Source: Ruminococcus sp. (GTDB lineage: Bacteria > Bacillota > Clostridia > Oscillospirales > Ruminococcaceae). Taken from it: a stretch of 64,000 nucleotides of DNA. The position numbers were made by a program, and so were the translations under genes. The stretch lies in the NCBI GenBank assembly GCA_017478965.1, contig JAFVCV010000039.1:124001-188000 (forward strand). The letters are read 5' to 3'. Below, piece by piece: positions 1-64,000 of this stretch. The notes beneath the pieces were generated by a model. It worked only from the letters and a program-made list of their open reading frames with translations, searched no databases and was not told the DNA's origin. The first letter of the stretch is position 1. The number at the start of each line of letters is the position of its first letter.

Positions 1-9
1 AAGATAAAA

Positions 10-1050
10 ATGATCTACAAATGGCTATGCACCTATGTTATAAACGATATGAACGGCATCGGGGAGGTCACGGACAAGCTGCCGGCCAGATGGTCGCTGT
101 TCCTGGCCCTTATGCTCGCTTTCAGTTTCGGGGCGTCTTATCTGGCCCTCAGGTATCTGAAAGCCATCCTCCCCAAGGACCAGGGCAGGGAATTTGCGGT
201 CAACGGCGAACTGTCCCAGGGCAAGGCCAGGGGCTGCGGACTGCTGTTCATCACGACTTTTACCTTTGCGGCGGCCCTGTTCGTGCCGCTGACGGTGGAA
301 TATATCGTATACCTGGTCTGCATCTACGGCGCTATGCTTACGGGCTATTTTGACGACGCCGCCAAGGTCCCCTGGGGGAACCTTAAAAAGGGCCTTTTCG
401 ACCTTGCCATCTCAGTGGGCGTCGCTGTGGACTACTGGTACTTTAACGGCTCCGATGTGAAGGTGCCTCTGTTCGGCCTGAAGTTCCACATACCGGCGGT
501 CATTTTCATCGTGCTTGCCGGGGTGCTGGTCTGGACCTCTATAAACGTGACCAACTGTTCAGATGGCGTTGACGGCCTTTGCTGCACACAGGTCATGGTG
601 GTGCTGGTCTCTCTGGTCATAACGTCCGGTGTCCTTTCGGGGAATATGAGCAGCTCTTTTTTCAGTCTCATACCTCTGGTGATGCTTGCCACCCTGGCGG
701 CTTACCTCTGGTTCAACTGCTCCCCCAGCTCCATGCTGATGGGAGATGCCGGCTCAAGGGCCTTAGGCGTTCTGCTGGCGGTGCTGTTTCTTCTGAGCCG
801 GGCGCCGTTCAGCTTCATACCCCTGTGCCTGGTGCTGATACTTGACGGAGGGCTGAGCCTGCTGAAAGTCTCTTTCATAAGATTTCTCCACATGAAGGAT
901 TTCATGAAGAATATCCGCACGCCTATCCACGACCATGAGAGAAAGAACAAGGGCTGGTCTGACACTCAGGTGGTGCTAAGGTTCGTCATTATCCAGGCTG
1001 TCATCAGCCTTTGCTATATCGGCGCTGCAAACTGGGCGCTCATATACTGA
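10..1050 (+). CDS. MraY-like phospho-N-acetylmuramoyl-pentapeptide transferase family protein
   Basis: Polytopic membrane protein of 346 residues in the MraY/WecA superfamily, which moves a phospho-sugar from a UDP-sugar onto undecaprenyl phosphate. The family motifs are visible: GYFDD with Asp115/Asp116, NCSDGVDG around residue 185, MGDAGS with Asp246, and PIHDHER at about 305-311 followed by KGWSD. The last motif is closer to MraY (PIHHHFE..GW) than to WecA, but the middle His is Asp308. It opens an operon with a flippase-like protein and phospholipid genes rather than lying in a division/cell-wall cluster, so I call it a paralogue and not necessarily the essential MraY. Only nine bases precede the ATG, so the true start and any upstream operon member are out of view. 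Confidence 0.8.
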   Translation: MIYKWLCTYVINDMNGIGEVTDKLPARWSLFLALMLAFSFGASYLALRYLKAILPKDQGREFAVNGELSQGKARGCGLLFITTFTFAAALFVPLTVEYIVYLVCIYGAMLTGYFDDAAKVPWGNLKKGLFDLAISVGVAVDYWYFNGSDVKVPLFGLKFHIPAVIFIVLAGVLVWTSINVTNCSDGVDGLCCTQVMVVLVSLVITSGVLSGNMSSSFFSLIPLVMLATLAAYLWFNCSPSSMLMGDAGSRALGVLLAVLFLLSRAPFSFIPLCLVLILDGGLSLLKVSFIRFLHMKDFMKNIRTPIHDHERKNKGWSDTQVVLRFVIIQAVISLCYIGAANWALIY

Positions 1051-1053
1051 GTC

Positions 1054-2181
1054 TTGAATTGCTCTTTCAGACGGGAGGGGACTGAGATAAAGGGCATTAT
1101 AAAGAAATATTTCAAATATGTGCTTGATGTGGGCTTTATAGTGCTGGTGCTCTTCCTCACTTACCGCCTGCTTTTCAAGGGACAGGAGATCTCAGAGATA
1201 CTTAAAGACATTCGCCATGCGTCACCGGGCTGGATAGTATCCGGCGGTGCGGCAGTGTTCTTTTTCATAGCAGGCGAGTCCTGCATAATCTTCTATATGC
1301 TGAAAGTGTTCAGGCAGAAGATAAGGTTTTTGAGCTGTCTTAAATATTCCTTCATAGGATTTTTTTTCAGCTATATCACCCCTTCCTCCTCGGGAGGGCA
1401 GCCTGCGCAGATGTACTACATGAAAAAAGACGGTGTGAAGATAGGTTTCTCCACCCTGGTCATGCTGGTCATAACCATCGCTTATAAAGCGGTGCTGGTG
1501 CTGCTGGGCCTGGTCCTTTTCGTGGTGAGGAACGATACTGTGGCCGAGTACGGTGACGGGCTGGGGTTCCTGCTGCCCCTGGGGGCGGTGCTGAACGTTG
1601 CCTTCATCGGCATACTGGCCTTCGTGTTTTTCAGGCCTGCCTATGCAAGACGGGCGGGCATAAAGGTCGTAAATGCGCTCACAGGTCTGGTGATAAGGCC
1701 GGAGAACAATGAGAGATACGTGTCCAGAATAACCCGTATCTGCGATACCTATACCATGGGCGCCACCTACGTCAGGGAGAATATGCACACTGTTGCCGTG
1801 GTGTTCCTTATGACCGTGGTGCAGAGACTCTGGCTGTTCTCGGTGACATGGATAGTTTATAAAGCCTATGGCCTTTCGGGAGTGAGCTTTATAGATATCG
1901 TCACCATGCAGGTAATGATAGGCGTGGCGGTGGAGATGCTGCCGCTGCCGGGGGCTGCGGGCATAACCGAGGGGTGTTTTATACTGGCCTTTACTGACAT
2001 CTTCGGGGAGGAACTGATAAAGCCGGCTATGCTCATCAGCAGGGGGCTGACTTTCTATGCCGTGCTGATAGTGGGCGGCATAGTGACCATGATAGCCCAT
2101 ATCATGGTGATAAAGAGCGATAAGCAGATAAACGCTCCGGCAGACAAGGATACCGGGGGAAAAGAGGAGATAACGAAATGA
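1054..2181 (+). CDS. Lysylphosphatidylglycerol synthase TM-region / flippase-like (UPF0104) protein
   Basis: Integral membrane protein of about 365-375 residues with many hydrophobic helices and the family hallmark S-x-S-G-G-x-P motif near residues 110-117 (ITPSSSGGQPAQ), plus MLPLPGAAGITEG near residue 300. The family covers the transmembrane half of MprF and AglD-like flippases; members without the soluble domain are usually called lipid or glycolipid translocases. No soluble synthase domain is present. It lies 3 bp after the MraY-like gene, and pssA starts in its stop codon, so it is probably co-transcribed and acts on lipid or lipid-linked precursors (inference). Start is uncertain: TTG at 1054 has no ribosome site, whereas GGGAGGGG at 1073-1080 sits 6 bases before an in-frame ATA at 1087. 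Confidence 0.75.
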   Translation: MNCSFRREGTEIKGIIKKYFKYVLDVGFIVLVLFLTYRLLFKGQEISEILKDIRHASPGWIVSGGAAVFFFIAGESCIIFYMLKVFRQKIRFLSCLKYSFIGFFFSYITPSSSGGQPAQMYYMKKDGVKIGFSTLVMLVITIAYKAVLVLLGLVLFVVRNDTVAEYGDGLGFLLPLGAVLNVAFIGILAFVFFRPAYARRAGIKVVNALTGLVIRPENNERYVSRITRICDTYTMGATYVRENMHTVAVVFLMTVVQRLWLFSVTWIVYKAYGLSGVSFIDIVTMQVMIGVAVEMLPLPGAAGITEGCFILAFTDIFGEELIKPAMLISRGLTFYAVLIVGGIVTMIAHIMVIKSDKQINAPADKDTGGKEEITK

Positions 2182-2807
2182 TCGGCTTTTATAACTATTC
2201 AGTGATACTGACCTACGTGGGACTGCTCTCGTCGGTGTTCGGCATCACTCAGATATTCGAGGGCAACGAGAGCGCAGCATTTCTTTGCCTGGTGCTTTCG
2301 GGCATATGCGATCTGTTCGACGGAAAGATCGCCAGGAGCATGAAGAGCCGGACGGACCATGAGAAGGTCTTCGGCATACAGATAGACTCGCTGTGCGACC
2401 TGGTCTGCTTCGGGGTCTTTCCGGCGGTGATAGGGTATCATTATGAAACAGTCTACCCGGTAAGGCTCCTGTCGGCTATGATGATAGTCCTTGGCGCCGT
2501 CATCAGACTGGGGTATTTCAACGTCATGGAGGAGGAGAGACAGCGTTCCACCGCAGAGAACCGCAAGGAGTATGAGGGCCTGCCGGTGACTTCGGTGTGC
2601 ATGATACTGCCTCTTATATACATGGGAAGGCACAATCTTCCCCCGGCGGTCTACCCCTACGTTTTTCAGGGCTTTATGATGCTCATATCCATACTTTTCA
2701 TTCTGAAGATAAAGGTGAACAAGCCCACCAACAAGGGCCTTCTGGTGCTTTTCACCATCGGCGTGCTCATCTTCCTGGGGTATCTGAAGATGAACCATAT
2801 CATATAA
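2178..2807 (+). CDS. pssA: CDP-diacylglycerol--serine O-phosphatidyltransferase
   Basis: Membrane enzyme of 209 residues that condenses CDP-diacylglycerol with serine to phosphatidylserine. It carries the CDP-alcohol phosphatidyltransferase signature D-G-x2-A-R-x(n)-G-x3-D-x3-D: DLFDGKIAR near residues 46-54 and GIQIDSLCD further on. Length and multiple membrane helices fit the family. Its ATG overlaps the preceding TGA (ATGA), so it is translationally coupled. The next gene, a PS decarboxylase, uses its product, which makes the serine substrate assignment firmer than motif alone would. Confidence 0.88.
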   Translation: MIGFYNYSVILTYVGLLSSVFGITQIFEGNESAAFLCLVLSGICDLFDGKIARSMKSRTDHEKVFGIQIDSLCDLVCFGVFPAVIGYHYETVYPVRLLSAMMIVLGAVIRLGYFNVMEEERQRSTAENRKEYEGLPVTSVCMILPLIYMGRHNLPPAVYPYVFQGFMMLISILFILKIKVNKPTNKGLLVLFTIGVLIFLGYLKMNHII

Positions 2808-2835
2808 TGACACAGCAGCATAAGGAGGCTTTAAA

Positions 2836-3702
2836 ATGAGATACAGGGACAGACAGGGCCGTGAATACAGCGTTACCACCGGGCAGGACAAGCTTCTGGC
2901 AAAGGCCTATGAGTCATATTTCGGCAGGTCACTGCTGCAGATAGCTTCTCTGCCGGCGGTGTCAAAGCTCAGCCGGGCGGTCCTCGGAGGCAGGCTCAGC
3001 GCTGGGTTCGTAAAACAGTTCGCTGATGATAACGGCATAGATCTGTTCGACTATGAGCAAAGACATTTTGAAAGCTTTAACGACTTCTTCACCAGAAAGA
3101 TAAAGCCCGGCAGGAGGTACTTCCAGCCCGATGAAAGAACGCTGGTGTCGCCGTCGGACGGCAAGGTCAGCGCCTATGAGATAAGCGGTGGACTGACCTT
3201 CGTCATCAAGAATTCGGTCTACAGTATCGACAGCCTGCTGAGGGACAAAAAGCTGGCTGCAAAGTATGCCGGAGGATATGCCCTAGTCATCAGGCTCAGC
3301 GTTGACGATTATCACAGGTATATATACCCAGTCAGTGGTGTAAAGAGCCATGACAGGACCGTAAAGGGCTTTCTCAACACCGTCAACCCTGTGGCTAACC
3401 GGTATGTGGAGGTATATAAGGAGAACAGCCGAACCTACTGCATGATAAGGACTGAGCATCTCGGCGACCTTATCCAGATGGAAGTCGGGGCGCTGATGGT
3501 GGGGAGGATAAGCAATCTGACCCCCGGTAAGGCAAGGGTGAGACAGGGTGAGGAAAAGGGTATGTTCGAGTTCGGCGGCTCTACCATCGTCCTGCTGACA
3601 GAGAAGGATAAGGCGGTCCTGGACGGGGATCTGCTCAGAAACACCCGTGAGGGCTTCGAGACAAAGGTGAGACAGGGCGAGCATCTGGCAGCGGCCAGGT
3701 GA
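2836..3702 (+). CDS. psd: Phosphatidylserine decarboxylase proenzyme
   Basis: Pyruvoyl-dependent enzyme of 288 residues converting phosphatidylserine to phosphatidylethanolamine. The self-cleavage motif appears as FGGST with Ser249 as the predicted serine turned into the pyruvoyl group, so the proenzyme would split into beta (residues 1-248) and alpha chains. DDYHRY near residue 157 holds the conserved Asp-His region. This is the long type II form. An AAGGAGG ribosome site lies 8 bases before the ATG. With PssA it makes a complete PE branch, which many Clostridia lack. Confidence 0.9.
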   Translation: MRYRDRQGREYSVTTGQDKLLAKAYESYFGRSLLQIASLPAVSKLSRAVLGGRLSAGFVKQFADDNGIDLFDYEQRHFESFNDFFTRKIKPGRRYFQPDERTLVSPSDGKVSAYEISGGLTFVIKNSVYSIDSLLRDKKLAAKYAGGYALVIRLSVDDYHRYIYPVSGVKSHDRTVKGFLNTVNPVANRYVEVYKENSRTYCMIRTEHLGDLIQMEVGALMVGRISNLTPGKARVRQGEEKGMFEFGGSTIVLLTEKDKAVLDGDLLRNTREGFETKVRQGEHLAAAR

Positions 3703-3779
3703 TCGGCGAAATATATAAAAGTGTAAAGATCATGGGAGAAATATTGCAGCCTGCGGGCGGCAGAGAGGGTGAATAAAGC

Positions 3780-5750
3780 TTGGCTATACTTGACGTGGGA
3801 AAGGTGGACAAAGAGTTCTATTATGATGGCGATGACCTTGGGGCCGAGATAGTTGCTATGGAGGACGGGCGCAAAAAGACAGTTTTCAAGACCTGGTCAC
3901 CACTGGCCACAGGGGTCTACCTGAACCTTTATCTGGGCGGCAGGGGCGATAACAAGATGGAGACTCTGCCCATGCAGCAGCTTGATAAGGGCGTCTGGTA
4001 TGTGGAGCTTTTCCGCAACTGCGACGGGTATTTCTATACATATTCATATGAGTTCAATTATAAATGGCCCCGTAACGAGACTATCGACATCTATGCAAAG
4101 GCCTGCGGCGTGAACGGCGAAAGGGGCGCCGTGGTGGATATGAGGGATACGGACCCTCCGGGCTGGGATAAGGTGGAAAGGCCTAAGTGCGAGAATGCCT
4201 GTAAGGCCGTGGTCTATGAGTGCCATGTCAGAGATTTTTCCATTGACGAAAGCTCCGGCGTAAGGCCTGAATACCGGGGGAAGTTCAAGGGCATGACCCA
4301 GAGCAGGACCCGCTGCGGCAGGTCGGAGACCTGTCTTGACCACCTTAAAGAGCTGGGGATCACCCATGTGCATCTGCTGCCGGTGGCGGACTATGCAACT
4401 GTGGACGAGAGCAAGCCGGAGGTGCCTCAGTTCAACTGGGGATATGACCCCAAGAACTACAACTGCCTTGAAGGCTCGTATTCCACGGACCCGGAAGACC
4501 CTAAGTGCAGGATAAGAGAGTTCAAGGAGATGGTCATGACCCTGCATAAAAACGGCATAGGGGTCATCATGGATGTGGTCTATAACCATACCTACTACAC
4601 GGAGGAGTCCTCCTTTGAGAAGGCTTTTCCTAAATATTACCACCGGACCTGGAAGGACGGCAGTTTTTCCAACGGCTCCGGCTGCGGCAACGAGACGGCT
4701 TCCGATCACCTGATGTACAGGAAGTTCATGCTGGACTCTCTGAAGTTCTGGGCCACAGAGTATAAGATAGACGGCTTTCGTTTTGACCTGATGGCCCTGC
4801 ACGATATCGAGACAGTGAATATGATAAGGGACGAGCTTGACAGGATCGACCCTCAGCTGCTGATGTACGGCGAGGGCTGGACCGGGGGCGAGTCGCCCAT
4901 GCCGGCGGACAAGCTGGCCTATAAGTGGAACAGCTACGATTTTGGCAGGGTGGGGCTTTTCAACGACAATATCAGGGATTCCGTCAAGGGCGGGACCTTC
5001 AATCCCTACGACCTTGGCTACATAAGCGGCAACCGCAACACCGCATCTATCCTGCGAAGGGGCATAGTCGGGTCGGTGCCCCATTATCAGCTCAGGGACG
5101 CTAATGAAGCCTGCTGGGCCTTTGAGCCTACCCAGGCGGTGAACTACTGCGAGGCCCACGACAACAACACTCTCTGGGACAAGCTGAAGATCTCCAGCAG
5201 CAACCATTATTCTCCGGAGGACCTTATAAAAATGGACAGGCTGGCGGCGGCGATAGTCATACTTTCCCAGGGTATGCCTTTTTTGCAGCTGGGGCAGGAT
5301 TTTCTGAGGACCAAGCCAAGGCTGCTGAAAGAGGGCGAGACTCCTGACGAGACAAATATCTACAGCAGTGACAGCTACAATGCCCCGGACTTCACCAACT
5401 CCATAAAATGGGGCCGTAAGAACGACTATAGGTGCGTGTTCAACTATTACAAGGCTCTTATCAGACTGAGGAAGGAGAGCGGGCTGTTCTCCATGAGCAG
5501 CAAGGAGCAGGTGGAAAAGCATCTGCAATTTCTGGACAACGGCGACTGGAACTTCATCGTGTGGAAGCTGGAGGACGAAAAGGAGTGCTATGTGGTCGCC
5601 CTTAACCCCTACAGCGAGGAAAGGTATCTGAACCTGCCCTGGGGGATATTTTACAGAAGGCTGGACGAATTCGGATATGTGGACGAGAACGGCTGTCAGG
5701 GCTACGTAAGGTGCGCTCCCATGTCTGCCACGGTCTTCAAGAGAAGGTAA
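3780..5750 (+). CDS. pulA: Type I pullulanase-like GH13 alpha-glucan debranching enzyme
   Basis: Glycoside hydrolase of 656 residues that should cleave alpha-1,6 links in pullulan or glycogen-type glucans. An N-terminal CBM48-like beta-sandwich (about 25-110) precedes a GH13 barrel. Visible are the pullulanase motif FNWGYDPKNYN, region I MDVVYNHT, nucleophile Asp336 (DGFRFDL), acid/base Glu365 (MYGEGW) and third carboxylate Asp461 (CEAHDNNT). No signal peptide is seen, so it acts in the cytoplasm on imported oligosaccharides or stored glycogen. Start is TTG at 3780 behind AGAGAGGG. It follows psd by 77 bp and may be the last gene of the operon. The substrate (pullulan versus glycogen) is inference. 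Confidence 0.88.
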   Translation: MAILDVGKVDKEFYYDGDDLGAEIVAMEDGRKKTVFKTWSPLATGVYLNLYLGGRGDNKMETLPMQQLDKGVWYVELFRNCDGYFYTYSYEFNYKWPRNETIDIYAKACGVNGERGAVVDMRDTDPPGWDKVERPKCENACKAVVYECHVRDFSIDESSGVRPEYRGKFKGMTQSRTRCGRSETCLDHLKELGITHVHLLPVADYATVDESKPEVPQFNWGYDPKNYNCLEGSYSTDPEDPKCRIREFKEMVMTLHKNGIGVIMDVVYNHTYYTEESSFEKAFPKYYHRTWKDGSFSNGSGCGNETASDHLMYRKFMLDSLKFWATEYKIDGFRFDLMALHDIETVNMIRDELDRIDPQLLMYGEGWTGGESPMPADKLAYKWNSYDFGRVGLFNDNIRDSVKGGTFNPYDLGYISGNRNTASILRRGIVGSVPHYQLRDANEACWAFEPTQAVNYCEAHDNNTLWDKLKISSSNHYSPEDLIKMDRLAAAIVILSQGMPFLQLGQDFLRTKPRLLKEGETPDETNIYSSDSYNAPDFTNSIKWGRKNDYRCVFNYYKALIRLRKESGLFSMSSKEQVEKHLQFLDNGDWNFIVWKLEDEKECYVVALNPYSEERYLNLPWGIFYRRLDEFGYVDENGCQGYVRCAPMSATVFKRR

Positions 5751-5766
5751 AAGACAGTGCTTTAAA

Positions 5767-5787
5767 CAGCCCCCGGCCCGGGGGCTG
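5767..5787 (+). terminator. GC-rich hairpin after pullulanase gene
   Basis: Eight-pair stem CAGCCCCC / GGGGGCTG with a 5-base loop, 17 bases after the stop codon. It lacks a T-run, so it is a weak or atypical terminator, or an mRNA-end stabiliser. Confidence 0.45.
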
Positions 5788-5822
5788 AAATTGTCAGATA
5801 TCACAAAAATCTGCCGCCCTGC

Positions 5823-5851
5823 TTGACAGGTCAGCCAAAAGGTGATATAAT
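5823..5851 (+). promoter_or_regulatory. Consensus sigma-A promoter of tRNA-Pro
   Basis: TTGACA at 5823-5828 and TATAAT at 5846-5851 with a 17-base spacer: a perfect match, 23 bases before the tRNA. Confidence 0.92.
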
Positions 5852-5874
5852 ATAGTGGTTGTGAAGAACAACAT

Positions 5875-5948
5875 CGAGGCGTAACTCAGTTTGGTAGAGT
5901 GCTTGGTTTGGGACCAAGATGCCGCAGGTTCAAGTCCTGTCGCCTCGA
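5875..5948 (+). tRNA. tRNA-Pro (TGG)
   Basis: Full cloverleaf: acceptor CGAGGCG (5875-5881) pairs with CGCCTCG (5941-5947), the D arm has GGTAGAG-like sequence, anticodon stem CTTGG/CCAAG holds the loop TTTGGGA with anticodon TGG, and the T loop is TTCAAGT. Discriminator A at 5948. CCA is not encoded. Confidence 0.95.
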
Positions 5949-6092
5949 CTTCTGAGGCCTGAGGGCCGTATCCGCCTGCTATCGGTTTGATGTGCAGGGC
6001 GGTTTAGTTTGACGGCGGCTTTTGTTTTTTTTCGCCGCTGATGTTGCCGATGCGGCAAAAAATGAATAAAATGAAAACAATCAAAAAAATAC

Positions 6093-6121
6093 TTGACAAT
6101 CAGAGACTGTTGTGATATAAT
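6093..6121 (+). promoter_or_regulatory. Consensus sigma-A promoter of the tRNA-Thr/tRNA-Tyr unit
   Basis: TTGACA at 6093-6098, 17-base spacer, TATAAT at 6116-6121. The two tRNAs behind it share one terminator, so they form one transcript. Confidence 0.92.
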
Positions 6122-6207
6122 AAATAAGTCGTCAGGAAGATGACACGAAGATTTCTCGGTTTTAAAAAATGAATTATAGAGCCGTGTAACGGTTCGGCAG
6201 AGCATTT

Positions 6208-6283
6208 GCTGGTGTAGCACAGTTGGTAGTGCAGCTGATTTGTAATCAGCAGGTCGGGGGTTCGAGTCCGTCCACCAGCTCCA
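6208..6283 (+). tRNA. tRNA-Thr (TGT)
   Basis: Acceptor GCTGGTG pairs with CACCAGC, anticodon stem GCTGA/TCAGC holds the loop TTTGTAA with anticodon TGT, and the T loop is TTCGAGT. Discriminator T and encoded CCA at 6281-6283. One G-G mismatch occurs in the middle of the T stem. Confidence 0.95.
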
Positions 6284-6317
6284 GAATTCATTCGGGAAAT
6301 ATTTCGGGTGAATTTAT

Positions 6318-6402
6318 GGGAGAATTCCCGAGCGGCCAAAGGGGGCAGACTGTAAATCTGTTGTCTTCGACTTCGATGGTTCGAATCCATCTTCTCCCAC
6401 CA
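6318..6402 (+). tRNA. tRNA-Tyr (GTA)
   Basis: Type II tRNA with a long variable arm. Acceptor GGGAGAA pairs with TTCTCCC, anticodon loop CTGTAAA gives GTA, the T loop is TTCGAAT, and CCA is encoded at 6400-6402. It lies 34 bases after tRNA-Thr. Confidence 0.95.
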
Positions 6403-6408
6403 GAAACG

Positions 6409-6438
6409 CCCCGCAGTGAAAGCTGCGGGGTTTTGTTA
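6409..6438 (+). terminator. Terminator of the tRNA-Thr/Tyr unit
   Basis: Stem CCCCGCAG / CTGCGGGG with loop TGAAAG, followed by TTTTGTTATT. Confidence 0.9.
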
Positions 6439-6466
6439 TTGTGATAATATCCCTATGGAGCCGTAT

Positions 6467-6497
6467 CCTCCGCACTTGCAGTGCGGGGGATCTTTTT
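6467..6497 (+). terminator. Second hairpin terminator downstream of the tRNAs
   Basis: Ten-pair stem (6467-6476 with 6480-6489, one T-G pair, 3-base loop), then ATCTTTTTAT. With the hairpin at 6409 it makes a tandem terminator. Confidence 0.75.
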
Positions 6498-6559
6498 ATG
6501 CCTTTCTCACCGTCTCAGGGAGCGATGCGGTCTTTCGGACCGCAGTTTTTTCCTGTATG

Positions 6560-6588
6560 TTGCAAATCCGGTCAAGACGTGATATGAT
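6560..6588 (+). promoter_or_regulatory. Putative promoter of the sigma-factor gene
   Basis: TTGCAA at 6560-6565, 17-base spacer, TATGAT at 6583-6588. It would give a leader of about 170 nt; no hairpin or known riboswitch was recognised in it. Confidence 0.55.
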
Positions 6589-6766
6589 ATTTTTAAACAC
6601 ATTGTTAAATCCGCCGGTCCATTCCTGTAAAAACATTATTGTTCATTATCGGCGTGATGTTGTTAACAGTAATTTTATTTTCTGCATTATCACAGATCTG
6701 TGCCTGCGGCCGTTTTTATTAATGACCGGGTATTTCTGATGCAGATGACTATTGGAGTTGATATAT

Positions 6767-7303
6767 ATGCTGTACATATGTCTGGCGTTATTGGCTGACA
6801 GTTCTGACGAGGAGTCGTTTACTGAGCTGTACAAGAATTACAGAGAGAAAGTATATAAGATAGCGTTTAGAGTTCTGAGAAACGAACAGCTTGCCGAGGA
6901 CGCAGCCTCTGAGGCCTTCATTCGTCTGGCGAAGAATTACGATAAGATCAGGTCGCTGGAGCCTCCTCAGCTTGAATATTACGTGATCTTAGCAAGCAGG
7001 AGCAGCGCTTTGGACATGATGAGGAAGGAGATGAAATATATGGGAAATACGGAATATAATGACGAGCTGATGCTGGACAACAAGAGTATCGAGGACTACG
7101 ACCAGTTCTATCTGAAAGAATGTATAAAAAAGCTCAGCTTTCAGGACAAGGAGATACTGTACCTCAAATTCAACTGTGAACTGGACTACAGTGCTATATC
7201 AAACTACAAGGGCATCACCGCTGCAGCCGCCAGGAAAAGGCTCCAATATGCGAAGGAGCATCTGAGGAAACTGCTTGAAAACGGAGGCGAAAGCTATGAA
7301 TGA
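6767..7303 (+). CDS. ECF-like RNA polymerase sigma-70 family factor
   Basis: Small sigma factor of 178 residues. Region 2 spans about 14-75 (ELYKNYREKVYKIAFRVL, then the DAASEAFIRL core-binding helix). Region 4 spans about 115-170, with a helix-turn-helix around DYSAISNYKGITAAAARKRL. ATG at 6767 is preferred because GGAG lies 9 bases upstream; the frame could begin at TTG 6752. The next gene starts inside its last codons and encodes a one-helix membrane protein, the usual sigma/anti-sigma arrangement. Targets are unknown. Confidence 0.82.
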   Translation: MLYICLALLADSSDEESFTELYKNYREKVYKIAFRVLRNEQLAEDAASEAFIRLAKNYDKIRSLEPPQLEYYVILASRSSALDMMRKEMKYMGNTEYNDELMLDNKSIEDYDQFYLKECIKKLSFQDKEILYLKFNCELDYSAISNYKGITAAAARKRLQYAKEHLRKLLENGGESYE

Positions 7304-7979
7304 TTACAGTATCCTGAAAAATGCCCTTGGCGAGGTCTTTGAGAAGGAACTTGATAGTTTTGCCAAAGAGGCCTATTCATTGCCCGACCATGTTTTTTCT
7401 GAGAAATTCAACAAGAAAATGGACAGGCTGATAAAGCGCCGTTCAAGATCGTACTACAAGTTCATAAATACCGCAGGAAAGAGAGCGGCCTGCATAGCGG
7501 CCGTAATAATCATTGCGTCTATGAGCCTGCTGACAGTCAGGGCTGTCCGTGAAACAGTTTACAGATTTCTTGTCGGGATATTCGGCGACCATACCGAAGT
7601 GGCCGTGGAGAGCGACATGGGAGATCACCCTAAAACTATCGAAACGGAGTATTATCTCGACGGTCTGCCGGAGGGATTTGAGCTGGTGGAGCACAGTTTT
7701 AGGGAACTCAGGTGTTTTACTATGTTTGTTAAAGGCGATGAATTCGTAATTTTTGAGCAGCATACGGCTGACCAGTATCAATTTGTTTTTGATAATGAAC
7801 ATTCTGAGTATTATGAAGTCCCTGTCGATGAAGATATCATCTTTTTTATTCGTTATGATATGAAAGATAATTCTTATTCTGTAATATGGGAAAATGAAGA
7901 ATATGTTTTTAAAGTACACAGCAATATAGATAAAAATGAGGTGATAGAACTGTGCAAGAGCACGAAAATAAAAGAATAA
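7296..7979 (+). CDS. Single-pass membrane protein with DUF4367-like C-terminus, putative anti-sigma factor
   Basis: Protein of 227 residues: a charged cytoplasmic N-terminus (1-65), one membrane helix at about 67-86 (ACIAAVIIIASMSLLTV), and an extracytoplasmic domain whose pattern (ETEYYLDGLPEGFELVE, later VIWENEEYVFKV) resembles DUF4367. The ATG at 7296 overlaps the sigma gene's stop by 8 bases and has GGAGG 8 bases upstream. The role as sigma regulator comes from gene order. No zinc-binding anti-sigma motif (H-x3-C-x2-C) is present. The last 250 bases are clearly AT-richer than the surrounding genes. Confidence 0.65.
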   Translation: MNDYSILKNALGEVFEKELDSFAKEAYSLPDHVFSEKFNKKMDRLIKRRSRSYYKFINTAGKRAACIAAVIIIASMSLLTVRAVRETVYRFLVGIFGDHTEVAVESDMGDHPKTIETEYYLDGLPEGFELVEHSFRELRCFTMFVKGDEFVIFEQHTADQYQFVFDNEHSEYYEVPVDEDIIFFIRYDMKDNSYSVIWENEEYVFKVHSNIDKNEVIELCKSTKIKE

Positions 7980-8068
7980 TATCACAAATCGGCTGAATAA
8001 GTCGTTATGACTGGCAGGTAAGGAGAAGATCTTTGCCTGTCAGTTTTTTTGAAAGGGGGGGAATGATA

Positions 8069-8494
8069 ATGCTGCGTAAAGTCTTCTCACTCGTTTCGGC
8101 TCTGGCGCTCATCGCCACCATGAGTTTTTCTGTTTCTGCTAATGAATTTGATACTATTATTGACGACGGACCTATCATAGAGGAATACTCATACACGAGC
8201 TCAGCGACTATCGGCTTTGGAATCGTAAATAAGCAAGCTACCTGCGACTGCTCTCTTATTGGCTATTCCGGCACTACAACGAAGATAACCGTTACCCAGA
8301 CGCTGCAAAGGAAGGACGGCAATAGCTGGTATGATGTTACAAGCTGGAGCGACACATTCTACAACTGGTACTGCAATTTCGCTAACACAACTACACTGCC
8401 CAGCGGTACATATCGGCATAAAACTGTCTTTAAAGTCTACAGCGGTTCATCTTATGAGACCATAACGTTGTACAGTGTTGAAGACTCGTGCTGA
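8069..8494 (+). CDS. Small secreted protein of unknown function
   Basis: Exported protein of 141 residues with a signal peptide (positive MLRK start, hydrophobic 5-18, cleavage near SVSA) and a mature part rich in alternating beta-strand residues and aromatics (ITVTQTLQRKDGNSWYDV). That pattern is like the small DUF6147-type secreted proteins of Clostridia, but I am not certain of the family. It ends in Cys. ATG 8069 is chosen because a run of G (8054-8060) sits 8 bases upstream; ATG 8063 would be too close. It follows the sigma/anti-sigma pair with no promoter seen, so it may be their target or co-transcribed. Confidence 0.6.
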   Translation: MLRKVFSLVSALALIATMSFSVSANEFDTIIDDGPIIEEYSYTSSATIGFGIVNKQATCDCSLIGYSGTTTKITVTQTLQRKDGNSWYDVTSWSDTFYNWYCNFANTTTLPSGTYRHKTVFKVYSGSSYETITLYSVEDSC

Positions 8495-8503
8495 GACTTA
8501 CCC

Positions 8504-8530
8504 AGGGAGCATACGGAAAGTATGCTCCCT
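8504..8530 (+). terminator. Perfect 11-bp hairpin after the secreted-protein gene
   Basis: AGGGAGCATAC / GTATGCTCCCT around loop GGAAA, 10 bases after the stop codon. Few T residues follow, and the stronger terminator at 8544 backs it up. Confidence 0.6.
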
Positions 8531-8543
8531 CAGTCTGTATAAG

Positions 8544-8580
8544 GACCCCATATCCGGCTCTGGATATGGGGTCTTTATCT
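8544..8580 (+). terminator. Rho-independent terminator
   Basis: Twelve-pair stem GACCCCATATCC / GGATATGGGGTC, six-base loop, then TTTATCT. Confidence 0.8.
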
Positions 8581-8628
8581 ATGTCAGATGAGACAGGGCA
8601 TATTTTTTGCTTTTGCTCTCCCGCCTAC

Positions 8629-8657
8629 TTGAAAAACTGAGGGAAATGTGCTATCAT
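8629..8657 (+). promoter_or_regulatory. Promoter of the sensor-GGDEF gene
   Basis: TTGAAA at 8629-8634, 17-base spacer, TATCAT at 8652-8657. Confidence 0.65.
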
Positions 8658-8726
8658 ATCCATATCAGACGGCATGGGGCACCGTATACCGTAAAACGGG
8701 GAGGATACAAAGGAGTGAGCAGGAAC

Positions 8727-10655
8727 ATGAGCGGCCGCAGGAAAATATGCCTTGTCACAGCTATGGCCGAGACTACCCACGGCATGAGGCTGGCCAGGGG
8801 AGTAGGGGCGCAGTGCGAAAAATACGGCTACGATATGGTGCAGTTCGCATCTATGATAAACCTGGATTTTGAGCAGGTCAACTATGTGGATGGCGAGCGC
8901 AGGGTCTATGATCTGATCGGGTTCGGACCCTTTGACGGGATCGTCCTTGACACCGTCAGCCTTTTTTACGGCAACAGCGATGAGCTGACGGCCCGCCTGT
9001 ATAAAAAGATAAAGGAGCAGACCGATGCTCCTGTGGTATGCGTGGGTATACCTTACGGGGACCTTCCCACCGTGGACGGCAGCAACGAGCCTATGTTAAG
9101 GGAGCTTTGCCGCCACGCCATAGAGGTCCACGGCTGCCGGGATATCTGCCTGCTGACAGGCGCAAGGGGGAACCATGAGGCCGAGCAGCGTCTGGAGATA
9201 ATGCTGAGGGCAGTTGAAGAGCTGGGCGGCAGGGTCAGGCCGGAGCATATAAGGTACGGAGATTTCTGGTACACCTCCGGAGAACAGCTGGCAAGGGACA
9301 TCGTTTCGGGGAAGATAGCGAAGCCCGATGCGGTCATCGCTGCCAGTGACCATATGGCCTTGGGGCTCATGCAGGAGCTTTCAAGGCTCGGCAGGGAGGT
9401 GCCGGAGTATATGGTGGTCCTTGGCTTTGAGGCAAACGATGTGGCCGCACTGAACAGGGTGCCCCTGACTTCGGTGGAATCAAACTTCACTAAGTGCGCT
9501 GCCGACGCCGTGGACTACATAAGGGCGGCCATCGAGCCGGAGGAGCCTGTACTGCCCTATGAGCCGGACCTGAGCGATATGCTACATATCGGCAGCAGCT
9601 GCGGCTGCAAAGCGGACGTGAACAGGTACATGGAGACTTTCCGCAGCAAGCTCTATTACACCGAGCGAAATTACACGCCGGACGTTTTTGAGGACAATAT
9701 CGACATCGGCCTTATGATGGAGAACTATATCCCGGAGCTGCTGACCTCGTCCCAGACCCCGCAGGAATGTCTGATGAATATTTATCTGACGACCTATGTC
9801 TGTTCGCCGTATGTGAATTTCTTTCTTTGCATGAGAAAGGACTGGCTGAGCGATGAGGCTGACCTTAACAATACGCCCCTGGGGGATATGGAGATAGCTG
9901 TGGCAAAGTCCAACAACGGTATGCTGGATATCAATAAGGAGGAACAGAAGGTATCCTTCGATGCGAGCCTGATGCTCCCGCAGATCTTTGAGGAGCATGA
10001 CAGGCCGTATGTATACTATTTCACAGCCGTGCATTTTCTGGACAACACCTTCGGCTATGCAGTACTGCAAAGGGAGTTCAAGGATATCGGAAAATTCAAT
10101 CTGGTCTACCGCAACTGGATAAGGTTCGTCAGCAACGCACTGGAAATGGTCAGGTCAAAGAACCGTTTCGTGGTCCTTTCCAGTCACGACAAGATGACCG
10201 GCCTGCTGAACCGCCGTGGTATGTATGACCGGCTGGAAAAGCTCCTTGGCAGGATACAGCCCGGGGAGAGACTGTTCGTCTGCGTGGCGGATATGGACGG
10301 GCTGAAATATATAAACGACAATTTCGGCCACCATGAGGGCGACTTCGGTATAAAACTGTTGGGCCGGGCAGCGGACGCTGTTAAAAATAAGGAGGACCTT
10401 TGTGCCAGGACTGGCGGCGACGAGTTCGTCATAGCGGGACTTTGCAGGGACTTCGACCGTGAGGGATATGAAAAGCGCTTTTCAGCTGAACTTGACTCTT
10501 TGAGCAGGCAAGCCGGCAAACCCTACCCCATAACGGCCAGCATTGGCATCGCCGTGGGCGAAAAGGACGCTCCGCAGGATTTCGAGAACCTTTTTTCCAA
10601 GGCCGATGAGGATATGTACAGGTATAAAACGGAGCGGAAAAAGCAGCGCAGCTAG
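8727..10655 (+). CDS. Cytosolic LacI/RbsB-type sensor fused to GGDEF diguanylate cyclase
   Basis: Protein of 642 residues. Residues 5-290 form a periplasmic-binding-protein-like domain of the LacI/GalR type (ICLVTAMAETTHGMRLARG; DAVIAASDHMALGLMQEL; VVLGFEANDVAALNRVPLTS) but with neither a DNA-binding helix-turn-helix nor a membrane helix, so it should sense a sugar-like ligand inside the cell. A linker domain of about 330-480 follows, then GGDEF (about 490-640) with GGDEF at 563-567 and DNFGHHEGD. The inhibitory RxxD site reads NKED, so product feedback is probably lost. ATG 8727 is preferred (AGGAG upstream); GTG 8715 is possible. It is flanked by its own promoter and appears monocistronic. 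Confidence 0.85.
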   Translation: MSGRRKICLVTAMAETTHGMRLARGVGAQCEKYGYDMVQFASMINLDFEQVNYVDGERRVYDLIGFGPFDGIVLDTVSLFYGNSDELTARLYKKIKEQTDAPVVCVGIPYGDLPTVDGSNEPMLRELCRHAIEVHGCRDICLLTGARGNHEAEQRLEIMLRAVEELGGRVRPEHIRYGDFWYTSGEQLARDIVSGKIAKPDAVIAASDHMALGLMQELSRLGREVPEYMVVLGFEANDVAALNRVPLTSVESNFTKCAADAVDYIRAAIEPEEPVLPYEPDLSDMLHIGSSCGCKADVNRYMETFRSKLYYTERNYTPDVFEDNIDIGLMMENYIPELLTSSQTPQECLMNIYLTTYVCSPYVNFFLCMRKDWLSDEADLNNTPLGDMEIAVAKSNNGMLDINKEEQKVSFDASLMLPQIFEEHDRPYVYYFTAVHFLDNTFGYAVLQREFKDIGKFNLVYRNWIRFVSNALEMVRSKNRFVVLSSHDKMTGLLNRRGMYDRLEKLLGRIQPGERLFVCVADMDGLKYINDNFGHHEGDFGIKLLGRAADAVKNKEDLCARTGGDEFVIAGLCRDFDREGYEKRFSAELDSLSRQAGKPYPITASIGIAVGEKDAPQDFENLFSKADEDMYRYKTERKKQRS

Positions 10656-10741
10656 TACAGCGGACAGGAAATAATTAGAAAAAACGTGATTTTCTCCAAA
10701 ATATACCTGCATTAACTGTGACTATTGTGGGCGAAACGCTA

Positions 10742-10770
10742 TTGACATCGGACCGCTTTTGTGGTATAAT
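10742..10770 (+). promoter_or_regulatory. Consensus promoter of the Ser-rich surface protein
   Basis: TTGACA at 10742-10747, 17 bases, TATAAT at 10765-10770: a perfect match, giving a leader of about 240 nt. Confidence 0.9.
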
Positions 10771-10777
10771 GTACACA

Positions 10778-11018
10778 AGTTCGGCGGCTGCGGCGGCGTC
10801 AGTATACTGTTTTTGCCCGGTGCTGCGCTATAAAATGATGAAAGTTAATGAATTGTTAACAGAAAATTCATCATTGGCAGCTCTGTGCGTATTATAATAG
10901 GAAATGACGACGACTGTCAGTCGGTGGAGAAAAAGAGTCTGCGGCCTTTACCCCGGCGATGGAGAGATCGGGCGGCTAAAGATCGAAATTATGAAAATGA
11001 TTTTGGGAGGAATTAACA
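10778..11018 (+). promoter_or_regulatory. Structured 5' leader of unknown class
   Basis: About 240 nt lie between the promoter and ATG 11019. They contain a nested hairpin: outer arms AATGATGAA (10834-10842) / TTCATCATT (10867-10875), inner arms GTTAA (10844-10848) / TTAAC (10856-10860). A GC-rich stretch with purine-rich single strands follows (10900-10985), then the ribosome site GGGAGGA. No known riboswitch core was recognised and no internal terminator is evident, so any control would act on stability or translation. Confidence 0.4.
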
Positions 11019-11993
11019 ATGAATAAGAAACTTTTTGCTTTCCTGGCATCTGCGGCTATGATGATAAGCGCTGTGCCTTCGGTAGCAGCAAGCAGCGATG
11101 ACGCAAGCAGTATAGAATGGTCTCCGGATAAGGAAGTTACCTTTACTTATTCCGAGGGCGTAGAGAACAGCGATGGCAGCTATACTTTTGACGTTACCAT
11201 CAACGTTCCTGTACCTGCAAAGGTAATACAGTTCGCTTATGAGATGGAGAAGGGTGAGTTCGTAAGCTTTGTTCTTGACAATGCTCACGTTGACGATGAT
11301 GATAAGGCTCCCAGCCAGTTCCCTTTCGGGTACTCGCTCCAGTTCGGCGAGACTACTACTGGAGGCGATAAAACCTATAAGAATACAATTACTGGTTCTG
11401 TTGCTCCCAATCGTGTGAAGAAGCTGGTAAATCCCGTTGGCGAGACCAAGCTGGGCAAGCTCACTGCAAAGCCCGCAGAAGACGGCAGCATAGTACTGAG
11501 CTACGTAAACGCATACAATATCGTTACATATGATATAAGAGATGCTGATGGCGAGCTTGTTAAGACCTACAGAGCTAAGTTTGCAGGTGCAAGCGCTAAT
11601 ACCGCTGCTCCCTCAGTTACTCTGAAAGACGCTGACGCTACTGACAGCTCTGTTCCTGACAGCTCTTCCGAGCCTGAGAGTTCTGTAGTTTCCGAGCCTG
11701 AGAGCTCTGCATCTTCTGCACCTGAGAGCTCTGCATCTTCTGCACCTGAGAGCTCAGCTGCAAGCAGCTCTTCCAGCTCTGAATCAAGCAGCTCTTCAAG
11801 CAGCAGCTCTTCTTCCAGCAGCTCAAGCACTGCTTCTTCCAGCAAGGCTTCCTCTTCCAGCAAGGCTTCTACTTCCAGCAAGTCTACCACTAACCCCAAT
11901 AACAACGTTAACACCGGCGCTGCATCTACCGCAGTGGTAGGTCTGGCTGCTCTGTCAGCTGCTCTGGTCGTTGTTTCCAAGAAGAGAAAGTAA
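11019..11993 (+). CDS. Ser-rich surface protein with wall-anchor-like C-terminus
   Basis: Exported protein of 324 residues. A signal peptide (1-23, ending SVAA) is followed by a beta-rich domain (about 28-190: VTFTYSEGVENSDGSYTFDV) that could be a cohesin-like sandwich, though this is not certain. A low-complexity Pro/Glu/Ser then nearly pure Ser stretch follows (about 205-285), then NVNTG, a hydrophobic helix and a KKRK tail. That tail resembles a sortase signal but has NVNTG in place of LPXTG. The Ser region carries a 24-bp DNA tandem repeat. Strong promoter, long leader and strong terminator suggest abundant expression. Its partner and role are unknown. Confidence 0.7.
   Translation: MNKKLFAFLASAAMMISAVPSVAASSDDASSIEWSPDKEVTFTYSEGVENSDGSYTFDVTINVPVPAKVIQFAYEMEKGEFVSFVLDNAHVDDDDKAPSQFPFGYSLQFGETTTGGDKTYKNTITGSVAPNRVKKLVNPVGETKLGKLTAKPAEDGSIVLSYVNAYNIVTYDIRDADGELVKTYRAKFAGASANTAAPSVTLKDADATDSSVPDSSSEPESSVVSEPESSASSAPESSASSAPESSAASSSSSSESSSSSSSSSSSSSSSTASSSKASSSSKASTSSKSTTNPNNNVNTGAASTAVVGLAALSAALVVVSKKRK
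11697..11756 (+). repeat. 24-bp tandem repeat encoding a PESSASSA unit
   Basis: Two exact copies of a 24-bp unit (11697-11720, 11721-11744) beginning CCTGAGAGCTC, plus a 12-bp partial copy. It stays in frame and lengthens the Ser-rich spacer, so it is a likely site of length variation. Confidence 0.85.
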
Positions 11994-12022
11994 TTTAAGC
12001 TGATAACGACTGACAAATATTT

Positions 12023-12052
12023 ACGGCAGGACCTGGCGTCCTGCCGTTTTTT
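12023..12052 (+). terminator. Terminator of the surface-protein gene
   Basis: Stem ACGGCAGGAC / GTCCTGCCGT, loop CTGGC, then T6. The next gene's -35 box begins two bases later. Confidence 0.92.
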
Positions 12053-12053
12053 G

Positions 12054-12082
12054 TTGACAAAGGGCCGAAGATGGGCTATAAT
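12054..12082 (+). promoter_or_regulatory. Consensus promoter of the 12.1-kb lipoprotein gene
   Basis: TTGACA at 12054-12059, 17 bases, TATAAT at 12077-12082. Confidence 0.9.
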
Positions 12083-12112
12083 GGAATAAAGAAATAAAAG
12101 GGGGCGTCGTTT

Positions 12113-12682
12113 TTGGATAAAAGAAGGCTTTTTGTCAGACTGACTGCGGTGATGATCGCAGTCTGCGGGGTCATATTCTGCCTGGGAGGCTGCGCAGGGA
12201 CCGGGACGGGGGACAGCTCGGTCTATACTGGCCTGACCATCTTTGAGGACGATGGACCGCAGACGAGTGCCGAGATCGTGGATAAAAAGGCCTCATCGGC
12301 CGAGACTGCCCCGACGGAAACGACTGCGGCTAAGAAGACCGGAAAGGCAACTACAGAGAAAACGACCGTCACAACGACCACTACAGCTGACACGGAGGAC
12401 AGCGCTCCCTGGGTGGATTACAAATTCCGCAATAAAAAGCTTCTTGACCAGCACTATGAAAAACATGGCCGTGATATGGGCTTTGAGTCCGCCAGGGACT
12501 ATGAGGAGAGCGCCAGCGAGGTGGCCAACGACCCCTCCGCCCTACACAAGACCGAGGCTGAGGACGGCGACGACATCTACTACATCGAGGCTACCAACGA
12601 GTTCGTTGTGATCTCCACGGACGGTTATATACGTACCTATTTTCTGCCCGACAAGGGCAAGGCATATTACGACAGACAATAA
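12113..12682 (+). CDS. Lipoprotein of unknown function
   Basis: Protein of 189 residues with a type II signal peptide: positive MDKRR, a hydrophobic core and lipobox LGGC with Cys27 predicted to be lipidated. A Thr/Ala-rich linker (about 60-100) separates the anchor from a C-terminal domain of about 90 residues (WVDYKFRNKKLLDQHYEKHG...), which I do not recognise. HYEKHGRDMGF hints at a small helical fold. TTG start at 12113 with AAAGGGGG 8 bases upstream. Own promoter and terminator, so monocistronic. Confidence 0.7.
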   Translation: MDKRRLFVRLTAVMIAVCGVIFCLGGCAGTGTGDSSVYTGLTIFEDDGPQTSAEIVDKKASSAETAPTETTAAKKTGKATTEKTTVTTTTTADTEDSAPWVDYKFRNKKLLDQHYEKHGRDMGFESARDYEESASEVANDPSALHKTEAEDGDDIYYIEATNEFVVISTDGYIRTYFLPDKGKAYYDRQ

Positions 12683-12722
12683 AAAGCGCTCTTTCTCCCT
12701 CCGGGGGAAAGAGCGCTCTTGG
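12683..12722. terminator. Bidirectional terminator between convergent genes
   Basis: Long stem AGCGCTCTTTC / GAAAGAGCGCT with a C/G-rich inner part. AAAAA on the left and CTCTT on the right let it serve the lipoprotein gene (+) and araD (-). Confidence 0.8.
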
Positions 12723-12724
12723 TG

Positions 12725-13417
12725 TTAATTCTGGCCGTAATAGGCGTTTTTACCGTGTTTTCTCAGATAGTGCTTGTCCAGCAGCTCCTGCTGCATAGGA
12801 CCAATGTCCGGGGTCAGCATAAGGGTATGGAAGTTCATGAAGGCCGCCTCCTCCAGGACCACAGAGTTGTGAACGGCGTCAAAGCTGTCAGTTCCCCAGG
12901 TGAACGGACCGTGGCTGTGGACCAGAACTGCGGGGACAGTCATGGGGTCAATGCCCTGGAAGGTCTCCACGATGACCTTGCCTGTCTCCTTCTCGTATTC
13001 CCCGGCGATCTCCTCCGGGGTCATTTTCCTTGTGCAGGGTATCTCGCCGTAGAAATAATCCCCCTGAGTGGTCCCCAGGGCCGCAACGCCCCTGCCGGCC
13101 TGGGCGAAGCTCACGGCCCACTTGCTGTGGGTGTGGACTATGCCGCCTGCCTCCGAAAAGGCCTTATAAAGCTCCAGATGGGTGGGGGTGTCGCTGGAGG
13201 GTTTGTAATGGCCCTCCACTACCTTCCCGCTCTCCAGGTCTACCACTACCATATCATCTGCTTTCATATTTTTATATTCAACACCTGATGGTTTTATTAC
13301 CACCAGCCCAAGGCTGCGGTCTATCTCGGAAACATTGCCCCAGGTGAATTTCACCAGCCCATGTTCAGGCAGCAGCAGATTGGCCCTCAGGACCTTTTCT
13401 TTCAGTTCTTCAAGCAT
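12725..13417 (-). CDS. araD: L-ribulose-5-phosphate 4-epimerase
   Basis: Class II aldolase-fold enzyme of 230 residues that turns L-ribulose 5-phosphate into D-xylulose 5-phosphate. Zinc ligands are visible in HTHSKWA (about 95-101) and a distal His in [21 protein letters not shown] is the substrate-binding region. Length matches AraD. The ATG follows GAGAGGAGA. It is the last gene of a three-gene minus-strand unit behind a kinase of the ribulokinase type, which supports L-arabinose (or L-ribulose) use; no araA isomerase is in view. Confidence 0.92.
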
Positions 13418-13435
13418 CTTTGATCTTCTCCTCTC

Positions 13436-15016
13436 TCAGATCTCTCCCAGCAGGCGCTGAGCGTCAAGACCTTTTTTGTAGCGTTCCATATATTCATTCC
13501 AGCCCTCCTGGCCCTTGGCGCTGGGCTTGAGGGTAGTTTTTTCCATACATGAGAAGACCCTGTCGTCCAGCCAGTCTGCCAGGGACTTCTCACAGTTTTC
13601 AGCGTTATAAGCCGCCAGAAGAGCCATTCCCCAGGCCCCGCCCTCGCCGGCGGTAGACATGACGCTGACTTCGCTGCCAAGTGCGTCTGCTAAGATCTGC
13701 TGTGCGGCGCTCCTGACTTTAAAAAGTCCTCCGTGACCGGTAAAGCTTGCCGGCGAAACCCCTTCTTTCCCGAAAAGGATATCGTTGCCGGCTTTCAGTG
13801 CAGCCATTGCGCCGTAAAGCTCCGCCCTGATGAAGTCGGAAAGTCTCATGGGGCTGTCAGGGCTGCGGAAATAGGCCGGACTGCCCTTCTCGACCCCGGT
13901 GACAGGTTCGCCGGAAATGTAGTTGTATGAGGTTATCCCTCCGCAGTCCGGGCTGCCGTTCATGGCGTTGGTATAAAGCAGCTCATAGATCTTGGAGATG
14001 TCAGTTTCATGGCCGCTGAGTTTTGCGAACTCAGCGAACATAGCTACCCACTTGTCAAGCTCTCCGCAGCAGTTGTTGCAGTGGACCATTGCCACATCGG
14101 CGCCGTCCGGAGTGGTAACTACATCTATCTGGGGATAGCAGCCCTTCAAAGGTCTGTCAAGGACCATCATAGAGAATATCGAGGTCCCGGCGGAAACGTT
14201 GCCGGTGCCGATGCGCACGGAATTAGTGGCGGTCATGCCAGTGCCTGCGTCGCCCTCAGGAGGTGCAGCCTTGCAGCCGCTTTCCAGGTCCCCCGCCGGG
14301 TCCAGAAGTCCGGCGCCTTCCTCAGTCAGCACGGCGCTGCCCTTTCCGGCCTTCACTGCCTTGGGAAGTATCTTCCTTATGTCCAGCCCGGAGGTCTTCA
14401 CCTCGTCAAGGGCTGAGAATTTATCCAGCATCTCTTGGTCGTAGTTCCCGTCTTTTATGGGGAACATACCCGAAGCGTCGCCTATGCCCAGCTCCCTTAT
14501 GCCGGTCAGCTGATAGTGTACCCAGCCCGCCAGGGTGTTAAGGCTGGCGACCTCCTTCACATGGTCCTCACCGTTCAGTATGGCCTGATAGAGGTGGGCT
14601 ATGCTCCATCTCTGAGGGATATTGGTACCGAAAAGAGCGCTGAGCTTACCGGCGGCCTCAGCTGTTACAGTGTTTCGCCAGGTCCTGAATGGAGTCAGCA
14701 GCCTGTCCTGACTGTCAAAGGCCAGGTAGCCGTGCATCATGGCGGAAATACCAATGCCCATCAGTTTTTTCGGCACGGTGCCGTATTTCTCATAAACGTC
14801 CCTTTTCAGGTCGGCATAGCAGCTTTGCAGGCCGGACCGTATGTCTTCCTCAGAGTAGGTCCATATCCCGTTTTCCAGCCTGTTCTCCCAGCTGTGGGAC
14901 CCTTCGGCTATAGGGGCGGTGCTTTCGTCGATAAGGCAGGCCTTTATCCTTGTCGAACCGAACTCTATGCCCAGCCAGACTGCGCCTGCGGCGATCTTGT
15001 CTTTTACTTCGATCAT
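13436..15016 (-). CDS. araB: FGGY-family ribulokinase
   Basis: Sugar kinase of 526 residues with the FGGY/actin-like ATPase fold. The N-terminal phosphate loop is WLGIEFGSTRIKACLID. Further landmarks are the GTGNVSAGTSIFSMMV region near the middle and GHGGLFKV and AGEGGAWGMALLAAY in the C-terminal half. Length and next-door araD point to L-ribulokinase, although the FGGY family cannot be fully split by motif. Start ATG 15016 has AAGGTGAG upstream. It is co-transcribed with the membrane-protein gene before it (23-bp gap). Confidence 0.87.
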   Translation of the reverse strand: MIEVKDKIAAGAVWLGIEFGSTRIKACLIDESTAPIAEGSHSWENRLENGIWTYSEEDIRSGLQSCYADLKRDVYEKYGTVPKKLMGIGISAMMHGYLAFDSQDRLLTPFRTWRNTVTAEAAGKLSALFGTNIPQRWSIAHLYQAILNGEDHVKEVASLNTLAGWVHYQLTGIRELGIGDASGMFPIKDGNYDQEMLDKFSALDEVKTSGLDIRKILPKAVKAGKGSAVLTEEGAGLLDPAGDLESGCKAAPPEGDAGTGMTATNSVRIGTGNVSAGTSIFSMMVLDRPLKGCYPQIDVVTTPDGADVAMVHCNNCCGELDKWVAMFAEFAKLSGHETDISKIYELLYTNAMNGSPDCGGITSYNYISGEPVTGVEKGSPAYFRSPDSPMRLSDFIRAELYGAMAALKAGNDILFGKEGVSPASFTGHGGLFKVRSAAQQILADALGSEVSVMSTAGEGGAWGMALLAAYNAENCEKSLADWLDDRVFSCMEKTTLKPSAKGQEGWNEYMERYKKGLDAQRLLGEI

Positions 15017-15039
15017 TTTTTCTCACCTTGTCTTTCGTT

Positions 15040-15696
15040 TTATTTTCTGCCGTAAGGCATTTTGTGCTGCTGAAAATATTCCTCGGTCTTTTCCCGTGGC
15101 GAAGCGATCTCCTCAGGGTGATCGGCGGTGAATATCTTTTCCATATCAATGTTCTGTATCCCGGTGTGGGTCATGTTCAGCTCCTTGAGGATATCCGACC
15201 TGTTCATACCCGACATATTCTGCTCTGCTCTTCTGCTGTCAAAGGGAAAACTTGGAAGTCCTCTCAGGAACTCGATGTCGGTGCAGATCTTTTGCAGGCG
15301 GAAACAGGCGTAGATAATGAAAACTTCCATGGCCAGGGGCTCGGGGGAAACTACGTCATATATAAGCTCCACCAGTAGTCCTGCCGCCGGCATCACAAGA
15401 CATATGGCCCAGTGCTTAGGCGGCTTTGCCCCCAGCATCATAAGTCCCGCACAGGCGAAAGCCACGTAGTAGAGAAACGCTCCCACTCCGGTGGACGGGG
15501 AACTCTGAAAGCCGCTCATCTCCATGCCGAAAAAAGCCCCCCAGCCTAAGACCCCGTAGATCAATATAGCAGGCGGCAGGAAGAGCCAGGTGATCCTGGA
15601 GAAAAGCCGCTGTCTCCTGACAAGAGAACTGTAGATGTTCCTAAGGTCCTCGTTGGGCATGGTCTGCCATTCTTCCCTGAAATCTTCAGTCATCAT
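15040..15696 (-). CDS. Membrane protein of unknown function upstream of araB
   Basis: Protein of 218 residues. A soluble N-terminus (MTEDFREEWQTMPNEDLRNI) is followed by about four membrane helices (38-60, 75-95, 100-120 and 120-140) and a soluble C-terminal half. I do not recognise the family. It is first in the operon with araB and araD but does not look like a sugar transporter (too few helices). GAGGAGGG lies just before the ATG pair at 15696/15693. Confidence 0.6.
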   Translation of the reverse strand: MMTEDFREEWQTMPNEDLRNIYSSLVRRQRLFSRITWLFLPPAILIYGVLGWGAFFGMEMSGFQSSPSTGVGAFLYYVAFACAGLMMLGAKPPKHWAICLVMPAAGLLVELIYDVVSPEPLAMEVFIIYACFRLQKICTDIEFLRGLPSFPFDSRRAEQNMSGMNRSDILKELNMTHTGIQNIDMEKIFTADHPEEIASPREKTEEYFQQHKMPYGRK

Positions 15697-15730
15697 AAGT
15701 ATCCCTCCTCACGGTGCAGTCCCTTCTTTG

Positions 15731-15759
15731 ATTATAGCATATTTTTTAATGAATGTGAA
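15731..15759 (-). promoter_or_regulatory. Promoter of the membrane protein-araB-araD operon
   Basis: Read on the minus strand: TTCACA (15754-15759), 17-base spacer, TATAAT (15731-15736). Confidence 0.7.
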
Positions 15760-15796
15760 TAACCAAAACATCTTTTTTGTATAACTTTTTGCGCAA

Positions 15797-15830
15797 AAAA
15801 ACAGACCTTCCCATCGGCTCCGGTCTGTCA
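15797..15830 (-). terminator. Orphan minus-strand terminator
   Basis: Stem ACAGACC (15801-15807) / GGTCTGT (15822-15828) flanked by A7 on the left, which is T7 on the minus strand. No minus-strand gene lies upstream of it in the 16-kb gap. Confidence 0.55.
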
Positions 15831-16050
15831 TAACTGCCGAATTTTTAAATTATTGTCAGCTGTTATCAATAAATGAAAGTTTTATAGTAATTTTACACAA
15901 AAGTAAAATGAAAAATAATTGTGAATAAAAGCCGGACCATCATGGAAAAAACAGGGTCCTGAGTCAAAAATTCAGCGAGTTGTATAAAAATCGTGAAAAA
16001 TATTTGTTTGAAATACACAAAGGCGAAACAAGGATACAAAAAAGTAAAAT
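15831..16050. other. AT-rich intergenic stretch, no gene seen
   Basis: About 220 bases between the orphan terminator and the operator/promoter of the ABC operon. It holds only short AT-rich palindromes, such as TTTTAC / GTAAAA near 15891-15907. I see no open frame with a ribosome site. Confidence 0.5.
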
Positions 16051-16064
16051 CTTAAACGTTTTAG
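16051..16064. promoter_or_regulatory. LacI/CcpA-type palindromic operator
   Basis: CTTAAACGTTTTAG is an imperfect palindrome centred on CG, the hallmark of LacI-family sites. It matches the core of the catabolite-control (cre) consensus but not its outer bases. It ends 4 bases before the -35 box of the ABC operon. The cognate regulator is not in this window. Confidence 0.5.
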
Positions 16065-16068
16065 CTAC

Positions 16069-16097
16069 TTGACAAACCCGGGCTTAATTGTTATAAT
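16069..16097 (+). promoter_or_regulatory. Consensus promoter of the 13-kb ABC/envelope operon
   Basis: TTGACA at 16069-16074, 17 bases, TATAAT at 16092-16097. Confidence 0.92.
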
Positions 16098-16103
16098 TAT
16101 TTG

Positions 16104-16405
16104 TAGCACAGTATGCCCTTTTGGCAATTTTTCATAAAAAATACGGTAAAATGCACTGGTTTGGCGCTCGGTTTTTGAACAAAATTCACAGTGCCGTCAG
16201 AGCACATCTCAGCATATCGACCAGGCTGACCAAGGCCCGGACGAATGTTAAAATTGCACAAATATCAAGGCGGCTGCATAGTGACAGCTTTGCCGGCAGG
16301 CAGGGAACTGCCGGGCAGAGGTATGCTGTCGGTCTTTTATGACCATTCTGGATATTTCTACCATGCGGGCGCATGGACCCGTTTTTTTCAGCGGGGCGTT
16401 AGGCG
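16104..16405 (+). promoter_or_regulatory. Long structured leader of the ABC operon, candidate cis-acting RNA
   Basis: About 300 nt of non-coding leader. Visible pairings are GTCAG/CTGAC around 16197-16231 and an arm GACAGC / GCTGTC enclosing CCGGCAG / CTGCCGG (about 16281-16330). GGTC/GACC follows near 16331-16344. Near the end, CCATGC / GCATGG (16361-16376) is followed by ACCCG and T7 at 16382-16388. The last element looks like an attenuator. It fits none of the riboswitch cores I know (TPP, SAM, lysine, glycine, c-di-GMP, c-di-AMP, M-box, T-box, cobalamin). Confidence 0.45.
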
Positions 16406-16414
16406 GTGATATTT

Positions 16415-17092
16415 GTGGAAGTGATATTGAGCACCGAAGACCTGTGCCGGGACTTCAAGATAGGCGACGGCAGCGTGGTATCGGCGCTGAAAGGGATAAA
16501 TGTCGAGATAGAAAAAGGCAAGCTCACAGTGCTCAGAGGGCGTTCCGGCAGCGGCAAAACGACGCTGATAAATATTTTAGGAGCTCTGGACAGACCCACA
16601 AAGGGTAAGGTGATGTTCAAGGGAAAGGACATCACAAGGCTCTCAGAAGGGGCCAGGGATAAGCTGAGAAGGCATGAGATGGCTTTCGTGTTCCAGTCCG
16701 TGGCACTGATGTCAGGCATGACGGCTTATGAGAACGTTAATTTCGGCCTGAGACTGGCCCGGTACCCCTACGATAAAAGGGACGGGCGGACCAGGGAATG
16801 TCTGGCGGCTGTGGGACTGGATAAGAGAATGACTCACAGACCCGGGGAGATGTCCGGCGGCGAGCAGCAGAGAGTTGCCATAGCAAGGGCCATCGCCCAT
16901 GAACCGAGTATAATTTTTGCAGACGAACCCACGGCGGAGCTTGACTCCGGCACGGCGCTACACATAGTAAAGCTCTTCAAGGAGCTGGTGGCCGACCGTG
17001 GTATGACGATAATAATGACTACCCACGACCCGGGCATGATGGACGTGGCGGACAGGGTCTATACCCTTGAGGACGGTGAGATAGTTGAGTGA
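16415..17092 (+). CDS. ABC transporter ATP-binding protein, MacB/LolD type
   Basis: Nucleotide-binding subunit of about 225 residues. Walker A is GRSGSGKT (about 40-47), the Q-loop is VFQS, the signature MSGGEQQR, Walker B IIFADEPT and the H-loop TTHD; all catalytic parts are intact. MSGGEQQRVAIARA and the small size are typical of MacB/LolD/FtsE-like ATPases, which normally drive FtsX-type permeases, yet none is in this operon. Start is uncertain among GTG 16406, 16415 and 16421; AGGCGG at 16401-16406 favours 16415. First gene of the operon, and the next gene overlaps it by 8 bases. Confidence 0.88.
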   Translation: MEVILSTEDLCRDFKIGDGSVVSALKGINVEIEKGKLTVLRGRSGSGKTTLINILGALDRPTKGKVMFKGKDITRLSEGARDKLRRHEMAFVFQSVALMSGMTAYENVNFGLRLARYPYDKRDGRTRECLAAVGLDKRMTHRPGEMSGGEQQRVAIARAIAHEPSIIFADEPTAELDSGTALHIVKLFKELVADRGMTIIMTTHDPGMMDVADRVYTLEDGEIVE

Positions 17093-18020
17093 GAAGAGCG
17101 ATGATACTATTGTAAAGCCTTCCGATGATGAGTATATGATCCGGTGTGAAAACCTGGTGAAGATATACAAAACTTCTGATGTGGAGGCGGTGGCTCTCCA
17201 GGGGCTGGACCTTGACGTGAAGAAGGGCGAGCTGATGGCCATAGTGGGCAATTCGGGGAGCGGTAAATCTACCCTGCTGAATATGCTGGGCGGACTGGAC
17301 AGACCTTCCGCAGGCAGCCTGCTCATAGACGGGAAGAACCTGCTGAAATTCACGGATAAGGATTATATGGAATATAAGCGTGATACGGTGGGGTTCGTGT
17401 GGCAGAACAACGCCCGCAACCTGGTGCCTTATCTTACGGCGGTGCAGAACGTGGAGCTGCCGATGCTGCTGAAAGGGAAGAGAGGCCGGCGGCAGAGGGC
17501 TCTTGAACTTCTGAACAAGGTGGGCCTTTCCAAGCGGAAGAACAGCCGACTGGACCAGATGTCCGGCGGCGAACAGCAGAGGGTGGCCATCGCCATTGCC
17601 ATGGCCAATGATCCTAAGCTGCTCCTGGCCGATGAGCCTACCGGCTCGGTGGATACCAGGACTTCGGCTATGATACTGGATATCTTCAAGGAGCTTAACC
17701 GGACGGAGGGAGTCACGGTGGTGATAGTCACCCACGACCTTAAACTGGCGGACCATATCGACAGAGTGGTGGCCATCAGGGACGGAAGGACCAGCTCGGA
17801 GATAATCAGGAAGAAGTCCTATGCAGACGAGCTTTCGGAGATAGGCAGCCTCGGGGGCGAGGAAGAATTCACCCATGAGGAGCTGGCGGTGCTTGACCGG
17901 TCCGGAAGGCTGCAGCTCCCTAAGGACTATATGCAGGCCCTGGATATCAAGGGCGGCGATAAGGTCAAGGTCGAGCTTGACGAGGAAAGGAACGGTATGT
18001 TCCTCTACAGGTCGGGCTGA
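17085..18020 (+). CDS. ABC ATP-binding protein with C-terminal AbrB-like domain
   Basis: Protein of 311 residues. An MacB/LolD-type ATPase (about 15-235) has Walker A GNSGSGKS, VWQN, MSGGEQQR, LLLADEPTGSVD and VTHD, all intact. A C-terminal extension (about 250-311) has the strand-turn pattern RLQLPKDYMQALDIKGGDKV of the SpoVT/AbrB/MazE swapped-hairpin fold. Such an extension is unusual on an ATPase and could dimerise the protein, contact a partner or bind DNA (inference). TTG start overlaps the upstream stop, so the two ATPases are coupled and probably form a heterodimer. Confidence 0.86.
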   Translation: MSEKSDDTIVKPSDDEYMIRCENLVKIYKTSDVEAVALQGLDLDVKKGELMAIVGNSGSGKSTLLNMLGGLDRPSAGSLLIDGKNLLKFTDKDYMEYKRDTVGFVWQNNARNLVPYLTAVQNVELPMLLKGKRGRRQRALELLNKVGLSKRKNSRLDQMSGGEQQRVAIAIAMANDPKLLLADEPTGSVDTRTSAMILDIFKELNRTEGVTVVIVTHDLKLADHIDRVVAIRDGRTSSEIIRKKSYADELSEIGSLGGEEEFTHEELAVLDRSGRLQLPKDYMQALDIKGGDKVKVELDEERNGMFLYRSG

Positions 18021-18140
18021 GAGAAGGTCGGCGCTGATGCGCTGATATGATAACTATTGAGATCACACTGCTTTATTTGAGATAAATTAGGCGTTATCTC
18101 AGGCTTAACACAGCATTTTATTAAGAAAGGTGGATTTGCA

Positions 18141-21065
18141 GTGAAAAAAGCAATGTTTAGGCGTGTTGTCAGTGCCGCAGTCGCACTATCCTTGTGTGCG
18201 GCCTGTTTTGTTCCGGCAGCTTTTGCAGACAGTGACAGCACTCTAGGCACCCAGGACGCTGTCGAGACTACCGGTACGGACTCCATAAGGCAGACCTCTT
18301 ACACCAATTATGTGAAGAAGTATGCCGACGCAGCCAGACCGGCCATCGACGAGATCGTTATAAAGGGAGCGGATCACGTTTCCGTCAGCGACGATCTTGA
18401 ACTGGGCCAGAGTAGTTTTGAAGGCAGGGAGGACGTACTGTACTGGGCCAACCAGACAGGCTCCGTCACTTATGAGGTGGAGATACCGCAGGACGGGTGC
18501 TATAACCTTAAAGCCTCCTACTATTGCCTTGCCGGCAGCACTAACGAGGTAGAGTTCGAGCTGCTCATAGATGGGGAATCGCCCTACGGCACAGCATCGA
18601 GGATAACCCTCCCCAAAAGGTGGGTGAACGAATCCGGCAAGACCATACCGCAGGATTCGAGACAGCATGATATGAGGCCCGGCCAGGTGGAGGAGCCCTG
18701 CTGGCAGGAAACTCCTCTGGAGGATATCGACGGACTTTTCAACGAACCGCTGATGTTCTATCTGACAAAGGGAAAGCATGAACTGACCATTGATTCCGAG
18801 AAGGCGCAGTTCGTGCTGGAGAGCCTGACCGTTTATCAGTACAAGGCTCCCGAGGCCTATACTAAGCCCAGTGAGAGCGAGCTTAACAAGCTTTCCGGCA
18901 AAAAGCTCATTTTAGAGGGCGAGACTGCTGAGTATAAGTCTGCAAGGACCCTTTATCCTACAGCAGACAAGTCTTCTTACATGACTTCGGCTGTGAACGG
19001 ATACAGCCCTACGAAGACCAGATACAATACCATCGGCGGCGGCAGCTGGACCCAGTCCACTCAGGCCGTTACCTGGAAGCTGGATATCGCCTCTGACGGG
19101 TATTATAAGATCGGTATCTTTGCAAGACAGGACGTTATGAGAGGTATGTACTCCAACAGACGTCTTTATATCGACGGCCAGGTGCCTTGTGCTGAGGCTG
19201 ACCAGATAAAGTTCTATTACGATACTGACTGGAACGTTGTATCACCCGCTACCAACGGGGGAGATCCGCTTTATTTCTACTTCACAGCCGGCAGCCACGA
19301 GCTGACTCTGGAGGCTGTGCCCGGTGAGATAGGCGAGATAATGGGTGAGCTGGACGAGGTCGTTTTCGACATCAACAGCTACTACAGGCAGATAAGACAG
19401 ATCACCGGCCCTAACCCCGATCAGTATAACAACTATATGATAGATAAGGCTATCCCTCCTATCGTAGGGGATTTCACTTACTATGCCAAGCTTTTGAGAG
19501 ATGAAAAGGCCAAGATCGAACAGCTGTCAGGCTCCGGCGGAACAGAGGCCGAGACACTGGAGAAAATGGCTATCGTTCTTGACAAGTGCGTCAAGAAGCC
19601 TGATATAATCCCTGAGATGATGGGACAGATAAAGGATAACATCACTTCTGTTTCGTCCTTTATCAATCAGTACCGTGAGCAGCCTCTGGAAGTTGACAAG
19701 ATAGAGGTGTGCAGTGCGGACCAGAGCTTTTCTGACTGCAAGGCAAGCTTTTTTGGGACCCTCTCTACCGGGTTCCAGTCCTTCGTGGGTTCATTCTTCG
19801 AGGACTATAACTCTCTTTCCGATGAGGACGACGACACCGCTATCGAGTGCTGGGTAACTCTTGGCCGTGATAACGCCACCGTCATCAAGGAAATAATCGA
19901 CAGCGACTATAATGCTACCGCATCAAGGAAGGTCGTTCTGAAACTGGTACAGGGCGGTATCACTGAGGCTACCTTCTCAGGAAAAGGCCCTGATATGGCA
20001 CTGTTCATGGGCGGCGACTACCCCGTTCAGCTGGCAGCCAGAGGGGTGCTGGTGGACCTGACTCAGTTCTCGGATTATGAAGAAGTGACCCACAGGTTCG
20101 CTGACAATGCGATGACGCTCTATACCTATAACGACGGCGTATACGGTCTGCCGTGCTCGCAGAACTTCCCTGTGCTGTTCTACCGTACAGATATCCTGGC
20201 AGAGTATGACATCGACCCTGAGTATGACCTGGTAAGCTGGGACAGGATAATCAATATGCTCCCGACTCTCCAGAGAAACTATCTTGAGGTGGGCCTGAAG
20301 CTGCCTGCTACCGCAAGCGCCGGCGTCACCACCGTTTCGGCAGTTACCGAGAACGGAAATACATTCGCTATGATGCTGCTGCAGCAAGGGCTGAACTACT
20401 ATACCCCTGACCTGAAGAAGACCACCTTCGACCAGCAGCCTGCCATCGAGGCCTTTGATACCTGGACCAAGTTCTATACTACATACAGCTTCCAGCAGAC
20501 CTACGATGCGTTCACCAGATTCAGACAGGGCGATATGCCTGTGCTCGTACAGGACTATGCCTTCTATAACCAGCTCACAGCCGCCGCTCCTGAGATAAAG
20601 GGCTGCTGGAGCTTCAGACCTGTTCCCGGTACCTTCGATAAGGACGGCAATCTTAACCACGCTGCCAACTCCGAAGGCTCAGGCTGCATAATCTTCAATA
20701 AAGTTGAAGACAAGCAGGCTGCATGGGACTTCATAAAGTGGTTCACCTCTGCTGAGATACAGGCTAAGTACGGCAACAATATCGAGTCCGTTCTCGGACC
20801 TATGGGCCGTTACTCCACCGCTAACCAGGAGGCCCTGAGGATGCTCTCATGGACTACCAAGGAAGTGGATACTCTGCTCGAGCAGATGGATTCCCAGGTC
20901 GAGATACCGATAATCCCTGCATCCTACGGCGTGACACGTAATATCATGAACGCCTTCAGAACTGTTGTCAATGAGGCCGAGAACGCCAGAGAGACACTGT
21001 TCTGGTACAACAGGGATATCAACGACGAGATCACACGTAAGCGTGAGAACCTCGGACTTGACTGA
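18141..21065 (+). CDS. Very large extracellular solute-binding protein with N-terminal beta-sandwich modules
   Basis: Exported protein of 974 residues, about twice a normal sugar-binding protein. The signal peptide (1-29) ends AFA, and I see no proper lipobox (CAAC only). Two beta-sandwich, carbohydrate-binding-like modules follow: about 90-240 (YEVEIPQDGCYNLKASYY) and 265-430 (WKLDIASDGYYKIGIFARQD, YIDG). A helical linker precedes a type 1 solute-binding domain at about 560-930 (GPDMALFMGGDYPVQLAARG; YGLPCSQNFPVLFYRTDIL; WDFIKWFTSAEIQAKYG). GTG start with AAAGGTGG. It is followed directly by a MalF/MalG pair, so it should deliver an oligosaccharide or similar ligand. Confidence 0.86.
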   Translation: MKKAMFRRVVSAAVALSLCAACFVPAAFADSDSTLGTQDAVETTGTDSIRQTSYTNYVKKYADAARPAIDEIVIKGADHVSVSDDLELGQSSFEGREDVLYWANQTGSVTYEVEIPQDGCYNLKASYYCLAGSTNEVEFELLIDGESPYGTASRITLPKRWVNESGKTIPQDSRQHDMRPGQVEEPCWQETPLEDIDGLFNEPLMFYLTKGKHELTIDSEKAQFVLESLTVYQYKAPEAYTKPSESELNKLSGKKLILEGETAEYKSARTLYPTADKSSYMTSAVNGYSPTKTRYNTIGGGSWTQSTQAVTWKLDIASDGYYKIGIFARQDVMRGMYSNRRLYIDGQVPCAEADQIKFYYDTDWNVVSPATNGGDPLYFYFTAGSHELTLEAVPGEIGEIMGELDEVVFDINSYYRQIRQITGPNPDQYNNYMIDKAIPPIVGDFTYYAKLLRDEKAKIEQLSGSGGTEAETLEKMAIVLDKCVKKPDIIPEMMGQIKDNITSVSSFINQYREQPLEVDKIEVCSADQSFSDCKASFFGTLSTGFQSFVGSFFEDYNSLSDEDDDTAIECWVTLGRDNATVIKEIIDSDYNATASRKVVLKLVQGGITEATFSGKGPDMALFMGGDYPVQLAARGVLVDLTQFSDYEEVTHRFADNAMTLYTYNDGVYGLPCSQNFPVLFYRTDILAEYDIDPEYDLVSWDRIINMLPTLQRNYLEVGLKLPATASAGVTTVSAVTENGNTFAMMLLQQGLNYYTPDLKKTTFDQQPAIEAFDTWTKFYTTYSFQQTYDAFTRFRQGDMPVLVQDYAFYNQLTAAAPEIKGCWSFRPVPGTFDKDGNLNHAANSEGSGCIIFNKVEDKQAAWDFIKWFTSAEIQAKYGNNIESVLGPMGRYSTANQEALRMLSWTTKEVDTLLEQMDSQVEIPIIPASYGVTRNIMNAFRTVVNEAENARETLFWYNRDINDEITRKRENLGLD

Positions 21066-21083
21066 TGAAAGGAGAGTATGTAA

Positions 21084-22025
21084 ATGGCAAGAAATGCTAA
21101 CCCTGACGTCCCTATGAACAAACAGGGCAAATGGGCTTATACATGGCATATGATGAAGACCAACAAGGCTTGCTACCTGATGCTCGTCCCTTTCATGATC
21201 TTTTTCATAATCTTTACCGTGGTGCCCGTTATCATGTCGCTGCCTATGGGCTTTACGAATTTCAACATGATACAGATGCCCAAGTTCGTAGGACTGTCAA
21301 ATTTCTACACACTGTTCGTCGATGACGACGTGTTCCTGATAGCTGTCAGGAACACCCTGATATTCGCAATATTCACAGGACCCTTCTCCTATGTGCTGAG
21401 CTTTATGATAGCCTGGCTCATAAACGAGATGAATGCGTTCCTGAAAACTTTCTTCACATTCGTATTCTATGCGCCTTCTATGACCACCTCGGTGTACGTT
21501 ACCTGGCAGCTGATACTTTCAGGCGACTCTTACGGTTATCTGAACGCTGTGCTCATGGACCTTGGCATACTCAAGACCCCCGCTCAGTGGATAACGGATA
21601 CCAACTACATACTCACCGTCGTTATCATAGTTCAGCTATGGATGTCCATGGGCGCCGGATTCCTTGCTATACGTGCAGGTTTCCAGAACATAGACAAGTC
21701 CATGTACGAGGCCGGCGCTATAGAGGGCATAAAGAACAGATGGCAGGAGCTGTTCATGATAACTATCCCTTCAATGGGACCTCAGCTGCTGTTCGCTGCC
21801 GTTATGCAGATCTCCGCATCCTTCACCGTGGGCGTCGTTGGTCAGAACCTGGTAGGTCTTCCTTCCACAGACTATGCCGCACACACAATAATGAACCATG
21901 CGACAGACTATGGCTACATTCGTTACGAGATGGGCTATTCGTCGGCAATATGCTTTATCCTCTTCGCAGCGATGCTGCTTGCCAATAAGGGAGTAAACTG
22001 GCTCCTTGGCAAATATACGGATTAA
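21084..22025 (+). CDS. Sugar-type ABC permease, MalF/UgpA family (first pair)
   Basis: Membrane subunit of 313 residues with six predicted helices and the cytoplasmic EAA loop EAGAIEGIKNRWQELF (about 214-229) that docks on the ATPase. The N-terminus is short, without the extra MalF periplasmic domain. It starts 18 bases after the solute-binding gene and 17 bases before its MalG-type partner. ATPases for this class are usually MsmX/UgpC-like, which are not encoded here; the two operon ATPases are of another subtype. Confidence 0.9.
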   Translation: MARNANPDVPMNKQGKWAYTWHMMKTNKACYLMLVPFMIFFIIFTVVPVIMSLPMGFTNFNMIQMPKFVGLSNFYTLFVDDDVFLIAVRNTLIFAIFTGPFSYVLSFMIAWLINEMNAFLKTFFTFVFYAPSMTTSVYVTWQLILSGDSYGYLNAVLMDLGILKTPAQWITDTNYILTVVIIVQLWMSMGAGFLAIRAGFQNIDKSMYEAGAIEGIKNRWQELFMITIPSMGPQLLFAAVMQISASFTVGVVGQNLVGLPSTDYAAHTIMNHATDYGYIRYEMGYSSAICFILFAAMLLANKGVNWLLGKYTD

Positions 22026-22042
22026 GGGGGGGAATATAACAA

Positions 22043-22948
22043 ATGGCTAAAAGAAGAAAAAAGAAGCAGAGTATAGAAAAGCTCAAGGTCAAGGACAATA
22101 AGAACAAGCACGTCAACGGTTCCCGTGCAGGCGACGTTTGTATATTCATCTTCCTGCTGCTGCTGGGCGCCTTCATGGTGTTCCCTCTGTATTACTCGGT
22201 GATACAGTCACTCAAACCCGTTGAGGAGCTGTTCGTGTTCCCGCCTAAGCTCTACGTGCTCAACCCCACAGGTCGTAACTTCTCGGATATGTTCAGGGTC
22301 GCCGCAAGCTCATGGCAGGTGCCGCTTTCAAGATACATCTTCAACAGTTTCTTTATTACAATAGTTATCTGCGTGGCTAACCTGTTCGTTTGCTGCTGTG
22401 CTGCATTTGTTCTTTCAAAGTGCAGATTTCCCGGCAACGGCATAATCAACCAGATCATAGTTCTTGCCCTGCTGTTCGCATCGAACGCTACATGGATCAT
22501 GCAGTTCATGGTAATGGCTAAGCTCCATATGATCGATACCTACTGGGCTCTGATACTGCCCAGCATCTCCACCTCCATGGGTCTGTACCTGATGAGACAG
22601 AGTATGTCCTCCATACATGACGCTATGGTCGAGGCCGCCAAGGTGGACGGCGCAGGTCTGTTCAGGATATGCTGGCAGATAGTCGTTCCCAACCAGAAGC
22701 CCGCTATCATGACCCTGATAATCTTCGCATTCCAGGGCGCATGGAATATGCAGGGCGGCACCCTTACTTATTCAGAAGAACTGAAAACACTACCTACCGT
22801 TGTACAGCAGATATCCGCCGCAGGTCTTGCCCGTCAGGGCGTTACCTTCGCATCGTCTGTGGTACTGCTCATCCCTCCGCTGCTTGTTTTCCTTATTGCC
22901 CAGGGCAACGTTATGGAAACTATGGCTAACTCGGGTATGAAGGATTGA
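22043..22948 (+). CDS. Sugar-type ABC permease, MalG/UgpE family (first pair)
   Basis: Membrane subunit of 301 residues with a lysine-rich N-terminus (AKRRKKKQSIEKLKVKD), about six helices and the EAA loop EAAKVDGAGLFRICWQIVVP. It pairs with the preceding permease. A ribosome site AAGGGGGGG lies before the ATG. Confidence 0.9.
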   Translation: MAKRRKKKQSIEKLKVKDNKNKHVNGSRAGDVCIFIFLLLLGAFMVFPLYYSVIQSLKPVEELFVFPPKLYVLNPTGRNFSDMFRVAASSWQVPLSRYIFNSFFITIVICVANLFVCCCAAFVLSKCRFPGNGIINQIIVLALLFASNATWIMQFMVMAKLHMIDTYWALILPSISTSMGLYLMRQSMSSIHDAMVEAAKVDGAGLFRICWQIVVPNQKPAIMTLIIFAFQGAWNMQGGTLTYSEELKTLPTVVQQISAAGLARQGVTFASSVVLLIPPLLVFLIAQGNVMETMANSGMKD

Positions 22949-23011
22949 TGACTTCATCCGGATAAGAGTGTGACTTAAAACAAATCTGAGAAAAGGAAAA
23001 GGTGATAAGTA

Positions 23012-24601
23012 GTGTTGAGAATAAAAAGACCACTGAAGAAAATTCTCTGCTTTAGTATGGCCGCAGTCACTGCTCTGTCTATGAGCATCTCTGCATTCGC
23101 AGCCGAGCCTTATGAATCCTATATATACGATACCTGGCAGGACGCTATACCTTCCCAGAACTCATACCGTATTGACAGGACCGTGACAGGCTACGATATG
23201 GGGCTGCAAAGGCTGTCTGATCCGGAGGACCCGCTGTTCGTGAGCGAGAATGCAGCGAAGAAGCTGGCTAACCCCAGGGACCTGTATTTCGATGATGACG
23301 AAAAACAGTTCTGGATAGCCGATACTGATAACAACCGTATCATACGGCTCGATGAGGACCTGCAGATCACAGGGTGCTATTACTCTGTGGGCGGCTCCAC
23401 GTTTTCAGCTCCTACAGGGCTGTATGTAAAAAGGAGCCTTTATACCGATAAGCTTTATATCTATATCGCAGATACCAATAATTCCAGGATAATAAAAGCT
23501 TCGGTGGAGGGCGATATGGAGCTTGAGATGGTAAAGGAGTACGGCAAACCCGATACTGACCTTTATACAGTAGAGACTTTCAACCCCTCCAAAGTAGTGG
23601 CTGACGCCGCTGAGAACGTGTATGCGGTCTGCTCGGCTGTAAACCAGGGCGCCGTTCAGTTCAACGCAAAGGGCGCTTTCCAGGGCTATTACGGTGCAAA
23701 CCGTGTCGAGGTGACCGCTGCGGTCATCGCTCAGAAGCTCTGGAGAAAATTCGCATCGAATGAACAGATCGACGGCATGAAGAGAAACGTGCCTGTCGAG
23801 TATGCAAACTTCGATATTGATGAGGGCGGTTTCATCTATACGGTAACTGAGAAGTCCAATACGACTACCGACGCCGTTAAGAAGCTGAACCCCGCAGGCT
23901 ATAACATCTGGGACAACGTTACCGGCAACGAGTATAAGTTCGGTGATATGCAGTCTGAGTGGGACCCCACATCTAACTCCAACCACAGCACAAGGCTGAC
24001 AGACATCTGTGTGGGCAACAACGGACTGATAAACGTCCTTGACTATACCACAGGCCGTGTGTTCCAGTATGACAGAAATGCAAATCTGCTCTGTATCTTC
24101 GGCGCAAAGAACTCCACAAACGACCAGAGAGGTACTTTCTCTAACCCCAATGCGGTAGAGGCTTATAAAAACAATATATATGTGATAGACGGCGCAAAGT
24201 GCGATATCACGATATATTCCGAAACTACCTTCGGCAAGCTCATGCATGAGGCAGTGGAGCTGTATGACGAAGGTAAGTATACCGAAGCCAAGCCCGTATG
24301 GCAGAGCGTCATCGAGAGAGACGGCGGTTATCCTTTGGCCTATATCGGCCTCGGCAAGGCTGCGCTCAACGACGGTGAGTATCAGAAGGCCCTGGATTAT
24401 TTCAAGGCTGCATATGACCAGAAGGACTACGACAAGGCCTTCAAGTATGCAAGAGAGGAATATATCAGAGAGCACTTCACTGCCATAGTAGTTGTTCTGG
24501 CTGTACTGGCAGTCCTCTTAGTAGTCGTTTCACAGATGCACAAGAGGAACAAGTACATCTTCAAGGGCAGATTTAAGAAGAAAGCAAAGGAGGGAAGATA
24601 G
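23012..24601 (+). CDS. Membrane-anchored NHL-repeat beta-propeller protein with TPR segment
   Basis: Protein of 529 residues: signal peptide (1-30, ending AFA), then NHL/YWTD-like repeats forming a propeller (about 85-400: LYFDDDEKQFWIADTDNNRI, LYIYIADTNNSRI). A TPR-like segment (about 415-475: AYIGLGKAALNDGEYQKALD) is followed by one C-terminal membrane helix (about 490-510) and a basic cytoplasmic tail. It therefore displays a propeller outside the membrane. It lies inside the ABC operon between the first permease pair and the YIP1 gene. I infer a docking or scaffold role. GTG start. Confidence 0.8.
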   Translation: MLRIKRPLKKILCFSMAAVTALSMSISAFAAEPYESYIYDTWQDAIPSQNSYRIDRTVTGYDMGLQRLSDPEDPLFVSENAAKKLANPRDLYFDDDEKQFWIADTDNNRIIRLDEDLQITGCYYSVGGSTFSAPTGLYVKRSLYTDKLYIYIADTNNSRIIKASVEGDMELEMVKEYGKPDTDLYTVETFNPSKVVADAAENVYAVCSAVNQGAVQFNAKGAFQGYYGANRVEVTAAVIAQKLWRKFASNEQIDGMKRNVPVEYANFDIDEGGFIYTVTEKSNTTTDAVKKLNPAGYNIWDNVTGNEYKFGDMQSEWDPTSNSNHSTRLTDICVGNNGLINVLDYTTGRVFQYDRNANLLCIFGAKNSTNDQRGTFSNPNAVEAYKNNIYVIDGAKCDITIYSETTFGKLMHEAVELYDEGKYTEAKPVWQSVIERDGGYPLAYIGLGKAALNDGEYQKALDYFKAAYDQKDYDKAFKYAREEYIREHFTAIVVVLAVLAVLLVVVSQMHKRNKYIFKGRFKKKAKEGR

Positions 24602-24602
24602 T

Positions 24603-25232
24603 ATGTATGAATTCACACCGGTAGGGTGGCTCAAGCATTGCGTCTTCCACCCTGTAGAAGGCTTTGAGGACCTGAGGTGGAAGAAACAGGGTTCGATGAA
24701 GATCTCGCTGATAATAGTGTTCTTCCTCTTCGTGGCCATGGTGGCCGACAGACAGGCTACAGGCTTTCAGTTCAATGACAATTATGTAAAGATATTCAAT
24801 GTCGTACCGCTGATAGTGCAGTCGGTGGTCTACTACATCACCTGGGTAGTGGGCAACTGGTCTATCTGTACTCTGCTCGAGGGCGAAGGCACCTTCAAGA
24901 AGATCGCTATCTATTCGGCTTATTCCCTGGTGCCCTACATAGTTTGTACGATAATCAAGGTCATCCTTTCAAACTTCCTGGTTCAGGAGGAATCCATATG
25001 GATCTCAGCTCTGGCTTACCTTGGCCTTGGCTGGTCCATAGTGCTGATGATACAGGCAATGAAGGCCTGCCACCAGTACAGTTTCAGCAAGACCCTGGTA
25101 TCTATGCTGCTGACTCTGGTAGCAATGCTTTTGATACTGTTCCTTGCGATACTTCTGCTTTCCCTGTTCCAGCAGGTATATGTGTTCTTCTACTCAGTCT
25201 ATACAGAGATTGCGTATAGGATCCGAGGCTAA
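24603..25232 (+). CDS. YIP1-family membrane protein
   Basis: Membrane protein of 209 residues with about five helices and the YIP1-type soluble start WLKHCVFHPVEGFEDLRWKK. Function of bacterial YIP1-family proteins is unknown. It starts 1 base after the NHL gene's stop with AAAGGAGG upstream, so it is firmly in the operon. It may form a membrane complex with the NHL/TPR protein (inference). Confidence 0.75.
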   Translation: MYEFTPVGWLKHCVFHPVEGFEDLRWKKQGSMKISLIIVFFLFVAMVADRQATGFQFNDNYVKIFNVVPLIVQSVVYYITWVVGNWSICTLLEGEGTFKKIAIYSAYSLVPYIVCTIIKVILSNFLVQEESIWISALAYLGLGWSIVLMIQAMKACHQYSFSKTLVSMLLTLVAMLLILFLAILLLSLFQQVYVFFYSVYTEIAYRIRG

Positions 25233-25252
25233 TTAGAAACGGTGGTGTAAAA

Positions 25253-27631
25253 ATGCATAGCAAAAATTATAAAAAAGCGATAGTCTTTGCGTTGTGTCTT
25301 ACGATGCTGGTACCTCTGGGTTCGATGGCAGTTTCTTACGCCGAGGAGGATACCGCACCGGCAGCCGAGGAAAGTGCCTCTGAGGATACCGCAGACGAGG
25401 GCGGCAGCAGCAAGGACGAAGACCTGGCCGAGCCTATCACCGATGAAGAGGCTGTGGCCATGTGCGAGAAGCTGGCAGAGAACGACAACTTAATTCTCTA
25501 CGGCGACAAGGACAACAACAGGCTCTGCCTTTATGTGAAGAGCAGCGGCAGACACTGGTGGACCTCGCCAATAAATGTAATGGCCGATAATACTATCGTT
25601 GATATCGAAAAGAACGATACGATGAAGGCTGCGCTGAGAAAGCAGCTGACATCAAACTGCGCCATCAAGGTGGCCGACCTGAGACAGGAGAAGAGGACAG
25701 AGTCCGCTGCGCCTGTTTATTCCAACAAGGCCAGCTGCGTCTGGAAGGAAGGCAATAACGGCGTAGTCATCACCTATAAGTACAAGGCCGAGGGCGTCAA
25801 CGTCAAGATACACTATGAGCTGTGTGAGGATAACCTTTACGTTTATATGGATTCCTCCGAGGTCGAGGAGGCCAATATCAGCACGGTGGACGGCAAGATA
25901 CTTACCAAGGTACAGCTCGCACCCTATTTCGGTGCGATGCCTGCAACGGATATCGACGGGAACCCTGTAGAGGGCTATATGATAATCCCTGACGGCTCCG
26001 GCGCAGTGATAAAGTATAATAACGGCAAGGGCAACTACCCTGATTATACACAGCAGGTATATGGCAGAGACTATACCGCTGTTCCGCTGAACGCTCCTAA
26101 GGTGACTGAACAGGCTTATATGCCGGTAGTGGCCACCGTGAACGGCAAGGACGGTCTGGTGGCCGTGGCTTCCGACGGCGACGCTAATGTTTACGCCAAG
26201 GCACAGGTCAGCGGTCAGAACAAACAGGCCTATAACTGCTGCTACTTCGAGTTCGAGACCCGCTCCTCCGATACCTACTTCATGAGCGGCGATACCTCCA
26301 ACAAGCTCAACGTTTTTGAGAAGGACGAGATAAAGACCGAGCGTTTCGGCGTGAGGTACTATGCCGTGGAGGGCAAGAACGGTGAGGATGTGAACTATGC
26401 GGACTGCGCTGAGGTCTACAGAGACTATCTGATAAAGAACAAGGGGCTGACCGCAGGGGACGTCAGCGGAACTGACCTTTATCTTGATATGTTCGGCGGT
26501 GTTGTGAAGAGGACTTCTATCGTGGGCCTTCCTTTCAACCTGAAGACCGAGATAACCGGATTTGACCAGGCCGGCGAGATAGTTCAGCAGCTGAAAGACA
26601 AGGGCGTCGGGACCTTCCAGGTGAACTACAACGACTGGACCAACGACACCATGAAGAACAAGATATCCACCAAGGTAAAGCCTTCCGGCACCCTGGGCGG
26701 CAAGAGCGATTTCAATGACTTCCTAGCTACGGACAATGTGACGGTCTATCCCTCACTGAACAACTTCACCTTCAAGAAGAGCTCCGCAGGGTACTGGACA
26801 CTGACAGCCACCGCCATAAGGATATCGAACGCTTATTCAAGACAGTCTTCATACAGCCTGAGCTTCGGCGTGGCAAAGAAGGGCGTTTCGCCTGCACTTC
26901 TGTCACCCAGCAAGTACAGCCAGGCTATGGAGCAGATGATAGACAGCTACAGTGACAAGGGCATAAACAACATAGGTTTCGGTATGTTCTCTTCAAGACT
27001 GGTAGGCGACTATACAAGAAGAGATACATATGTAAGGAACAAGACTATGGGCGTTCTGGTAGACGAATACAGCAAGGCCAAGGACAAGATAGGTTCAGTC
27101 ATCGGCGACGAGGCAAATGCTTATATCCTGCCTTATGTTTCTACCGTGACTAATGTGCCTGTATCGTCAAGCGGCTATGTCATCACCGATATGGACATAC
27201 CTTTCTACCAGATGGTGGTCCACGGTTATGTGCCCTATGCTACAACAGCCATCAATAAGAGCTCTGATACGGACGAGACCTTTATGCTCTCCCTGGCGGC
27301 AGGTTCGCAGATCCATTACGACTTCACCTATGTGGACCCTGATATCCTTCAGGATACGGATTATAACGACCTGTACTACACCAACTATAAGGGCTGGCTG
27401 GATGCGGCAGCTAATCAGTATAAGGCTGCGAACGATGTTCTCAGCGGCGTAGCTGACTACACTATTTCCAAATATGAGGTAAGTGAGGACGGAAACGAGA
27501 TCACCACCACTTACTCTAAGGACGGCGCTAAGGACGTTGTGATAGTCATAAACAAGGCTGATGCAACGGCTAAGGTCGACGGCACCGTCATAGATCTCGG
27601 AAATTGTATCGAAGGAGGTTTGGATCAGTAA
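25253..27631 (+). CDS. Secreted DUF5696-type protein, possible glycoside-hydrolase-like fold
   Basis: Exported protein of 792 residues: signal peptide (1-30, SYAEE), an acidic Ala/Glu/Asp-rich linker (32-65), a beta-rich N-terminal region (about 75-370) and a second half (about 400-690) that reads like a TIM-barrel: LYLDMFGGVVKRTSIVGLPF, GVGTFQVNYNDWTNDT, DNVTVYPSLNN, GDEANAYILPYVS. It resembles DUF5696 proteins found next to sugar ABC genes. Catalytic carboxylates cannot be assigned with confidence. No wall or membrane anchor. The following permease overlaps its stop by one base. Confidence 0.75.
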   Translation: MHSKNYKKAIVFALCLTMLVPLGSMAVSYAEEDTAPAAEESASEDTADEGGSSKDEDLAEPITDEEAVAMCEKLAENDNLILYGDKDNNRLCLYVKSSGRHWWTSPINVMADNTIVDIEKNDTMKAALRKQLTSNCAIKVADLRQEKRTESAAPVYSNKASCVWKEGNNGVVITYKYKAEGVNVKIHYELCEDNLYVYMDSSEVEEANISTVDGKILTKVQLAPYFGAMPATDIDGNPVEGYMIIPDGSGAVIKYNNGKGNYPDYTQQVYGRDYTAVPLNAPKVTEQAYMPVVATVNGKDGLVAVASDGDANVYAKAQVSGQNKQAYNCCYFEFETRSSDTYFMSGDTSNKLNVFEKDEIKTERFGVRYYAVEGKNGEDVNYADCAEVYRDYLIKNKGLTAGDVSGTDLYLDMFGGVVKRTSIVGLPFNLKTEITGFDQAGEIVQQLKDKGVGTFQVNYNDWTNDTMKNKISTKVKPSGTLGGKSDFNDFLATDNVTVYPSLNNFTFKKSSAGYWTLTATAIRISNAYSRQSSYSLSFGVAKKGVSPALLSPSKYSQAMEQMIDSYSDKGINNIGFGMFSSRLVGDYTRRDTYVRNKTMGVLVDEYSKAKDKIGSVIGDEANAYILPYVSTVTNVPVSSSGYVITDMDIPFYQMVVHGYVPYATTAINKSSDTDETFMLSLAAGSQIHYDFTYVDPDILQDTDYNDLYYTNYKGWLDAAANQYKAANDVLSGVADYTISKYEVSEDGNEITTTYSKDGAKDVVIVINKADATAKVDGTVIDLGNCIEGGLDQ

Positions 27632-28641
27632 TGAGTGACACCAATAAGATCAATACCGAAGAAGAACTCGATCAGGCAGTTCAGACTTCTGAAGATACAG
27701 CCCCCGCAGCTGCGGCTGCTGCACCCGTCAAGGCTGAAAAGAACCACAAGCTCTCCTATGAGAAGAGAAAGGGCCTTTACGGCTACGGTTTTATAGCCCT
27801 GTGGATCTTAGGTACGGCCTACTTCTTCGTAGCACCGCTGATCGAATCACTGATATATTCCTTTAACCAGACGTCGGTACAGCCCGGCGGTATGGAGATG
27901 AAGTATATCGGTTTTAAAAACTACGTGAATGCTTTCCGTAAGGACCAGGATTATTCCCTGGCACTTGTGGATATGCTGAAAAATACTGCGCTGAGGACGC
28001 CGCTGATAATCATTTTCTCGATATTCATCGCCCTGGTCCTCAACCAGAAATTCCACGGAAGGACCTTCGCAAGAGCGGTATTCTTCCTGCCTGTTATCAT
28101 CGCCACCGGCCCTGTAATGGACATCATCAACGGCAACATGAGCACAGGCGGCTACGCCGGCGGTTCAGAGCAGTTCAGCTCCATGTTCGAGGCTGACCTG
28201 GTGGACCAGCTGCTGAACTTCCTGGGTATCTACAACATCAGCGACAGGCTGTCCGAGATCATAAATTCGCTGACAACGGATATCTTCAACCTGGTGTGGA
28301 ACTCAGGTATACAGATCCTGCTGATACTTTCAGCGCTCCAGGGCATATCTCCTTCCTCGAAGGAGGCCGCTCAGATGGAGGGCGCTACCGCATGGGAGTT
28401 CTTCTGGAAGATCACCCTGCCTACCATCAGCCCCATGATCTTAGCAAGCGTAGTTTACACCGTAGTTGACTCATTCGTAGACCCCGGCAACAAGGTAATG
28501 ACCATTGTTCTTAACAAGTCTACCAACTGGGAGCACGGCTATTCAGCAGCAATGGCCTGGGCATACTTCCTTATCATTGGTGTCTGCCTGGCGATAATCG
28601 TTGCTATACTGAACAAGGTCGTATACTATGAAGTAGAATAA
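27631..28641 (+). CDS. Sugar-type ABC permease, MalF/UgpA family (second pair)
   Basis: Permease subunit of 336 residues. An unusual acidic/Ala-rich cytoplasmic N-terminus (1-45, including AAAAAAPVKAEK) precedes six helices and an EAA-like loop near KEAAQMEGATAWEFFWKITLP. The ATG at 27631 shares a base with the previous TAA, with GGAGG upstream. It belongs with the next gene. A second permease pair in one operon with only one binding protein is uncommon. Confidence 0.9.
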   Translation: MSDTNKINTEEELDQAVQTSEDTAPAAAAAAPVKAEKNHKLSYEKRKGLYGYGFIALWILGTAYFFVAPLIESLIYSFNQTSVQPGGMEMKYIGFKNYVNAFRKDQDYSLALVDMLKNTALRTPLIIIFSIFIALVLNQKFHGRTFARAVFFLPVIIATGPVMDIINGNMSTGGYAGGSEQFSSMFEADLVDQLLNFLGIYNISDRLSEIINSLTTDIFNLVWNSGIQILLILSALQGISPSSKEAAQMEGATAWEFFWKITLPTISPMILASVVYTVVDSFVDPGNKVMTIVLNKSTNWEHGYSAAMAWAYFLIIGVCLAIIVAILNKVVYYEVE

Positions 28642-28653
28642 GGGGGGATCTAA

Positions 28654-29727
28654 GTGGCAACTAAAAAAGAAGAAAAGCAGTTTGAAAAAGAACGCAAGGC
28701 TGCTATAAAGGCCCGTGAAAAGCGAATGAAGGAGCTGGGCATAGAGAACTTCCTTACGCCCGAGCAGATCAAGTACAACAAGAGGAAAAAGGCTATCGGC
28801 ACAGTATGGCCGGTGTTCAGAGCGATCATACTCTTCGGTCTGTGCTTTATCATACTCTATCCTCTGATATTCATGCTTTCTACAGCATTCAGGCCTAACG
28901 AGCAGATGAATGACCCCTCTATCGTTTGGATACCCAAGAGCTTTACGATGTCCAACATCAACGACGTTATGGGAGTTATGAAGTATAAGAACGTCCCCTT
29001 AGGCGAGAATACGCTTCTGAACACCATCAAGATGAACCTTGTGGCATCGATACTTCAGGTGCTGACCTGTTCGATAACAGGCTACGGCTTTGCAAGATTT
29101 AAGTTCAAGGGCAAAAATCTGCTGTTCGCTATCGTTATACTTATGATAATCGTTCCCCCGCAGATAACGACCATACCGCTTTATATGCAGTTCCATTATT
29201 TCAAGCCCAAGTTCTTAGGTCAGCTGCTGACCATGGACTTTAAGGGTACAGGTTCTCTTATCAACAGCGGCTGGACCATGTATCTGCCGGCACTGTTCGC
29301 CAACGGCCTGAGAGCCGGACTGTTCATCTTCATCTTCCGCCAGTTTTTCAGAGGACTGCCTAAGGAGCTTGAAGATGCGGCTTACCTTGACGGCTGCTCA
29401 CCTCTTTACACTTATGTGAAGATAATGGTGCCCAACGCAAGACAGAGCTTCCTGACAGTTTTCCTGTTCTCCATCGTATGGTACTGGAACGACTACTATG
29501 TATCATCATCGTTCTTCACCAACAACAATACCATTGCGCTGATGCTGAAGAACCTTAACACCAACCTGACTCAGCAGCTCTTCGACGGTCAGACCGTATC
29601 TGTCAGACAGATAATCGTGTGGCTGGAGGCCGGCTGTCTGCTGTCGATCACCCCGATACTTATCATGTATGTTTTCCTCCAGAGGTACTTCATCGAAGGT
29701 ATCGAGAAATCCGGTCTTGCTAACTAA
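28654..29727 (+). CDS. Sugar-type ABC permease, MalG/UgpE family (second pair)
   Basis: Permease subunit of 357 residues: a charged coiled N-terminus (KKEEKQFEKERKAAIKAREK), about six helices and the EAA loop LEDAAYLDGCSPLYTYVKIM. GTG start behind GGGGGGATC. Last gene of the operon, with a strong terminator 20 bases on. Confidence 0.9.
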   Translation: MATKKEEKQFEKERKAAIKAREKRMKELGIENFLTPEQIKYNKRKKAIGTVWPVFRAIILFGLCFIILYPLIFMLSTAFRPNEQMNDPSIVWIPKSFTMSNINDVMGVMKYKNVPLGENTLLNTIKMNLVASILQVLTCSITGYGFARFKFKGKNLLFAIVILMIIVPPQITTIPLYMQFHYFKPKFLGQLLTMDFKGTGSLINSGWTMYLPALFANGLRAGLFIFIFRQFFRGLPKELEDAAYLDGCSPLYTYVKIMVPNARQSFLTVFLFSIVWYWNDYYVSSSFFTNNNTIALMLKNLNTNLTQQLFDGQTVSVRQIIVWLEAGCLLSITPILIMYVFLQRYFIEGIEKSGLAN

Positions 29728-29748
29728 GCTTTACCTGATAAAAAAACT

Positions 29749-29784
29749 GCCCATATACTGCTTTTGCAGTATATGGGCTTTTTG
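29749..29784 (+). terminator. Terminator of the ABC/envelope operon
   Basis: Perfect 13-pair stem GCCCATATACTGC / GCAGTATATGGGC around TTTT, followed by TTTTTG. Confidence 0.93.
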
Positions 29785-29869
29785 TGTTTGTAAACTCAGC
29801 TTCCCAAAGCTCCTGTCAGTACAGTTATGAGCAGTGCTATCAGAGTTAAGGTGACAAGCTATAGTACTA

Positions 29870-30946
29870 TCAGCCGTCCTCCAGGCTCAGTCTGTCCTCA
29901 AGATATTCCGGCATGGTCTTTCCGGCAGTCTCGCACTGACTGATAAGTTTTTTTCTCACCCCGGCGCCCTGCCTGAAAGCTTTGGAAAAGAACCTCCAGA
30001 TGAAATAGGATATCACACCGCTTATCAGAGCGAAAACTAAAATGTCAGTGATACCCTCGCTGGCGGCAGCTGTGCCAATGACCGAAGCAAGATAAATAAC
30101 TGCGACAAAAAGGTCAAAGCCCCTGTCCACAATGTCGTTGATGTGCTCACTGCTTTTCAGCTTATCCAGATAGCCCTCAGCAGTGACCTTGCCCCTGGAC
30201 GAAAGCCTTTCATACTGTTTCTTCCAGCCGTTCATAACTATGAGTTCCAGCCGCACGCTGCTCAGATTTTTGTAGTAGCTGTCTTTGAGCATCAGCTTAC
30301 GTTCGTTGCGGATAGTGCCGAAGTGCTTGTACCTCCATACTGACCGAACCGTGAAGAATATCGCTATATATGCCCCGCTGCATATCACAAGGGGCAGAGA
30401 GGGAACATTGAGCTGCGCACTGATGCTGTCCTGAGATATCAGCATCCCGAAAAACATAGCGGCAAAGCCGACAATAGCGATATTGTTCCAGGTTTCCGGG
30501 CTGATCTTCCTGTTCCTGAACATCAGCGGCAAGATAACTAAGCTGCACATCAGCTCGAAAACCACACCCAGCCCTATCCCGAAAAGATAAGGCAGGATAT
30601 TACTGACCGCCTTTTCATTACTGCCGGCGTCTGCGGTAAAAGGGAGCAGCTCCATTACAAAGATCACCCAAGCAAAGCTGTAAAACCTGCCCGGCAGCTC
30701 CCTTAGCCTTTCCAATGGGGTGAAGTCCCCAAAAAAGTCCCTGCAAAACCGCTCCCGGTCGCTGCCCGTTATCCGCCTGACGTCCCTGCCCTCTGTCTGG
30801 GCAGTCAGCAGTATATCATATAGTTCTGTCAGTCTGTCGGTCAGCATATCTGCCGAAATGTTCTTCATGGAGCCGTAGACCAATACCTCCGAAAACACCT
30901 GACGGTATTCGCCTTTCAGCTGCTCCTTCATAAGCTCAAATTCCAT
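29870..30946 (-). CDS. PadR-associated membrane protein with DUF1048-like N-terminus
   Basis: Protein of 358 residues. A soluble helical N-terminus (about 1-75, ending RRITGSDRERFCRDFF) resembles the DUF1048/HAAS domains often encoded beside PadR repressors, and about seven membrane helices follow in two clusters (90-215 and 290-335). ATG 30946 is chosen because AAAGGAG sits 6 bases upstream; the frame could also open at GTG 30964. It is directly downstream of the padR gene and shares its autoregulated promoter. Biochemical role unknown; such pairs often answer membrane-active compounds. Confidence 0.68.
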   Translation of the reverse strand: MEFELMKEQLKGEYRQVFSEVLVYGSMKNISADMLTDRLTELYDILLTAQTEGRDVRRITGSDRERFCRDFFGDFTPLERLRELPGRFYSFAWVIFVMELLPFTADAGSNEKAVSNILPYLFGIGLGVVFELMCSLVILPLMFRNRKISPETWNNIAIVGFAAMFFGMLISQDSISAQLNVPSLPLVICSGAYIAIFFTVRSVWRYKHFGTIRNERKLMLKDSYYKNLSSVRLELIVMNGWKKQYERLSSRGKVTAEGYLDKLKSSEHINDIVDRGFDLFVAVIYLASVIGTAAASEGITDILVFALISGVISYFIWRFFSKAFRQGAGVRKKLISQCETAGKTMPEYLEDRLSLEDG

Positions 30947-30960
30947 AACGTTCTCCTTTC

Positions 30961-31281
30961 TCACTCTCCGTAAAGCACCTTGGCGGCGCTTTCGCTTATC
31001 TTTCTGTATCTGTTCCTGAAATCCTCCAGGGCTGTCTGTCCCCCGGGGGTCAGGCTGTAATACTTCCTCACCGGCCCCAGGGGGGACTTGGCTTTCCTAC
31101 AGGCAATGAGCTTGTTCTTGTCCAGCCGGGTGATGATGGGGTAAAGGGTCCCTTCACCCAGGTCCTCAAAACCGGCTTTCTCCAGCTCACTGAGGATCAC
31201 ATAGCCGTAAGTCTCACCACGGGCGATTATGCTGAGGATACAGCCCTCCAGCACCCCTTTCATAAGCTGTGCGTTGTCCAT
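30961..31281 (-). CDS. PadR-family transcriptional regulator
   Basis: Winged-helix repressor of 106 residues with the PadR pattern: LMKGVLEGCILSIIARGETYGYVILSEL, LGEGTLYPIITRLDKNKLI, then KYYSLTPGGQTALEDF. This is the short subfamily. The GCAGGAG site is 6 bases before the ATG. Two palindromic sites surround its own promoter, so it probably represses itself and the membrane-protein gene that follows. Confidence 0.92.
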   Translation of the reverse strand: MDNAQLMKGVLEGCILSIIARGETYGYVILSELEKAGFEDLGEGTLYPIITRLDKNKLIACRKAKSPLGPVRKYYSLTPGGQTALEDFRNRYRKISESAAKVLYGE

Positions 31282-31332
31282 TACATCTCCTGCCTTTTTT
31301 GTGAACTTGTACTTCGTCCGACTGCGGTCAGG

Positions 31333-31356
31333 TACTTTGCATTACCTAGTAGCTTG
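31333..31356. promoter_or_regulatory. PadR operator, distal copy
   Basis: Shares TACTTTGCATT and AGTAGCTTG with the second copy, exactly 42 bp away. Arms TACT / AGTA. It lies just downstream of the -10 box on the minus strand. Confidence 0.65.
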
Positions 31357-31361
31357 ACTGT

Positions 31362-31390
31362 ATTATACCACAACTACTTTGCATTGTCAA
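31362..31390 (-). promoter_or_regulatory. Consensus promoter of the padR operon
   Basis: On the minus strand TTGACA (31385-31390), 17 bases, TATAAT (31362-31367). Confidence 0.9.
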
Positions 31391-31398
31391 GTAGCTTG
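31375..31398. promoter_or_regulatory. PadR operator over the -35 box
   Basis: Arms CTACTT / AAGTAG (31374-31379 and 31389-31394) flank a 9-base spacer. It covers the -35 element, so occupancy would block RNA polymerase. Confidence 0.68.
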
Positions 31399-31594
31399 CG
31401 AAAATTTTTTTTGCCGGGGACCTCTGCCCCGGACCAAAGTCTTTTCTGTCCCCAAGGGCAGGTATTACAAAAAATGCGGTTTATCGCAATATATGATTAG
31501 TAGAAAATATCAAAAAATGGTATGATATAGGTGCGGAGTTTCAGGCCCAGGGGGCTTGTAAAAAAACAGACCGAAACAGAAAGGAATGATGGAT

Positions 31595-32587
31595 ATGAGT
31601 TATAAATGGGGCATCATCGGCACAGGCAGGATAGCAAGGAGCTTTGCCGCTGCTCTCAAAGGCACCTGCGGCGCCGAGCTTTATGCTGTGGCTTCCAGGA
31701 CCGGGGATAAGGCCAGGGCCTTTGCAAATGAGTTCGGTTTTGAAAAGGCTTATGGCAGCTATAAGGAGCTGGCCGTTGACAGTGAGGTCGATGTGGTCTA
31801 TATCGCTACGCCCATGTCCTCTCATTTCGATGACGCTATGCTCTGCCTTGAAAACGGCAGGAACGTGCTCTGTGAAAAGACCCTGACACTGAATTCCTCC
31901 CAGCTGGAAAGGGTGCTGGATAAGGCGGCGGAGAAAAATCTGTTTTTTATGGAGGCTATGTGGATGAAGTGCAGGCCATCGTTTCTGAAAGCCGTGGAAT
32001 GGGTCCAGTCCGGCAGGATAGGGAAGGTGGAGTTCATAAAGGCAGATTTCAACAATTTCATGCCCTACGACCCCAAGGACCGTGTTTTCGCCCTTGACTG
32101 CGGCGGCGGCGCTCTTCTTGACCTGGGGGTATATCCCATCACCTTTGCGGTGGACTTTTTAGGGATGCCTGAGAAGATAGAGAGCTGCGCCCATATCCGT
32201 CACGGTGTGGACCTGAGCAACTCGGTGACGCTGAAATACCCCGAGGGGGTCTTCGCTCTTCTCAGCTCTGGCTTTGAGGTCCAGAACCGCAACAATGCAG
32301 TTATCTCCGGCACAGACGGCTCAGTGACCCTGGGAGACTGGTTTTTCTGCTCTGACGAGGCTGTGCTTTACGACAAAGACGGCAATGAGGTGGACAGGTT
32401 CGACACCCCGGCTGGGGTGAACGGCTATGAATACGAGGTCATGGAGGTCCAGCGCTGTCTCGATCAGGGACTGACAGAGAGCTTTCTTGTGCCTTACAGC
32501 AGTACGGTGAACGTGCTCAGGATAATGGACCGGTGCCGCCGGGACTGGGGAATGTTCTACCCCGGCGAGGACCCGGAGGACCTGTAG
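31595..32587 (+). CDS. Gfo/Idh/MocA-family NAD(P)-dependent oxidoreductase
   Basis: Dehydrogenase of 330 residues that should oxidise or reduce a sugar or cyclitol. A Rossmann domain starts WGIIGTGRIARSFAAAL and contains ATPMSSHFDDAMLCL and the catalytic-type motif CEKTLTLNSSQ (EK of the EKP motif). The C-terminal beta-sheet domain has DLGVYPITFAVDFLG. ATG 31595 is preferred over 31586 because AAGGA lies 9 bases before it. It appears alone. Substrate cannot be read from sequence. Confidence 0.87.
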   Translation: MSYKWGIIGTGRIARSFAAALKGTCGAELYAVASRTGDKARAFANEFGFEKAYGSYKELAVDSEVDVVYIATPMSSHFDDAMLCLENGRNVLCEKTLTLNSSQLERVLDKAAEKNLFFMEAMWMKCRPSFLKAVEWVQSGRIGKVEFIKADFNNFMPYDPKDRVFALDCGGGALLDLGVYPITFAVDFLGMPEKIESCAHIRHGVDLSNSVTLKYPEGVFALLSSGFEVQNRNNAVISGTDGSVTLGDWFFCSDEAVLYDKDGNEVDRFDTPAGVNGYEYEVMEVQRCLDQGLTESFLVPYSSTVNVLRIMDRCRRDWGMFYPGEDPEDL

Positions 32588-32720
32588 AAGTAAACAGCGG
32601 ATAAATAACAGCGGACAGCCCGGGTGTGCTCTTAGGCCACGTGATGTCCTTTACAGTTCACTGTCCGCAGCTCATTCTTCAAAAAAAGCGGCCCCTTCGC
32701 CTGACTGAGCGGAGGGGCCG
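32588..32720. other. Intergenic inverted repeats between oxidoreductase and minus-strand terminator
   Basis: GCGGACAG (32611-32618) and CTGTCCGC (32661-32668) could close a 42-base loop. No T-run follows, so it is not a typical terminator. The rest is the minus-strand terminator at 32681-32720. Confidence 0.4.
32681..32720 (-). terminator. Minus-strand terminator of the amidohydrolase-rsmI unit
   Basis: Stem CGGCCCCT / AGGGGCCG extended by TCGC/GCGG, with A7 at 32681-32687 (T7 on the minus strand). It lies behind the decayed lipoprotein frame. Confidence 0.85.
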
Positions 32721-32723
32721 ATG

Positions 32724-32947
32724 CTGCTCATATGGCAGCTCTGTATTTTTATGGTCCGAATAAACATAGCCGACGATCACGTATTCTTATAGCTTACGCT
32801 CATCAGGGTCAACTATACTTATGCTGTCCAGATGCTCCTTCAGCCGGGCTGCCGTCTATCTTGCCGGTGGTGTGGTCACTGATATTTCCGCACCCGGAAA
32901 GAGCAGCCATAACAGCAGCGATAGAAACTGTGATCTTTTCTGTTCAC
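32724..32947 (-). pseudogene. Decayed small lipoprotein gene
   Basis: On the minus strand a lipoprotein signal is readable, KITVSIAAVMAALSGCGN, with a clear lipobox LSGC, but no start codon is in frame. Removing one A from the AAAA run at about 32937-32940 would join it to GTG 32947 and give a normal N-terminus (VNRKITVS). Further on, coding sense moves to another frame (ARLKEHLDSISIVDPDERKL), then hits TAA, and reappears as EYVIVGYVYSDHKNTELPY. At least one frameshift and one stop follow the signal. Terminator directly downstream. A sequencing error in the A-run would rescue only the start. Confidence 0.5.
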
Positions 32948-32956
32948 ACTCTTCTG

Positions 32957-33796
32957 CTATTCCCGGCTGTTTTCGACCAGCATCGCATAAAGCTCTCCTT
33001 TGGAAAAGCCAGTGGCCTTGGCGATCTCCCGGCAGGCGTCGGTGCCTTTAACGCCTTTTTCCACCAGGGCCATTACCTGCCCGAAGGCCTCCCCGATAGT
33101 TTCCGGAGGACTTATCTCCTCCTCAGCAGCCCCTTCGATGACAAGCACGAACTCGCCCCGGACGCTCTTGTTGTCGGGGTAAAGCTCCAGGGCCTGTGAA
33201 AGTGTGGTCCTTATGACCTCCTCATGGACCTTTGTCAGCTCCCTGCAAAGAGATATCCGTCTGTCTCCGAAATACTCCAGCATATCTCTGAGGGTCTTGT
33301 GGAGCTTGTGGGGAGCCTCGTAGAATATCAGCGTTTCTTCGGCATTTTTGACCTTTGCCAGGTGGTCGTAGCGCTGCCTTTTGTTCACCGACAGAAAGCC
33401 CTCGAACCGAAATCTTGAAGTGTTAAGTCCGCTGATGGCCAGGGCGGACACAACTGCCGACGGCCCCGGCACCACTTCTACCCTTACGCCGTTTTCTGCA
33501 CAGAGCCTTACCAGTCTTTCACCGGGGTCTGAGATACAGGGCATACCCGCATCGGTGACTATGGCGGCGTTCTCCCCCGCAAGGAGCCTTCTCAGCGCCG
33601 TTTCTCCGGCCTGGGCAGCGTTATGCTCCTGATAGCAGAGCATGGGCTTTTTTATCTCAAAATGGTTCAGCAGCTTCATCGTGACCCTGGTGTCCTCGGC
33701 ACAGATGAAGTCCACATTTTTCAGAGTCTCCATCGCCCGGTAGGTCATGTCTCCCAGGTTGCCGATGGGAGTGCCGACTACATACAGTATACCCAT
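32957..33796 (-). CDS. rsmI: 16S rRNA (cytidine(1402)-2'-O)-methyltransferase
   Basis: SAM-dependent TP-methylase of 279 residues that 2'-O-methylates C1402 in the ribosomal P site. Family marks: ILYVVGTPIGNLGDMTYRA at the N-terminus, FICAEDTRVTMKLLNHF, AAIVTDAGMPCISDPG, PGPSAVVSALAISGL and FYEAPHKLHKTL. Length is normal. It starts 2 bases after the amidohydrolase stop with a weak GGGAT ribosome site, implying translational coupling. Confidence 0.94.
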   Translation of the reverse strand: MGILYVVGTPIGNLGDMTYRAMETLKNVDFICAEDTRVTMKLLNHFEIKKPMLCYQEHNAAQAGETALRRLLAGENAAIVTDAGMPCISDPGERLVRLCAENGVRVEVVPGPSAVVSALAISGLNTSRFRFEGFLSVNKRQRYDHLAKVKNAEETLIFYEAPHKLHKTLRDMLEYFGDRRISLCRELTKVHEEVIRTTLSQALELYPDNKSVRGEFVLVIEGAAEEEISPPETIGEAFGQVMALVEKGVKGTDACREIAKATGFSKGELYAMLVENSRE

Positions 33797-33797
33797 T

Positions 33798-34961
33798 TTA
33801 TCCCAGCTCCTTGACTATCACATTTCCGTCGATGACCACCAGGCTGGGAGAAGCCATGACGTCGAAGGGGCTTTCGTCAAACATGACGAAATCTGCGTCC
33901 TTCCCCACTTCTATGGAGCCTACTCTGTCGAATATCCTGCCTATCTTGGCCGCATTGCGGGTTATGGAGCGAAGACCGTTATAAAAGCTCAGCCCGTTCT
34001 TCACCGCATAGCCTACCGATGCAGGCAGAAATTCTATCGGGACCTCGCTGTGGTCTGTGCATATAGCCACATCAAGTCCGTTGGCGGTGAGCACAGCGGC
34101 GTTGTCGGGGCTGAGATTAGCCATCTCAGGCTTGCATCGGTCGCAGATAATTGGCCCCACGATGCAGCTTGCGCTCTCATAGGCCAGCTCATCGGCAATG
34201 AGCCTGCCGTCTGTGCAGTGGACCAGGGTGTAGTCCAGGTTGAATTCGTTGGCTATCCTGACAGCGGTGAAGATATCGTCAGCCCGGTGGCAGTGAAAAT
34301 GGGCCGTGACCTCACGTCTGAGCACCGGCAGCAGAGCCTCCAGCTTTATGTCGTAGTCCGGCATATCGGCCTCCTCATTCTCTGCCCTGGTGATATCGCT
34401 GTTGTACCTGACAGCTTTCAGGAGCATCTCACGGATAGTGGCGGCCACCGCCATTCTTGTGCAGGGGCTCTGGTCCTTGTCCATATAGTTGAGCTTGGGA
34501 TTCTCGCCCAGAGCGAACTTCATCCCCACAGTCTTTATCAGCATCTTGTCCGCTCTTTTCCCTGCGGTCTTGAAGGCACTGATGTCTCCGGCGATGGGGT
34601 TGGCGGAACCGGGACAGATCAGCACGGAGGTGACTCCTGCCTGCCTGGCCTGCCTGAAGGAGTAGTCCATAGGATTGACCCCGTCGATTATCCTCAGCTG
34701 AGGTGTGCAGGGGTCGTATTCCTCATTGAGGTCCTCTCCCTCAACGCCTACGCCGGCGCTGGTAAGGCCCATGTGGGTCTGGGCATCGATAAAGCCGGGG
34801 TAAAGGGTCATGCCCTCGCCGTCGATATCGTCATCCCCCACGTTCTTGGGTATGCCGTGACTGACCTCGGTTATCTTGCCGTTCTCAAAAACGACATAGC
34901 CGTTGTCGATTATCTCTTCTTCCTCGTTCATGGTAAAGATCTTAACGTTCGTGATTTTCAT
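33798..34961 (-). CDS. Amidohydrolase family protein with altered metal site
   Basis: Metal-dependent hydrolase of 387 residues (imidazolonepropionase-like amidohydrolases). Composite-barrel beta strands come first, then GFIDAQTHMGLT, where the usual H-x-H is Gln61-Thr-His63, so the first metal histidine is missing. Later ligands are present: AHFHCHRADDI, LVHCTDG and AICTDHSEVP. DPCTPQLRIIDGVNPMD is typical of this subgroup. ATG 34961 with GGAGG 7 bases upstream. Upstream of rsmI in one unit. Substrate unknown; the His-to-Gln change may leave one metal or lower activity. Confidence 0.82.
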   Translation of the reverse strand: MKITNVKIFTMNEEEEIIDNGYVVFENGKITEVSHGIPKNVGDDDIDGEGMTLYPGFIDAQTHMGLTSAGVGVEGEDLNEEYDPCTPQLRIIDGVNPMDYSFRQARQAGVTSVLICPGSANPIAGDISAFKTAGKRADKMLIKTVGMKFALGENPKLNYMDKDQSPCTRMAVAATIREMLLKAVRYNSDITRAENEEADMPDYDIKLEALLPVLRREVTAHFHCHRADDIFTAVRIANEFNLDYTLVHCTDGRLIADELAYESASCIVGPIICDRCKPEMANLSPDNAAVLTANGLDVAICTDHSEVPIEFLPASVGYAVKNGLSFYNGLRSITRNAAKIGRIFDRVGSIEVGKDADFVMFDESPFDVMASPSLVVIDGNVIVKELG

Positions 34962-35033
34962 TTTTTCCTCCAGACTAGTATTTATGCCCCGTTCCCCTGA
35001 GACTCAGGGTCCCGCAGGCTGAGAACTGTTAGT

Positions 35034-35465
35034 TTAACAAAGCTCCGTATCTATAAGCTCTGCGGCTGCAAAGTCTCTGTCGGCCGGCACCGTCAGCACC
35101 CTGGCGTGGATATGTCCGCCGCCCTTTTCACAGTGAAACAGCAGACCCTGCCGGGTAGGCGACGGCCTTGGCCCGGGGTCAGGGAAAGGGTCAAAGGCTA
35201 TGAGCGCCGTGCAGTACACTGCATCTGAGCAGCTGACCATCAGTGAATGCTCGTCCGAGTCGTAATAGGAAAATCCATCTCCTCCTCTTATGCCCAGACC
35301 GATCTCTTCGCAGAAGTCTTCCGGCAGGTCAAGGCTGACAGTGTAAAGCTGTGCCTCATGGCCATTCCTGAAAATATACTTCTTACAGGAGTACCCTGCG
35401 CAGGCCGCTGCCCGTTTGGGCCAGACCTCTATCATGCCGAAGGGAGTTTCTATACCGCCATCCAT
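35034..35465 (-). CDS. Hypothetical protein
   Basis: Soluble protein of 143 residues (MDGGIETPFGMIEVWPKRAA...) without signal peptide or membrane helix. Cys and aromatic residues are frequent (CAGYSCKKYIF; CSDAVYCTAL). I do not recognise the family. The start is at ATG 35465 because AGGAGAGGTGAG precedes it; the longer frame to 35609 runs through the promoter region and is unlikely. Own promoter. Confidence 0.6.
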   Translation of the reverse strand: MDGGIETPFGMIEVWPKRAAACAGYSCKKYIFRNGHEAQLYTVSLDLPEDFCEEIGLGIRGGDGFSYYDSDEHSLMVSCSDAVYCTALIAFDPFPDPGPRPSPTRQGLLFHCEKGGGHIHARVLTVPADRDFAAAELIDTELC

Positions 35466-35502
35466 TTTCTCACCTCTCCTGTTCATATCGTACAATAAAA
35501 CT

Positions 35503-35531
35503 ATAATAACACATTTTTTCCATGTTTTCAA
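35503..35531 (-). promoter_or_regulatory. Promoter of the 35.0-kb hypothetical gene
   Basis: Minus strand: TTGAAA (35526-35531), 17 bases, TATTAT (35503-35508). Confidence 0.65.
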
Positions 35532-35614
35532 GTCCTGGTGGGAACTAAAGCAATAAAACCCGCCTTTAACGGGCGGGGAATTTTGGGAGAATGTTAAAAA
35601 ATTGGGCAAGGCTA

Positions 35615-35643
35615 TTGCAATTGACGGAAAAATAGGTTATAAT
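35615..35643 (+). promoter_or_regulatory. Promoter of the small membrane protein gene
   Basis: TTGCAA at 35615-35620, 17 bases, TATAAT at 35638-35643. Confidence 0.7.
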
Positions 35644-35689
35644 AATTAGGTTAAAGCAGACCTTTTAGATATTACGGAGATGACTAAAA

Positions 35690-36037
35690 ATGATACAGCT
35701 TTTCAGCGCAGGCAGCAATATGATGCAGAACGTATGCACTCCGCTGCCCTTTAAGATGCACGTAGGCTTTTGCATATTGGCCTCGGTGGTATATCTGATC
35801 CAGTTCTACAGGAAAGGCTCCTGGCATTATGTGATGCTGATGTTCGCCGCTGATGCTACCTTTGCCACACAGATCTATACTGAGGACTGGTTCATCGGAG
35901 TGCTGTTCGTGGTGGAGGCCATGCTGCTCATCGCAGCGGGGATACTTGCCCATAGGTACAATAAGAAGAACAAGCCGCCCAAGGCCGCCCCGGCAGGTAA
36001 CAGCGACCCTACGGGCGACGGCGCCTTCGACGATTGA
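35690..36037 (+). CDS. Small membrane protein of unknown function
   Basis: Protein of 115 residues with about three membrane helices (22-40, 46-62 and 67-88) and a soluble Lys/Pro/Asp-rich tail (KKNKPPKAAPAGNSDPTGDG). The family is not recognised. ACGGAGATGAC lies before the ATG. It has its own promoter and terminator. Confidence 0.6.
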   Translation: MIQLFSAGSNMMQNVCTPLPFKMHVGFCILASVVYLIQFYRKGSWHYVMLMFAADATFATQIYTEDWFIGVLFVVEAMLLIAAGILAHRYNKKNKPPKAAPAGNSDPTGDGAFDD

Positions 36038-36060
36038 ACCGGGGACGGACATAAGCCAAC

Positions 36061-36108
36061 GGCAGATCACCGTGCTGCTTTCGCAGGCGGATATCTGCCT
36101 TTTATTTT
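36061..36108 (+). terminator. Terminator of the small membrane protein gene
   Basis: GGCAGAT (36061-36067) pairs with ATCTGCC (36093-36099), followed by TTTTATTTT. Confidence 0.75.
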
Positions 36109-36144
36109 AGAACGATGTTTTCATGACAAGAATGGAGAACGGTA

Positions 36145-37113
36145 ATGAAGATAGTTATACTTGACAGCGAGACTGTCTCGAAGAACAACGATGTTTCTCT
36201 GGAGGGAATAACCTCCCAGGGGGAGAGCAGAGTGTTCGGGTTCACCCCCAACGATGAGGTCGCCTCAGCTATCGGGGACGCCGATGCGGTGATATGCAAC
36301 AAGTGCCTGATAACCGAGGAGGTCTTTCAGAGCTGCAAGAATTTGAAATATGTAGGACTTTTCGCCACCGGCTATAATAATGTGGACCTTCATGCCGCCG
36401 AACGGCATGGGGCCTGCGTCTGCAATGTGCCGGCATATTCCACCAATTCGGTGGCCCAGCACACTTTTGCCCTGATCCTGAATCATTTTTCCAAAATCAG
36501 GGAATATGCGGACATGGTAGATAAGGGCGGCTGGGTGAACTATAAGCTGTTCTCTAATTTCAGCCTGCCGAACTACGAGCTGGAAGGCATGACCCTTGGC
36601 GTGATCGGCTACGGCGACATAGGCAGGAGGGTGGCCGCACTTGGTCAGGCCTTTGGCATGAGGGTCGTGACCTTTACCCGGTCCCCTCAGAAAATCGGCC
36701 CGAAGGACGGAGTCAGGGCCGTGAGCCTTGAGGAGCTTCTGAGGGAGTCCGACGTGGTAACTGTCCACTGTCCCCTGACGGAGGAGACTAAGGAGCTCAT
36801 AAACAAAGACGCCCTGAATAAAATGAAGTCTACAGCCTATTTTGTCAACACCGCCCGTGGCGGCATAATGAACGAGCACGACCTGGCTGAGGCTCTGAAC
36901 AGCGGCACTATCGCCGGCGCAGGCATCGACTGTCTGACCTATGAGCCTATGCGTGAGGACTGTGAGCTGAGAGGGGCGAAGAACTGCACCATCACTCCTC
37001 ATATCGCCTGGGCGCCCTTGCAGACCAGGGTGAGACTTCTTGGCGTAGTGGCAGAAAACCTCAGACAGTGGGCCAAGGGTACCCCGCAGAACGTGGTTGA
37101 CCGTGGTCACTGA
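36145..37113 (+). CDS. D-isomer-specific 2-hydroxyacid dehydrogenase
   Basis: NAD(P)-dependent dehydrogenase of 322 residues acting on a D-2-hydroxyacid such as glycerate or hydroxypyruvate. The nucleotide loop is GVIGYGDIGRRVAALGQAFG; the catalytic trio is visible as Arg in NTARGG, Glu in YEPMRED and His in TPHIAWAP. VDGLF-like N-terminal pattern LKYVGLFATGYNNVDLHAA. Full length. It ends 7 bases inside the convergent symporter gene. Substrate choice (glycerate-like) is inference. Confidence 0.9.
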   Translation: MKIVILDSETVSKNNDVSLEGITSQGESRVFGFTPNDEVASAIGDADAVICNKCLITEEVFQSCKNLKYVGLFATGYNNVDLHAAERHGACVCNVPAYSTNSVAQHTFALILNHFSKIREYADMVDKGGWVNYKLFSNFSLPNYELEGMTLGVIGYGDIGRRVAALGQAFGMRVVTFTRSPQKIGPKDGVRAVSLEELLRESDVVTVHCPLTEETKELINKDALNKMKSTAYFVNTARGGIMNEHDLAEALNSGTIAGAGIDCLTYEPMREDCELRGAKNCTITPHIAWAPLQTRVRLLGVVAENLRQWAKGTPQNVVDRGH

Positions 37114-38420
37114 CAGGCGCTGTCTGAAAAGGGCTTTTTTATGCGGGAGGAGAAGCATAGCAGGGCGGCCATATTAGGCAGGGCCATAAGGGCGTTGAAA
37201 ACGTCGCTGACAGCCCATATCAGCTCCGGACTGTATAATGCCCCCGCATAGACGCATATAATATAGATAAAGCTGTAAAGCGACTCCTTGCCCCCGGTCA
37301 GGTAAGAGAAGGCCTTTGAGCCTATGCAGGACCAGCCGGCTATGGTGGCAAGGGCAAAAAGGGTAAGGCTCAGGGAGATGAAGACTCTGCCTGCCGGACC
37401 GAGAACAGCACCGTAGGCGGCCTGTGCGCAGTCCATGTCAAGGGGGACCCCGCTGACAAGGACCACCATGGCGGTGAGGGTGCAGATGACCACGGTGTCG
37501 ATGAAGATCTCAGCCATGGACATTATGCCTACAGAACGCTCCGGATCCCTCAGGGCCTGGGCGCAGTCACAGTGGACGGCGGGGGAGGAGCCCAGACCCG
37601 CTTCGTTGGAAAAGGCGCCTCTGCGAAGGCCTTCTATGCAGGCGGTGCCTATCAGCCCTCCGGCGGCGCTGCGGGGACTGAAGGCGCAGGAGAATACAGA
37701 ACCAAGGGCCTTTATCAGTGCCGTGGGACTGCAAATAAGGATCAGCAGGGAACCGAGTACGAAGACCAGGGCCGTAAAGGGCAGGAGCTTTTCGCAGAGT
37801 CTCTGGGCGCTGCCGGTCCCCATGAGGGCGGCGGCAGTGAAGATAAGTATTATCAAAGCTCCGGCGCTTCCAGGTAGTCCAAGGCCGTTTTTCATGGCGG
37901 CGGCTCCGGTGCTGGACTGGACCATGCTGCCCATCCCCAGGGAGGAAAGCACGGTGAAAAGGGCATAGGCTTTGGAGAGCGTCCGGCCCTTGGGCAAGGC
38001 GCTTATGTAGGCGTAGGCTCCGCCGGGGGCGCTCTTTTCAGATGAAAACTGAACTGCCAGACAATTCTCGCAGTAGGAAAGAGCCATTCCTATAAGGGCG
38101 CTTATCCACATCCAGAACAGGGCGCCGGGACCACCGACAGCCAGGGCAGCCCCGGCGCCGGCTACAGAGCCTGTGCCTACCGCTGCGGCAAGAGAGGTGG
38201 AAAAGGCCCGGAAAGGGCTTTGTCCTCCGGGACTGCTGCTGTTTTTCAGAGTGTCAAGGGTGGAAAGGGCTATCCTTTTCAGCCTTAGCTGAGGAAAACT
38301 GAGCCGAATGCTCAGATAAAGCCCGCCGGCCAGAAACAGCACCAGCACCGGTCCGCCCCACAGCACGGAGCTAAGTCGGCGCAAAGCCTTTAAAATATCA
38401 GCGTTCAAAGTATTTACCAT
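37107..38420 (-). CDS. Sodium:alanine symporter (AGCS) family protein
   Basis: Amino-acid/Na+ symporter of 437 residues with about ten membrane helices. Family marks are the early GTGSVAGAGAALAVGGPGALFWMW stretch (cut here to the recognisable part GTGSVAGAGAALAVGGPG), SYCENCLAV, GGAYAYI and EAGLGSSPAVHCDC. ATG 38420 is chosen: AAGGAAG lies 8 bases upstream and the longer open frame upstream is not coding-like. The 3' end overlaps the dehydrogenase by 7 bases, tail to tail. Confidence 0.88.
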   Translation of the reverse strand: MVNTLNADILKALRRLSSVLWGGPVLVLFLAGGLYLSIRLSFPQLRLKRIALSTLDTLKNSSSPGGQSPFRAFSTSLAAAVGTGSVAGAGAALAVGGPGALFWMWISALIGMALSYCENCLAVQFSSEKSAPGGAYAYISALPKGRTLSKAYALFTVLSSLGMGSMVQSSTGAAAMKNGLGLPGSAGALIILIFTAAALMGTGSAQRLCEKLLPFTALVFVLGSLLILICSPTALIKALGSVFSCAFSPRSAAGGLIGTACIEGLRRGAFSNEAGLGSSPAVHCDCAQALRDPERSVGIMSMAEIFIDTVVICTLTAMVVLVSGVPLDMDCAQAAYGAVLGPAGRVFISLSLTLFALATIAGWSCIGSKAFSYLTGGKESLYSFIYIICVYAGALYSPELIWAVSDVFNALMALPNMAALLCFSSRIKKPFSDSACQ

Positions 38421-38567
38421 GTGCATCTTCCTTTGTCTGTGATCTTTCATGTTGTCCGATAGCATTATATGAGAGCCTGTACACAAAAATAACAGGCAAA
38501 GGAAAATACACACCGTCCGCAGGAAGGACGATACGGTATCTGACCGTTGCCCACGGGGCAGAAGGGA

Positions 38568-39050
38568 GTGAGAGGGATAAAGATATACAAGCTGTCGAAA
38601 AGGCCGCTGGTGCTCATATATCTGCTGCTGGGCGGCGCACTTCTGCTGATAAGATATGCTCTGGACCTTATCACCTGGCTGCTGGACAGATATCTGCACT
38701 ACAATAATTTTGCGGACTACTATGTGCTGCTGCCTGTGTGGGTCATAACGGCCACCTTTGCTGTGCTGGTGCTGCCGTTTTATTTCCATAAGGCCAGGTT
38801 CACGGTGTCCGCCAAGGAGATAACCGCAAAGGGAGGGCTTTTCTTTACCTCGAAGCAGTTCATGCTGACCTCATCGGTCATGTCGGTGACTACGGTCATG
38901 ATGCCTTTAGGGCGATTTACAGGCATGAATTTTCTGATACTCAACGCCCTTGGCTCCAGGCTGCTGATCCCGTTCCTGTCCAGGAAGGACGCAGAGGAGA
39001 TCGCTGACATCGTCAACGGCTCCATAAGAAAACGGGGTGATGGAAGATGA
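38568..39050 (+). CDS. PH-domain (bPH2) membrane protein, YdbS-like
   Basis: Protein of about 160 residues with two membrane helices (about 12-30 and 45-65) and a C-terminal bacterial PH domain (FTVSAKEITAKGGLFFTSKQ). With the next gene it forms the YdbS/YdbT pair, linked in Bacillus to tolerance of antimicrobial peptides. GTG 38568 is the formal start, but AAGGGAG (38562-38568) is best placed for the in-frame ATA at 38577. The end overlaps the next ATG (ATGA). Confidence 0.75.
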   Translation: MRGIKIYKLSKRPLVLIYLLLGGALLLIRYALDLITWLLDRYLHYNNFADYYVLLPVWVITATFAVLVLPFYFHKARFTVSAKEITAKGGLFFTSKQFMLTSSVMSVTTVMMPLGRFTGMNFLILNALGSRLLIPFLSRKDAEEIADIVNGSIRKRGDGR

Positions 39051-40588
39051 ACTCAGAGACCTCTGCAAAGGGCATAAGGGGATTTTTCCGGCGAAGGCAG
39101 CACCCTGTCAAAATAATACAGTATATCGCCAAGTATCTATGGCTGATGCTCATACCTCTGGCTAAATATCTTATCGCCGATCACTTCAATTTCGAGACCT
39201 GGCTAAGGACCAACTGGGTGGACATACTGACACTTTCGGTCGTGGTGGGATACGGTATACTGCGGTGGGCATTTATCTATTTTGATATCGAGGACGACAG
39301 CATAATCGCCCACACAGGTTATTTCGGCATCGAGCGGACAAGGGTCTATTTCAGCGAGATGTCTACCATGTCACTGTGCCAGGGATATCTTTACCGGCTC
39401 ATCGGCGCCTGCACTATCTATATCGACACCGACGCCAAGAGCATTCAGAGCGCTGACATAAGGCTCGATGTAAGCTCCAAGCAGGCCTTTTATATCTATG
39501 GCCTTGCCACGGCAAAGTGTGCAGAAAAGCCTAAGTATATCTTCAATTCCCAGAAAAGCAGCCTTATTATTTTCTCGCTGCTGTTCTCATCCACTCTGTC
39601 GGGTATGCTGCTGACACTGACCTTTATCTACGAGGCCTACCGCATTGTTGGAAGAGAGCTGGAGGAGGAGTTTATCCAGAGGGTAAACCAGACCCTGGAA
39701 AAGCTGGCGGTCCATATACCCAAGTATCTGCTCATTGCGGCGGCAGTGGTGGCGGGCAGCTGGCTTGTGAGCTTTCTGTCAAATCTGCTGCGTCACTGGA
39801 ATTTCAGCTGCACAAGGTGTGCGGATATGCTCCTTGTCAGCAGCGGCAAGGGTACCAAGCGCCGTCACGTTATCATGCGGGACAGGATAAATTTCATCGA
39901 CTACCAGCAGTCCATGCTGATGAGGATATTCGGCATCTGTATGGTGTCGGCCCAGTGTACGGGCTACGGGAAGAGAAGGCTTGAGATATCGGCACTGGTG
40001 CCGATAACCACCGTGGCAAGAGCAGAGACTTCTATCAGGCTGCTGATGCCCGATACTCCCACTGGCATGAAGGCGGGGGTCCGCACCGGCAAGGGGGACC
40101 TGCTGAGATATACCAGAGAGCCGATGCTCGGCTGTCTTATCCCATTCGTGGCCTATAAGCTCCTTTGCCGGTATATCCCGGCATTTGAGGGCCTGGTGAA
40201 GGCTATACCCGACTGGCAGGAGAGTCTGAGGAACCTGGCGGGCCTGTCGGTCATTCCGCTGGTGTGGCTGACGGTGGTGAAGGCCTCGGCGGCTTTTACC
40301 ACTTCTGTGGGCTTTGAGAACGGCTGCTGTATGCTTTGCTACTGCAAGTTTTTCAGATTTCACCGGGCTGTGGTGAGTCTCGACAGGATAAGCAAGATAA
40401 CAGTGACCCAGAATCCTTTCCAGCGCTTTCTCAACGGCACCTGCCATCTGAGGGTCTACACCAGCACCGAGAACCGCAGCTGCCATAAGATAAGGTGGCT
40501 CAACTATGAAAGGCTGATGAAGGCCCTGGAGGAGAACGGGCTTTCCCCCGCAGAGGAGAGTGGGGAAACGGTCCCAGCGGCCGAATAA
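39047..40588 (+). CDS. Multi-PH-domain membrane protein, YdbT-like
   Basis: Protein of 513 residues. Membrane helix pairs occur at about 30-75, 180-250 and 360-400, each followed by a bPH2-type beta domain (DIEDDSIIAHTGYFGIERTR; CADMLLVSSGKGTKRRHVIM; VGFENGCCMLCYCKFFRFHR). This three-fold layout is the YdbT architecture. It starts within the preceding stop codon and is translationally coupled. Likely forms a membrane complex with the YdbS-like protein. Confidence 0.8.
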   Translation: MNSETSAKGIRGFFRRRQHPVKIIQYIAKYLWLMLIPLAKYLIADHFNFETWLRTNWVDILTLSVVVGYGILRWAFIYFDIEDDSIIAHTGYFGIERTRVYFSEMSTMSLCQGYLYRLIGACTIYIDTDAKSIQSADIRLDVSSKQAFYIYGLATAKCAEKPKYIFNSQKSSLIIFSLLFSSTLSGMLLTLTFIYEAYRIVGRELEEEFIQRVNQTLEKLAVHIPKYLLIAAAVVAGSWLVSFLSNLLRHWNFSCTRCADMLLVSSGKGTKRRHVIMRDRINFIDYQQSMLMRIFGICMVSAQCTGYGKRRLEISALVPITTVARAETSIRLLMPDTPTGMKAGVRTGKGDLLRYTREPMLGCLIPFVAYKLLCRYIPAFEGLVKAIPDWQESLRNLAGLSVIPLVWLTVVKASAAFTTSVGFENGCCMLCYCKFFRFHRAVVSLDRISKITVTQNPFQRFLNGTCHLRVYTSTENRSCHKIRWLNYERLMKALEENGLSPAEESGETVPAAE

Positions 40589-40606
40589 AAACAGGCAGGG
40601 GACCTG

Positions 40607-40635
40607 TTGACAAAGGGCGGTTTTTGGGTTAAAAT
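40607..40635 (+). promoter_or_regulatory. Promoter of punA
   Basis: TTGACA at 40607-40612, 17 bases, TAAAAT at 40630-40635. Confidence 0.8.
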
Positions 40636-40703
40636 ATTAAATGCAGATACTGTTTATGTCAGGCTCATGACAGTTCTATTTTTGATCGGTAAGGAGCGTT
40701 TCT

Positions 40704-41549
40704 ATGAAAGATACATCATCGTATAAAAGGCTGGAAAAATGTTTCAGAGCAGTCCGTGATAAGACCGGCATGGTGCCCAAGGCAGCCCTGGTGCTAGGCT
40801 CCGGCCTGGGGGCCTTCGCAGACGAGATCGAGACTGAGGCCGTGGTGGATTACAGCGAGATAGAGGGATTTCCTCAGTCCACAGTGCCGGGGCATAAGGG
40901 CAGATTTGTTTTCGGCTATGTGGGAAAGTCACGGGTCCCGACGGTCATCATGCAGGGCAGGGTCCATTACTACGAGGGCTACAGTATGGAGGACGTGGTG
41001 CTGCCCGCAAGGCTTATGGCTATGCTGGGGGCAAAGGTGCTTTTTCTTACCAACGCCTCCGGGGGCATAAACTCCGGCTTTTCGGCAGGAGACTTCATGC
41101 TTGTCAGGGACCATATCTCCAGCTTTGTGCCTAACCCTCTTATCGGGCCGAACATAGATGAGCTGGGTACCAGGTTCCCGGATATGAGCCATGTTTACGA
41201 CGAAGAGCTTTGCGCTATCGTAAGAAACTGCGCAGAGGACCTGGGCATCGGTCTGAAGGAGGGCGTATATGTCCAGCTTACCGGACCCAGCTTTGAGTCT
41301 CCGGCGGAGATAAGGATGTTAAGGACCCTTGGGGCGGACGCTGTGGGAATGTCCACGGTCTGCGAGGCCATAGCCGCCAACCATATGGGAATGAGGATAT
41401 GCGCTGTGTCCTGCGTGGCAAATCTTGCGGCAGGCATGAAGGACGAGCCGCTGACCCATGAAGAGGTCCAGGCTGCTGCCGACAAAGCAGCGCCGCTTTT
41501 CAAAAAGCTTATCGGGACATCTATAGAAAGGATAGCGGAGGTGCTTTGA
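40704..41549 (+). CDS. punA: Purine nucleoside phosphorylase (family 2)
   Basis: Trimeric-type PNP of 281 residues that phosphorolyses guanosine/inosine and deoxy forms to base plus ribose 1-phosphate. Visible are the phosphate loop GSGLGAFADEI, VPGHKGRFVFGYVG, MQGRVHYYEGY, TNASGGINSGF and LTGPSFESPAEIRMLRTLGAD VGMS-type segments (guanine-binding Glu in the FESPAE part). AAGGAG before the ATG. It ends directly against an XRE regulator gene. Confidence 0.93.
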   Translation: MKDTSSYKRLEKCFRAVRDKTGMVPKAALVLGSGLGAFADEIETEAVVDYSEIEGFPQSTVPGHKGRFVFGYVGKSRVPTVIMQGRVHYYEGYSMEDVVLPARLMAMLGAKVLFLTNASGGINSGFSAGDFMLVRDHISSFVPNPLIGPNIDELGTRFPDMSHVYDEELCAIVRNCAEDLGIGLKEGVYVQLTGPSFESPAEIRMLRTLGADAVGMSTVCEAIAANHMGMRICAVSCVANLAAGMKDEPLTHEEVQAAADKAAPLFKKLIGTSIERIAEVL

Positions 41550-41957
41550 ATGAACATAGGCGAAAAGCTGTCGTTTTTACGCAGCAAGAACGGCGTTTCA
41601 CAGGAGACTCTGGCGGACGCTTTAGGTATAAGCCGGCAGACCGTGTCCAAGTGGGAGCTGGGCCAGTCGGTGCCGGACGCTGAGAACGTTGTGGCTCTCA
41701 GCGACTATTTCAAGGTCTCTACGGACTTTCTGCTAAAGGACCTCAGTCCTGTGTCGGAGGAAAAGAATCTTGACAGGATAGTCATAGAGTTCTTAAACTC
41801 CGCCTCGGACCTTGACAAGATATCCAAGGAGCTGGTGGACATCGCCAGGGACGGCATAGTGGACGAGGAGGAAAAGCTGAGGCTTTACGACATGATAAAG
41901 ACCGTTGACGAGATAATCCCGGCCATAAGCGAGATAAAGAGCCTGCTTGATATGTAG
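41550..41957 (+). CDS. XRE-family transcriptional regulator
   Basis: Regulator of 135 residues with a Cro/CI helix-turn-helix at about 8-60 (FLRSKNGVSQETLADALGIS, RQTVSKWELGQSVPD) and a helical C-terminal domain that likely dimerises. The ATG follows the punA stop at once, with GGAGGT upstream inside punA. Co-transcription with punA suggests a link to nucleoside salvage (inference). Confidence 0.9.
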   Translation: MNIGEKLSFLRSKNGVSQETLADALGISRQTVSKWELGQSVPDAENVVALSDYFKVSTDFLLKDLSPVSEEKNLDRIVIEFLNSASDLDKISKELVDIARDGIVDEEEKLRLYDMIKTVDEIIPAISEIKSLLDM

Positions 41958-41965
41958 ATACAGCA

Positions 41966-41993
41966 ATGCCCGCATAATGCGGGCATTTTTTTG
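41966..41993 (+). terminator. Terminator of punA-XRE
   Basis: ATGCCCGC / GCGGGCAT stem with short loop, then T7. Confidence 0.92.
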
Positions 41994-42032
41994 CAAGCTG
42001 TGCATTCAGTTGTGTAAGGTGTGCAAAGGCTA

Positions 42033-42061
42033 TTGCTTTTTCTGGCCGGGCAGGTTATAAT
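42033..42061 (+). promoter_or_regulatory. Promoter of the LytTR gene
   Basis: TTGCTT at 42033-42038, 17 bases, TATAAT at 42056-42061. Confidence 0.65.
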
Positions 42062-42162
42062 ATGACCATGATAGGAACTATCAGAAATGTCATGACAAGG
42101 ACGATACCGGGACAGCTGCCCGGTGGATGCGGAGAATAAGAGAAACTATGTGAGGTGGACCA

Positions 42163-42609
42163 ATGAAGATAAAGCTGATGGTCAGCGAGGAGAGCTACAG
42201 CGCTCTTGCGGCTGAGCTGACGGGAATGGGCTTTGAGATCGATGACAGCGCAGAGCTGATACTGTCGCAGAAAAACGTTTATGTTGGATACCTGATCGGC
42301 AGACTGGGAGATGAGATATTCCGTCTGCGGACCTCGGAGATAACCTATATAGAGAGCTTTTCTCACGACGTCATCGCTCACTGCGGCGGGGGCGAGTACA
42401 GGCTCAGCGAGAGACTGAGAAGGCTGGAGGAGATACTTGACCCCAAGGAATTCATACGGGTCAGCAACTCGGTCATCGTCTCGGCGGGACATATAAAGAG
42501 CATAAAGCCCGCTCTTACCCAGAAGTTTATCCTTACCCTGGAGGACGGGGCTAAGGTAGACGTCACCAGGACCTATTACTACATCTTCAAGGAATTCATC
42601 GGTATTTAA
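42163..42609 (+). CDS. LytTR-domain DNA-binding regulator
   Basis: Protein of 148 residues. The C-terminal 95 residues form a LytTR domain (IFRLRTSEITYIESFSHDVI, EEILDPKEFIRVSNSVIVS, IKSIKPALTQKFILTLEDG). The N-terminal 50 residues are not a receiver domain. This is the short stand-alone form usually paired with a membrane protein, and a membrane protein follows 12 bases downstream. GAGGTGG ribosome site. Confidence 0.9.
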   Translation: MKIKLMVSEESYSALAAELTGMGFEIDDSAELILSQKNVYVGYLIGRLGDEIFRLRTSEITYIESFSHDVIAHCGGGEYRLSERLRRLEEILDPKEFIRVSNSVIVSAGHIKSIKPALTQKFILTLEDGAKVDVTRTYYYIFKEFIGI

Positions 42610-42621
42610 GGAGGGAGCAAC

Positions 42622-43386
42622 ATGGGATTTGCAGGAAGGATAATAATTCTGCTGATTTTGGCACTGTCAGTGCTGTTTCTGACCACGGTCATATACCTTA
42701 GAGTCTATAAAAAGAGAATAAACCAGAGACTCAGAGAGGGAGATTTCGGAGAGGGTGAAGAAACTTCAAAGAGGAAGATGCTTACGCCTATAGCGGTGTT
42801 CGTGCTGACACTGCTTGGGGTCACGGCGGGTGCATATATGCTGATCCTGCTGTTCGCCTGGCTGTTTTCAGCAAAAAGCGACACAAGGTATGAGACTTCG
42901 CATATCCATACCGTGACCCTTGACAGCGAGAGCAGAAAGGACACTCTGTTCGAGGACTGTCTGCCGGGGGAAGAGATAAAGGGCTATACCGTCCACACAA
43001 TGCAGGACGGGGACATAAGGTTCACCTACTACGTGAACAAGTACCCTTATTCGGGTATCCTGCCGACGCTGCTGATATCGGCGGAATATACCGGCGGGAA
43101 GGATATGGTCGGATCCGGTTACAGAATGGGGCTGAGTGCGCCGGGAGAAAAGGAGGGAACTTCCTTCGGCGGCACAGGGCTTGACCCCGACCCGCAGACG
43201 ATGACGGCCGTTACAGTCGATGATTTTGCCGGCGTACTGACCTATACCTACGGGGTGTTTGACAGCGGAGACTACGGAACGGACAATACCGAGCAGGACG
43301 GCAGAGTGAGCGACCCTCTTGAGGGCGCTGCCGCCAAAGGTACATTTACCTTTGATTTTGACACCTTGCCTTCATATTTGCAGTAA
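42622..43386 (+). CDS. Membrane protein downstream of LytTR regulator
   Basis: Protein of 254 residues with two membrane helices (about 5-25 and 55-82) and an extracellular beta-rich domain (about 90-254) ending in acidic, Gly/Thr-rich stretches. It is not the usual DUF3021 partner of LytTR proteins, which has four helices. AAGGAGGG before the ATG. It may be the sensor or target of the LytTR protein (inference). Confidence 0.6.
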   Translation: MGFAGRIIILLILALSVLFLTTVIYLRVYKKRINQRLREGDFGEGEETSKRKMLTPIAVFVLTLLGVTAGAYMLILLFAWLFSAKSDTRYETSHIHTVTLDSESRKDTLFEDCLPGEEIKGYTVHTMQDGDIRFTYYVNKYPYSGILPTLLISAEYTGGKDMVGSGYRMGLSAPGEKEGTSFGGTGLDPDPQTMTAVTVDDFAGVLTYTYGVFDSGDYGTDNTEQDGRVSDPLEGAAAKGTFTFDFDTLPSYLQ

Positions 43387-43390
43387 ATGA

Positions 43391-43418
43391 AAAGCACCCC
43401 GGTACCGGGGTGCTTTTT
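43391..43418 (+). terminator. Terminator of the LytTR operon
   Basis: Perfect palindrome AAAGCACCCCGG TA CCGGGGTGCTTT followed by TT. Confidence 0.92.
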
Positions 43419-43553
43419 GTCTGGGTCTGTGCTTGCGCTGCTTTTGGGGAACATCTCCAAAGACTTCTGCTATGGTGAGTCTAACGGGTCTTGCTAAGAC
43501 CGTCTCGCCGCTGTTAAAAAAGCTTTTTTAATATCCCTCCCATAACGGACTGA

Positions 43554-44945
43554 CTATGACACGATGTTGTTTATCCAGATATCGCCCTTTACCATGTAGT
43601 AGCCTATGACAACTTTTACTATCTCAGAAAAAGTCACCACTGCGAATAACGGGTGAATGTCAAGCCCGGTGAAGTGAGAGAGCAGAAAGGCTAAGGGTAT
43701 CATCAAAAGCCAGGTGTAGCCAAAGTCAAAGATAAATGTAAGACCCGTCTTGCCGCCGCTCCTCAGTGTGAAATAGCAGGCGTTGGTGTAGGACCATAGG
43801 GGCATCGCCATGGCCTGGACCACTATCATAAAGCTCGCCAGCTGCCTGATGTCTTCCTCTGTCTTGTATATCTGAGGGAAAAAAGCCGCCAGGGGAAGAG
43901 CTAAAAGCGCCGCTATTACCGTCACCGCCACGGAGAAAAATCTCAGCCTGTCATCAAGCCTGCGGGCCTCTTTCAGCCTTCCCGCACCCAGCTCGGCGCC
44001 TACAAGTATCCCTATGCAGGCCCCAAGCTGGATATATATGGAACTGAAAAGATTGGTCATGGTGCTGGATATGTTCCTTGCTGCCACAGCCTGCAAGCCC
44101 CTTTCAGAATAGCACTGTGCTATTACCGACATTCCGGCAGCCCAGAGGAACTCATTTATCAGCAGGGGCAGTCCTTTCTTTATCATATCCTTTGTCAGCT
44201 CCTCAGGGATATGAAGGCTGCGGTATACGCCCTTGATGTAACGGTACTTATCAGCGTGGGTGTGTGACCATACTATCACTACTCCGGCCTCGATGACCTT
44301 AGATATGACAGTTGCCAGAGCGGCGCCCCGGACCCCCATCTCAGGCATTCCCAGCCTGCCAAAGATCAGTCCGTAGTCAAGCAGTATATTGACCCCTACA
44401 GCTGAAAAGGAGCCTATCATGGGTATCCTTGTCTCTCCGCATTCTCTTATGACGCTGGAATAGGCCTGTCCGATGCCGAAGGGGATAAATCCGATGAGCA
44501 TTATGCGCATATACTCTTTGCCAAAGCCAAGGGTCCTTGCCACCACGTCAGGTGGGTCGTCGTCGCTGAGATAAAGAGATATGAGTTCTTTGTCCAGACT
44601 GCCAAAGAAAAGGGCGGCGATGATGATTATTGCCGCCGTTATCATTAGCCTGAACCTGAAAGTGTACTTCTGTCCCTTGCTGTCCCCTTTGCCGAAAAAC
44701 TGCGCTCCGAAGATGCTTGGCCCCGCCACAGCTCCGAAAACAGTGATGTTAAAAACGAACACGAACTGATTGACGATGGATACGCCGCTCATCTGCTCGG
44801 TGCCTATGCGCCCCACCATTATATTGTCTATAAGGCTGACCAGGTTAGTTACCAGGCTTTGCAGCACCATGGGGATGACCATTTTCAGCACCCTGCTGTA
44901 AAACCTCCTGTCGCCTATGTACTTCTCTTTAAAGCTGATCTTCAC
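43554..44945 (-). CDS. MATE-family efflux transporter
   Basis: Transporter of 463 residues with twelve predicted helices in two similar halves. The N-terminus VLKMVIPMVLQSLVTNLVSL-IDNIMVGRIG is diagnostic of MATE, and the second half repeats the pattern (INEFLWAAGMSVIAQCYSERG). Exports drugs or metabolites using Na+ or H+. It overlaps the end of the YolD-like gene by 17 bases, so both are co-transcribed. Substrate unknown. Confidence 0.9.
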   Translation of the reverse strand: MKISFKEKYIGDRRFYSRVLKMVIPMVLQSLVTNLVSLIDNIMVGRIGTEQMSGVSIVNQFVFVFNITVFGAVAGPSIFGAQFFGKGDSKGQKYTFRFRLMITAAIIIIAALFFGSLDKELISLYLSDDDPPDVVARTLGFGKEYMRIMLIGFIPFGIGQAYSSVIRECGETRIPMIGSFSAVGVNILLDYGLIFGRLGMPEMGVRGAALATVISKVIEAGVVIVWSHTHADKYRYIKGVYRSLHIPEELTKDMIKKGLPLLINEFLWAAGMSVIAQCYSERGLQAVAARNISSTMTNLFSSIYIQLGACIGILVGAELGAGRLKEARRLDDRLRFFSVAVTVIAALLALPLAAFFPQIYKTEEDIRQLASFMIVVQAMAMPLWSYTNACYFTLRSGGKTGLTFIFDFGYTWLLMIPLAFLLSHFTGLDIHPLFAVVTFSEIVKVVIGYYMVKGDIWINNIVS

Positions 44946-45366
44946 TTTTGTCTTCCTTTTCCTCTATCCTGAGAATATCGCTCAGCGGGAGCCGCCGTCC
45001 GTCGCTGAAAATGACGGTCCCTGTCTCTCTTTCTATCCTCCTGACTCTTCCCTCAGCTAAAGCGGCGGCTCCGCCCTCTTTTTCACTGTCGGGCAAAAAA
45101 TATGTGATCCTGACCGCCGGCAGCTCATGAGCCTTTTCCTCCAGCCGGCAAATGGCCTCATCAAGCTCTGCCAGGTCGTCCTCGCTGAGCTGCGGGCGGC
45201 TCTCTGTGAGCCTTGCGGCCTCGCCGATCTCCTCCTCCAGTCCCGTCAGCGCTGAAAAGGGCGAGAACTGCGAAGCTCTTTCCTGCCGGCTCATGCGGCT
45301 GCGTTTCGACGAAGTCCTGTGGGGGAGTGTTATGATGTCATCATACTTGCTTACGTCCTCATTCAC
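44929..45366 (-). CDS. YolD-like protein
   Basis: Protein of 145 residues with the YolD-family start YDDIITLPHRTSSKRSRMS and RASQFSPFSALTGLEEEI, and a C-terminal SH3-like strand-rich part (TGTVIFSDGRRLPLSDILRI). YolD proteins are normally encoded beside Y-family polymerase genes, but here the neighbour is a MATE pump. GTG 45366 is preferred (AGAGAGGTGAGG upstream); ATG 45387 is also possible. Function unknown. Confidence 0.75.
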   Translation of the reverse strand: MNEDVSKYDDIITLPHRTSSKRSRMSRQERASQFSPFSALTGLEEEIGEAARLTESRPQLSEDDLAELDEAICRLEEKAHELPAVRITYFLPDSEKEGGAAALAEGRVRRIERETGTVIFSDGRRLPLSDILRIEEKEDKSEDQL

Positions 45367-45428
45367 AGTCCTCACCTCTCTTACCATACCCTAGGTCTGC
45401 GGATAGCCCCGCTTTTCCGGGCCTTCCG

Positions 45429-47204
45429 CTAAATGTTCACCGCCGAGTCAGTTTTCAGCCCGTATTTCAGACTGTATTCTCTGACGGTCTTTTCCATGTC
45501 GGAGCCTTTGATGCTGATGGGGTCTCCGTTTTCGATATGTATGCGGTAGCTGTCCGCATTGACTTCTATCATAGCCATCACTATCTTTCCGCAGTGGACA
45601 GCCATCCTTTCCAGATTAGTCAGCAGCTCGCCGAAGTCAGAACCCTGTCTCAGGGTACATTCCCCGGCCTGCAAACGCCTTACGTGGTGCATCTCCGCCC
45701 GGTTGCACAGCGCACGGATAACGGTGTTGAGCGCTGCCACCCGGTCGTCAGCCTGCCATTTTTCCTGCATGAAAGCCTCTACCGTCAGGTCAAGTATCTC
45801 GTTGACGGCGTTCTTTATCTGCCCTAAGTCCCGGCCGGCCTTTTCGGAATAGACGATGTTGTCCTCCTTGTTGTTCTTGGCGATATAGGCTATGCTCATG
45901 GCGTGGTCGGTTATCCTCTCAAAGTCAGACAGGGTGTGGAGGTATTTAAAAACGTCAGCATTCTGCCACTTGTTCAGTTCACGTCTTGAAAGCTTCATCA
46001 GATAAGTGCCGATGTCGTTCTCATACCTGTCCGCAAGCTGCTCGCACAGGGAAGTCTCCTCCAGATACTCGTCCTTATAATCCTCCAGGGCGGAAAAGCA
46101 GCTTTTCACGCTGTTGACCGTGGTCTTCGCCATATCGTAGACGGCATTCTTGCTCTGAGAGATGGCCAGAGAAGGGTAGGGAAGAAAGCGTTCCTCCAGC
46201 TGTATCTGGACCAGCTCTTTCTTTTCCGGCCTCTTCCTGTCCTTGATAAGAAAGCAGGTAAGTTTTTCCAGCAGGCCTATGAACGGGAACAGCACGATGA
46301 TGTTTATGACCCTGAAAAGGGTGTTGACCTCAGCTATGGAGAATGAGGTCATGGTCTTTGTCATAAAAGGCAGATCTGCGAAAATATTGATAATGTAAAG
46401 TCCGCCGCCGCAGACGATGACGCCGAGCACCGAAGCGATGAGGTAGACGAAGGCGGTCCTTTTGCCGGCGGTATTGGCAGCCAGGGCCGACAGCAGCACC
46501 GGCACCGCAGCGCCTATGGAGATACCCAGCAGGATAGGGAAAGCCGTATCAAAATCAATGGCCCCTGTGGCCGTAAGGGCCTGTAAAATACCCACGGCTG
46601 CCGATGCGCTTTGAAGCACCGCCGTGAACACCGTGCCGGCCAGTATGCCCAGAATGGGGTTTGAGAACATAGTCAGTATCTCAACGAAGGCCTTGCTCTC
46701 GGAGAGGGGAGCCATGGCTCCGCTCATAGTCTCGATCCCTACCATCAGCACTACGAAACCCAGGAGTATATCCCCCAGGTTCTTCTGCCGTTTTGAGAAT
46801 GACCGGCAGTAAAGGCCGATAACTGCGATAACGCCGGTTATGGTGGTGGTGGACAGCAGATCCGTCCAGCCACCGGCGCCGTGTATGCTTGAAAGGGCGA
46901 TGATCCAGCCGGTGACGCTGGTGCCCACTATGGAGCCAAGGATTATGCCTATGGACTGTCTGAATTTCATCATGCCCGAATTGACAAAGCCCACGGTCAT
47001 GACCGAAGTAGCTGATGAAGACTGTATCACAGCAGTGACCCCGGTGCCGAGAAGTATGCCCTTGAGCGGGGTGTCAGTCAGCTTGGCTAAAAATTTCTCC
47101 AGCTGGTTGCCCGCAGCCTTTTTAAGTCCGTCGCCCATCAGCGCCATGCCGAACATGAACATCGCCATACCGCACAGCAGCTCGAACAGGTTAGTTATAC
47201 TCAT
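45429..47204 (-). CDS. Na/Pi cotransporter family protein with PhoU-like domain
   Basis: Membrane protein of 591 residues. Two inverted NptA repeats carry the QSSS-type motif: GTGVTAVIQSSSATSVMTVG (about 45-65) and FTAVLQSASAAVGILQAL (about 190-207). About eight helices (to residue 300) are followed by a cytoplasmic PhoU-like helical domain (about 350-540). ATG 47204 is chosen for the GGGAGGAATAAGG site. Imports phosphate or senses it; PhoU fusion implies regulation of transport. Own promoter. Confidence 0.88.
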   Translation of the reverse strand: MSITNLFELLCGMAMFMFGMALMGDGLKKAAGNQLEKFLAKLTDTPLKGILLGTGVTAVIQSSSATSVMTVGFVNSGMMKFRQSIGIILGSIVGTSVTGWIIALSSIHGAGGWTDLLSTTTITGVIAVIGLYCRSFSKRQKNLGDILLGFVVLMVGIETMSGAMAPLSESKAFVEILTMFSNPILGILAGTVFTAVLQSASAAVGILQALTATGAIDFDTAFPILLGISIGAAVPVLLSALAANTAGKRTAFVYLIASVLGVIVCGGGLYIINIFADLPFMTKTMTSFSIAEVNTLFRVINIIVLFPFIGLLEKLTCFLIKDRKRPEKKELVQIQLEERFLPYPSLAISQSKNAVYDMAKTTVNSVKSCFSALEDYKDEYLEETSLCEQLADRYENDIGTYLMKLSRRELNKWQNADVFKYLHTLSDFERITDHAMSIAYIAKNNKEDNIVYSEKAGRDLGQIKNAVNEILDLTVEAFMQEKWQADDRVAALNTVIRALCNRAEMHHVRRLQAGECTLRQGSDFGELLTNLERMAVHCGKIVMAMIEVNADSYRIHIENGDPISIKGSDMEKTVREYSLKYGLKTDSAVNI

Positions 47205-47281
47205 CCTTATTCCTCCCGAAAAAGGGTAAAGGGTCACTGTTCCCTAAAGCTCTGCGGCTGACCCTGGCCACAGTCAAAATC

Positions 47282-47310
47282 AGTATAACACAGTCGAAAA
47301 GCTTTGTCAA
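47282..47310 (-). promoter_or_regulatory. Promoter of the Na/Pi cotransporter gene
   Basis: Minus strand: TTGACA (47305-47310), 17 bases, TATACT (47282-47287). Confidence 0.8.
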
Positions 47311-47339
47311 CATCGGCTGTGGCTCCCAGCATAAAAGTG

Positions 47340-48044
47340 CTACTTTCCTGCTGTTCCTGCGATAAGAGCTGCCTTCTCGGCGGCGGCCTGTTCTTCAGCC
47401 TTTATGAAAAGCTTATAGACCGGTGCGATGGCGGCAAGGTCCTCCTTTACTGTGCTTATGAACCTGGGTGAAAAGAAAAGTTCCGGGTCGTCGCTCTCAA
47501 AATTAAAGCCTATCCGCTTGCGGCAGAGCCAGTTTTTAAGCCTTTCCGGCTCCTGCGGAAATCTGTCCCGCTTATACTTTTCCCCGGTCATGACCAGATG
47601 CTCCTGTCCCTCATAGGCTTTTATGGCGGACATTGCGGTCCTGTCCCCGGAAAGTATGAGCTTTCTGACGCTCTCCATGACCGGCACAGGCATCATATAA
47701 TACCCGCAGCCCCAGCCGAAAGCTTCGTCGCTTATCCACACATAGAATTCCGGCTTGCTGTCAAATCTTTCCTTTCTCCTCATGAATGAGCACCAGACGC
47801 TTTTTCTGAAAAACATACCGTCCTTTATCAGTCTCACATCACGGTAGAGTCTGGAGACCTTTTTGGGGTCGCAGACTATCTCCGGGTCAGTCTCCTTCAT
47901 CAGCGGAGTCAGCTCCGTGATGATCTCAGCGAAGGGGGTAAGGATCTCTTTCTCATAAACGGCTTTATTGGCCCTGAACCATTCCTTGTCGTTGCGGGAA
48001 TAGTTCTCGAACAGAAACTGCGGAGCTTCAGGTGTAAATGGCAT
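47340..48044 (-). CDS. DUF2461-family protein
   Basis: Protein of 234 residues matching the DUF2461 pattern: FLFENYSRNDKEWFRANKAVYE at the start, then RLYRDVRLIKDGMFFRKSVW and GWGCGYYMMPVPVMESVR. Function unknown. ATG 48044 is preferred over 48050 (AAGGAAG 7 bases upstream). Confidence 0.85.
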   Translation of the reverse strand: MPFTPEAPQFLFENYSRNDKEWFRANKAVYEKEILTPFAEIITELTPLMKETDPEIVCDPKKVSRLYRDVRLIKDGMFFRKSVWCSFMRRKERFDSKPEFYVWISDEAFGWGCGYYMMPVPVMESVRKLILSGDRTAMSAIKAYEGQEHLVMTGEKYKRDRFPQEPERLKNWLCRKRIGFNFESDDPELFFSPRFISTVKEDLAAIAPVYKLFIKAEEQAAAEKAALIAGTAGK

Positions 48045-48163
48045 GGTCATCTTCCTTTCATATCACATCTCATTATATTATAACTCAAAACTATGAACAA
48101 ATCTATCAGATCTCACAGCACAAAAAAATCCCCCCCGCTGACTGCGGAGGAGATAATATAAGG

Positions 48164-50188
48164 TCAGCTCACCTTTACCAGCTGTTCGCTGACGGTGGAA
48201 TAATAGTTCTTTCCGTCGATGGTCTTGTAGGCCCGCACGGAGATATAGTAGTTCTCTCCGCTGACAAAGCCGTTTTTCAGAAAGCTTGTACCGGTGGTGC
48301 AGCCTATGGGAGAACGTGCCTCGCCGGAGGTCCGCTTAGAGCTTATCTCATAGCCGCTGGCCCCCGTGACATTTTTCCACTGCACGCTGACTATGCCCTT
48401 GCCGGGTGAAGTCACCGTTATCTCAGGCCCTTCATACCTGGTGTATACCGTGACAGTTGCGCTGGAGGAGCTTAAAAGCTCGGCGCCATCGACAGTCTTA
48501 TAACCTTTCACCGCATAGAAATATGAAGTGTTCGGCTTGACTGAGGTATCGGTAAAAACGTTGAAGGACTGTTTTTTGAGCCTTTCATAGCTCATGCCGC
48601 CGTCCGTCGAGCGGTAGATCACATACCCTTCCGCCTTGTCGGCCTGGCCCCAGGTGAGTATGACCGAGCTGCTGCTGACTGCGGCAGACTTCAGCGACTT
48701 CACGTTGTCCGGCCTGACGGTAGACCAGCCTGCCCCTGACCAGGTCTTGTAGGTGCCGCCGGCATTATTGGTATAGAAATTGCCGGTCATGAGCACATCA
48801 GTGCTGTGGGTATAGTTCCCGATGCCAAGACCTGCGCAGCTGCGGGCGCTGTTGCCGCTCATGGAGCTTACGAAGGAGCTGGGCTGGATATGGATGCCGT
48901 TGCCGGGGCTGTCGTTGCTGTAATACCGGCAGTTTGACACATGGTTGCGGTCCATGCCGGAGGTCACTCTGGAATTTGCGATGAGTATGCCTGTCCCCGT
49001 GCCACGGGTGACTGTATTGCCGCTGACGGTCCTCAGAACGGCCTGGTTGGTGTAGAAAATGCCGAATTGCCCGTACTGGGTGATAAGATTATTGCTTACA
49101 GACCCGGAGGTTATATACTCCGTGACGCTGCTGCCGCCGCCGTAACGGTAGCTGTTTGTAAGAGTGCCGTAGATGCCGATGCTTCCGGGTGTGTTCCGCA
49201 GATTTATGGTATTTCTCGTGATGTCCGGATAGCCGGCGGCCTCTCTTATGCCCTGGGAATAAAGTCCGCATATATTGTTGCCGGTCACGGTGCTGTTATC
49301 GAAAGCGTAGGCATGGATAGCCGGACCGTTTTCGGCATAGCGGCGGGTGTTGAGAAAATTGTTGCTGCTTATGACGATGCCGCTCATATGGTGTCCCCCG
49401 GAAAGGGTGTGGTGGTTGCCGATGCCGATGGGATAATCGTAGAATGTGCAGCCTGTGACGGTGATATTTTTGCTGACGGTGTCGTCGCAGTAATAAGCCC
49501 CGTTCCAGCCAGGGTGGCTGATGTCTATCTGCAAAGCCTCGCTGGAGCTCCTTGCGACGCCGTAAAAGCCGGAGAAGGTGCAGTCCTTCACCAGGCAGTC
49601 CTGACAGCCTGAGAACTCTATCAGATGGCCCTGATAGGAATTGCGCAGGTCAACATTGAGGACCTTTACCCCGGTGGCATGGCCGAAATTCAACAGATTT
49701 ACCTCCACGGCGCTGGGCGAGTAGCCGCAGCCGTCGATGGTCCCGTTCTTCACAGTGATGTCATGGGTCATGTAATATCCCGTACCGTAGAGCTTTTCGC
49801 CTGTGGAGTCACAGTTTTGCAGCATATTTGTATTGAACATATTCCCCGACTTCTTTATCGTGGACCCGTTAAGGTCAAGAACGGTGTTCGACTTCATTCT
49901 CAGTGCGTTTCCGGTGGTGGTGTTTATATAGTATTCCCCGCCCCTCGGCAGCACTACCGTCAGGGTCTCCTTCTCGTCGGCAGACATGAGCGCCTGGTGG
50001 ATCGCCTGATAGTTCAGCCCTCCGTTATTCTCTCCCTCATAGAGCCTGACATAGATCGTTTTCCCTCCAGCTGCCGAGGCAGGCGAACAGAAGACCGCTG
50101 CCAAAAAAAACATAAGCACAGACCCAAAAGCCCGGAAAAAGGCCTTTACTGCGCCTTCGTATCCCCTTATATCCATAAAGCCCCCCAT
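48164..50188 (-). CDS. Secreted right-handed beta-helix protein with two Fn3 domains
   Basis: Exported protein of about 670 residues. The signal peptide ends near SPASA; a pectate-lyase-like parallel beta-helix spans about 70-470 (many N-x-I/V-T-G-N turns such as NTINLRN, VSNNLITQYG, SGNTVTRGTGTG). Two fibronectin type III domains cover about 480-670 (SSSVILTWGQADKAEGYVIY; GIVSVQWKNVTGASGYEISS). It probably binds or cleaves a polysaccharide; catalytic residues were not identified. Starts at 50188 or 50176 (GGGGGG just upstream) are both possible. Consensus promoter at 50257. Confidence 0.8.
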   Translation of the reverse strand: MGGFMDIRGYEGAVKAFFRAFGSVLMFFLAAVFCSPASAAGGKTIYVRLYEGENNGGLNYQAIHQALMSADEKETLTVVLPRGGEYYINTTTGNALRMKSNTVLDLNGSTIKKSGNMFNTNMLQNCDSTGEKLYGTGYYMTHDITVKNGTIDGCGYSPSAVEVNLLNFGHATGVKVLNVDLRNSYQGHLIEFSGCQDCLVKDCTFSGFYGVARSSSEALQIDISHPGWNGAYYCDDTVSKNITVTGCTFYDYPIGIGNHHTLSGGHHMSGIVISSNNFLNTRRYAENGPAIHAYAFDNSTVTGNNICGLYSQGIREAAGYPDITRNTINLRNTPGSIGIYGTLTNSYRYGGGSSVTEYITSGSVSNNLITQYGQFGIFYTNQAVLRTVSGNTVTRGTGTGILIANSRVTSGMDRNHVSNCRYYSNDSPGNGIHIQPSSFVSSMSGNSARSCAGLGIGNYTHSTDVLMTGNFYTNNAGGTYKTWSGAGWSTVRPDNVKSLKSAAVSSSSVILTWGQADKAEGYVIYRSTDGGMSYERLKKQSFNVFTDTSVKPNTSYFYAVKGYKTVDGAELLSSSSATVTVYTRYEGPEITVTSPGKGIVSVQWKNVTGASGYEISSKRTSGEARSPIGCTTGTSFLKNGFVSGENYYISVRAYKTIDGKNYYSTVSEQLVKVS

Positions 50189-50256
50189 CGTTTTGCCGCC
50201 ATTTTTCATAACCGGCAAGACTGTATTTGGTAATTAACAATAAACATTATTACTAA

Positions 50257-50285
50257 ATTATAACACATTTTTAACATTCTGTCAA
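50257..50285 (-). promoter_or_regulatory. Consensus promoter of the beta-helix gene
   Basis: Minus strand: TTGACA (50280-50285), 17 bases, TATAAT (50257-50262). It is divergent from the promoter at 50326. Confidence 0.88.
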
Positions 50286-50325
50286 GAGACTGCGGACAGG
50301 ACCTCACAGCACGCTGTATTTGCTA

Positions 50326-50354
50326 TTGACAAGGGGCGGGAATACTGATATAAT
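50326..50354 (+). promoter_or_regulatory. Consensus promoter of the cyclase-family gene
   Basis: TTGACA at 50326-50331, 17 bases, TATAAT at 50349-50354. Confidence 0.9.
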
Positions 50355-50384
50355 TATAGTGTATATCGGGTGTGTGAAGAGGTG

Positions 50385-50978
50385 ATGGGAGTGCTGATAG
50401 ATATTTCTCAGGAGGTCTTTGGCTGCAAAGTCTTTCCGGGGGACCCGGCGCCGGAGAAAAGGATGCTGCAAAGCCTTGAAAACGGCGATGTATGCAATCT
50501 TACATACCTTTCCATGTGCGCCCACAACGGCACCCATGTCGATGCACCGTACCATTTTCTGAATGACGGCAGGACCATCGACATGATGGAGCTTGACACA
50601 TTCATAGGCAGCTGTTGCGTGTTCAGACATGAAGGCGATGTGAGCGCTGAGGACGCACGGACCATGCTCGAAAGGGCAGGAGCGCAGGGCTGCGGGGAGA
50701 GGATACTTATTGGCGGCAGAGCCACGGTAACTGCCGGGGCGGCAAAGGTCTTTGCAGATGGCGGGATAAAGCTCCTCGGCAACGAGAGCCAGACCGTAGG
50801 GCCGGAGGACGCACCTAAGGAGGTGCATCTTATACTTCTCGGCGCCGGGGCGGCGCTGCTGGAGGGCATAAGGCTTGAGGGAGTCAGCGAGGGGAAGTAT
50901 TTTCTCATGGCGGCGCCGCTCGGTCTGGGAGGATGCGACGGCGCACCCTGCCGTGCAGTGCTTTCAGACAGTGTCTGA
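50385..50978 (+). CDS. Cyclase / kynurenine-formamidase-like hydrolase
   Basis: Metal-dependent hydrolase of about 197 residues. The family motif HNGTHVDAPYHF holds the H-x-G-T-H-x-D metal site, and GGIKLLGNESQTVGP fits the conserved core near the C-terminal half. Start is either ATG 50385 or GTG 50391; AGAGG spacing favours the latter. First gene after its promoter and probably upstream of the lipoprotein gene. Substrate is not tryptophan-related with certainty, since no tryptophan catabolism genes are near. Confidence 0.82.
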   Translation: MGVLIDISQEVFGCKVFPGDPAPEKRMLQSLENGDVCNLTYLSMCAHNGTHVDAPYHFLNDGRTIDMMELDTFIGSCCVFRHEGDVSAEDARTMLERAGAQGCGERILIGGRATVTAGAAKVFADGGIKLLGNESQTVGPEDAPKEVHLILLGAGAALLEGIRLEGVSEGKYFLMAAPLGLGGCDGAPCRAVLSDSV

Positions 50979-51029
50979 ACGGATCAGGTTGAGTGAAAGG
51001 TAATGATCGGGATCATGGAGAGTGTTGGT

Positions 51030-52064
51030 ATGAAAAAATATATTGCGGCACTGCTTTGTGCGGTCATGATGCTGAGCGGATGTACGCTTTATGAAAGAGA
51101 GCTGCCCGACGACAGCAGCCAGGCCCAGCCGGCGGCTGTGGAGGAGGAGAGATATGAGAAGCTGCTCCCCGAGATACCGCTTATGGTAAAAAATGCGCCC
51201 TGGCGCAAAGGCGGCAGGCTCAGATATTCCGATTTCCAGATCGGCGGCGGGGACCCTCTTAATGAGCATATCATCGAGAACGGGGAGATCTACGCCTATA
51301 CCTGCTGGAGGGGCCTTGACGACGATGGGGAGCTTTTGAGTATCGGCAGCCTGGCCCCAAGGCTATGGCTCACCTCTACTAAGGAGAGCGTGCTGGAAAA
51401 CTACGGTGAGACTGAGGTCTTTGAGACGGACCTTGATAATGACCGGCTCTACGCCTACGCTGTGGAGAACGCCGCTATGAAAATGATGGACATGATGGAG
51501 CGAAGCACTGAGTATGTGCAGTATTTCTATACAGTGCCCGGGTGCAGCAAGGCTTTTGCAAACGTGGCGGACCTCAAATTCTATTTTGACAGCGAGGGCT
51601 ATATAATGCTGATGGCCGTGGAGATAAACGAGGAACTGATGCCTCTGGAGGGCTACGGCGATGACTATAGCCCTAAGCTCTACAGCCAGGTACGGGACGT
51701 TCAGGCTTTTGACCCGGAGGGATATGAGATGAGGGTAGGGGTCTTACAGCACGACCTTTTCAGGTATGATGTTCCAAGGACCGACAGACCCTGTCCGGTA
51801 TACAGTTTTGAGGACGGAGAGATCACCGCAAGATGGTACGATTTCGAGGGGAATGAGGTCAGCGACCACCCTGTGAGCGCCTTTGACGGCGGGGTGAAGT
51901 ATGGATTTGACGGGGAAAGGATAAGTCTGGAGCTTAACGAGGACAGCGGTTTCAACAGCGACAACACTTATTTCATTTTTGATAAATATTTTGGGTGCTA
52001 CAGGCTTTATGAGCCATGCTGGGCGCAGGAGGACTCAAGTGCGCTGCTGCTGAGACTGAGATAG
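51030..52064 (+). CDS. Lipoprotein of unknown function
   Basis: Protein of 344 residues with signal MKKYIAALLCAVMMLSGC (lipidated Cys18) and a large acidic, aromatic-rich extracellular domain (many YE, DDYSP and FEDG repeats). I do not recognise a family. ATG 51030 is chosen because GGAG lies 9 bases upstream; the frame opens at 51003 but would add nine residues before the signal. Confidence 0.62.
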   Translation: MKKYIAALLCAVMMLSGCTLYERELPDDSSQAQPAAVEEERYEKLLPEIPLMVKNAPWRKGGRLRYSDFQIGGGDPLNEHIIENGEIYAYTCWRGLDDDGELLSIGSLAPRLWLTSTKESVLENYGETEVFETDLDNDRLYAYAVENAAMKMMDMMERSTEYVQYFYTVPGCSKAFANVADLKFYFDSEGYIMLMAVEINEELMPLEGYGDDYSPKLYSQVRDVQAFDPEGYEMRVGVLQHDLFRYDVPRTDRPCPVYSFEDGEITARWYDFEGNEVSDHPVSAFDGGVKYGFDGERISLELNEDSGFNSDNTYFIFDKYFGCYRLYEPCWAQEDSSALLLRLR

Positions 52065-52110
52065 GTCATGGCATATCCATCAAGAAAAATACGAAGGAAG
52101 AAAAAATAAC

Positions 52111-53160
52111 ATGGACGGTTCCTTTAAAGATTACTGGAAGGAAAATCGGGACGCAATACTGAAGGCTGCCATTATGGGGGCGGTCATCATAATCGCAGCG
52201 GTCCTTATCATAACTCTGGTCTTTCACGGGCTGGGCGGCAAGAGCACCGGTGAGGAGAGCAGTACGCCGGACACGCTGCCGGCAGCGAAGGAGCAGACCG
52301 GCAGTGAAGCCGGGGAAGAGGCAAGGGAAGAAAAGGAAGAATATGTGCCTGTGACAAGGGAGGGCGGCGCCCTGTACATGGTCACTGACTATACGGGACT
52401 TTACAGCGAGATACCGGACGACGTAAGTTCGGCCTATCCGGACGCTTTAGCCTATGGCGGAGAGTATTACAGCTCCTATGCCGACATGAAGGAAGGCGAG
52501 CTGACCGAGGGCAAGTTCGTGCCGGTGGTCTATCAGGACAGGACAATGTATCTTCCCGCTCAGTATGCACAGAAGGTAGTGGGCGCAAAGATACTTCCCA
52601 CCTCGGCCATAGGCCAGCTCGGCGGCTCATACTACGCCTACACAGGCAGCGGTGCAGCGGCGGCGGCCATACTTGCAGTCAGCGAGAAGGGCGCAGACTG
52701 GGATAAGGACAGGCTCATAGAATTCTGCTCGTCTTACGGTTATGACGACCTCGGCAGTATGCTGACCCTTGACGGCGGTATGTCCGCAGAGAGCGTCATA
52801 AATATGATAAGAGATTATTCCGGCGGAGAATATATAGCCGAGAACAGATTCAGCATAGACAACGTCAATACTTTGCAGGACCTTATAGACCAGGGCCACA
52901 GGGTCATGACCTCCGTCAGGTATGCTGCGGACATCGGGCTGACGGACACGGATATAAACTATCTCACCGGCAGCACCACGGCCACACAGCTAATCGTGGT
53001 CTGCGGCTATTCCACCGAGGGCGGGGAGACTTATTTCTACTATGCGGACCCCTACTACTATACCGGCGGCGAGGGGCTGAAAAAAGTCAGCTCATCGTTC
53101 CTGGAAAGTACCATCGATGCTGTTGACAACGACAGGACGGCCATGATAGTGCTGAAATAA
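52111..53160 (+). CDS. Membrane-anchored C39-like pseudo-peptidase
   Basis: Protein of 349 residues. One N-terminal membrane helix (about 19-42) and an acidic linker (50-85) precede a papain-like C39-type domain at about 165-345. The place of the catalytic Cys reads TGSGAAAAAIL (Ser180), and that of the His reads ATQLIVVCGY (Gln293), while the family end YADPYYY is present. With both residues replaced, it is unlikely to be a protease; a binding role is more likely. The fold call rests on weak pattern similarity. Confidence 0.6.
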   Translation: MDGSFKDYWKENRDAILKAAIMGAVIIIAAVLIITLVFHGLGGKSTGEESSTPDTLPAAKEQTGSEAGEEAREEKEEYVPVTREGGALYMVTDYTGLYSEIPDDVSSAYPDALAYGGEYYSSYADMKEGELTEGKFVPVVYQDRTMYLPAQYAQKVVGAKILPTSAIGQLGGSYYAYTGSGAAAAAILAVSEKGADWDKDRLIEFCSSYGYDDLGSMLTLDGGMSAESVINMIRDYSGGEYIAENRFSIDNVNTLQDLIDQGHRVMTSVRYAADIGLTDTDINYLTGSTTATQLIVVCGYSTEGGETYFYYADPYYYTGGEGLKKVSSSFLESTIDAVDNDRTAMIVLK

Positions 53161-53244
53161 AAAATGCGGGCGGGCTTTGCCTGCCCGTCTCTGATACAGG
53201 CCTTTGAGGCCGGCGCTAAACGGTATGTGAAAAGGAGGCAAAGC

Positions 53245-54015
53245 ATGATCCTTTATTTTTCGGGAACGGGCAATTCCAGGTTCGTGGCAGAGGCCATAGG
53301 GTCTTATCTTGGGGACAGGGACGTTATAGACCTGGTGCCGCACATAAGGTCAAAAAGGCACAAGAGGTTTTATTCCTATACTCCCTATGTGTTCGTGGCG
53401 CCTATATATGCCTGGCGCTATCCCAGGATACTGGAGAGCTTTATCAGAAAGTCCAATTTCTGGGGCGTTGACCGCTTTTACTTCGTGGCCACCTGCGAGT
53501 CACAGACCGGCAATGCCGGACGGGTCCTGGAGAAGATATGCGGGGAAAAGGGCCTTACCTTCTGCGGCTTTGCGGGGGTGGCCATGCCTGAGAACTATAC
53601 CGTTATGTACGACGCACCCACGAAAGACGAGGCCAGGGCAACTGTGGACAAGGCTCTTGAGGAGATATTGAGGATATGCAGGACCATCGAGGCAGGCGAA
53701 AAGCTGGATGACAGCATGGACATGAGGGTGCTCAAACACTTCACCGGCCTGGTGAACCCGCTGTTTTATATGACGATGGTGAACACCAGAAAATTCTGCG
53801 CTACCGACAAGTGTACGGGCTGCGGGAGATGCGAGATAGTCTGTCCTTTCGGCAGTATCAGTCTGAAAGACGGCCGTCCGGTCTGGGCGGACCGATGCAC
53901 TCACTGCATGGCCTGCATAAACGGCTGTCCTGCCAGGGCCATAGAGTTCGGCAGCAAGACCGTGGGCCGGGGCAGGTATATGAACAATATGAAGGCCCGG
54001 TATATAAAGGACTAG
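53245..54015 (+). CDS. EFR1-family ferredoxin (flavodoxin plus 2x[4Fe-4S])
   Basis: Redox protein of 256 residues. An N-terminal flavodoxin-like domain starts ILYFSGTGNSRFVAEAIG (FMN phosphate loop). The C-terminal part (about 190-235) holds two 4Fe-4S clusters: CTGCGRCEIVCPFG and CTHCMACINGCP. ATG 53245 is chosen because AAAGGAGG sits 7 bases upstream; 27 codons of the longer frame are discarded. Electron partner unknown. Confidence 0.92.
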   Translation: MILYFSGTGNSRFVAEAIGSYLGDRDVIDLVPHIRSKRHKRFYSYTPYVFVAPIYAWRYPRILESFIRKSNFWGVDRFYFVATCESQTGNAGRVLEKICGEKGLTFCGFAGVAMPENYTVMYDAPTKDEARATVDKALEEILRICRTIEAGEKLDDSMDMRVLKHFTGLVNPLFYMTMVNTRKFCATDKCTGCGRCEIVCPFGSISLKDGRPVWADRCTHCMACINGCPARAIEFGSKTVGRGRYMNNMKARYIKD

Positions 54016-54099
54016 GGCCGCATTAATTACAGTTTTTTACATTATGCTCCGGCAATTGTTCTTTAATTGTTGATAAAATATTAATTATCGCTAAATCCC

Positions 54100-54128
54100 T
54101 TGAATTCGGGGGAGAAATGTGCTAATAT
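54100..54128 (+). promoter_or_regulatory. Promoter of the amino-acid ABC operon
   Basis: TTGAAT at 54100-54105, 17 bases, TAATAT at 54123-54128. Confidence 0.65.
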
Positions 54129-54207
54129 GTATAGTGGATCGGCGGCCTGAGCGCCGGATCTCAGCTCTGCCGTTACGGCAAATAAAAGCATGGAAAGGAA
54201 AATGAGT

Positions 54208-54984
54208 ATGAAAAAGATAGTTGCAGGACTGGCTGCCATGGCCCTTTCAGCAGTGATGCTGGCATCCTGCGGAAAGGCTGAGGAGAATACAGTTCATTCA
54301 GTTGACGACCTTAACGGTAAGAACATCGGAGTGCAGATAGGCACCACCGGCGATACTCTGGCAGGAGATATCGAGAACGCCAACGTTGAGAAATACACCA
54401 AGTATTCAGATGCAGTGCAGGCACTCAAGCAGGGCAAGATAGACGCCGTTATAATAGATAACGACACCGCATCTGTTTTCGTCAGCAAGAACGACGATGT
54501 GGAGCTGCTCAGCGAGGGCTTTGCAGACGAAGAGTATGCCATAGCTATGGCGCTTGATAACGAGACTTTGCAGACCGAGATAAACGGGGCGCTGAAAGAA
54601 CTCAGCAATGACGGGACCCTTAAAGCTATCAAGGATTTCTATGATGCAGAGGATAAGGGCGAGGGCTACAAGTCTCCCGCCGATGTGGACAGGAGCAAGG
54701 GCAAGCTCATAATGGCTACCAACGCAGAGTTCCCTCCTTATGAGTACAGAGAGGGCGATAAGATAATCGGCTTTGATGTGGACATGATGACCGCTGTGTG
54801 TGACAAGCTCGGCTATGAGCTGGAGATATCCGACATGGCCTTCGAGTCCATAATCCCCGCCGTTCAGTCCGGCAAGGCACAGGTGGGCGTGGCAGGTATG
54901 TCAGTCACCGAGGAAAGACAGAAGAACGTCAGGTTCTCCGACCCCTACACCACCACGCACTTAGTCGTGATGGTCAGGAAGTAA
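54208..54984 (+). CDS. Amino-acid ABC transporter substrate-binding lipoprotein
   Basis: Family 3 binding protein of 258 residues. Signal MKKIVAGLAAMALSAVMLASC (lipobox LASC) is followed by two lobes: NIGVQIGTTGDTLAGDI, then LIMATNAEFPPYEYREGDKI-IGFDVDMMTAV and QVGVAGMSVTEERQKNVRFS, the typical amino-acid-binding pattern. The order of the lobes is circularly unusual: an inserted N-terminal lobe lacks the usual first motif, which appears later at about 165. ATG 54208 has GAAAGGAA 7 bases upstream. First gene of an operon with permease and ATPase. Confidence 0.9.
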   Translation: MKKIVAGLAAMALSAVMLASCGKAEENTVHSVDDLNGKNIGVQIGTTGDTLAGDIENANVEKYTKYSDAVQALKQGKIDAVIIDNDTASVFVSKNDDVELLSEGFADEEYAIAMALDNETLQTEINGALKELSNDGTLKAIKDFYDAEDKGEGYKSPADVDRSKGKLIMATNAEFPPYEYREGDKIIGFDVDMMTAVCDKLGYELEISDMAFESIIPAVQSGKAQVGVAGMSVTEERQKNVRFSDPYTTTHLVVMVRK

Positions 54985-55058
54985 GCTGACAGAACAGACT
55001 TTTACGGCTGTCATGGCGCACCGTGGCAGCCGATATTATTTTCGGGGAGGAGTCCGCT

Positions 55059-55748
55059 TTGGGATTCATAGACAGTTTCAAACAGAATTTTATCGAGCAG
55101 GACAGATGGAAATATCTTCTCGACGGTTTAAAGACCACCCTGGTCATAACCGCCTTTGCGGTCCTGCTGGGTATGCTGCTGGGATTTCTGGTGGCCATCG
55201 TCAGGTCCACTTATCTGAAGACCGGCAAGCTCAGGATACTTAACGCCCTTTGCAGAGTATATCTTACCGTCATAAGGGGAACGCCTATGGTGGTGCAGCT
55301 GCTGATAACCTATTTCGTCATCTTCGGAAGCGTCAACATCTCCAAGACCTTTGTGGCCATAATGGCCTTTGGCATAAATTCCGGGGCCTATGTGGCTGAG
55401 ATAGTCAGGGGAGGCATAATGTCAGTGGACAACGGACAGTTTGAGGCCGGCAGGAGCCTTGGCCTCAACTACCGGCAGACTATGCTCTATATCGTCATGC
55501 CCCAGGCTCTGAAAACAGTGCTGCCTTCTTTAGCCAACGAGGCCATCGTCCTTCTGAAGGAGACCAGCGTGGCGGGCTACATAGCTATCGCAGACCTGAC
55601 CAAGGGCGGAGATATTATACGTTCCCAGACCTTCTCGCCGTTCCTGCCGCTTATCTCGGTGGCGGTGATATATCTTATAATGGTAATGTTCCTGACCTCC
55701 CTGGTGGGCAGGCTGGAAAGGAGGCTGTCTGCTAATGATAGACGTTAA
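55059..55748 (+). CDS. Amino-acid ABC transporter permease
   Basis: HisM/GlnP-type permease of 229 residues with about five helices. The family loop [19 protein letters not shown] is visible near residue 120, then [10 protein letters not shown] and [18 protein letters not shown] start at 55059 behind GGGGAGGAG (6-base gap), in preference to GTG 55023. The ATPase gene overlaps its end by 14 bases. Confidence 0.92.
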
Positions 55749-56460
55749 GGGACTTAAAAAGTCCTTTGGGGAGATAGAGGTCCTCAAAGGCATAGACGAG
55801 CATATCGACAAGGGCGAAAAGGTGGTCATAGTAGGCCCCTCCGGCTCGGGAAAGTCCACCTTCCTCAGGTGCCTGAACCTTATGGAAAAGCCTACAGAGG
55901 GCGTCATTACCTTCGATGGCAGAGACATAACCTCTCTTAAAGACAAGGAGATCGACCGGGTCAGGATGAGGATGGGAATGGTTTTCCAGCACTTTAATCT
56001 TTTCCCCCATCTGACCATAAGAAAAAATATCACCTTAGCGCCGGTGAAGCTCAAACTCATGTCGCAGGACGAGGCCGATGCAAAGGCCGAGGAACTGCTG
56101 AAAAGGGTGGGACTTCCGGATAAGGCCGAGGAATACCCCTCCAGGCTCTCGGGCGGACAGAAACAGCGTATCGCCATAGCCAGGGCGCTGGCTATGAACC
56201 CTGAGGTCATGCTTTTTGACGAGCCTACCTCCGCCCTGGACCCGGAGATGGTGGGTGAGGTGCTGGAGCTTATGAAACAGCTCGCCGCCGACGGCATGAC
56301 CATGGTGGTGGTCACTCATGAGATGGGCTTTGCAAGAGAAGTGGCTTCGAGAGTGCTTTTCATGGCCGAGGGCTATGTGATGGAGCAGAACGAGCCTGAG
56401 AAATTCTTTGCTGAGCCGAAGAACCAGCGCCTTAAAGATTTCCTTTCAAAGGTACTGTAA
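55735..56460 (+). CDS. Amino-acid ABC transporter ATP-binding protein, GlnQ-type
   Basis: ATPase of 241 residues with Walker [10 protein letters not shown]-loop [11 protein letters not shown], signature LSGGQKQR, Walker [18 protein letters not shown] and H-loop VTHEM, all intact and typical of polar amino-acid importers. It completes a three-gene transporter. Amino-acid specificity (glutamine, arginine or cystine) cannot be told. Confidence 0.94.
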
Positions 56461-56490
56461 AAGCAGGGAATTCCCGAAAAGAGGTAAGAT

Positions 56491-56958
56491 ATGGAAAAAG
56501 ATATCATGAATATCGAGCATAACGGAAAAAGCTACAGAGCGGTGTTTGCCGTGGGTATAGAGTCCCTGCCGAAGGCCGCAGAGATAAGGGAAGAGATATT
56601 CATAAAGGAGCAGGGCTTCACCGTTGAGTTCGACGAGCTGGACAAAAGCGCAGTGCAGTGTCTGCTGTGCAGAGGAGAGGAACCTGTGGCGGCAGCTAGG
56701 CTCTACCCGGACAGTGAGGACAAGGAATGTGCCCACATCGGCAGGGTGGCTGTGGTGAAGGAGATGCGTGGCCTTGGCATAGGCTCGGCAGTGATGAAGG
56801 CCGTGGAGACTTATGCCAGGGAGAATGGCTATAAGCGCACCGCACTGTCCGCACAGTGCAGAGCCGAAAAGTTCTATAACGCCAACGGGTACAAGGCCAG
56901 GGGAGACGTCTACTACGACGAGTTCTGTCCCCATGTGATGATGTACAAAGAGCTGTGA
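56491..56958 (+). CDS. GNAT-family N-acetyltransferase
   Basis: Acetyl-CoA-dependent acetyltransferase of 155 residues. Motif A is RVAVVKEMRGLGIGSAVMKA (R/Q-x-x-G-x-G/A loop RGLGIG), with REEIFIKEQGFTVEFDELD at the start in ElaA/YjcF style. It lies 30 bases after the ABC ATPase and may be in the same transcript. Substrate unknown. Confidence 0.88.
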   Translation: MEKDIMNIEHNGKSYRAVFAVGIESLPKAAEIREEIFIKEQGFTVEFDELDKSAVQCLLCRGEEPVAAARLYPDSEDKECAHIGRVAVVKEMRGLGIGSAVMKAVETYARENGYKRTALSAQCRAEKFYNANGYKARGDVYYDEFCPHVMMYKEL

Positions 56959-56960
56959 GC

Positions 56961-56994
56961 AAAAAAACGCAGTCCCCACGGACTGCGTTTTTTA
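56961..56994. terminator. Bidirectional terminator
   Basis: AAACGCAGTCC / GGACTGCGTTT stem with loop CCAC, A-run on the left and T-run on the right; serves GNAT (+) and the lipoprotein gene (-). Confidence 0.9.
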
Positions 56995-57003
56995 TTCCCG
57001 ATC

Positions 57004-58389
57004 TCAGTAATAGGTACCGAAGGAAGCTTCTCTGGAGTTTGCCGAATACAGTGGGTGGGGGTACTGTCCCATAACGCCCTCCGGGTGTCTGTACTGAACG
57101 AAAAAGTCGCCGTCTTCACCGGCAAGAGCGCCCACATAGAGATCGCCGGCTGTGGTCGCCCTGGTGATGCTCTCAAGCTCTTCGAGCACAGCCTTCTCAC
57201 CGCTGCCGGTACCCTTATTCTTGATGTTGATGCCGGCGGAAGAATTCATTTCTGCAAAGTCCCCTCTGGCCACGGCCTCTTCAAAGCTCAGGCCGTTTTC
57301 GCTAAGGTAGTTTGCCACTGCCCTCCAGGCATACCTGGCCTTAGTGTTGGCGTCATCAATATACTCGCTGTCATAGAATAGCTGCATAAGCTCCTCGTCT
57401 GTCAGTGCGGCCTCTTCCAGCTCGTCTTCGATATAGGTGCTCTCAGCAAATGCACCGTGGCCGTCCTCTGACCACCAGGCGTAAATGTCCTCAAATTCCA
57501 GTCCCACATCGTCGATAAGCACATAGAGCGACCCGGTCACATAGGTGGTGCCGCCGTCTGTCTCATAGCCTGTGACCTCGAAAAAGCTCCTGATATTACC
57601 GTCTGCCGGGGTCTTTATGTCATCTTCACGGCAGGCCTCTATCTCGCTCACCAGCTCGTCATAGGGCATATAGTCGTCAGCAAGACAGGTCTTCATCAGA
57701 TCCAAGTCGATGCTCTTTGCCTGTTTCTCCACATTGCTGATTATGGCGTTGTCATCATCCAGGGAGAAGAACGCCTCGTATTTCTCTTCATCGTCGGCAT
57801 ATAACTCGTCCATGTAGGCTATTATCAGCATGACGTATTCGCTGAGGACTTCTGTCCTGACGGAATCGTAGTCTATATCGTCCTCGATAAAGAGCTTCAT
57901 ATTGTCTGCGGTCACGACCTTATCTGCGCCGTAGTACTTGAAATAGTTCTCAAAATCGTCATTCAGCCCGCACCTGTACTCAGCTATGATATCAGCGCTG
58001 ATATCGTCTATTACCCGGCCCTCCAGCTTGTCCGTCTGAATATCTTCCGAATATTTGTCGCAGAGAATATGGACGTCGCCGCTCCTGACCTCAGTCATCT
58101 GTCCTGCGTCAGGCTTGCTTTCAGCCTGGCTGTCCGCCTTGCTGTCGGCTGCGCTCTCTGTCTTGCTGTCAGAACTGCTGTCCGCCTTGCTTTGCTCACT
58201 TTCATCAGAACGGGAAATATCCTGAGAACTGCTCTCCTGGCTCTCATCGGCCTGTGAGCTATCCCCAGCCTTCTGCTCCCTGCTTGCCGCAGGCTCGTTC
58301 TTCACGTCGCTGCTGTCGCTGCTCCCTCCGCAGGCGGCCATTGAAACAGCCATGCTAAGAGAGAGTATAAATACCACTGTCTTTTTCAT
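57004..58389 (-). CDS. Ser/Asp-rich lipoprotein of unknown function
   Basis: Protein of 461 residues. The signal ends MAACGGSS (lipobox AAC with preceding SM); a low-complexity linker of Ser, Asp, Glu, Lys and Ala spans about 25-100. A mostly helical domain (about 110-340) and a short C-terminal part (YVGALAGEDGDFFVQYRHPE) follow. The family is not recognised. ATG 58389 has AAAGGAG 6 bases upstream. Confidence 0.65.
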   Translation of the reverse strand: MKKTVVFILSLSMAVSMAACGGSSDSSDVKNEPAASREQKAGDSSQADESQESSSQDISRSDESEQSKADSSSDSKTESAADSKADSQAESKPDAGQMTEVRSGDVHILCDKYSEDIQTDKLEGRVIDDISADIIAEYRCGLNDDFENYFKYYGADKVVTADNMKLFIEDDIDYDSVRTEVLSEYVMLIIAYMDELYADDEEKYEAFFSLDDDNAIISNVEKQAKSIDLDLMKTCLADDYMPYDELVSEIEACREDDIKTPADGNIRSFFEVTGYETDGGTTYVTGSLYVLIDDVGLEFEDIYAWWSEDGHGAFAESTYIEDELEEAALTDEELMQLFYDSEYIDDANTKARYAWRAVANYLSENGLSFEEAVARGDFAEMNSSAGINIKNKGTGSGEKAVLEELESITRATTAGDLYVGALAGEDGDFFVQYRHPEGVMGQYPHPLYSANSREASFGTYY

Positions 58390-58442
58390 AATATCTCCTT
58401 TCGTCCCCGGCAATAATACGGGCATAAAACGTTCATGAAATA

Positions 58443-58470
58443 ATAATAACATATAAAATGATTTTGTCAA
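58443..58470 (-). promoter_or_regulatory. Promoter of the Ser/Asp-rich lipoprotein gene
   Basis: Minus strand: TTGACA (58465-58470), 16 bases, TATTAT (58443-58448). Confidence 0.55.
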
Positions 58471-58519
58471 GGGATTTTAAGAAAAAGCAAAAAAAGAATG
58501 ACTTTTATGGCAAGATGAC

Positions 58520-58548
58520 TTGACAAATGCCGAAAAATCTGATATAAT
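58520..58548 (+). promoter_or_regulatory. Consensus promoter of typA
   Basis: TTGACA at 58520-58525, 17 bases, TATAAT at 58543-58548. Confidence 0.9.
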
Positions 58549-58554
58549 ACTATT

Positions 58555-58784
58555 TTGTATAAAGCACCTACCTGAAGCGCCTTGCGGATCCGACCGCAGG
58601 GTTCTTTTGCTGTTAAGGTGATTTCGTTAAAATGCACTTATTTTTGTAAAAAAATTAACACCGGGTTATTAAAAATTCGGTGATTTAAAGATTTGGGCAA
58701 ACTGCGTTAATTTTTATCGCCCAATTTCCCACGGGAACAGTTACACATGAGGACCGGGACAGAGAGTTGTATGGAGGTAGATTT
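58555..58784 (+). promoter_or_regulatory. Structured leader of typA
   Basis: About 230 nt holding three clear hairpins: TGCGG / CCGCA (58582-58597), CACCG / CGGTG (58659-58682) and TTGGGC / GCCCAA (58693-58724). A CACCT/AGGTG pairing near 58564-58619 could close the first into a larger arm. It ends at GGAGG before the ATG. No known element recognised; the length would suit cold- or stress-responsive translation control (inference). Confidence 0.4.
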
Positions 58785-60599
58785 ATGATAAGAGAAGACC
58801 TGAGAAACGTTGCTATCATTGCTCACGTTGACCACGGCAAGACCACCCTGGTTGACCAGATGCTCAAGCAGAGCGGGACCTTCAGGGAGAACCAGGCAGT
58901 TGACGAGAGGGTCATGGACTCTAACGATATCGAGAGGGAAAGGGGCATAACCATACTTGCCAAGAACACCTCCATCAAGTATAACGGCGTCAAGATAAAC
59001 GTCATCGACACCCCCGGCCACGCTGACTTCGGCGGCGAGGTGGAGAGAGTGCTGAAAATGGTCAACGGCGTGCTGCTGCTGGTAGACGCTGCTGAGGGAC
59101 CTATGCCCCAGACCAGGTTCGTTCTCCAGAAGGCCCTGGAGCTTGGCCACAAGATAATAATAGTAATAAACAAGATAGACAGGCCGGACGCAAGGCTGGC
59201 TGAGGTCGTTGACGAGGTACTGGAGCTTCTGCTCGACCTTGACGCCACCGATGAGCAGCTTGACAGTCCCGTCATCTTCTGCTCCGGCAGAGACGGCACT
59301 GCTTCCCTTACAATGGACGGCGGCAAGGACATGATACCCCTGTTTGACGAGATAATCAAGTCCGTTCCCGCTCCCGAGGTCGACACTGAGGGCGATATGC
59401 AGTACCTGGTATCCGCCATAGACTATAACGAGTATGTGGGAAGGATAGCCATAGGCCGTATCGAGAGGGGCGTCATGAAGGTGAACCAGGACGTGACCAT
59501 CGGCGACTACCACAAGACCAAGCAGGAATACAGGGGCAAGATAGTGACCATGTACCAGATAGAGGGCCTTAACAGAGTGCCGTGCACAGAAGCTAAGGCG
59601 GGAGACATCGTCTGCATAAGCGGTATCGAGAATATCACCATCGGCGACACCATCTGCGATTTCGGCAAGTTCGAGGCTGTGCCTTTCGTGAAGATATCGG
59701 AGCCTACGGTGGAGATGACCTTCTCCGTCAACGACAGTCCCTTCGCAGGAAGAGAGGGCAAGTTCGTCACCTCACGCCATATCAGGGACAGGCTTTTCAG
59801 AGAGCTTTTAAAGGACGTTTCACTGAGAGTTTCAGAGACGGACACCACCGACAGCTTCAAGGTGGCCGGCAGAGGTGAGATGCACCTATCCATACTGATA
59901 GAGAATATGCGCCGTGAGGGCTACGAGCTGGGCGTTTCCACACCCCGTGTGCTTTACAGGGAGATAGACGGAAAGCTCAACGAGCCTATCGAGAGAGTAG
60001 TCATAGACGTTCCTGAGGACTGTGTGGGCTCGGTAATGGAGAAGCTTGGCGGCAGAAAGGGCGAGCTTCAGTCTATGAACCCCGTTGGCAGCAGGATGAG
60101 ACTGGAATTCCTTATCCCCGCCAGAGGACTTTTCGGCTACAAGAGCGAATTTCTCACCGACACCAAGGGCGAGGGCATAATGAACTCGGTGTTTGAGGGC
60201 TATGAACCTTACAAGGGTGATATCCCCAGAAGGTCCAGCGGCTCCCTGGTGGCCTTTGAGACAGGCGAGGCCGTTACCTACGGTCTTTACAATGCGCAGG
60301 AGAGAGGGGAGCTGTTCATAACTGCCGGCACTCCTGTTTATGAGGGCATGGTAGTGGGCGCATCTCCGAAGTCCGATGACCTGGTTGTGAACGTATGCAA
60401 GAAAAAGCACCTGACAAATACCCGTGCCAGCGGTTCAGACGATGCGCTGAGACTTATACCGCCGAGAAATATGTCCCTTGAGGACGCCCTGGAGTTCTTG
60501 GCAGAGGACGAGCTGCTTGAGGTCACACCCAAGAATATCAGGATAAGAAAGCGCACTCTCTCCAACACCCAGAGGGCCAAGGACAGAGCAAAGATGTAA
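58785..60599 (+). CDS. typA: Ribosome-associated translational GTPase TypA/BipA
   Basis: GTPase of 604 residues that binds ribosomes and helps assembly and growth under stress. G1 is AHVDHGKT, G2 is RGITI, G3 DTPGHADF and G4 NKIDRPDARL. An EF-Tu-like domain II and EF-G-like domains III/V follow, then the TypA-specific C-terminus (VCKKKHLTNTRASGSDDALR). ATG 58785 has GGAGG 8 bases upstream. Full length. Confidence 0.96.
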   Translation: MIREDLRNVAIIAHVDHGKTTLVDQMLKQSGTFRENQAVDERVMDSNDIERERGITILAKNTSIKYNGVKINVIDTPGHADFGGEVERVLKMVNGVLLLVDAAEGPMPQTRFVLQKALELGHKIIIVINKIDRPDARLAEVVDEVLELLLDLDATDEQLDSPVIFCSGRDGTASLTMDGGKDMIPLFDEIIKSVPAPEVDTEGDMQYLVSAIDYNEYVGRIAIGRIERGVMKVNQDVTIGDYHKTKQEYRGKIVTMYQIEGLNRVPCTEAKAGDIVCISGIENITIGDTICDFGKFEAVPFVKISEPTVEMTFSVNDSPFAGREGKFVTSRHIRDRLFRELLKDVSLRVSETDTTDSFKVAGRGEMHLSILIENMRREGYELGVSTPRVLYREIDGKLNEPIERVVIDVPEDCVGSVMEKLGGRKGELQSMNPVGSRMRLEFLIPARGLFGYKSEFLTDTKGEGIMNSVFEGYEPYKGDIPRRSSGSLVAFETGEAVTYGLYNAQERGELFITAGTPVYEGMVVGASPKSDDLVVNVCKKKHLTNTRASGSDDALRLIPPRNMSLEDALEFLAEDELLEVTPKNIRIRKRTLSNTQRAKDRAKM

Positions 60600-60609
60600 G
60601 ACCTTTTTC

Positions 60610-60640
60610 AGCGTCTCCGGTAAGGCCGGGGACGCTTTTT
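60610..60640 (+). terminator. Terminator of typA
   Basis: AGCGTCTCCGG / CCGGGGACGCT stem, loop TAAGG, then T5. Confidence 0.9.
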
Positions 60641-60778
60641 GGCTCTTTAAGGTGAAAAAAGCCGCAAAATTGCTCCGTGACGAAGAAAAACTGCTCTGAC
60701 CCCCTTTATTTTTTCAAAAAAATGTTGTATAATGAAAATGATAAACTAAATCGAAAAGATCACCGGGAGGTATAAGAG

Positions 60779-61375
60779 ATGGCAAACAAGTATAAGGTAG
60801 TTATCTGCGGCAAGGAATACACGCTTACCAGTGAGGACAACAAGGACTATACTGTCAAGTTAGCGGCCATGCTGGACAAGCGCATCAAGGATATGAAGAG
60901 CAAATTCAAGAGCCTTTCTGCCAGCGACTGCGCCATACTGACGGCTCTGGACTGCATGGACGAGCTGGCTCAGGCAAACCGCAATATCGACAATATCCGC
61001 ACCCAGATAAAGGACTATGTTGACGACGCAGGCCGTGCCCGTACCCAGAGCGCTTCTGCCCAGAGGGAGATCATGGCCCTTAAAGAAAAGGTGGCCGCAC
61101 TGGAGAAGGAGCTGGAGGAGAGGACCAATTTTGCCTCCGGCAGTACCAACGACTCACCAGTCAGCGCTGCGGATATGCTCTTTGGGGACATAGGCCCCGG
61201 TGCTGAGGAAAGCCCGGAAGAGCCTGAAGAATATTCCACTGAAGAAGTGAAGGGGGCGGCGAAGGACGAAAAGCCTGAGGAGAAGAAAACGCCTGTCTAC
61301 GGCGGCTCACGGGTAAGGCCTGTGGGTATGATAGACCCTACACTGCCGAAAAAGGATACGGGGGACGGTAAGTAA
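60779..61375 (+). CDS. zapA: Cell division protein ZapA
   Basis: Protein of 198 residues. The N-terminal ZapA domain (about 1-90: KVVICGKEYTLTSEDNKDYT, LTALDCMDELAQANRNID) and coiled coil (about 85-120: QREIMALKEKVAALEKELEE) precede a long acidic, Glu/Pro-rich tail (130-198), longer than usual ZapA proteins. Acts on FtsZ bundling at the division ring. The next gene begins at its stop. Confidence 0.86.
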   Translation: MANKYKVVICGKEYTLTSEDNKDYTVKLAAMLDKRIKDMKSKFKSLSASDCAILTALDCMDELAQANRNIDNIRTQIKDYVDDAGRARTQSASAQREIMALKEKVAALEKELEERTNFASGSTNDSPVSAADMLFGDIGPGAEESPEEPEEYSTEEVKGAAKDEKPEEKKTPVYGGSRVRPVGMIDPTLPKKDTGDGK

Positions 61376-63448
61376 TTGGCGGAGATATTAGCGCCCTGCG
61401 GCTCGCCTGAGGTGCTCATGGCCGCCCTGAGGGCTGGCTGCGATGCGGTCTATCTTGGGGGAGAGAGCTTTTCGGCAAGGCAGAATGCGGTGAATTTTAC
61501 CGACAGGCAGATCGAAGAGGCGGTGTTCCTGTGCCATAAGCGTGGGGTGAAGGTCTACAGGACCATCAACACCCTGGTCTTTGACGAGCAGATGGATGAA
61601 CTGATGAGAGCTGTGGAACATTCGGCCCGCTGCGGGATAGACGGACTCATCACCCAGGACCTGGCCCTTGTTCAGATAGTCAGAAAATGCTGTCCGGGAC
61701 TGCCGGTCCATGCCTCCACACAGATGACCATACATACCGCCCAGGGTGTTAAAACCGCCATGGAGCTTGGCTTTTCACGGACAGTAGTGGCAAGGGAGCT
61801 TCCCATAGAGAAGATCGGAGAGCTTTGCAGCCTTGGGACCGAGATAGAGGTATTTGTTCACGGGGCAATGTGTATGTCAGTTTCCGGGCAGTGTTATATG
61901 AGCGCCCTGGTAGGCTCCCGCAGCGCTAACAGAGGGCTTTGCGCCCAGGCCTGCCGGCTGCCCTGCAATGCGGGTGGGACCCGTGGGGAGAGGTATGACC
62001 TTTCCCTTAAAGATATGTCCTACCTTGACAGTATAGACAGCCTTGTCAAGGCCGGAGCGGCCTCCCTGAAGATAGAGGGGAGGATGAAAAGGCCCGAATA
62101 TACCGCCATGGCGGTGGCCAGTCTTAAAAACGCCCTGGAGGGCAGGGACTATGACAGGGAGACTCTGGCCGGAGTATTTTCCCGTGGGGGATTTACGGAC
62201 GGCTATCTTTACGGCAGGAGGGGCCATGAGATGTTCGGCCGCCGTCAGAAGGACGATGTGGACGCTTCAGCGGCAGCTCTGCCTAAGATACACGAGCTTT
62301 ACAGGTGTGAGGAAAAGCGTGACAGGATAAGCTTTGAGCTTAACGCTGCGGCAGGCACGGGAGTGAGCTTAAAGGCCGCAGACAGCCTTGGCAGTGAGGT
62401 CACTGTCTTCGGAGCAGCTGCGCAAAAGGCCCGGAACAAGCCCACTGACCTTGAGAGCGTCACCAGGCAGCTGAAAAAGCTGGGGGACACCGTTTATTCT
62501 CTCGGGGAAGTCAGCGGCAGTATAGAGGAGGGGCTTTTTATCAGCCCGGCACAGCTGAATTCCATGCGGCGGCAGGCCTGTGAAGAGCTGGACAGAGTCA
62601 GAGCGGAGAGGAACACCCGCACCGTTCCCTTTGACAGGAGCGCCCTTGACCTTGACGAAGGACCGGGAACTGAGCCAGCAGCCGGGAAAAAGCCCGGGCT
62701 AAGGGTGTTTATAAGCTCTTTGCAGCAGCTGAAACTTCTGGAAGACCTGGACAGTCCTGCCGAATTCTTTGCGGTGCCACTGGGAATGTTCGGGCAGGCG
62801 GCAAAGCTCTGTCCGGCTGACAGGCTGGCGGCGGCCATGCCAAGGTTTACCTTTGACGAGGAGAAACAGACCGGAGAGCTCAGAAGTGCGGTCAGCGCCG
62901 GCTGCAAAAGGATCATTGCGCAGAATATCGCCCATATCAGGACCGCAGGGGAGCTGGACCTTGAATGCCACGGCGGGGCAGGGCTTAACATCACGAATTC
63001 GCTGGCCCTTAAACAGGCAGCGGAGCTGGGCCTTTCGGACTGCACGGTGTCGTTTGAGATCAGGGCCGCTCAGATAAGGAAACTGAAAAAACATCTGCCC
63101 ATAGGCATAGCCGCCTACGGAAGACTGCCCCTGATGCTGACAGTGAACTGCCCCATAGCCCAGGCCGTGGGCTGTAAGAACTGCACAAAATACGTAAGCG
63201 ACCGCACCGGCAGGATATTCCCGGTGAAATGCTCCAAAAAAGAGGGCTATGTGGAGATACTCAACAGTGAGGTGCTTTACCTGGCTGACAGGCTGGACGA
63301 ATTCGTGGGGACGGACTTCTTCGACATTTATCTCACCGATGAAGGACCGCAGGAGGCCCGTAAGATAATAGAGAGCTATGCAGGACTTAGTGCCGGGGCC
63401 AAGCCTTCACAGCTCACCAGAGGACTGTATTTCAGAGGAGTATTGTAA
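61376..63448 (+). CDS. U32-family peptidase/RlhA-like protein
   Basis: Protein of 690 residues with an N-terminal U32 domain (about 1-285): the signature EVFVHGAMCMSVSGQCYMS is present, as are the ARQNAVNF and four-cysteine CAQACRLPC parts. The C-terminal half carries a DUF3656-like region and a Cys-rich VNCPIAQAVGCKNCTKY segment. The E. coli relative RlhA hydroxylates C2501 of 23S rRNA, so an RNA-modifying role is plausible; others in U32 modify tRNA. TTG start directly after zapA. Often next to ZapA in Firmicutes. Confidence 0.85.
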   Translation: MAEILAPCGSPEVLMAALRAGCDAVYLGGESFSARQNAVNFTDRQIEEAVFLCHKRGVKVYRTINTLVFDEQMDELMRAVEHSARCGIDGLITQDLALVQIVRKCCPGLPVHASTQMTIHTAQGVKTAMELGFSRTVVARELPIEKIGELCSLGTEIEVFVHGAMCMSVSGQCYMSALVGSRSANRGLCAQACRLPCNAGGTRGERYDLSLKDMSYLDSIDSLVKAGAASLKIEGRMKRPEYTAMAVASLKNALEGRDYDRETLAGVFSRGGFTDGYLYGRRGHEMFGRRQKDDVDASAAALPKIHELYRCEEKRDRISFELNAAAGTGVSLKAADSLGSEVTVFGAAAQKARNKPTDLESVTRQLKKLGDTVYSLGEVSGSIEEGLFISPAQLNSMRRQACEELDRVRAERNTRTVPFDRSALDLDEGPGTEPAAGKKPGLRVFISSLQQLKLLEDLDSPAEFFAVPLGMFGQAAKLCPADRLAAAMPRFTFDEEKQTGELRSAVSAGCKRIIAQNIAHIRTAGELDLECHGGAGLNITNSLALKQAAELGLSDCTVSFEIRAAQIRKLKKHLPIGIAAYGRLPLMLTVNCPIAQAVGCKNCTKYVSDRTGRIFPVKCSKKEGYVEILNSEVLYLADRLDEFVGTDFFDIYLTDEGPQEARKIIESYAGLSAGAKPSQLTRGLYFRGVL

Positions 63449-63892
63449 ATGAGACTACTGATAAAAAAACTCAGGGACGGCGCACAGGTCCCCAGGAGAC
63501 AGACGGCCTACAGCGCCGGATATGACCTTTGTGCCTGCCTGGAGGAGCCGGCGGTGATAAGAGCCGGAGAGACAGTGAAGATACCCACCGGCATCAGCGC
63601 CGAGCTGGAGGGGGAGAGAGATGCGGTGCTGCTCATATATGCCCGCAGCTCTCTGGCGTCTAAGTCCGGTATCGCACCGGCCAACTGCGTGGGCGTGGTG
63701 GACTGGGATTACCGGGGGGAGATAGCTGTCGCCCTGAGAAACAGCAGTTCACAGGACTACACAGTCAGTCCCGGCGACAGGATAGCCCAGCTGGTCATCA
63801 CACCGGTGTTCACTCCGGAGGTTGCAGTGACAGATGAACTGAGCGAGACTGACAGAGGTCAGGGCGGCTTCGGCTCCACAGGCAGAGCCTGA
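63449..63892 (+). CDS. dut: dUTP diphosphatase
   Basis: Trimeric dUTPase of 147 residues that hydrolyses dUTP to dUMP and PPi. The five motifs are visible: AGYDLCA, YARSSLASKSGI (Ala where many have Pro), GVVDWDYRGEI (uracil and catalytic Asp), GDRIAQLVI and RGQGGFGSTG. ATG 63449 follows AGAGGAG and the U32 stop with no gap, so the three genes form one operon. Confidence 0.94.
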   Translation: MRLLIKKLRDGAQVPRRQTAYSAGYDLCACLEEPAVIRAGETVKIPTGISAELEGERDAVLLIYARSSLASKSGIAPANCVGVVDWDYRGEIAVALRNSSSQDYTVSPGDRIAQLVITPVFTPEVAVTDELSETDRGQGGFGSTGRA

Positions 63893-63896
63893 ATAC

Positions 63897-63932
63897 AAGC
63901 ACCTTTGCTCCGCCGGGGCAGGGGTGCTTTTT
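63897..63932 (+). terminator. Terminator of the zapA-U32-dut operon
   Basis: AAGCACC (63897-63903) / GGTGCTT (63923-63929) with a GC-rich inner part, then T5. Confidence 0.85.
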
Positions 63933-64000
63933 GAATGGCCTTGCCGGCAGGAAAAGTATTAATAAAATATTCATAATATATCCTACAGTAGTTATAAATA
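63933..64000. other. Window end, AT-rich, nothing identified
   Basis: No gene start or RNA seen; the right end is truncated by the window. Confidence 0.5.

Follow-up and report, generated by a model that had tools for sequence, protein, structure and literature searches.

CUT1-class permeases of the EAA type pair with MalK-type ATPases. Importers of this class that depend on MsmX, MsmK, or UgpC have MalFG permeases with EAA loops and a MalK-type ATPase that is encoded outside the operon, and exporters of the MacAB/LolCDE type are built from LolD-class ATPases, an HlyD adaptor, and an FtsX permease. The closest described locus to the one analyzed here is the head of the xylan locus (XDL) of Caldicellulosiruptor (Anaerocellum) bescii. 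In the excerpts of the published account, the head of XDL is given as xloEFG-X-GH129-axoFGE, from Athe_0174 onward, and is annotated as two MsmK-dependent CUT1 importers, an assignment that reflects annotation and regulation and not biochemistry (PMC8579813). The same excerpts report that deletion of msmK impaired growth of C. bescii on di- and oligosaccharide substrates (PMC8579813).

The window analyzed here is a 64,000-nucleotide stretch of Ruminococcus sp. DNA. It contained ten plus-strand ORFs between positions 16406 and 29727, which were spaced by short gaps or overlaps and, according to a motif scan of the window, were enclosed by one strong promoter and one terminator. The features were as follows:

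16050..16066, plus strand, putative LacI-family-like operator TCTTAAACGTTTTAGCT, just 5' of the -35 box
16069..16097, plus strand, sigma-70-type promoter TTGACA-17-TATAAT with an extended -10 (TG), 12/12 match
16406..17092, plus strand, A1, LolD/MacB-class ABC ATPase (ABC_tran, NCBIfam)
17085..18020, plus strand, A2, ABC ATPase of the LolD/MacB class that carries an AbrB/MazE-like extension at its C terminus (ABC_tran, NCBIfam)
18141..21065, plus strand, SBP, binding protein of 974 aa, two CBM35-like modules followed by an SBP_bac_8 domain (Pfam, family profile)
21084..22025, plus strand, F1, MalF/UgpA-type permease, EAA loop intact (NCBIfam, loop search)
22043..22948, plus strand, G1, MalG/UgpE-type permease, EAA loop intact (NCBIfam, loop search)
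23012..24601, plus strand, NHL propeller with TPRs (Pfam); hydrophobic segments at residues 11-31 (N-terminal) and 484-512 (C-terminal), from hydropathy only
24603..25232, plus strand, YIP1 membrane protein (Pfam Yip1, hydropathy)
25253..27631, plus strand, secreted DUF5696 protein, distant GH129 relative with Ala682 (DUF5696 model, E=3.5e-156)
27604..28641, plus strand, F2, MalF-type permease, EAA loop intact (NCBIfam, loop search)
28654..29727, plus strand, G2, MalG-type permease, EAA loop intact (NCBIfam, loop search)
29749..29778, plus strand, intrinsic terminator, 13-pair hairpin with a T-run on both strands (hairpin scan)

The whole scan returned 32 promoter-like and 24 terminator-like sites, compared to 16.8 and 13.7 in shuffles. 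Given this background, only the two best sites, the promoter and the terminator listed above, carried weight. ORF starts were called mechanically, and no Rfam match to a known RNA was found in the leader or operon (positions 15600-30200). The ORFs, the Pfam and NCBIfam assignments, and the motif scan bore out an earlier reading made from the sequence only, which had placed a single promoter and terminator around ten genes with these domains.

Eight of the genes (SBP, F1, G1, NHL-TPR, YIP1, DUF5696, F2, and G2) formed a cassette that mostly lacked A1-A2 and whose order was conserved across Bacillota. We read the gene order of 40 order-level loci, 20 phylum-level loci, nine plus six further loci from family f1, and 80 named loci, and the order SBP-F1-G1-NHL-DUF-F2-G2 was kept in 37/40, 13/20, 8/9, and 75/80 loci of the four sets. 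This conserved order supports the proposal that the genes belong together. The order E-F-G-X-GH129-F-G, as given in the excerpts on C. bescii, is the same as that of the cassette when X is equated with the NHL/YIP1 gene, which we did by position and by locus L184. The sequence-only reading knew of no characterized counterpart; an operon of the same architecture does exist in the C. bescii xylan locus, and the excerpts describe it in terms of regulation and annotation (PMC8579813). XDL, as excerpted, has a second binding protein gene (axoE) and CAZyme genes downstream, whereas the window has neither: G2 is followed by the terminator and then by convergent genes. A1-A2 are a feature of the window and do not appear in the C. 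bescii operon in those excerpts.

A strong DUF5696 match served as the cassette marker and was found in 99 of the 197 sampled order genomes (ten weak or partial matches of 109 were dropped) and in 37 of the 398 phylum genomes; in family f1, three weak matches of 20 were dropped, leaving 17. A plasmid search with DUF5696 gave two records. GH43 or GH26 genes adjoined cassettes in several lineages (96 of 205 same-strand flanking ORFs were scanned). A surface glycan or wall component had been proposed as the substrate, and the neighboring genes make a plant glycan the probable one. The cassette is old, widespread, and little studied, and no role in it is known for four of its eight parts (the CBM35-bearing SBP, NHL-TPR, YIP1, and DUF5696). 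Literature searches gave no match for DUF5696 or for Ruminococcus with FtsX and MacB, and those for the combination of YIP1, NHL, and permease gave only papers that seemed unrelated from their listing. The excerpts of PMC4264767, PMC4300822, and PMC13278490 contained nothing tied to the operon.

The binding protein had been read as oversized with sugar-binding-like modules, and the extra part indeed consisted of two CBM35-like modules. Matches to these modules were weak with the single sequence, but at E<=0.01 CBM_35 was found in 10/23 and Golvesin_C in 14/23 members of the SBP family. The family profile also reached two separate stretches of known structures that we take to be CBM35-bearing; its top match was a designed coiled coil and concerned a helical stretch. 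Of the phylum-level loci, 16/20 had a second binding protein of conventional type near the cassette, but none was found near F2-G2 in any of the 80 Ruminococcus-type loci. The source genome encoded seven SBP_bac_1 proteins that scored over the cutoff, one of which was the cassette's own, and the five regions inspected for a second binding protein yielded none that was assignable to F2-G2.

In the case of the propeller and YIP1, the two proteins were fused in 18 of 39 loci, which indicated that the propeller/YIP1 unit is real, as had been anticipated; its role would be that of a scaffold. The occurrence of this fusion beside oligosaccharide permeases suggests a dedicated surface scaffold in many Gram-positive fiber degraders. 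The DUF5696 profile matched GH129 NagBb and the GH129-like DagB with whole-sequence E values of 1e-7 to 1e-10, but the matches over single stretches were much weaker. The DUF5696 alignments took 28/40 and 35/60 sequences, and no Asp or Glu was invariant among 35 diverse members. Position 682 was Glu in 50/51 members outside family f1 but in only 4/96 members within it, and D586 was present in 37/51 and 93/96 members, respectively. Thus, the protein is distantly related by sequence to NagBb and DagB, but we did not adopt the view that it is an ordinary GH129 enzyme because no acidic residue was invariant and family f1 differed at position 682. In the alignments labeled A1 and A4, the first residue of minus-strand references was omitted; in alignment A3, it was omitted from those of loci L031-L070.

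All four permeases were assigned to BPD_transp_1, although F1 scored under the Pfam cutoff (its nearest NCBIfam model was UgpA). EAA-like loops were found in 141/141 homologues of F1, 138/138 of G1, 135/146 of F2, and 143/146 of G2. The source genome encoded one MsmX/UgpC-type ATPase with an OB_MalK match (G000:C9, about 76951-78172), which was located outside the operon. MalK-type ATPases with that match were present in 95 of the 99 order genomes with a strong DUF5696 match (the exceptions were G024, G034, G158, and G160), but they were common in the order anyway (165/197). In Paenibacillus cellulosilyticus, ugpC was located 38 bp 5' of the cassette, and the UgpC protein was 55% identical to the source genome's own MsmX-type ATPase and ~31% identical to A1 and A2. 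The locus shares with MsmX-dependent CUT1 importers the EAA-loop permease pairs and a MalK/MsmX-type ATPase with an OB/TOBE domain elsewhere in the genome, and an ATPase of the MsmX/UgpC type would most likely power the cassette. An SBP_bac_8 protein is present for the first pair. The locus differs from those importers in that a single operon encodes two permease pairs, NHL-TPR-YIP1, and DUF5696 together with one binding protein, which is large and bears CBM35 modules.

The nearest NCBIfam models of A1 and A2 included LolD, MacB, and FtsE, all under their curated cutoffs. The absence of an FtsX-type permease, which the sequence-only reading had remarked on, held inside the window but not genome-wide, since one was encoded on another contig (G000:C24:129199-132171), where it formed part of an unlinked adaptor and permease locus (G000:C24, about 129196-133420). 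In the two adaptor-permease (c2-c3) pairs tested, c3 carried two FtsX stretches and c2 was HlyD-like. Among the 197 order genomes, A2 and the FtsX permease c3 occurred together in 31, c3 occurred without A2 in one (G081, an assembly of 410 contigs), and A2 occurred without c3 in none; these are raw counts that ignore shared ancestry. The cutoff for a true A2 (E<1e-100) was chosen after the E values had shown a gap from 4e-102 to 2e-59. The family f1 genomes with A1 were the same 9 of 61 as those with c3 (two weak FtsX matches of 11, in G239 and G253, were dropped). In four families other than f1, A1-A2 were located directly 3' of c3 in 17 of the 20 fetched loci; two of the remaining three agreed by coordinates, and one stopped inside the A1-A2 pair at a contig edge. 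As in MacAB/LolCDE-like exporters, then, a LolD/MacB-class ATPase is co-inherited with an FtsX permease, as counted on the permease. The present system differs in having two distinct ATPase genes, of which one encodes an AbrB-like tail, a permease of ~950 aa with two FtsX stretches, and genes that are split between loci. A1-A2 most likely belong to this HlyD-FtsX exporter, and its location elsewhere in the genome best explains the mismatch between ATPases and permeases in the operon. The ATPase result is a clear case of misleading operon membership: neighboring ATPases can serve a transporter encoded elsewhere.

Taken as a whole, the locus is probably a plant-oligosaccharide uptake operon with two CUT1 importers that run on a remote MsmX/UgpC-type ATPase, and A1-A2 are probably the ATPases of an unlinked HlyD-FtsX exporter. 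SBP with F1-G1 would form one importer and F2-G2 another, both energized by the ATPase encoded at G000:C9. The NHL-TPR propeller would be an extracellular accessory scaffold attached to YIP1 in the membrane, and the secreted GH129-like DUF5696 protein may handle or hold the glycan beside it. A1-A2 would be exporter ATPases that are co-expressed with the importer in the window's lineage, with their adaptor and permease encoded on G000:C24.

The sequence-only reading instead had A1-A2 directly energizing both MalFG pairs, with the whole operon acting as one transporter. Such a machine would fit the ten-gene arrangement, in which A1-A2 were directly before SBP in 73 of the 80 named, Ruminococcus-type loci, and it would fit the fact that A1-A2 fill the slot held by ugpC in P. 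cellulosilyticus. However, A2 was absent from 86 of the 99 order genomes with a strong DUF5696 match, A1-A2 were never found without an FtsX permease where we searched, and 18 of the 31 order genomes with A2 and c3 lacked the cassette, as did G203 and G225 in family f1. Given this co-occurrence, the adjacency of A1-A2 to c3, and the MsmX-type ATPase in the genome, we rejected the direct pairing as the main reading and consider it highly improbable. It is unlikely, too, that in Ruminococcaceae A1-A2 power both the FtsX exporter and the MalFG pairs, alongside or instead of MsmX. Dual use would be consistent with the conservation of A1-A2 in the importer operon in family f1, where all seven sampled genomes with A1-A2 and a strong DUF5696 match had A1-A2 at the cassette rather than immediately next to c3, and the two with A1-A2 but without such a match had them beside c3. 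On the other hand, A1 was absent from 10 of the 17 family f1 genomes in which DUF5696 matched strongly, four of the 80 named loci had upstream sequence but no called A1-A2 pair, and the established partners of these permeases are MalK-type ATPases. We think it very unlikely that importer and exporter form one coupled surface machine in Ruminococcaceae, in which A1-A2 would power the FtsX pump and engage the MalFG EAA loops while NHL-TPR-YIP1 held both; if so, a single ATPase pair would serve an importer fold and an exporter fold.

Co-expression alone explains only weakly why A1-A2 stay with the cassette in so many of the named loci. One possibility, which we regard as doubtful, is that capture of the importer's glycan requires something that the exporter secretes or installs, so that the two systems share an operon while their ATPases remain separate; this would be compatible with the two-importer explanation and would add a functional link to it. 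The presence of A1-A2 in the importer operon is consistent with such a link, as are the adaptor and permease genes directly 3' of G2 in R. bicirculans 80/3 (L218), L222, and L223. In L283 and L288, a GH26 gene was likewise followed by an adaptor gene, which was truncated where the stretch ended, and an adaptor gene also came after GH26 in G238, where cassette, GH26, adaptor, and c3 ran on a single strand with gaps of <100 bp. Arguing against the link, a terminator-like hairpin separated G2 from the adaptor gene in L218, L222, and L223, and outside family f1 A2 was found in 4/90 genomes with a strong DUF5696 match versus 18/93 without one. Nor was the LacI-like site found 5' of the unlinked adaptor genes in the eight loci checked.

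With regard to control elements, a sigma-70 promoter was found 5' of A1 in 73 of the 74 regions examined (counting the window), and 37 of the 74 carried AACGNTT at 14-15 nt 5' of their -35 box (chance, ~0.0004 per 4-nt slot). A palindrome was present 5' of the source genome's own msmX (n=1) and at none of seven other msmX loci with upstream sequence. From these regions and the eight adaptor loci above, we rejected the idea that the LacI-like site co-regulates msmX or the unlinked adaptor genes. In three of seven genomes of the matching family, an exact XynR (XDL) operator was located on the DUF5696 strand, ~7.4 kb 5' of that gene.

The ten-gene operon was a known kind of importer with a little-studied, widely conserved accessory arrangement, together with what are most likely the ATPases of an unlinked exporter. 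ORF calling and domain models gave the following features in the window.

12725-15016, minus strand: genes for a class II aldolase and an FGGY sugar kinase, 5' of the operon and on the opposite strand
16050-16066: LacI-family-like operator
16406-29727, all on one strand: ten ORFs, in order two LolD/MacB-class ABC ATPases (A1 and A2), a binding protein (SBP, 974 aa), a MalF/MalG-type permease pair (F1-G1), NHL-TPR, YIP1, DUF5696, and a second permease pair (F2-G2)
17805-18017: AbrB/MazE-like C-terminal extension of A2
29870-31281, minus strand: PadR regulator and DUF1048-like protein genes, downstream of and convergent to the operon

A promoter/terminator scan of the window revealed a 12-of-12 promoter 5' of the run and a strong terminator 3' of it, and a single transcript probably covers all ten genes. 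The sequence-only reading had described the operon accurately; its ten ORFs, domains, promoter, and terminator were all confirmed. Of 74 upstream regions (the window's among them), 73 had the same promoter 5' of A1, and 37 had a LacI-like AACGNTT core 14-15 nt 5' of the -35 box.

In the order sample, 109 of 197 genomes had a DUF5696 match (99 once weak matches were removed); in the phylum sample, 37 of 398 did. The SBP-F1-G1-NHL-DUF-F2-G2 series was intact in 37/40 order-level and 13/20 phylum-level loci; in the remaining loci, the halves were swapped, NHL-DUF-F2-G2 was found alone, or a gene went uncalled or was cut off. When named genomes were scanned with F1 and the best 80 of 123 relatives were taken, the relatives belonged to Ruminococcus and its kin (R. 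albus 8, R. albus AR67, R. bicirculans 80/3, and many rumen and rabbit genomes). The series was complete in 75 of these best 80 loci, and A1-A2 was immediately 5' of SBP in 73. Three of the other seven loci (L237, L249, and L272) stopped at a contig edge or close to one; in the remaining four (L235, L239, L256, and L266), upstream sequence was present and A1-A2 was not called there. The core of the operon was an eight-gene cassette. Of 39 loci, 21 had YIP1 as a gene of its own and 18 had it as the C-terminal part of the NHL protein; this fusion was strong evidence that the propeller and YIP1 would act as one unit. EAA-like loops were detected in F1 (141/141), G1 (138/138), F2 (135/146), and G2 (143/146). 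Because NHL/YIP1-DUF5696-F2-G2 occurred without SBP-F1-G1, or preceding it, in some lineages (L188, L189, L198, and L192-L194), the cassette looked to be built from two modules.

A search with A2 across the order yielded two distinct classes of match. The true class (31 genomes, E < 1e-100) extended into the C-terminal extension, as did A2-class matches of other families, and the remaining matches were generic LolD-like proteins (best, 2e-59). The extension matched Pfam MazE at 5.5e-5, slightly short of the cut-off, and its structure matches were to AbrB/SpoVT alone and weak (E 0.09 to 0.8). Outside the window's own family, A1-A2 lay immediately 3' of c3, an FtsX permease of about 920-990 aa, in 17 of 20 fetched loci; L101 and L120 were consistent by coordinates, and L103 was cut at a contig edge. 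Ahead of c3 there were often one to three c2 genes, and both c2 proteins examined were HlyD-like. In raw counts that ignore shared ancestry, A1 and c3 were found in the identical nine of 61 genomes of the window's family, and among the 197 order genomes, A2 and c3 occurred together in 31, c3 without A2 in one (a fragmented genome), and A2 without c3 in none. Based on this adjacency and co-occurrence, A1-A2 therefore most likely serve the HlyD-FtsX exporter. In the window's genome, c2-c3 was on contig C24, apart from A1-A2, and no ATPase gene was recognized beside it there. In G238, the cassette's own gene run ended with G2, GH26, c2, and c3, spaced by less than 100 bp; in R. bicirculans (L218), L222, and L223, c2-c3 followed G2 with a terminator-like hairpin in between. 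A putative functional tie between exporter and importer is plausible.

The proposal that A1-A2 energize the MalFG permeases as one machine was unlikely, given that A2 did not occur without c3 in any of the 197 order genomes and was absent from 86 of the 99 with a strong DUF5696 match. Importers of this type are known to use shared ATPases. A MalK-OB ATPase was found in 95 of those 99 genomes versus 70 of the 98 others, with no match in G024, G034, G158, or G160; the window's genome had one. On a Paenibacillus cellulosilyticus plasmid (L302), ugpC was 38 bp 5' of the cassette, and the window genome's MalK-OB ATPase was 55% identical to this UgpC, versus about 31% for A1 and A2. These results fit a cassette powered by a shared MalK/MsmX-type ATPase. 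An MsmX gene was 3.7-6.2 kb from the cassette in eight Ruminococcus-type loci, and none was found near it in the fetched order- and phylum-level loci.

At the phylum level, 16/20 loci had a conventional second binding protein near the cassette, as did both named plasmid loci, against 3/31 order-level loci, 2/9 loci of the window's family without A1-A2, and 1/9 further loci of that family (a partial one). It was found in none of the 80 Ruminococcus-type loci, using seven seed proteins as queries, which distant homologues may escape. Thus, the pairing of one binding protein with two permease pairs, as noted in the sequence-only reading, was real and is probably derived.

DUF5696 family profiles matched DagB and NagBb, both GH129-type structures, at whole-sequence E values of 1e-7 to 1e-10, with single stretches weaker; in PMC5698469, DagB was put outside GH129 by its own authors. 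None of the Asp/Glu positions was invariant among 35 DUF5696 members. Glu was present at position 682 in 50 of 51 members outside the window's family versus 4 of 96 within it. Specifically, it was in 0/77 Ruminococcus-type members (window counted), 0/9 others with A1-A2, and 3/9 without A1-A2, the fourth being the second copy of G067. Outside the family, 37/51 members retained D586, and 93/96 did within it. The window's DUF5696 may be non-enzymatic and serve as a binding protein. In searches of the open-licence PMC literature, no text was found that named DUF5696 or the NHL/YIP1 part of the cassette beyond the labels "X" and "GH129" (PMC8579813).

The gene neighbors suggested that the imported substrate is a hemicellulose oligosaccharide, which may differ from cassette to cassette. 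A GH43 gene adjoined the cassette in Butyrivibrio fibrisolvens pNP243 and L184. Relatives of one GH26 query were near the cassette in 7 of 65 loci, and a GH26 relative was in 9/9 checked Ruminococcus-type loci (L278, L281-L284, and L287-L290), by position directly 3' of G2; unlike these nine operons, the window's operon had no GH26 gene. In L185, a GH26-CBM27-CBM6/35 gene (16625-19333) adjoined both a cassette and a second binding protein, which suggests that a mannan-specific paralogue occurs within the family that has the xylan locus. PMC8579813 gives the order of the Caldicellulosiruptor bescii xylan degradation locus (XDL) as xloEFG-X-GH129-axoFGE, and PMC12285236 gives its operator as a 20-base sequence. 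Three of the seven genomes in one family (f113) carried the exact operator about 7.4 kb 5' of DUF5696 and on its strand; the remaining four, among them the source of L184, gave no match. By the operator, its distance and strand, and the gene order in the paper, the cassette in the three operator-bearing genomes would be the XDL head. The class II aldolase and FGGY kinase genes beside the window's operon possibly function in pentose catabolism and would suit pentose use. In L302, the cassette and ugpC were among several LLM flavin-dependent oxidoreductases and two binding proteins, which is an unusual substrate context.
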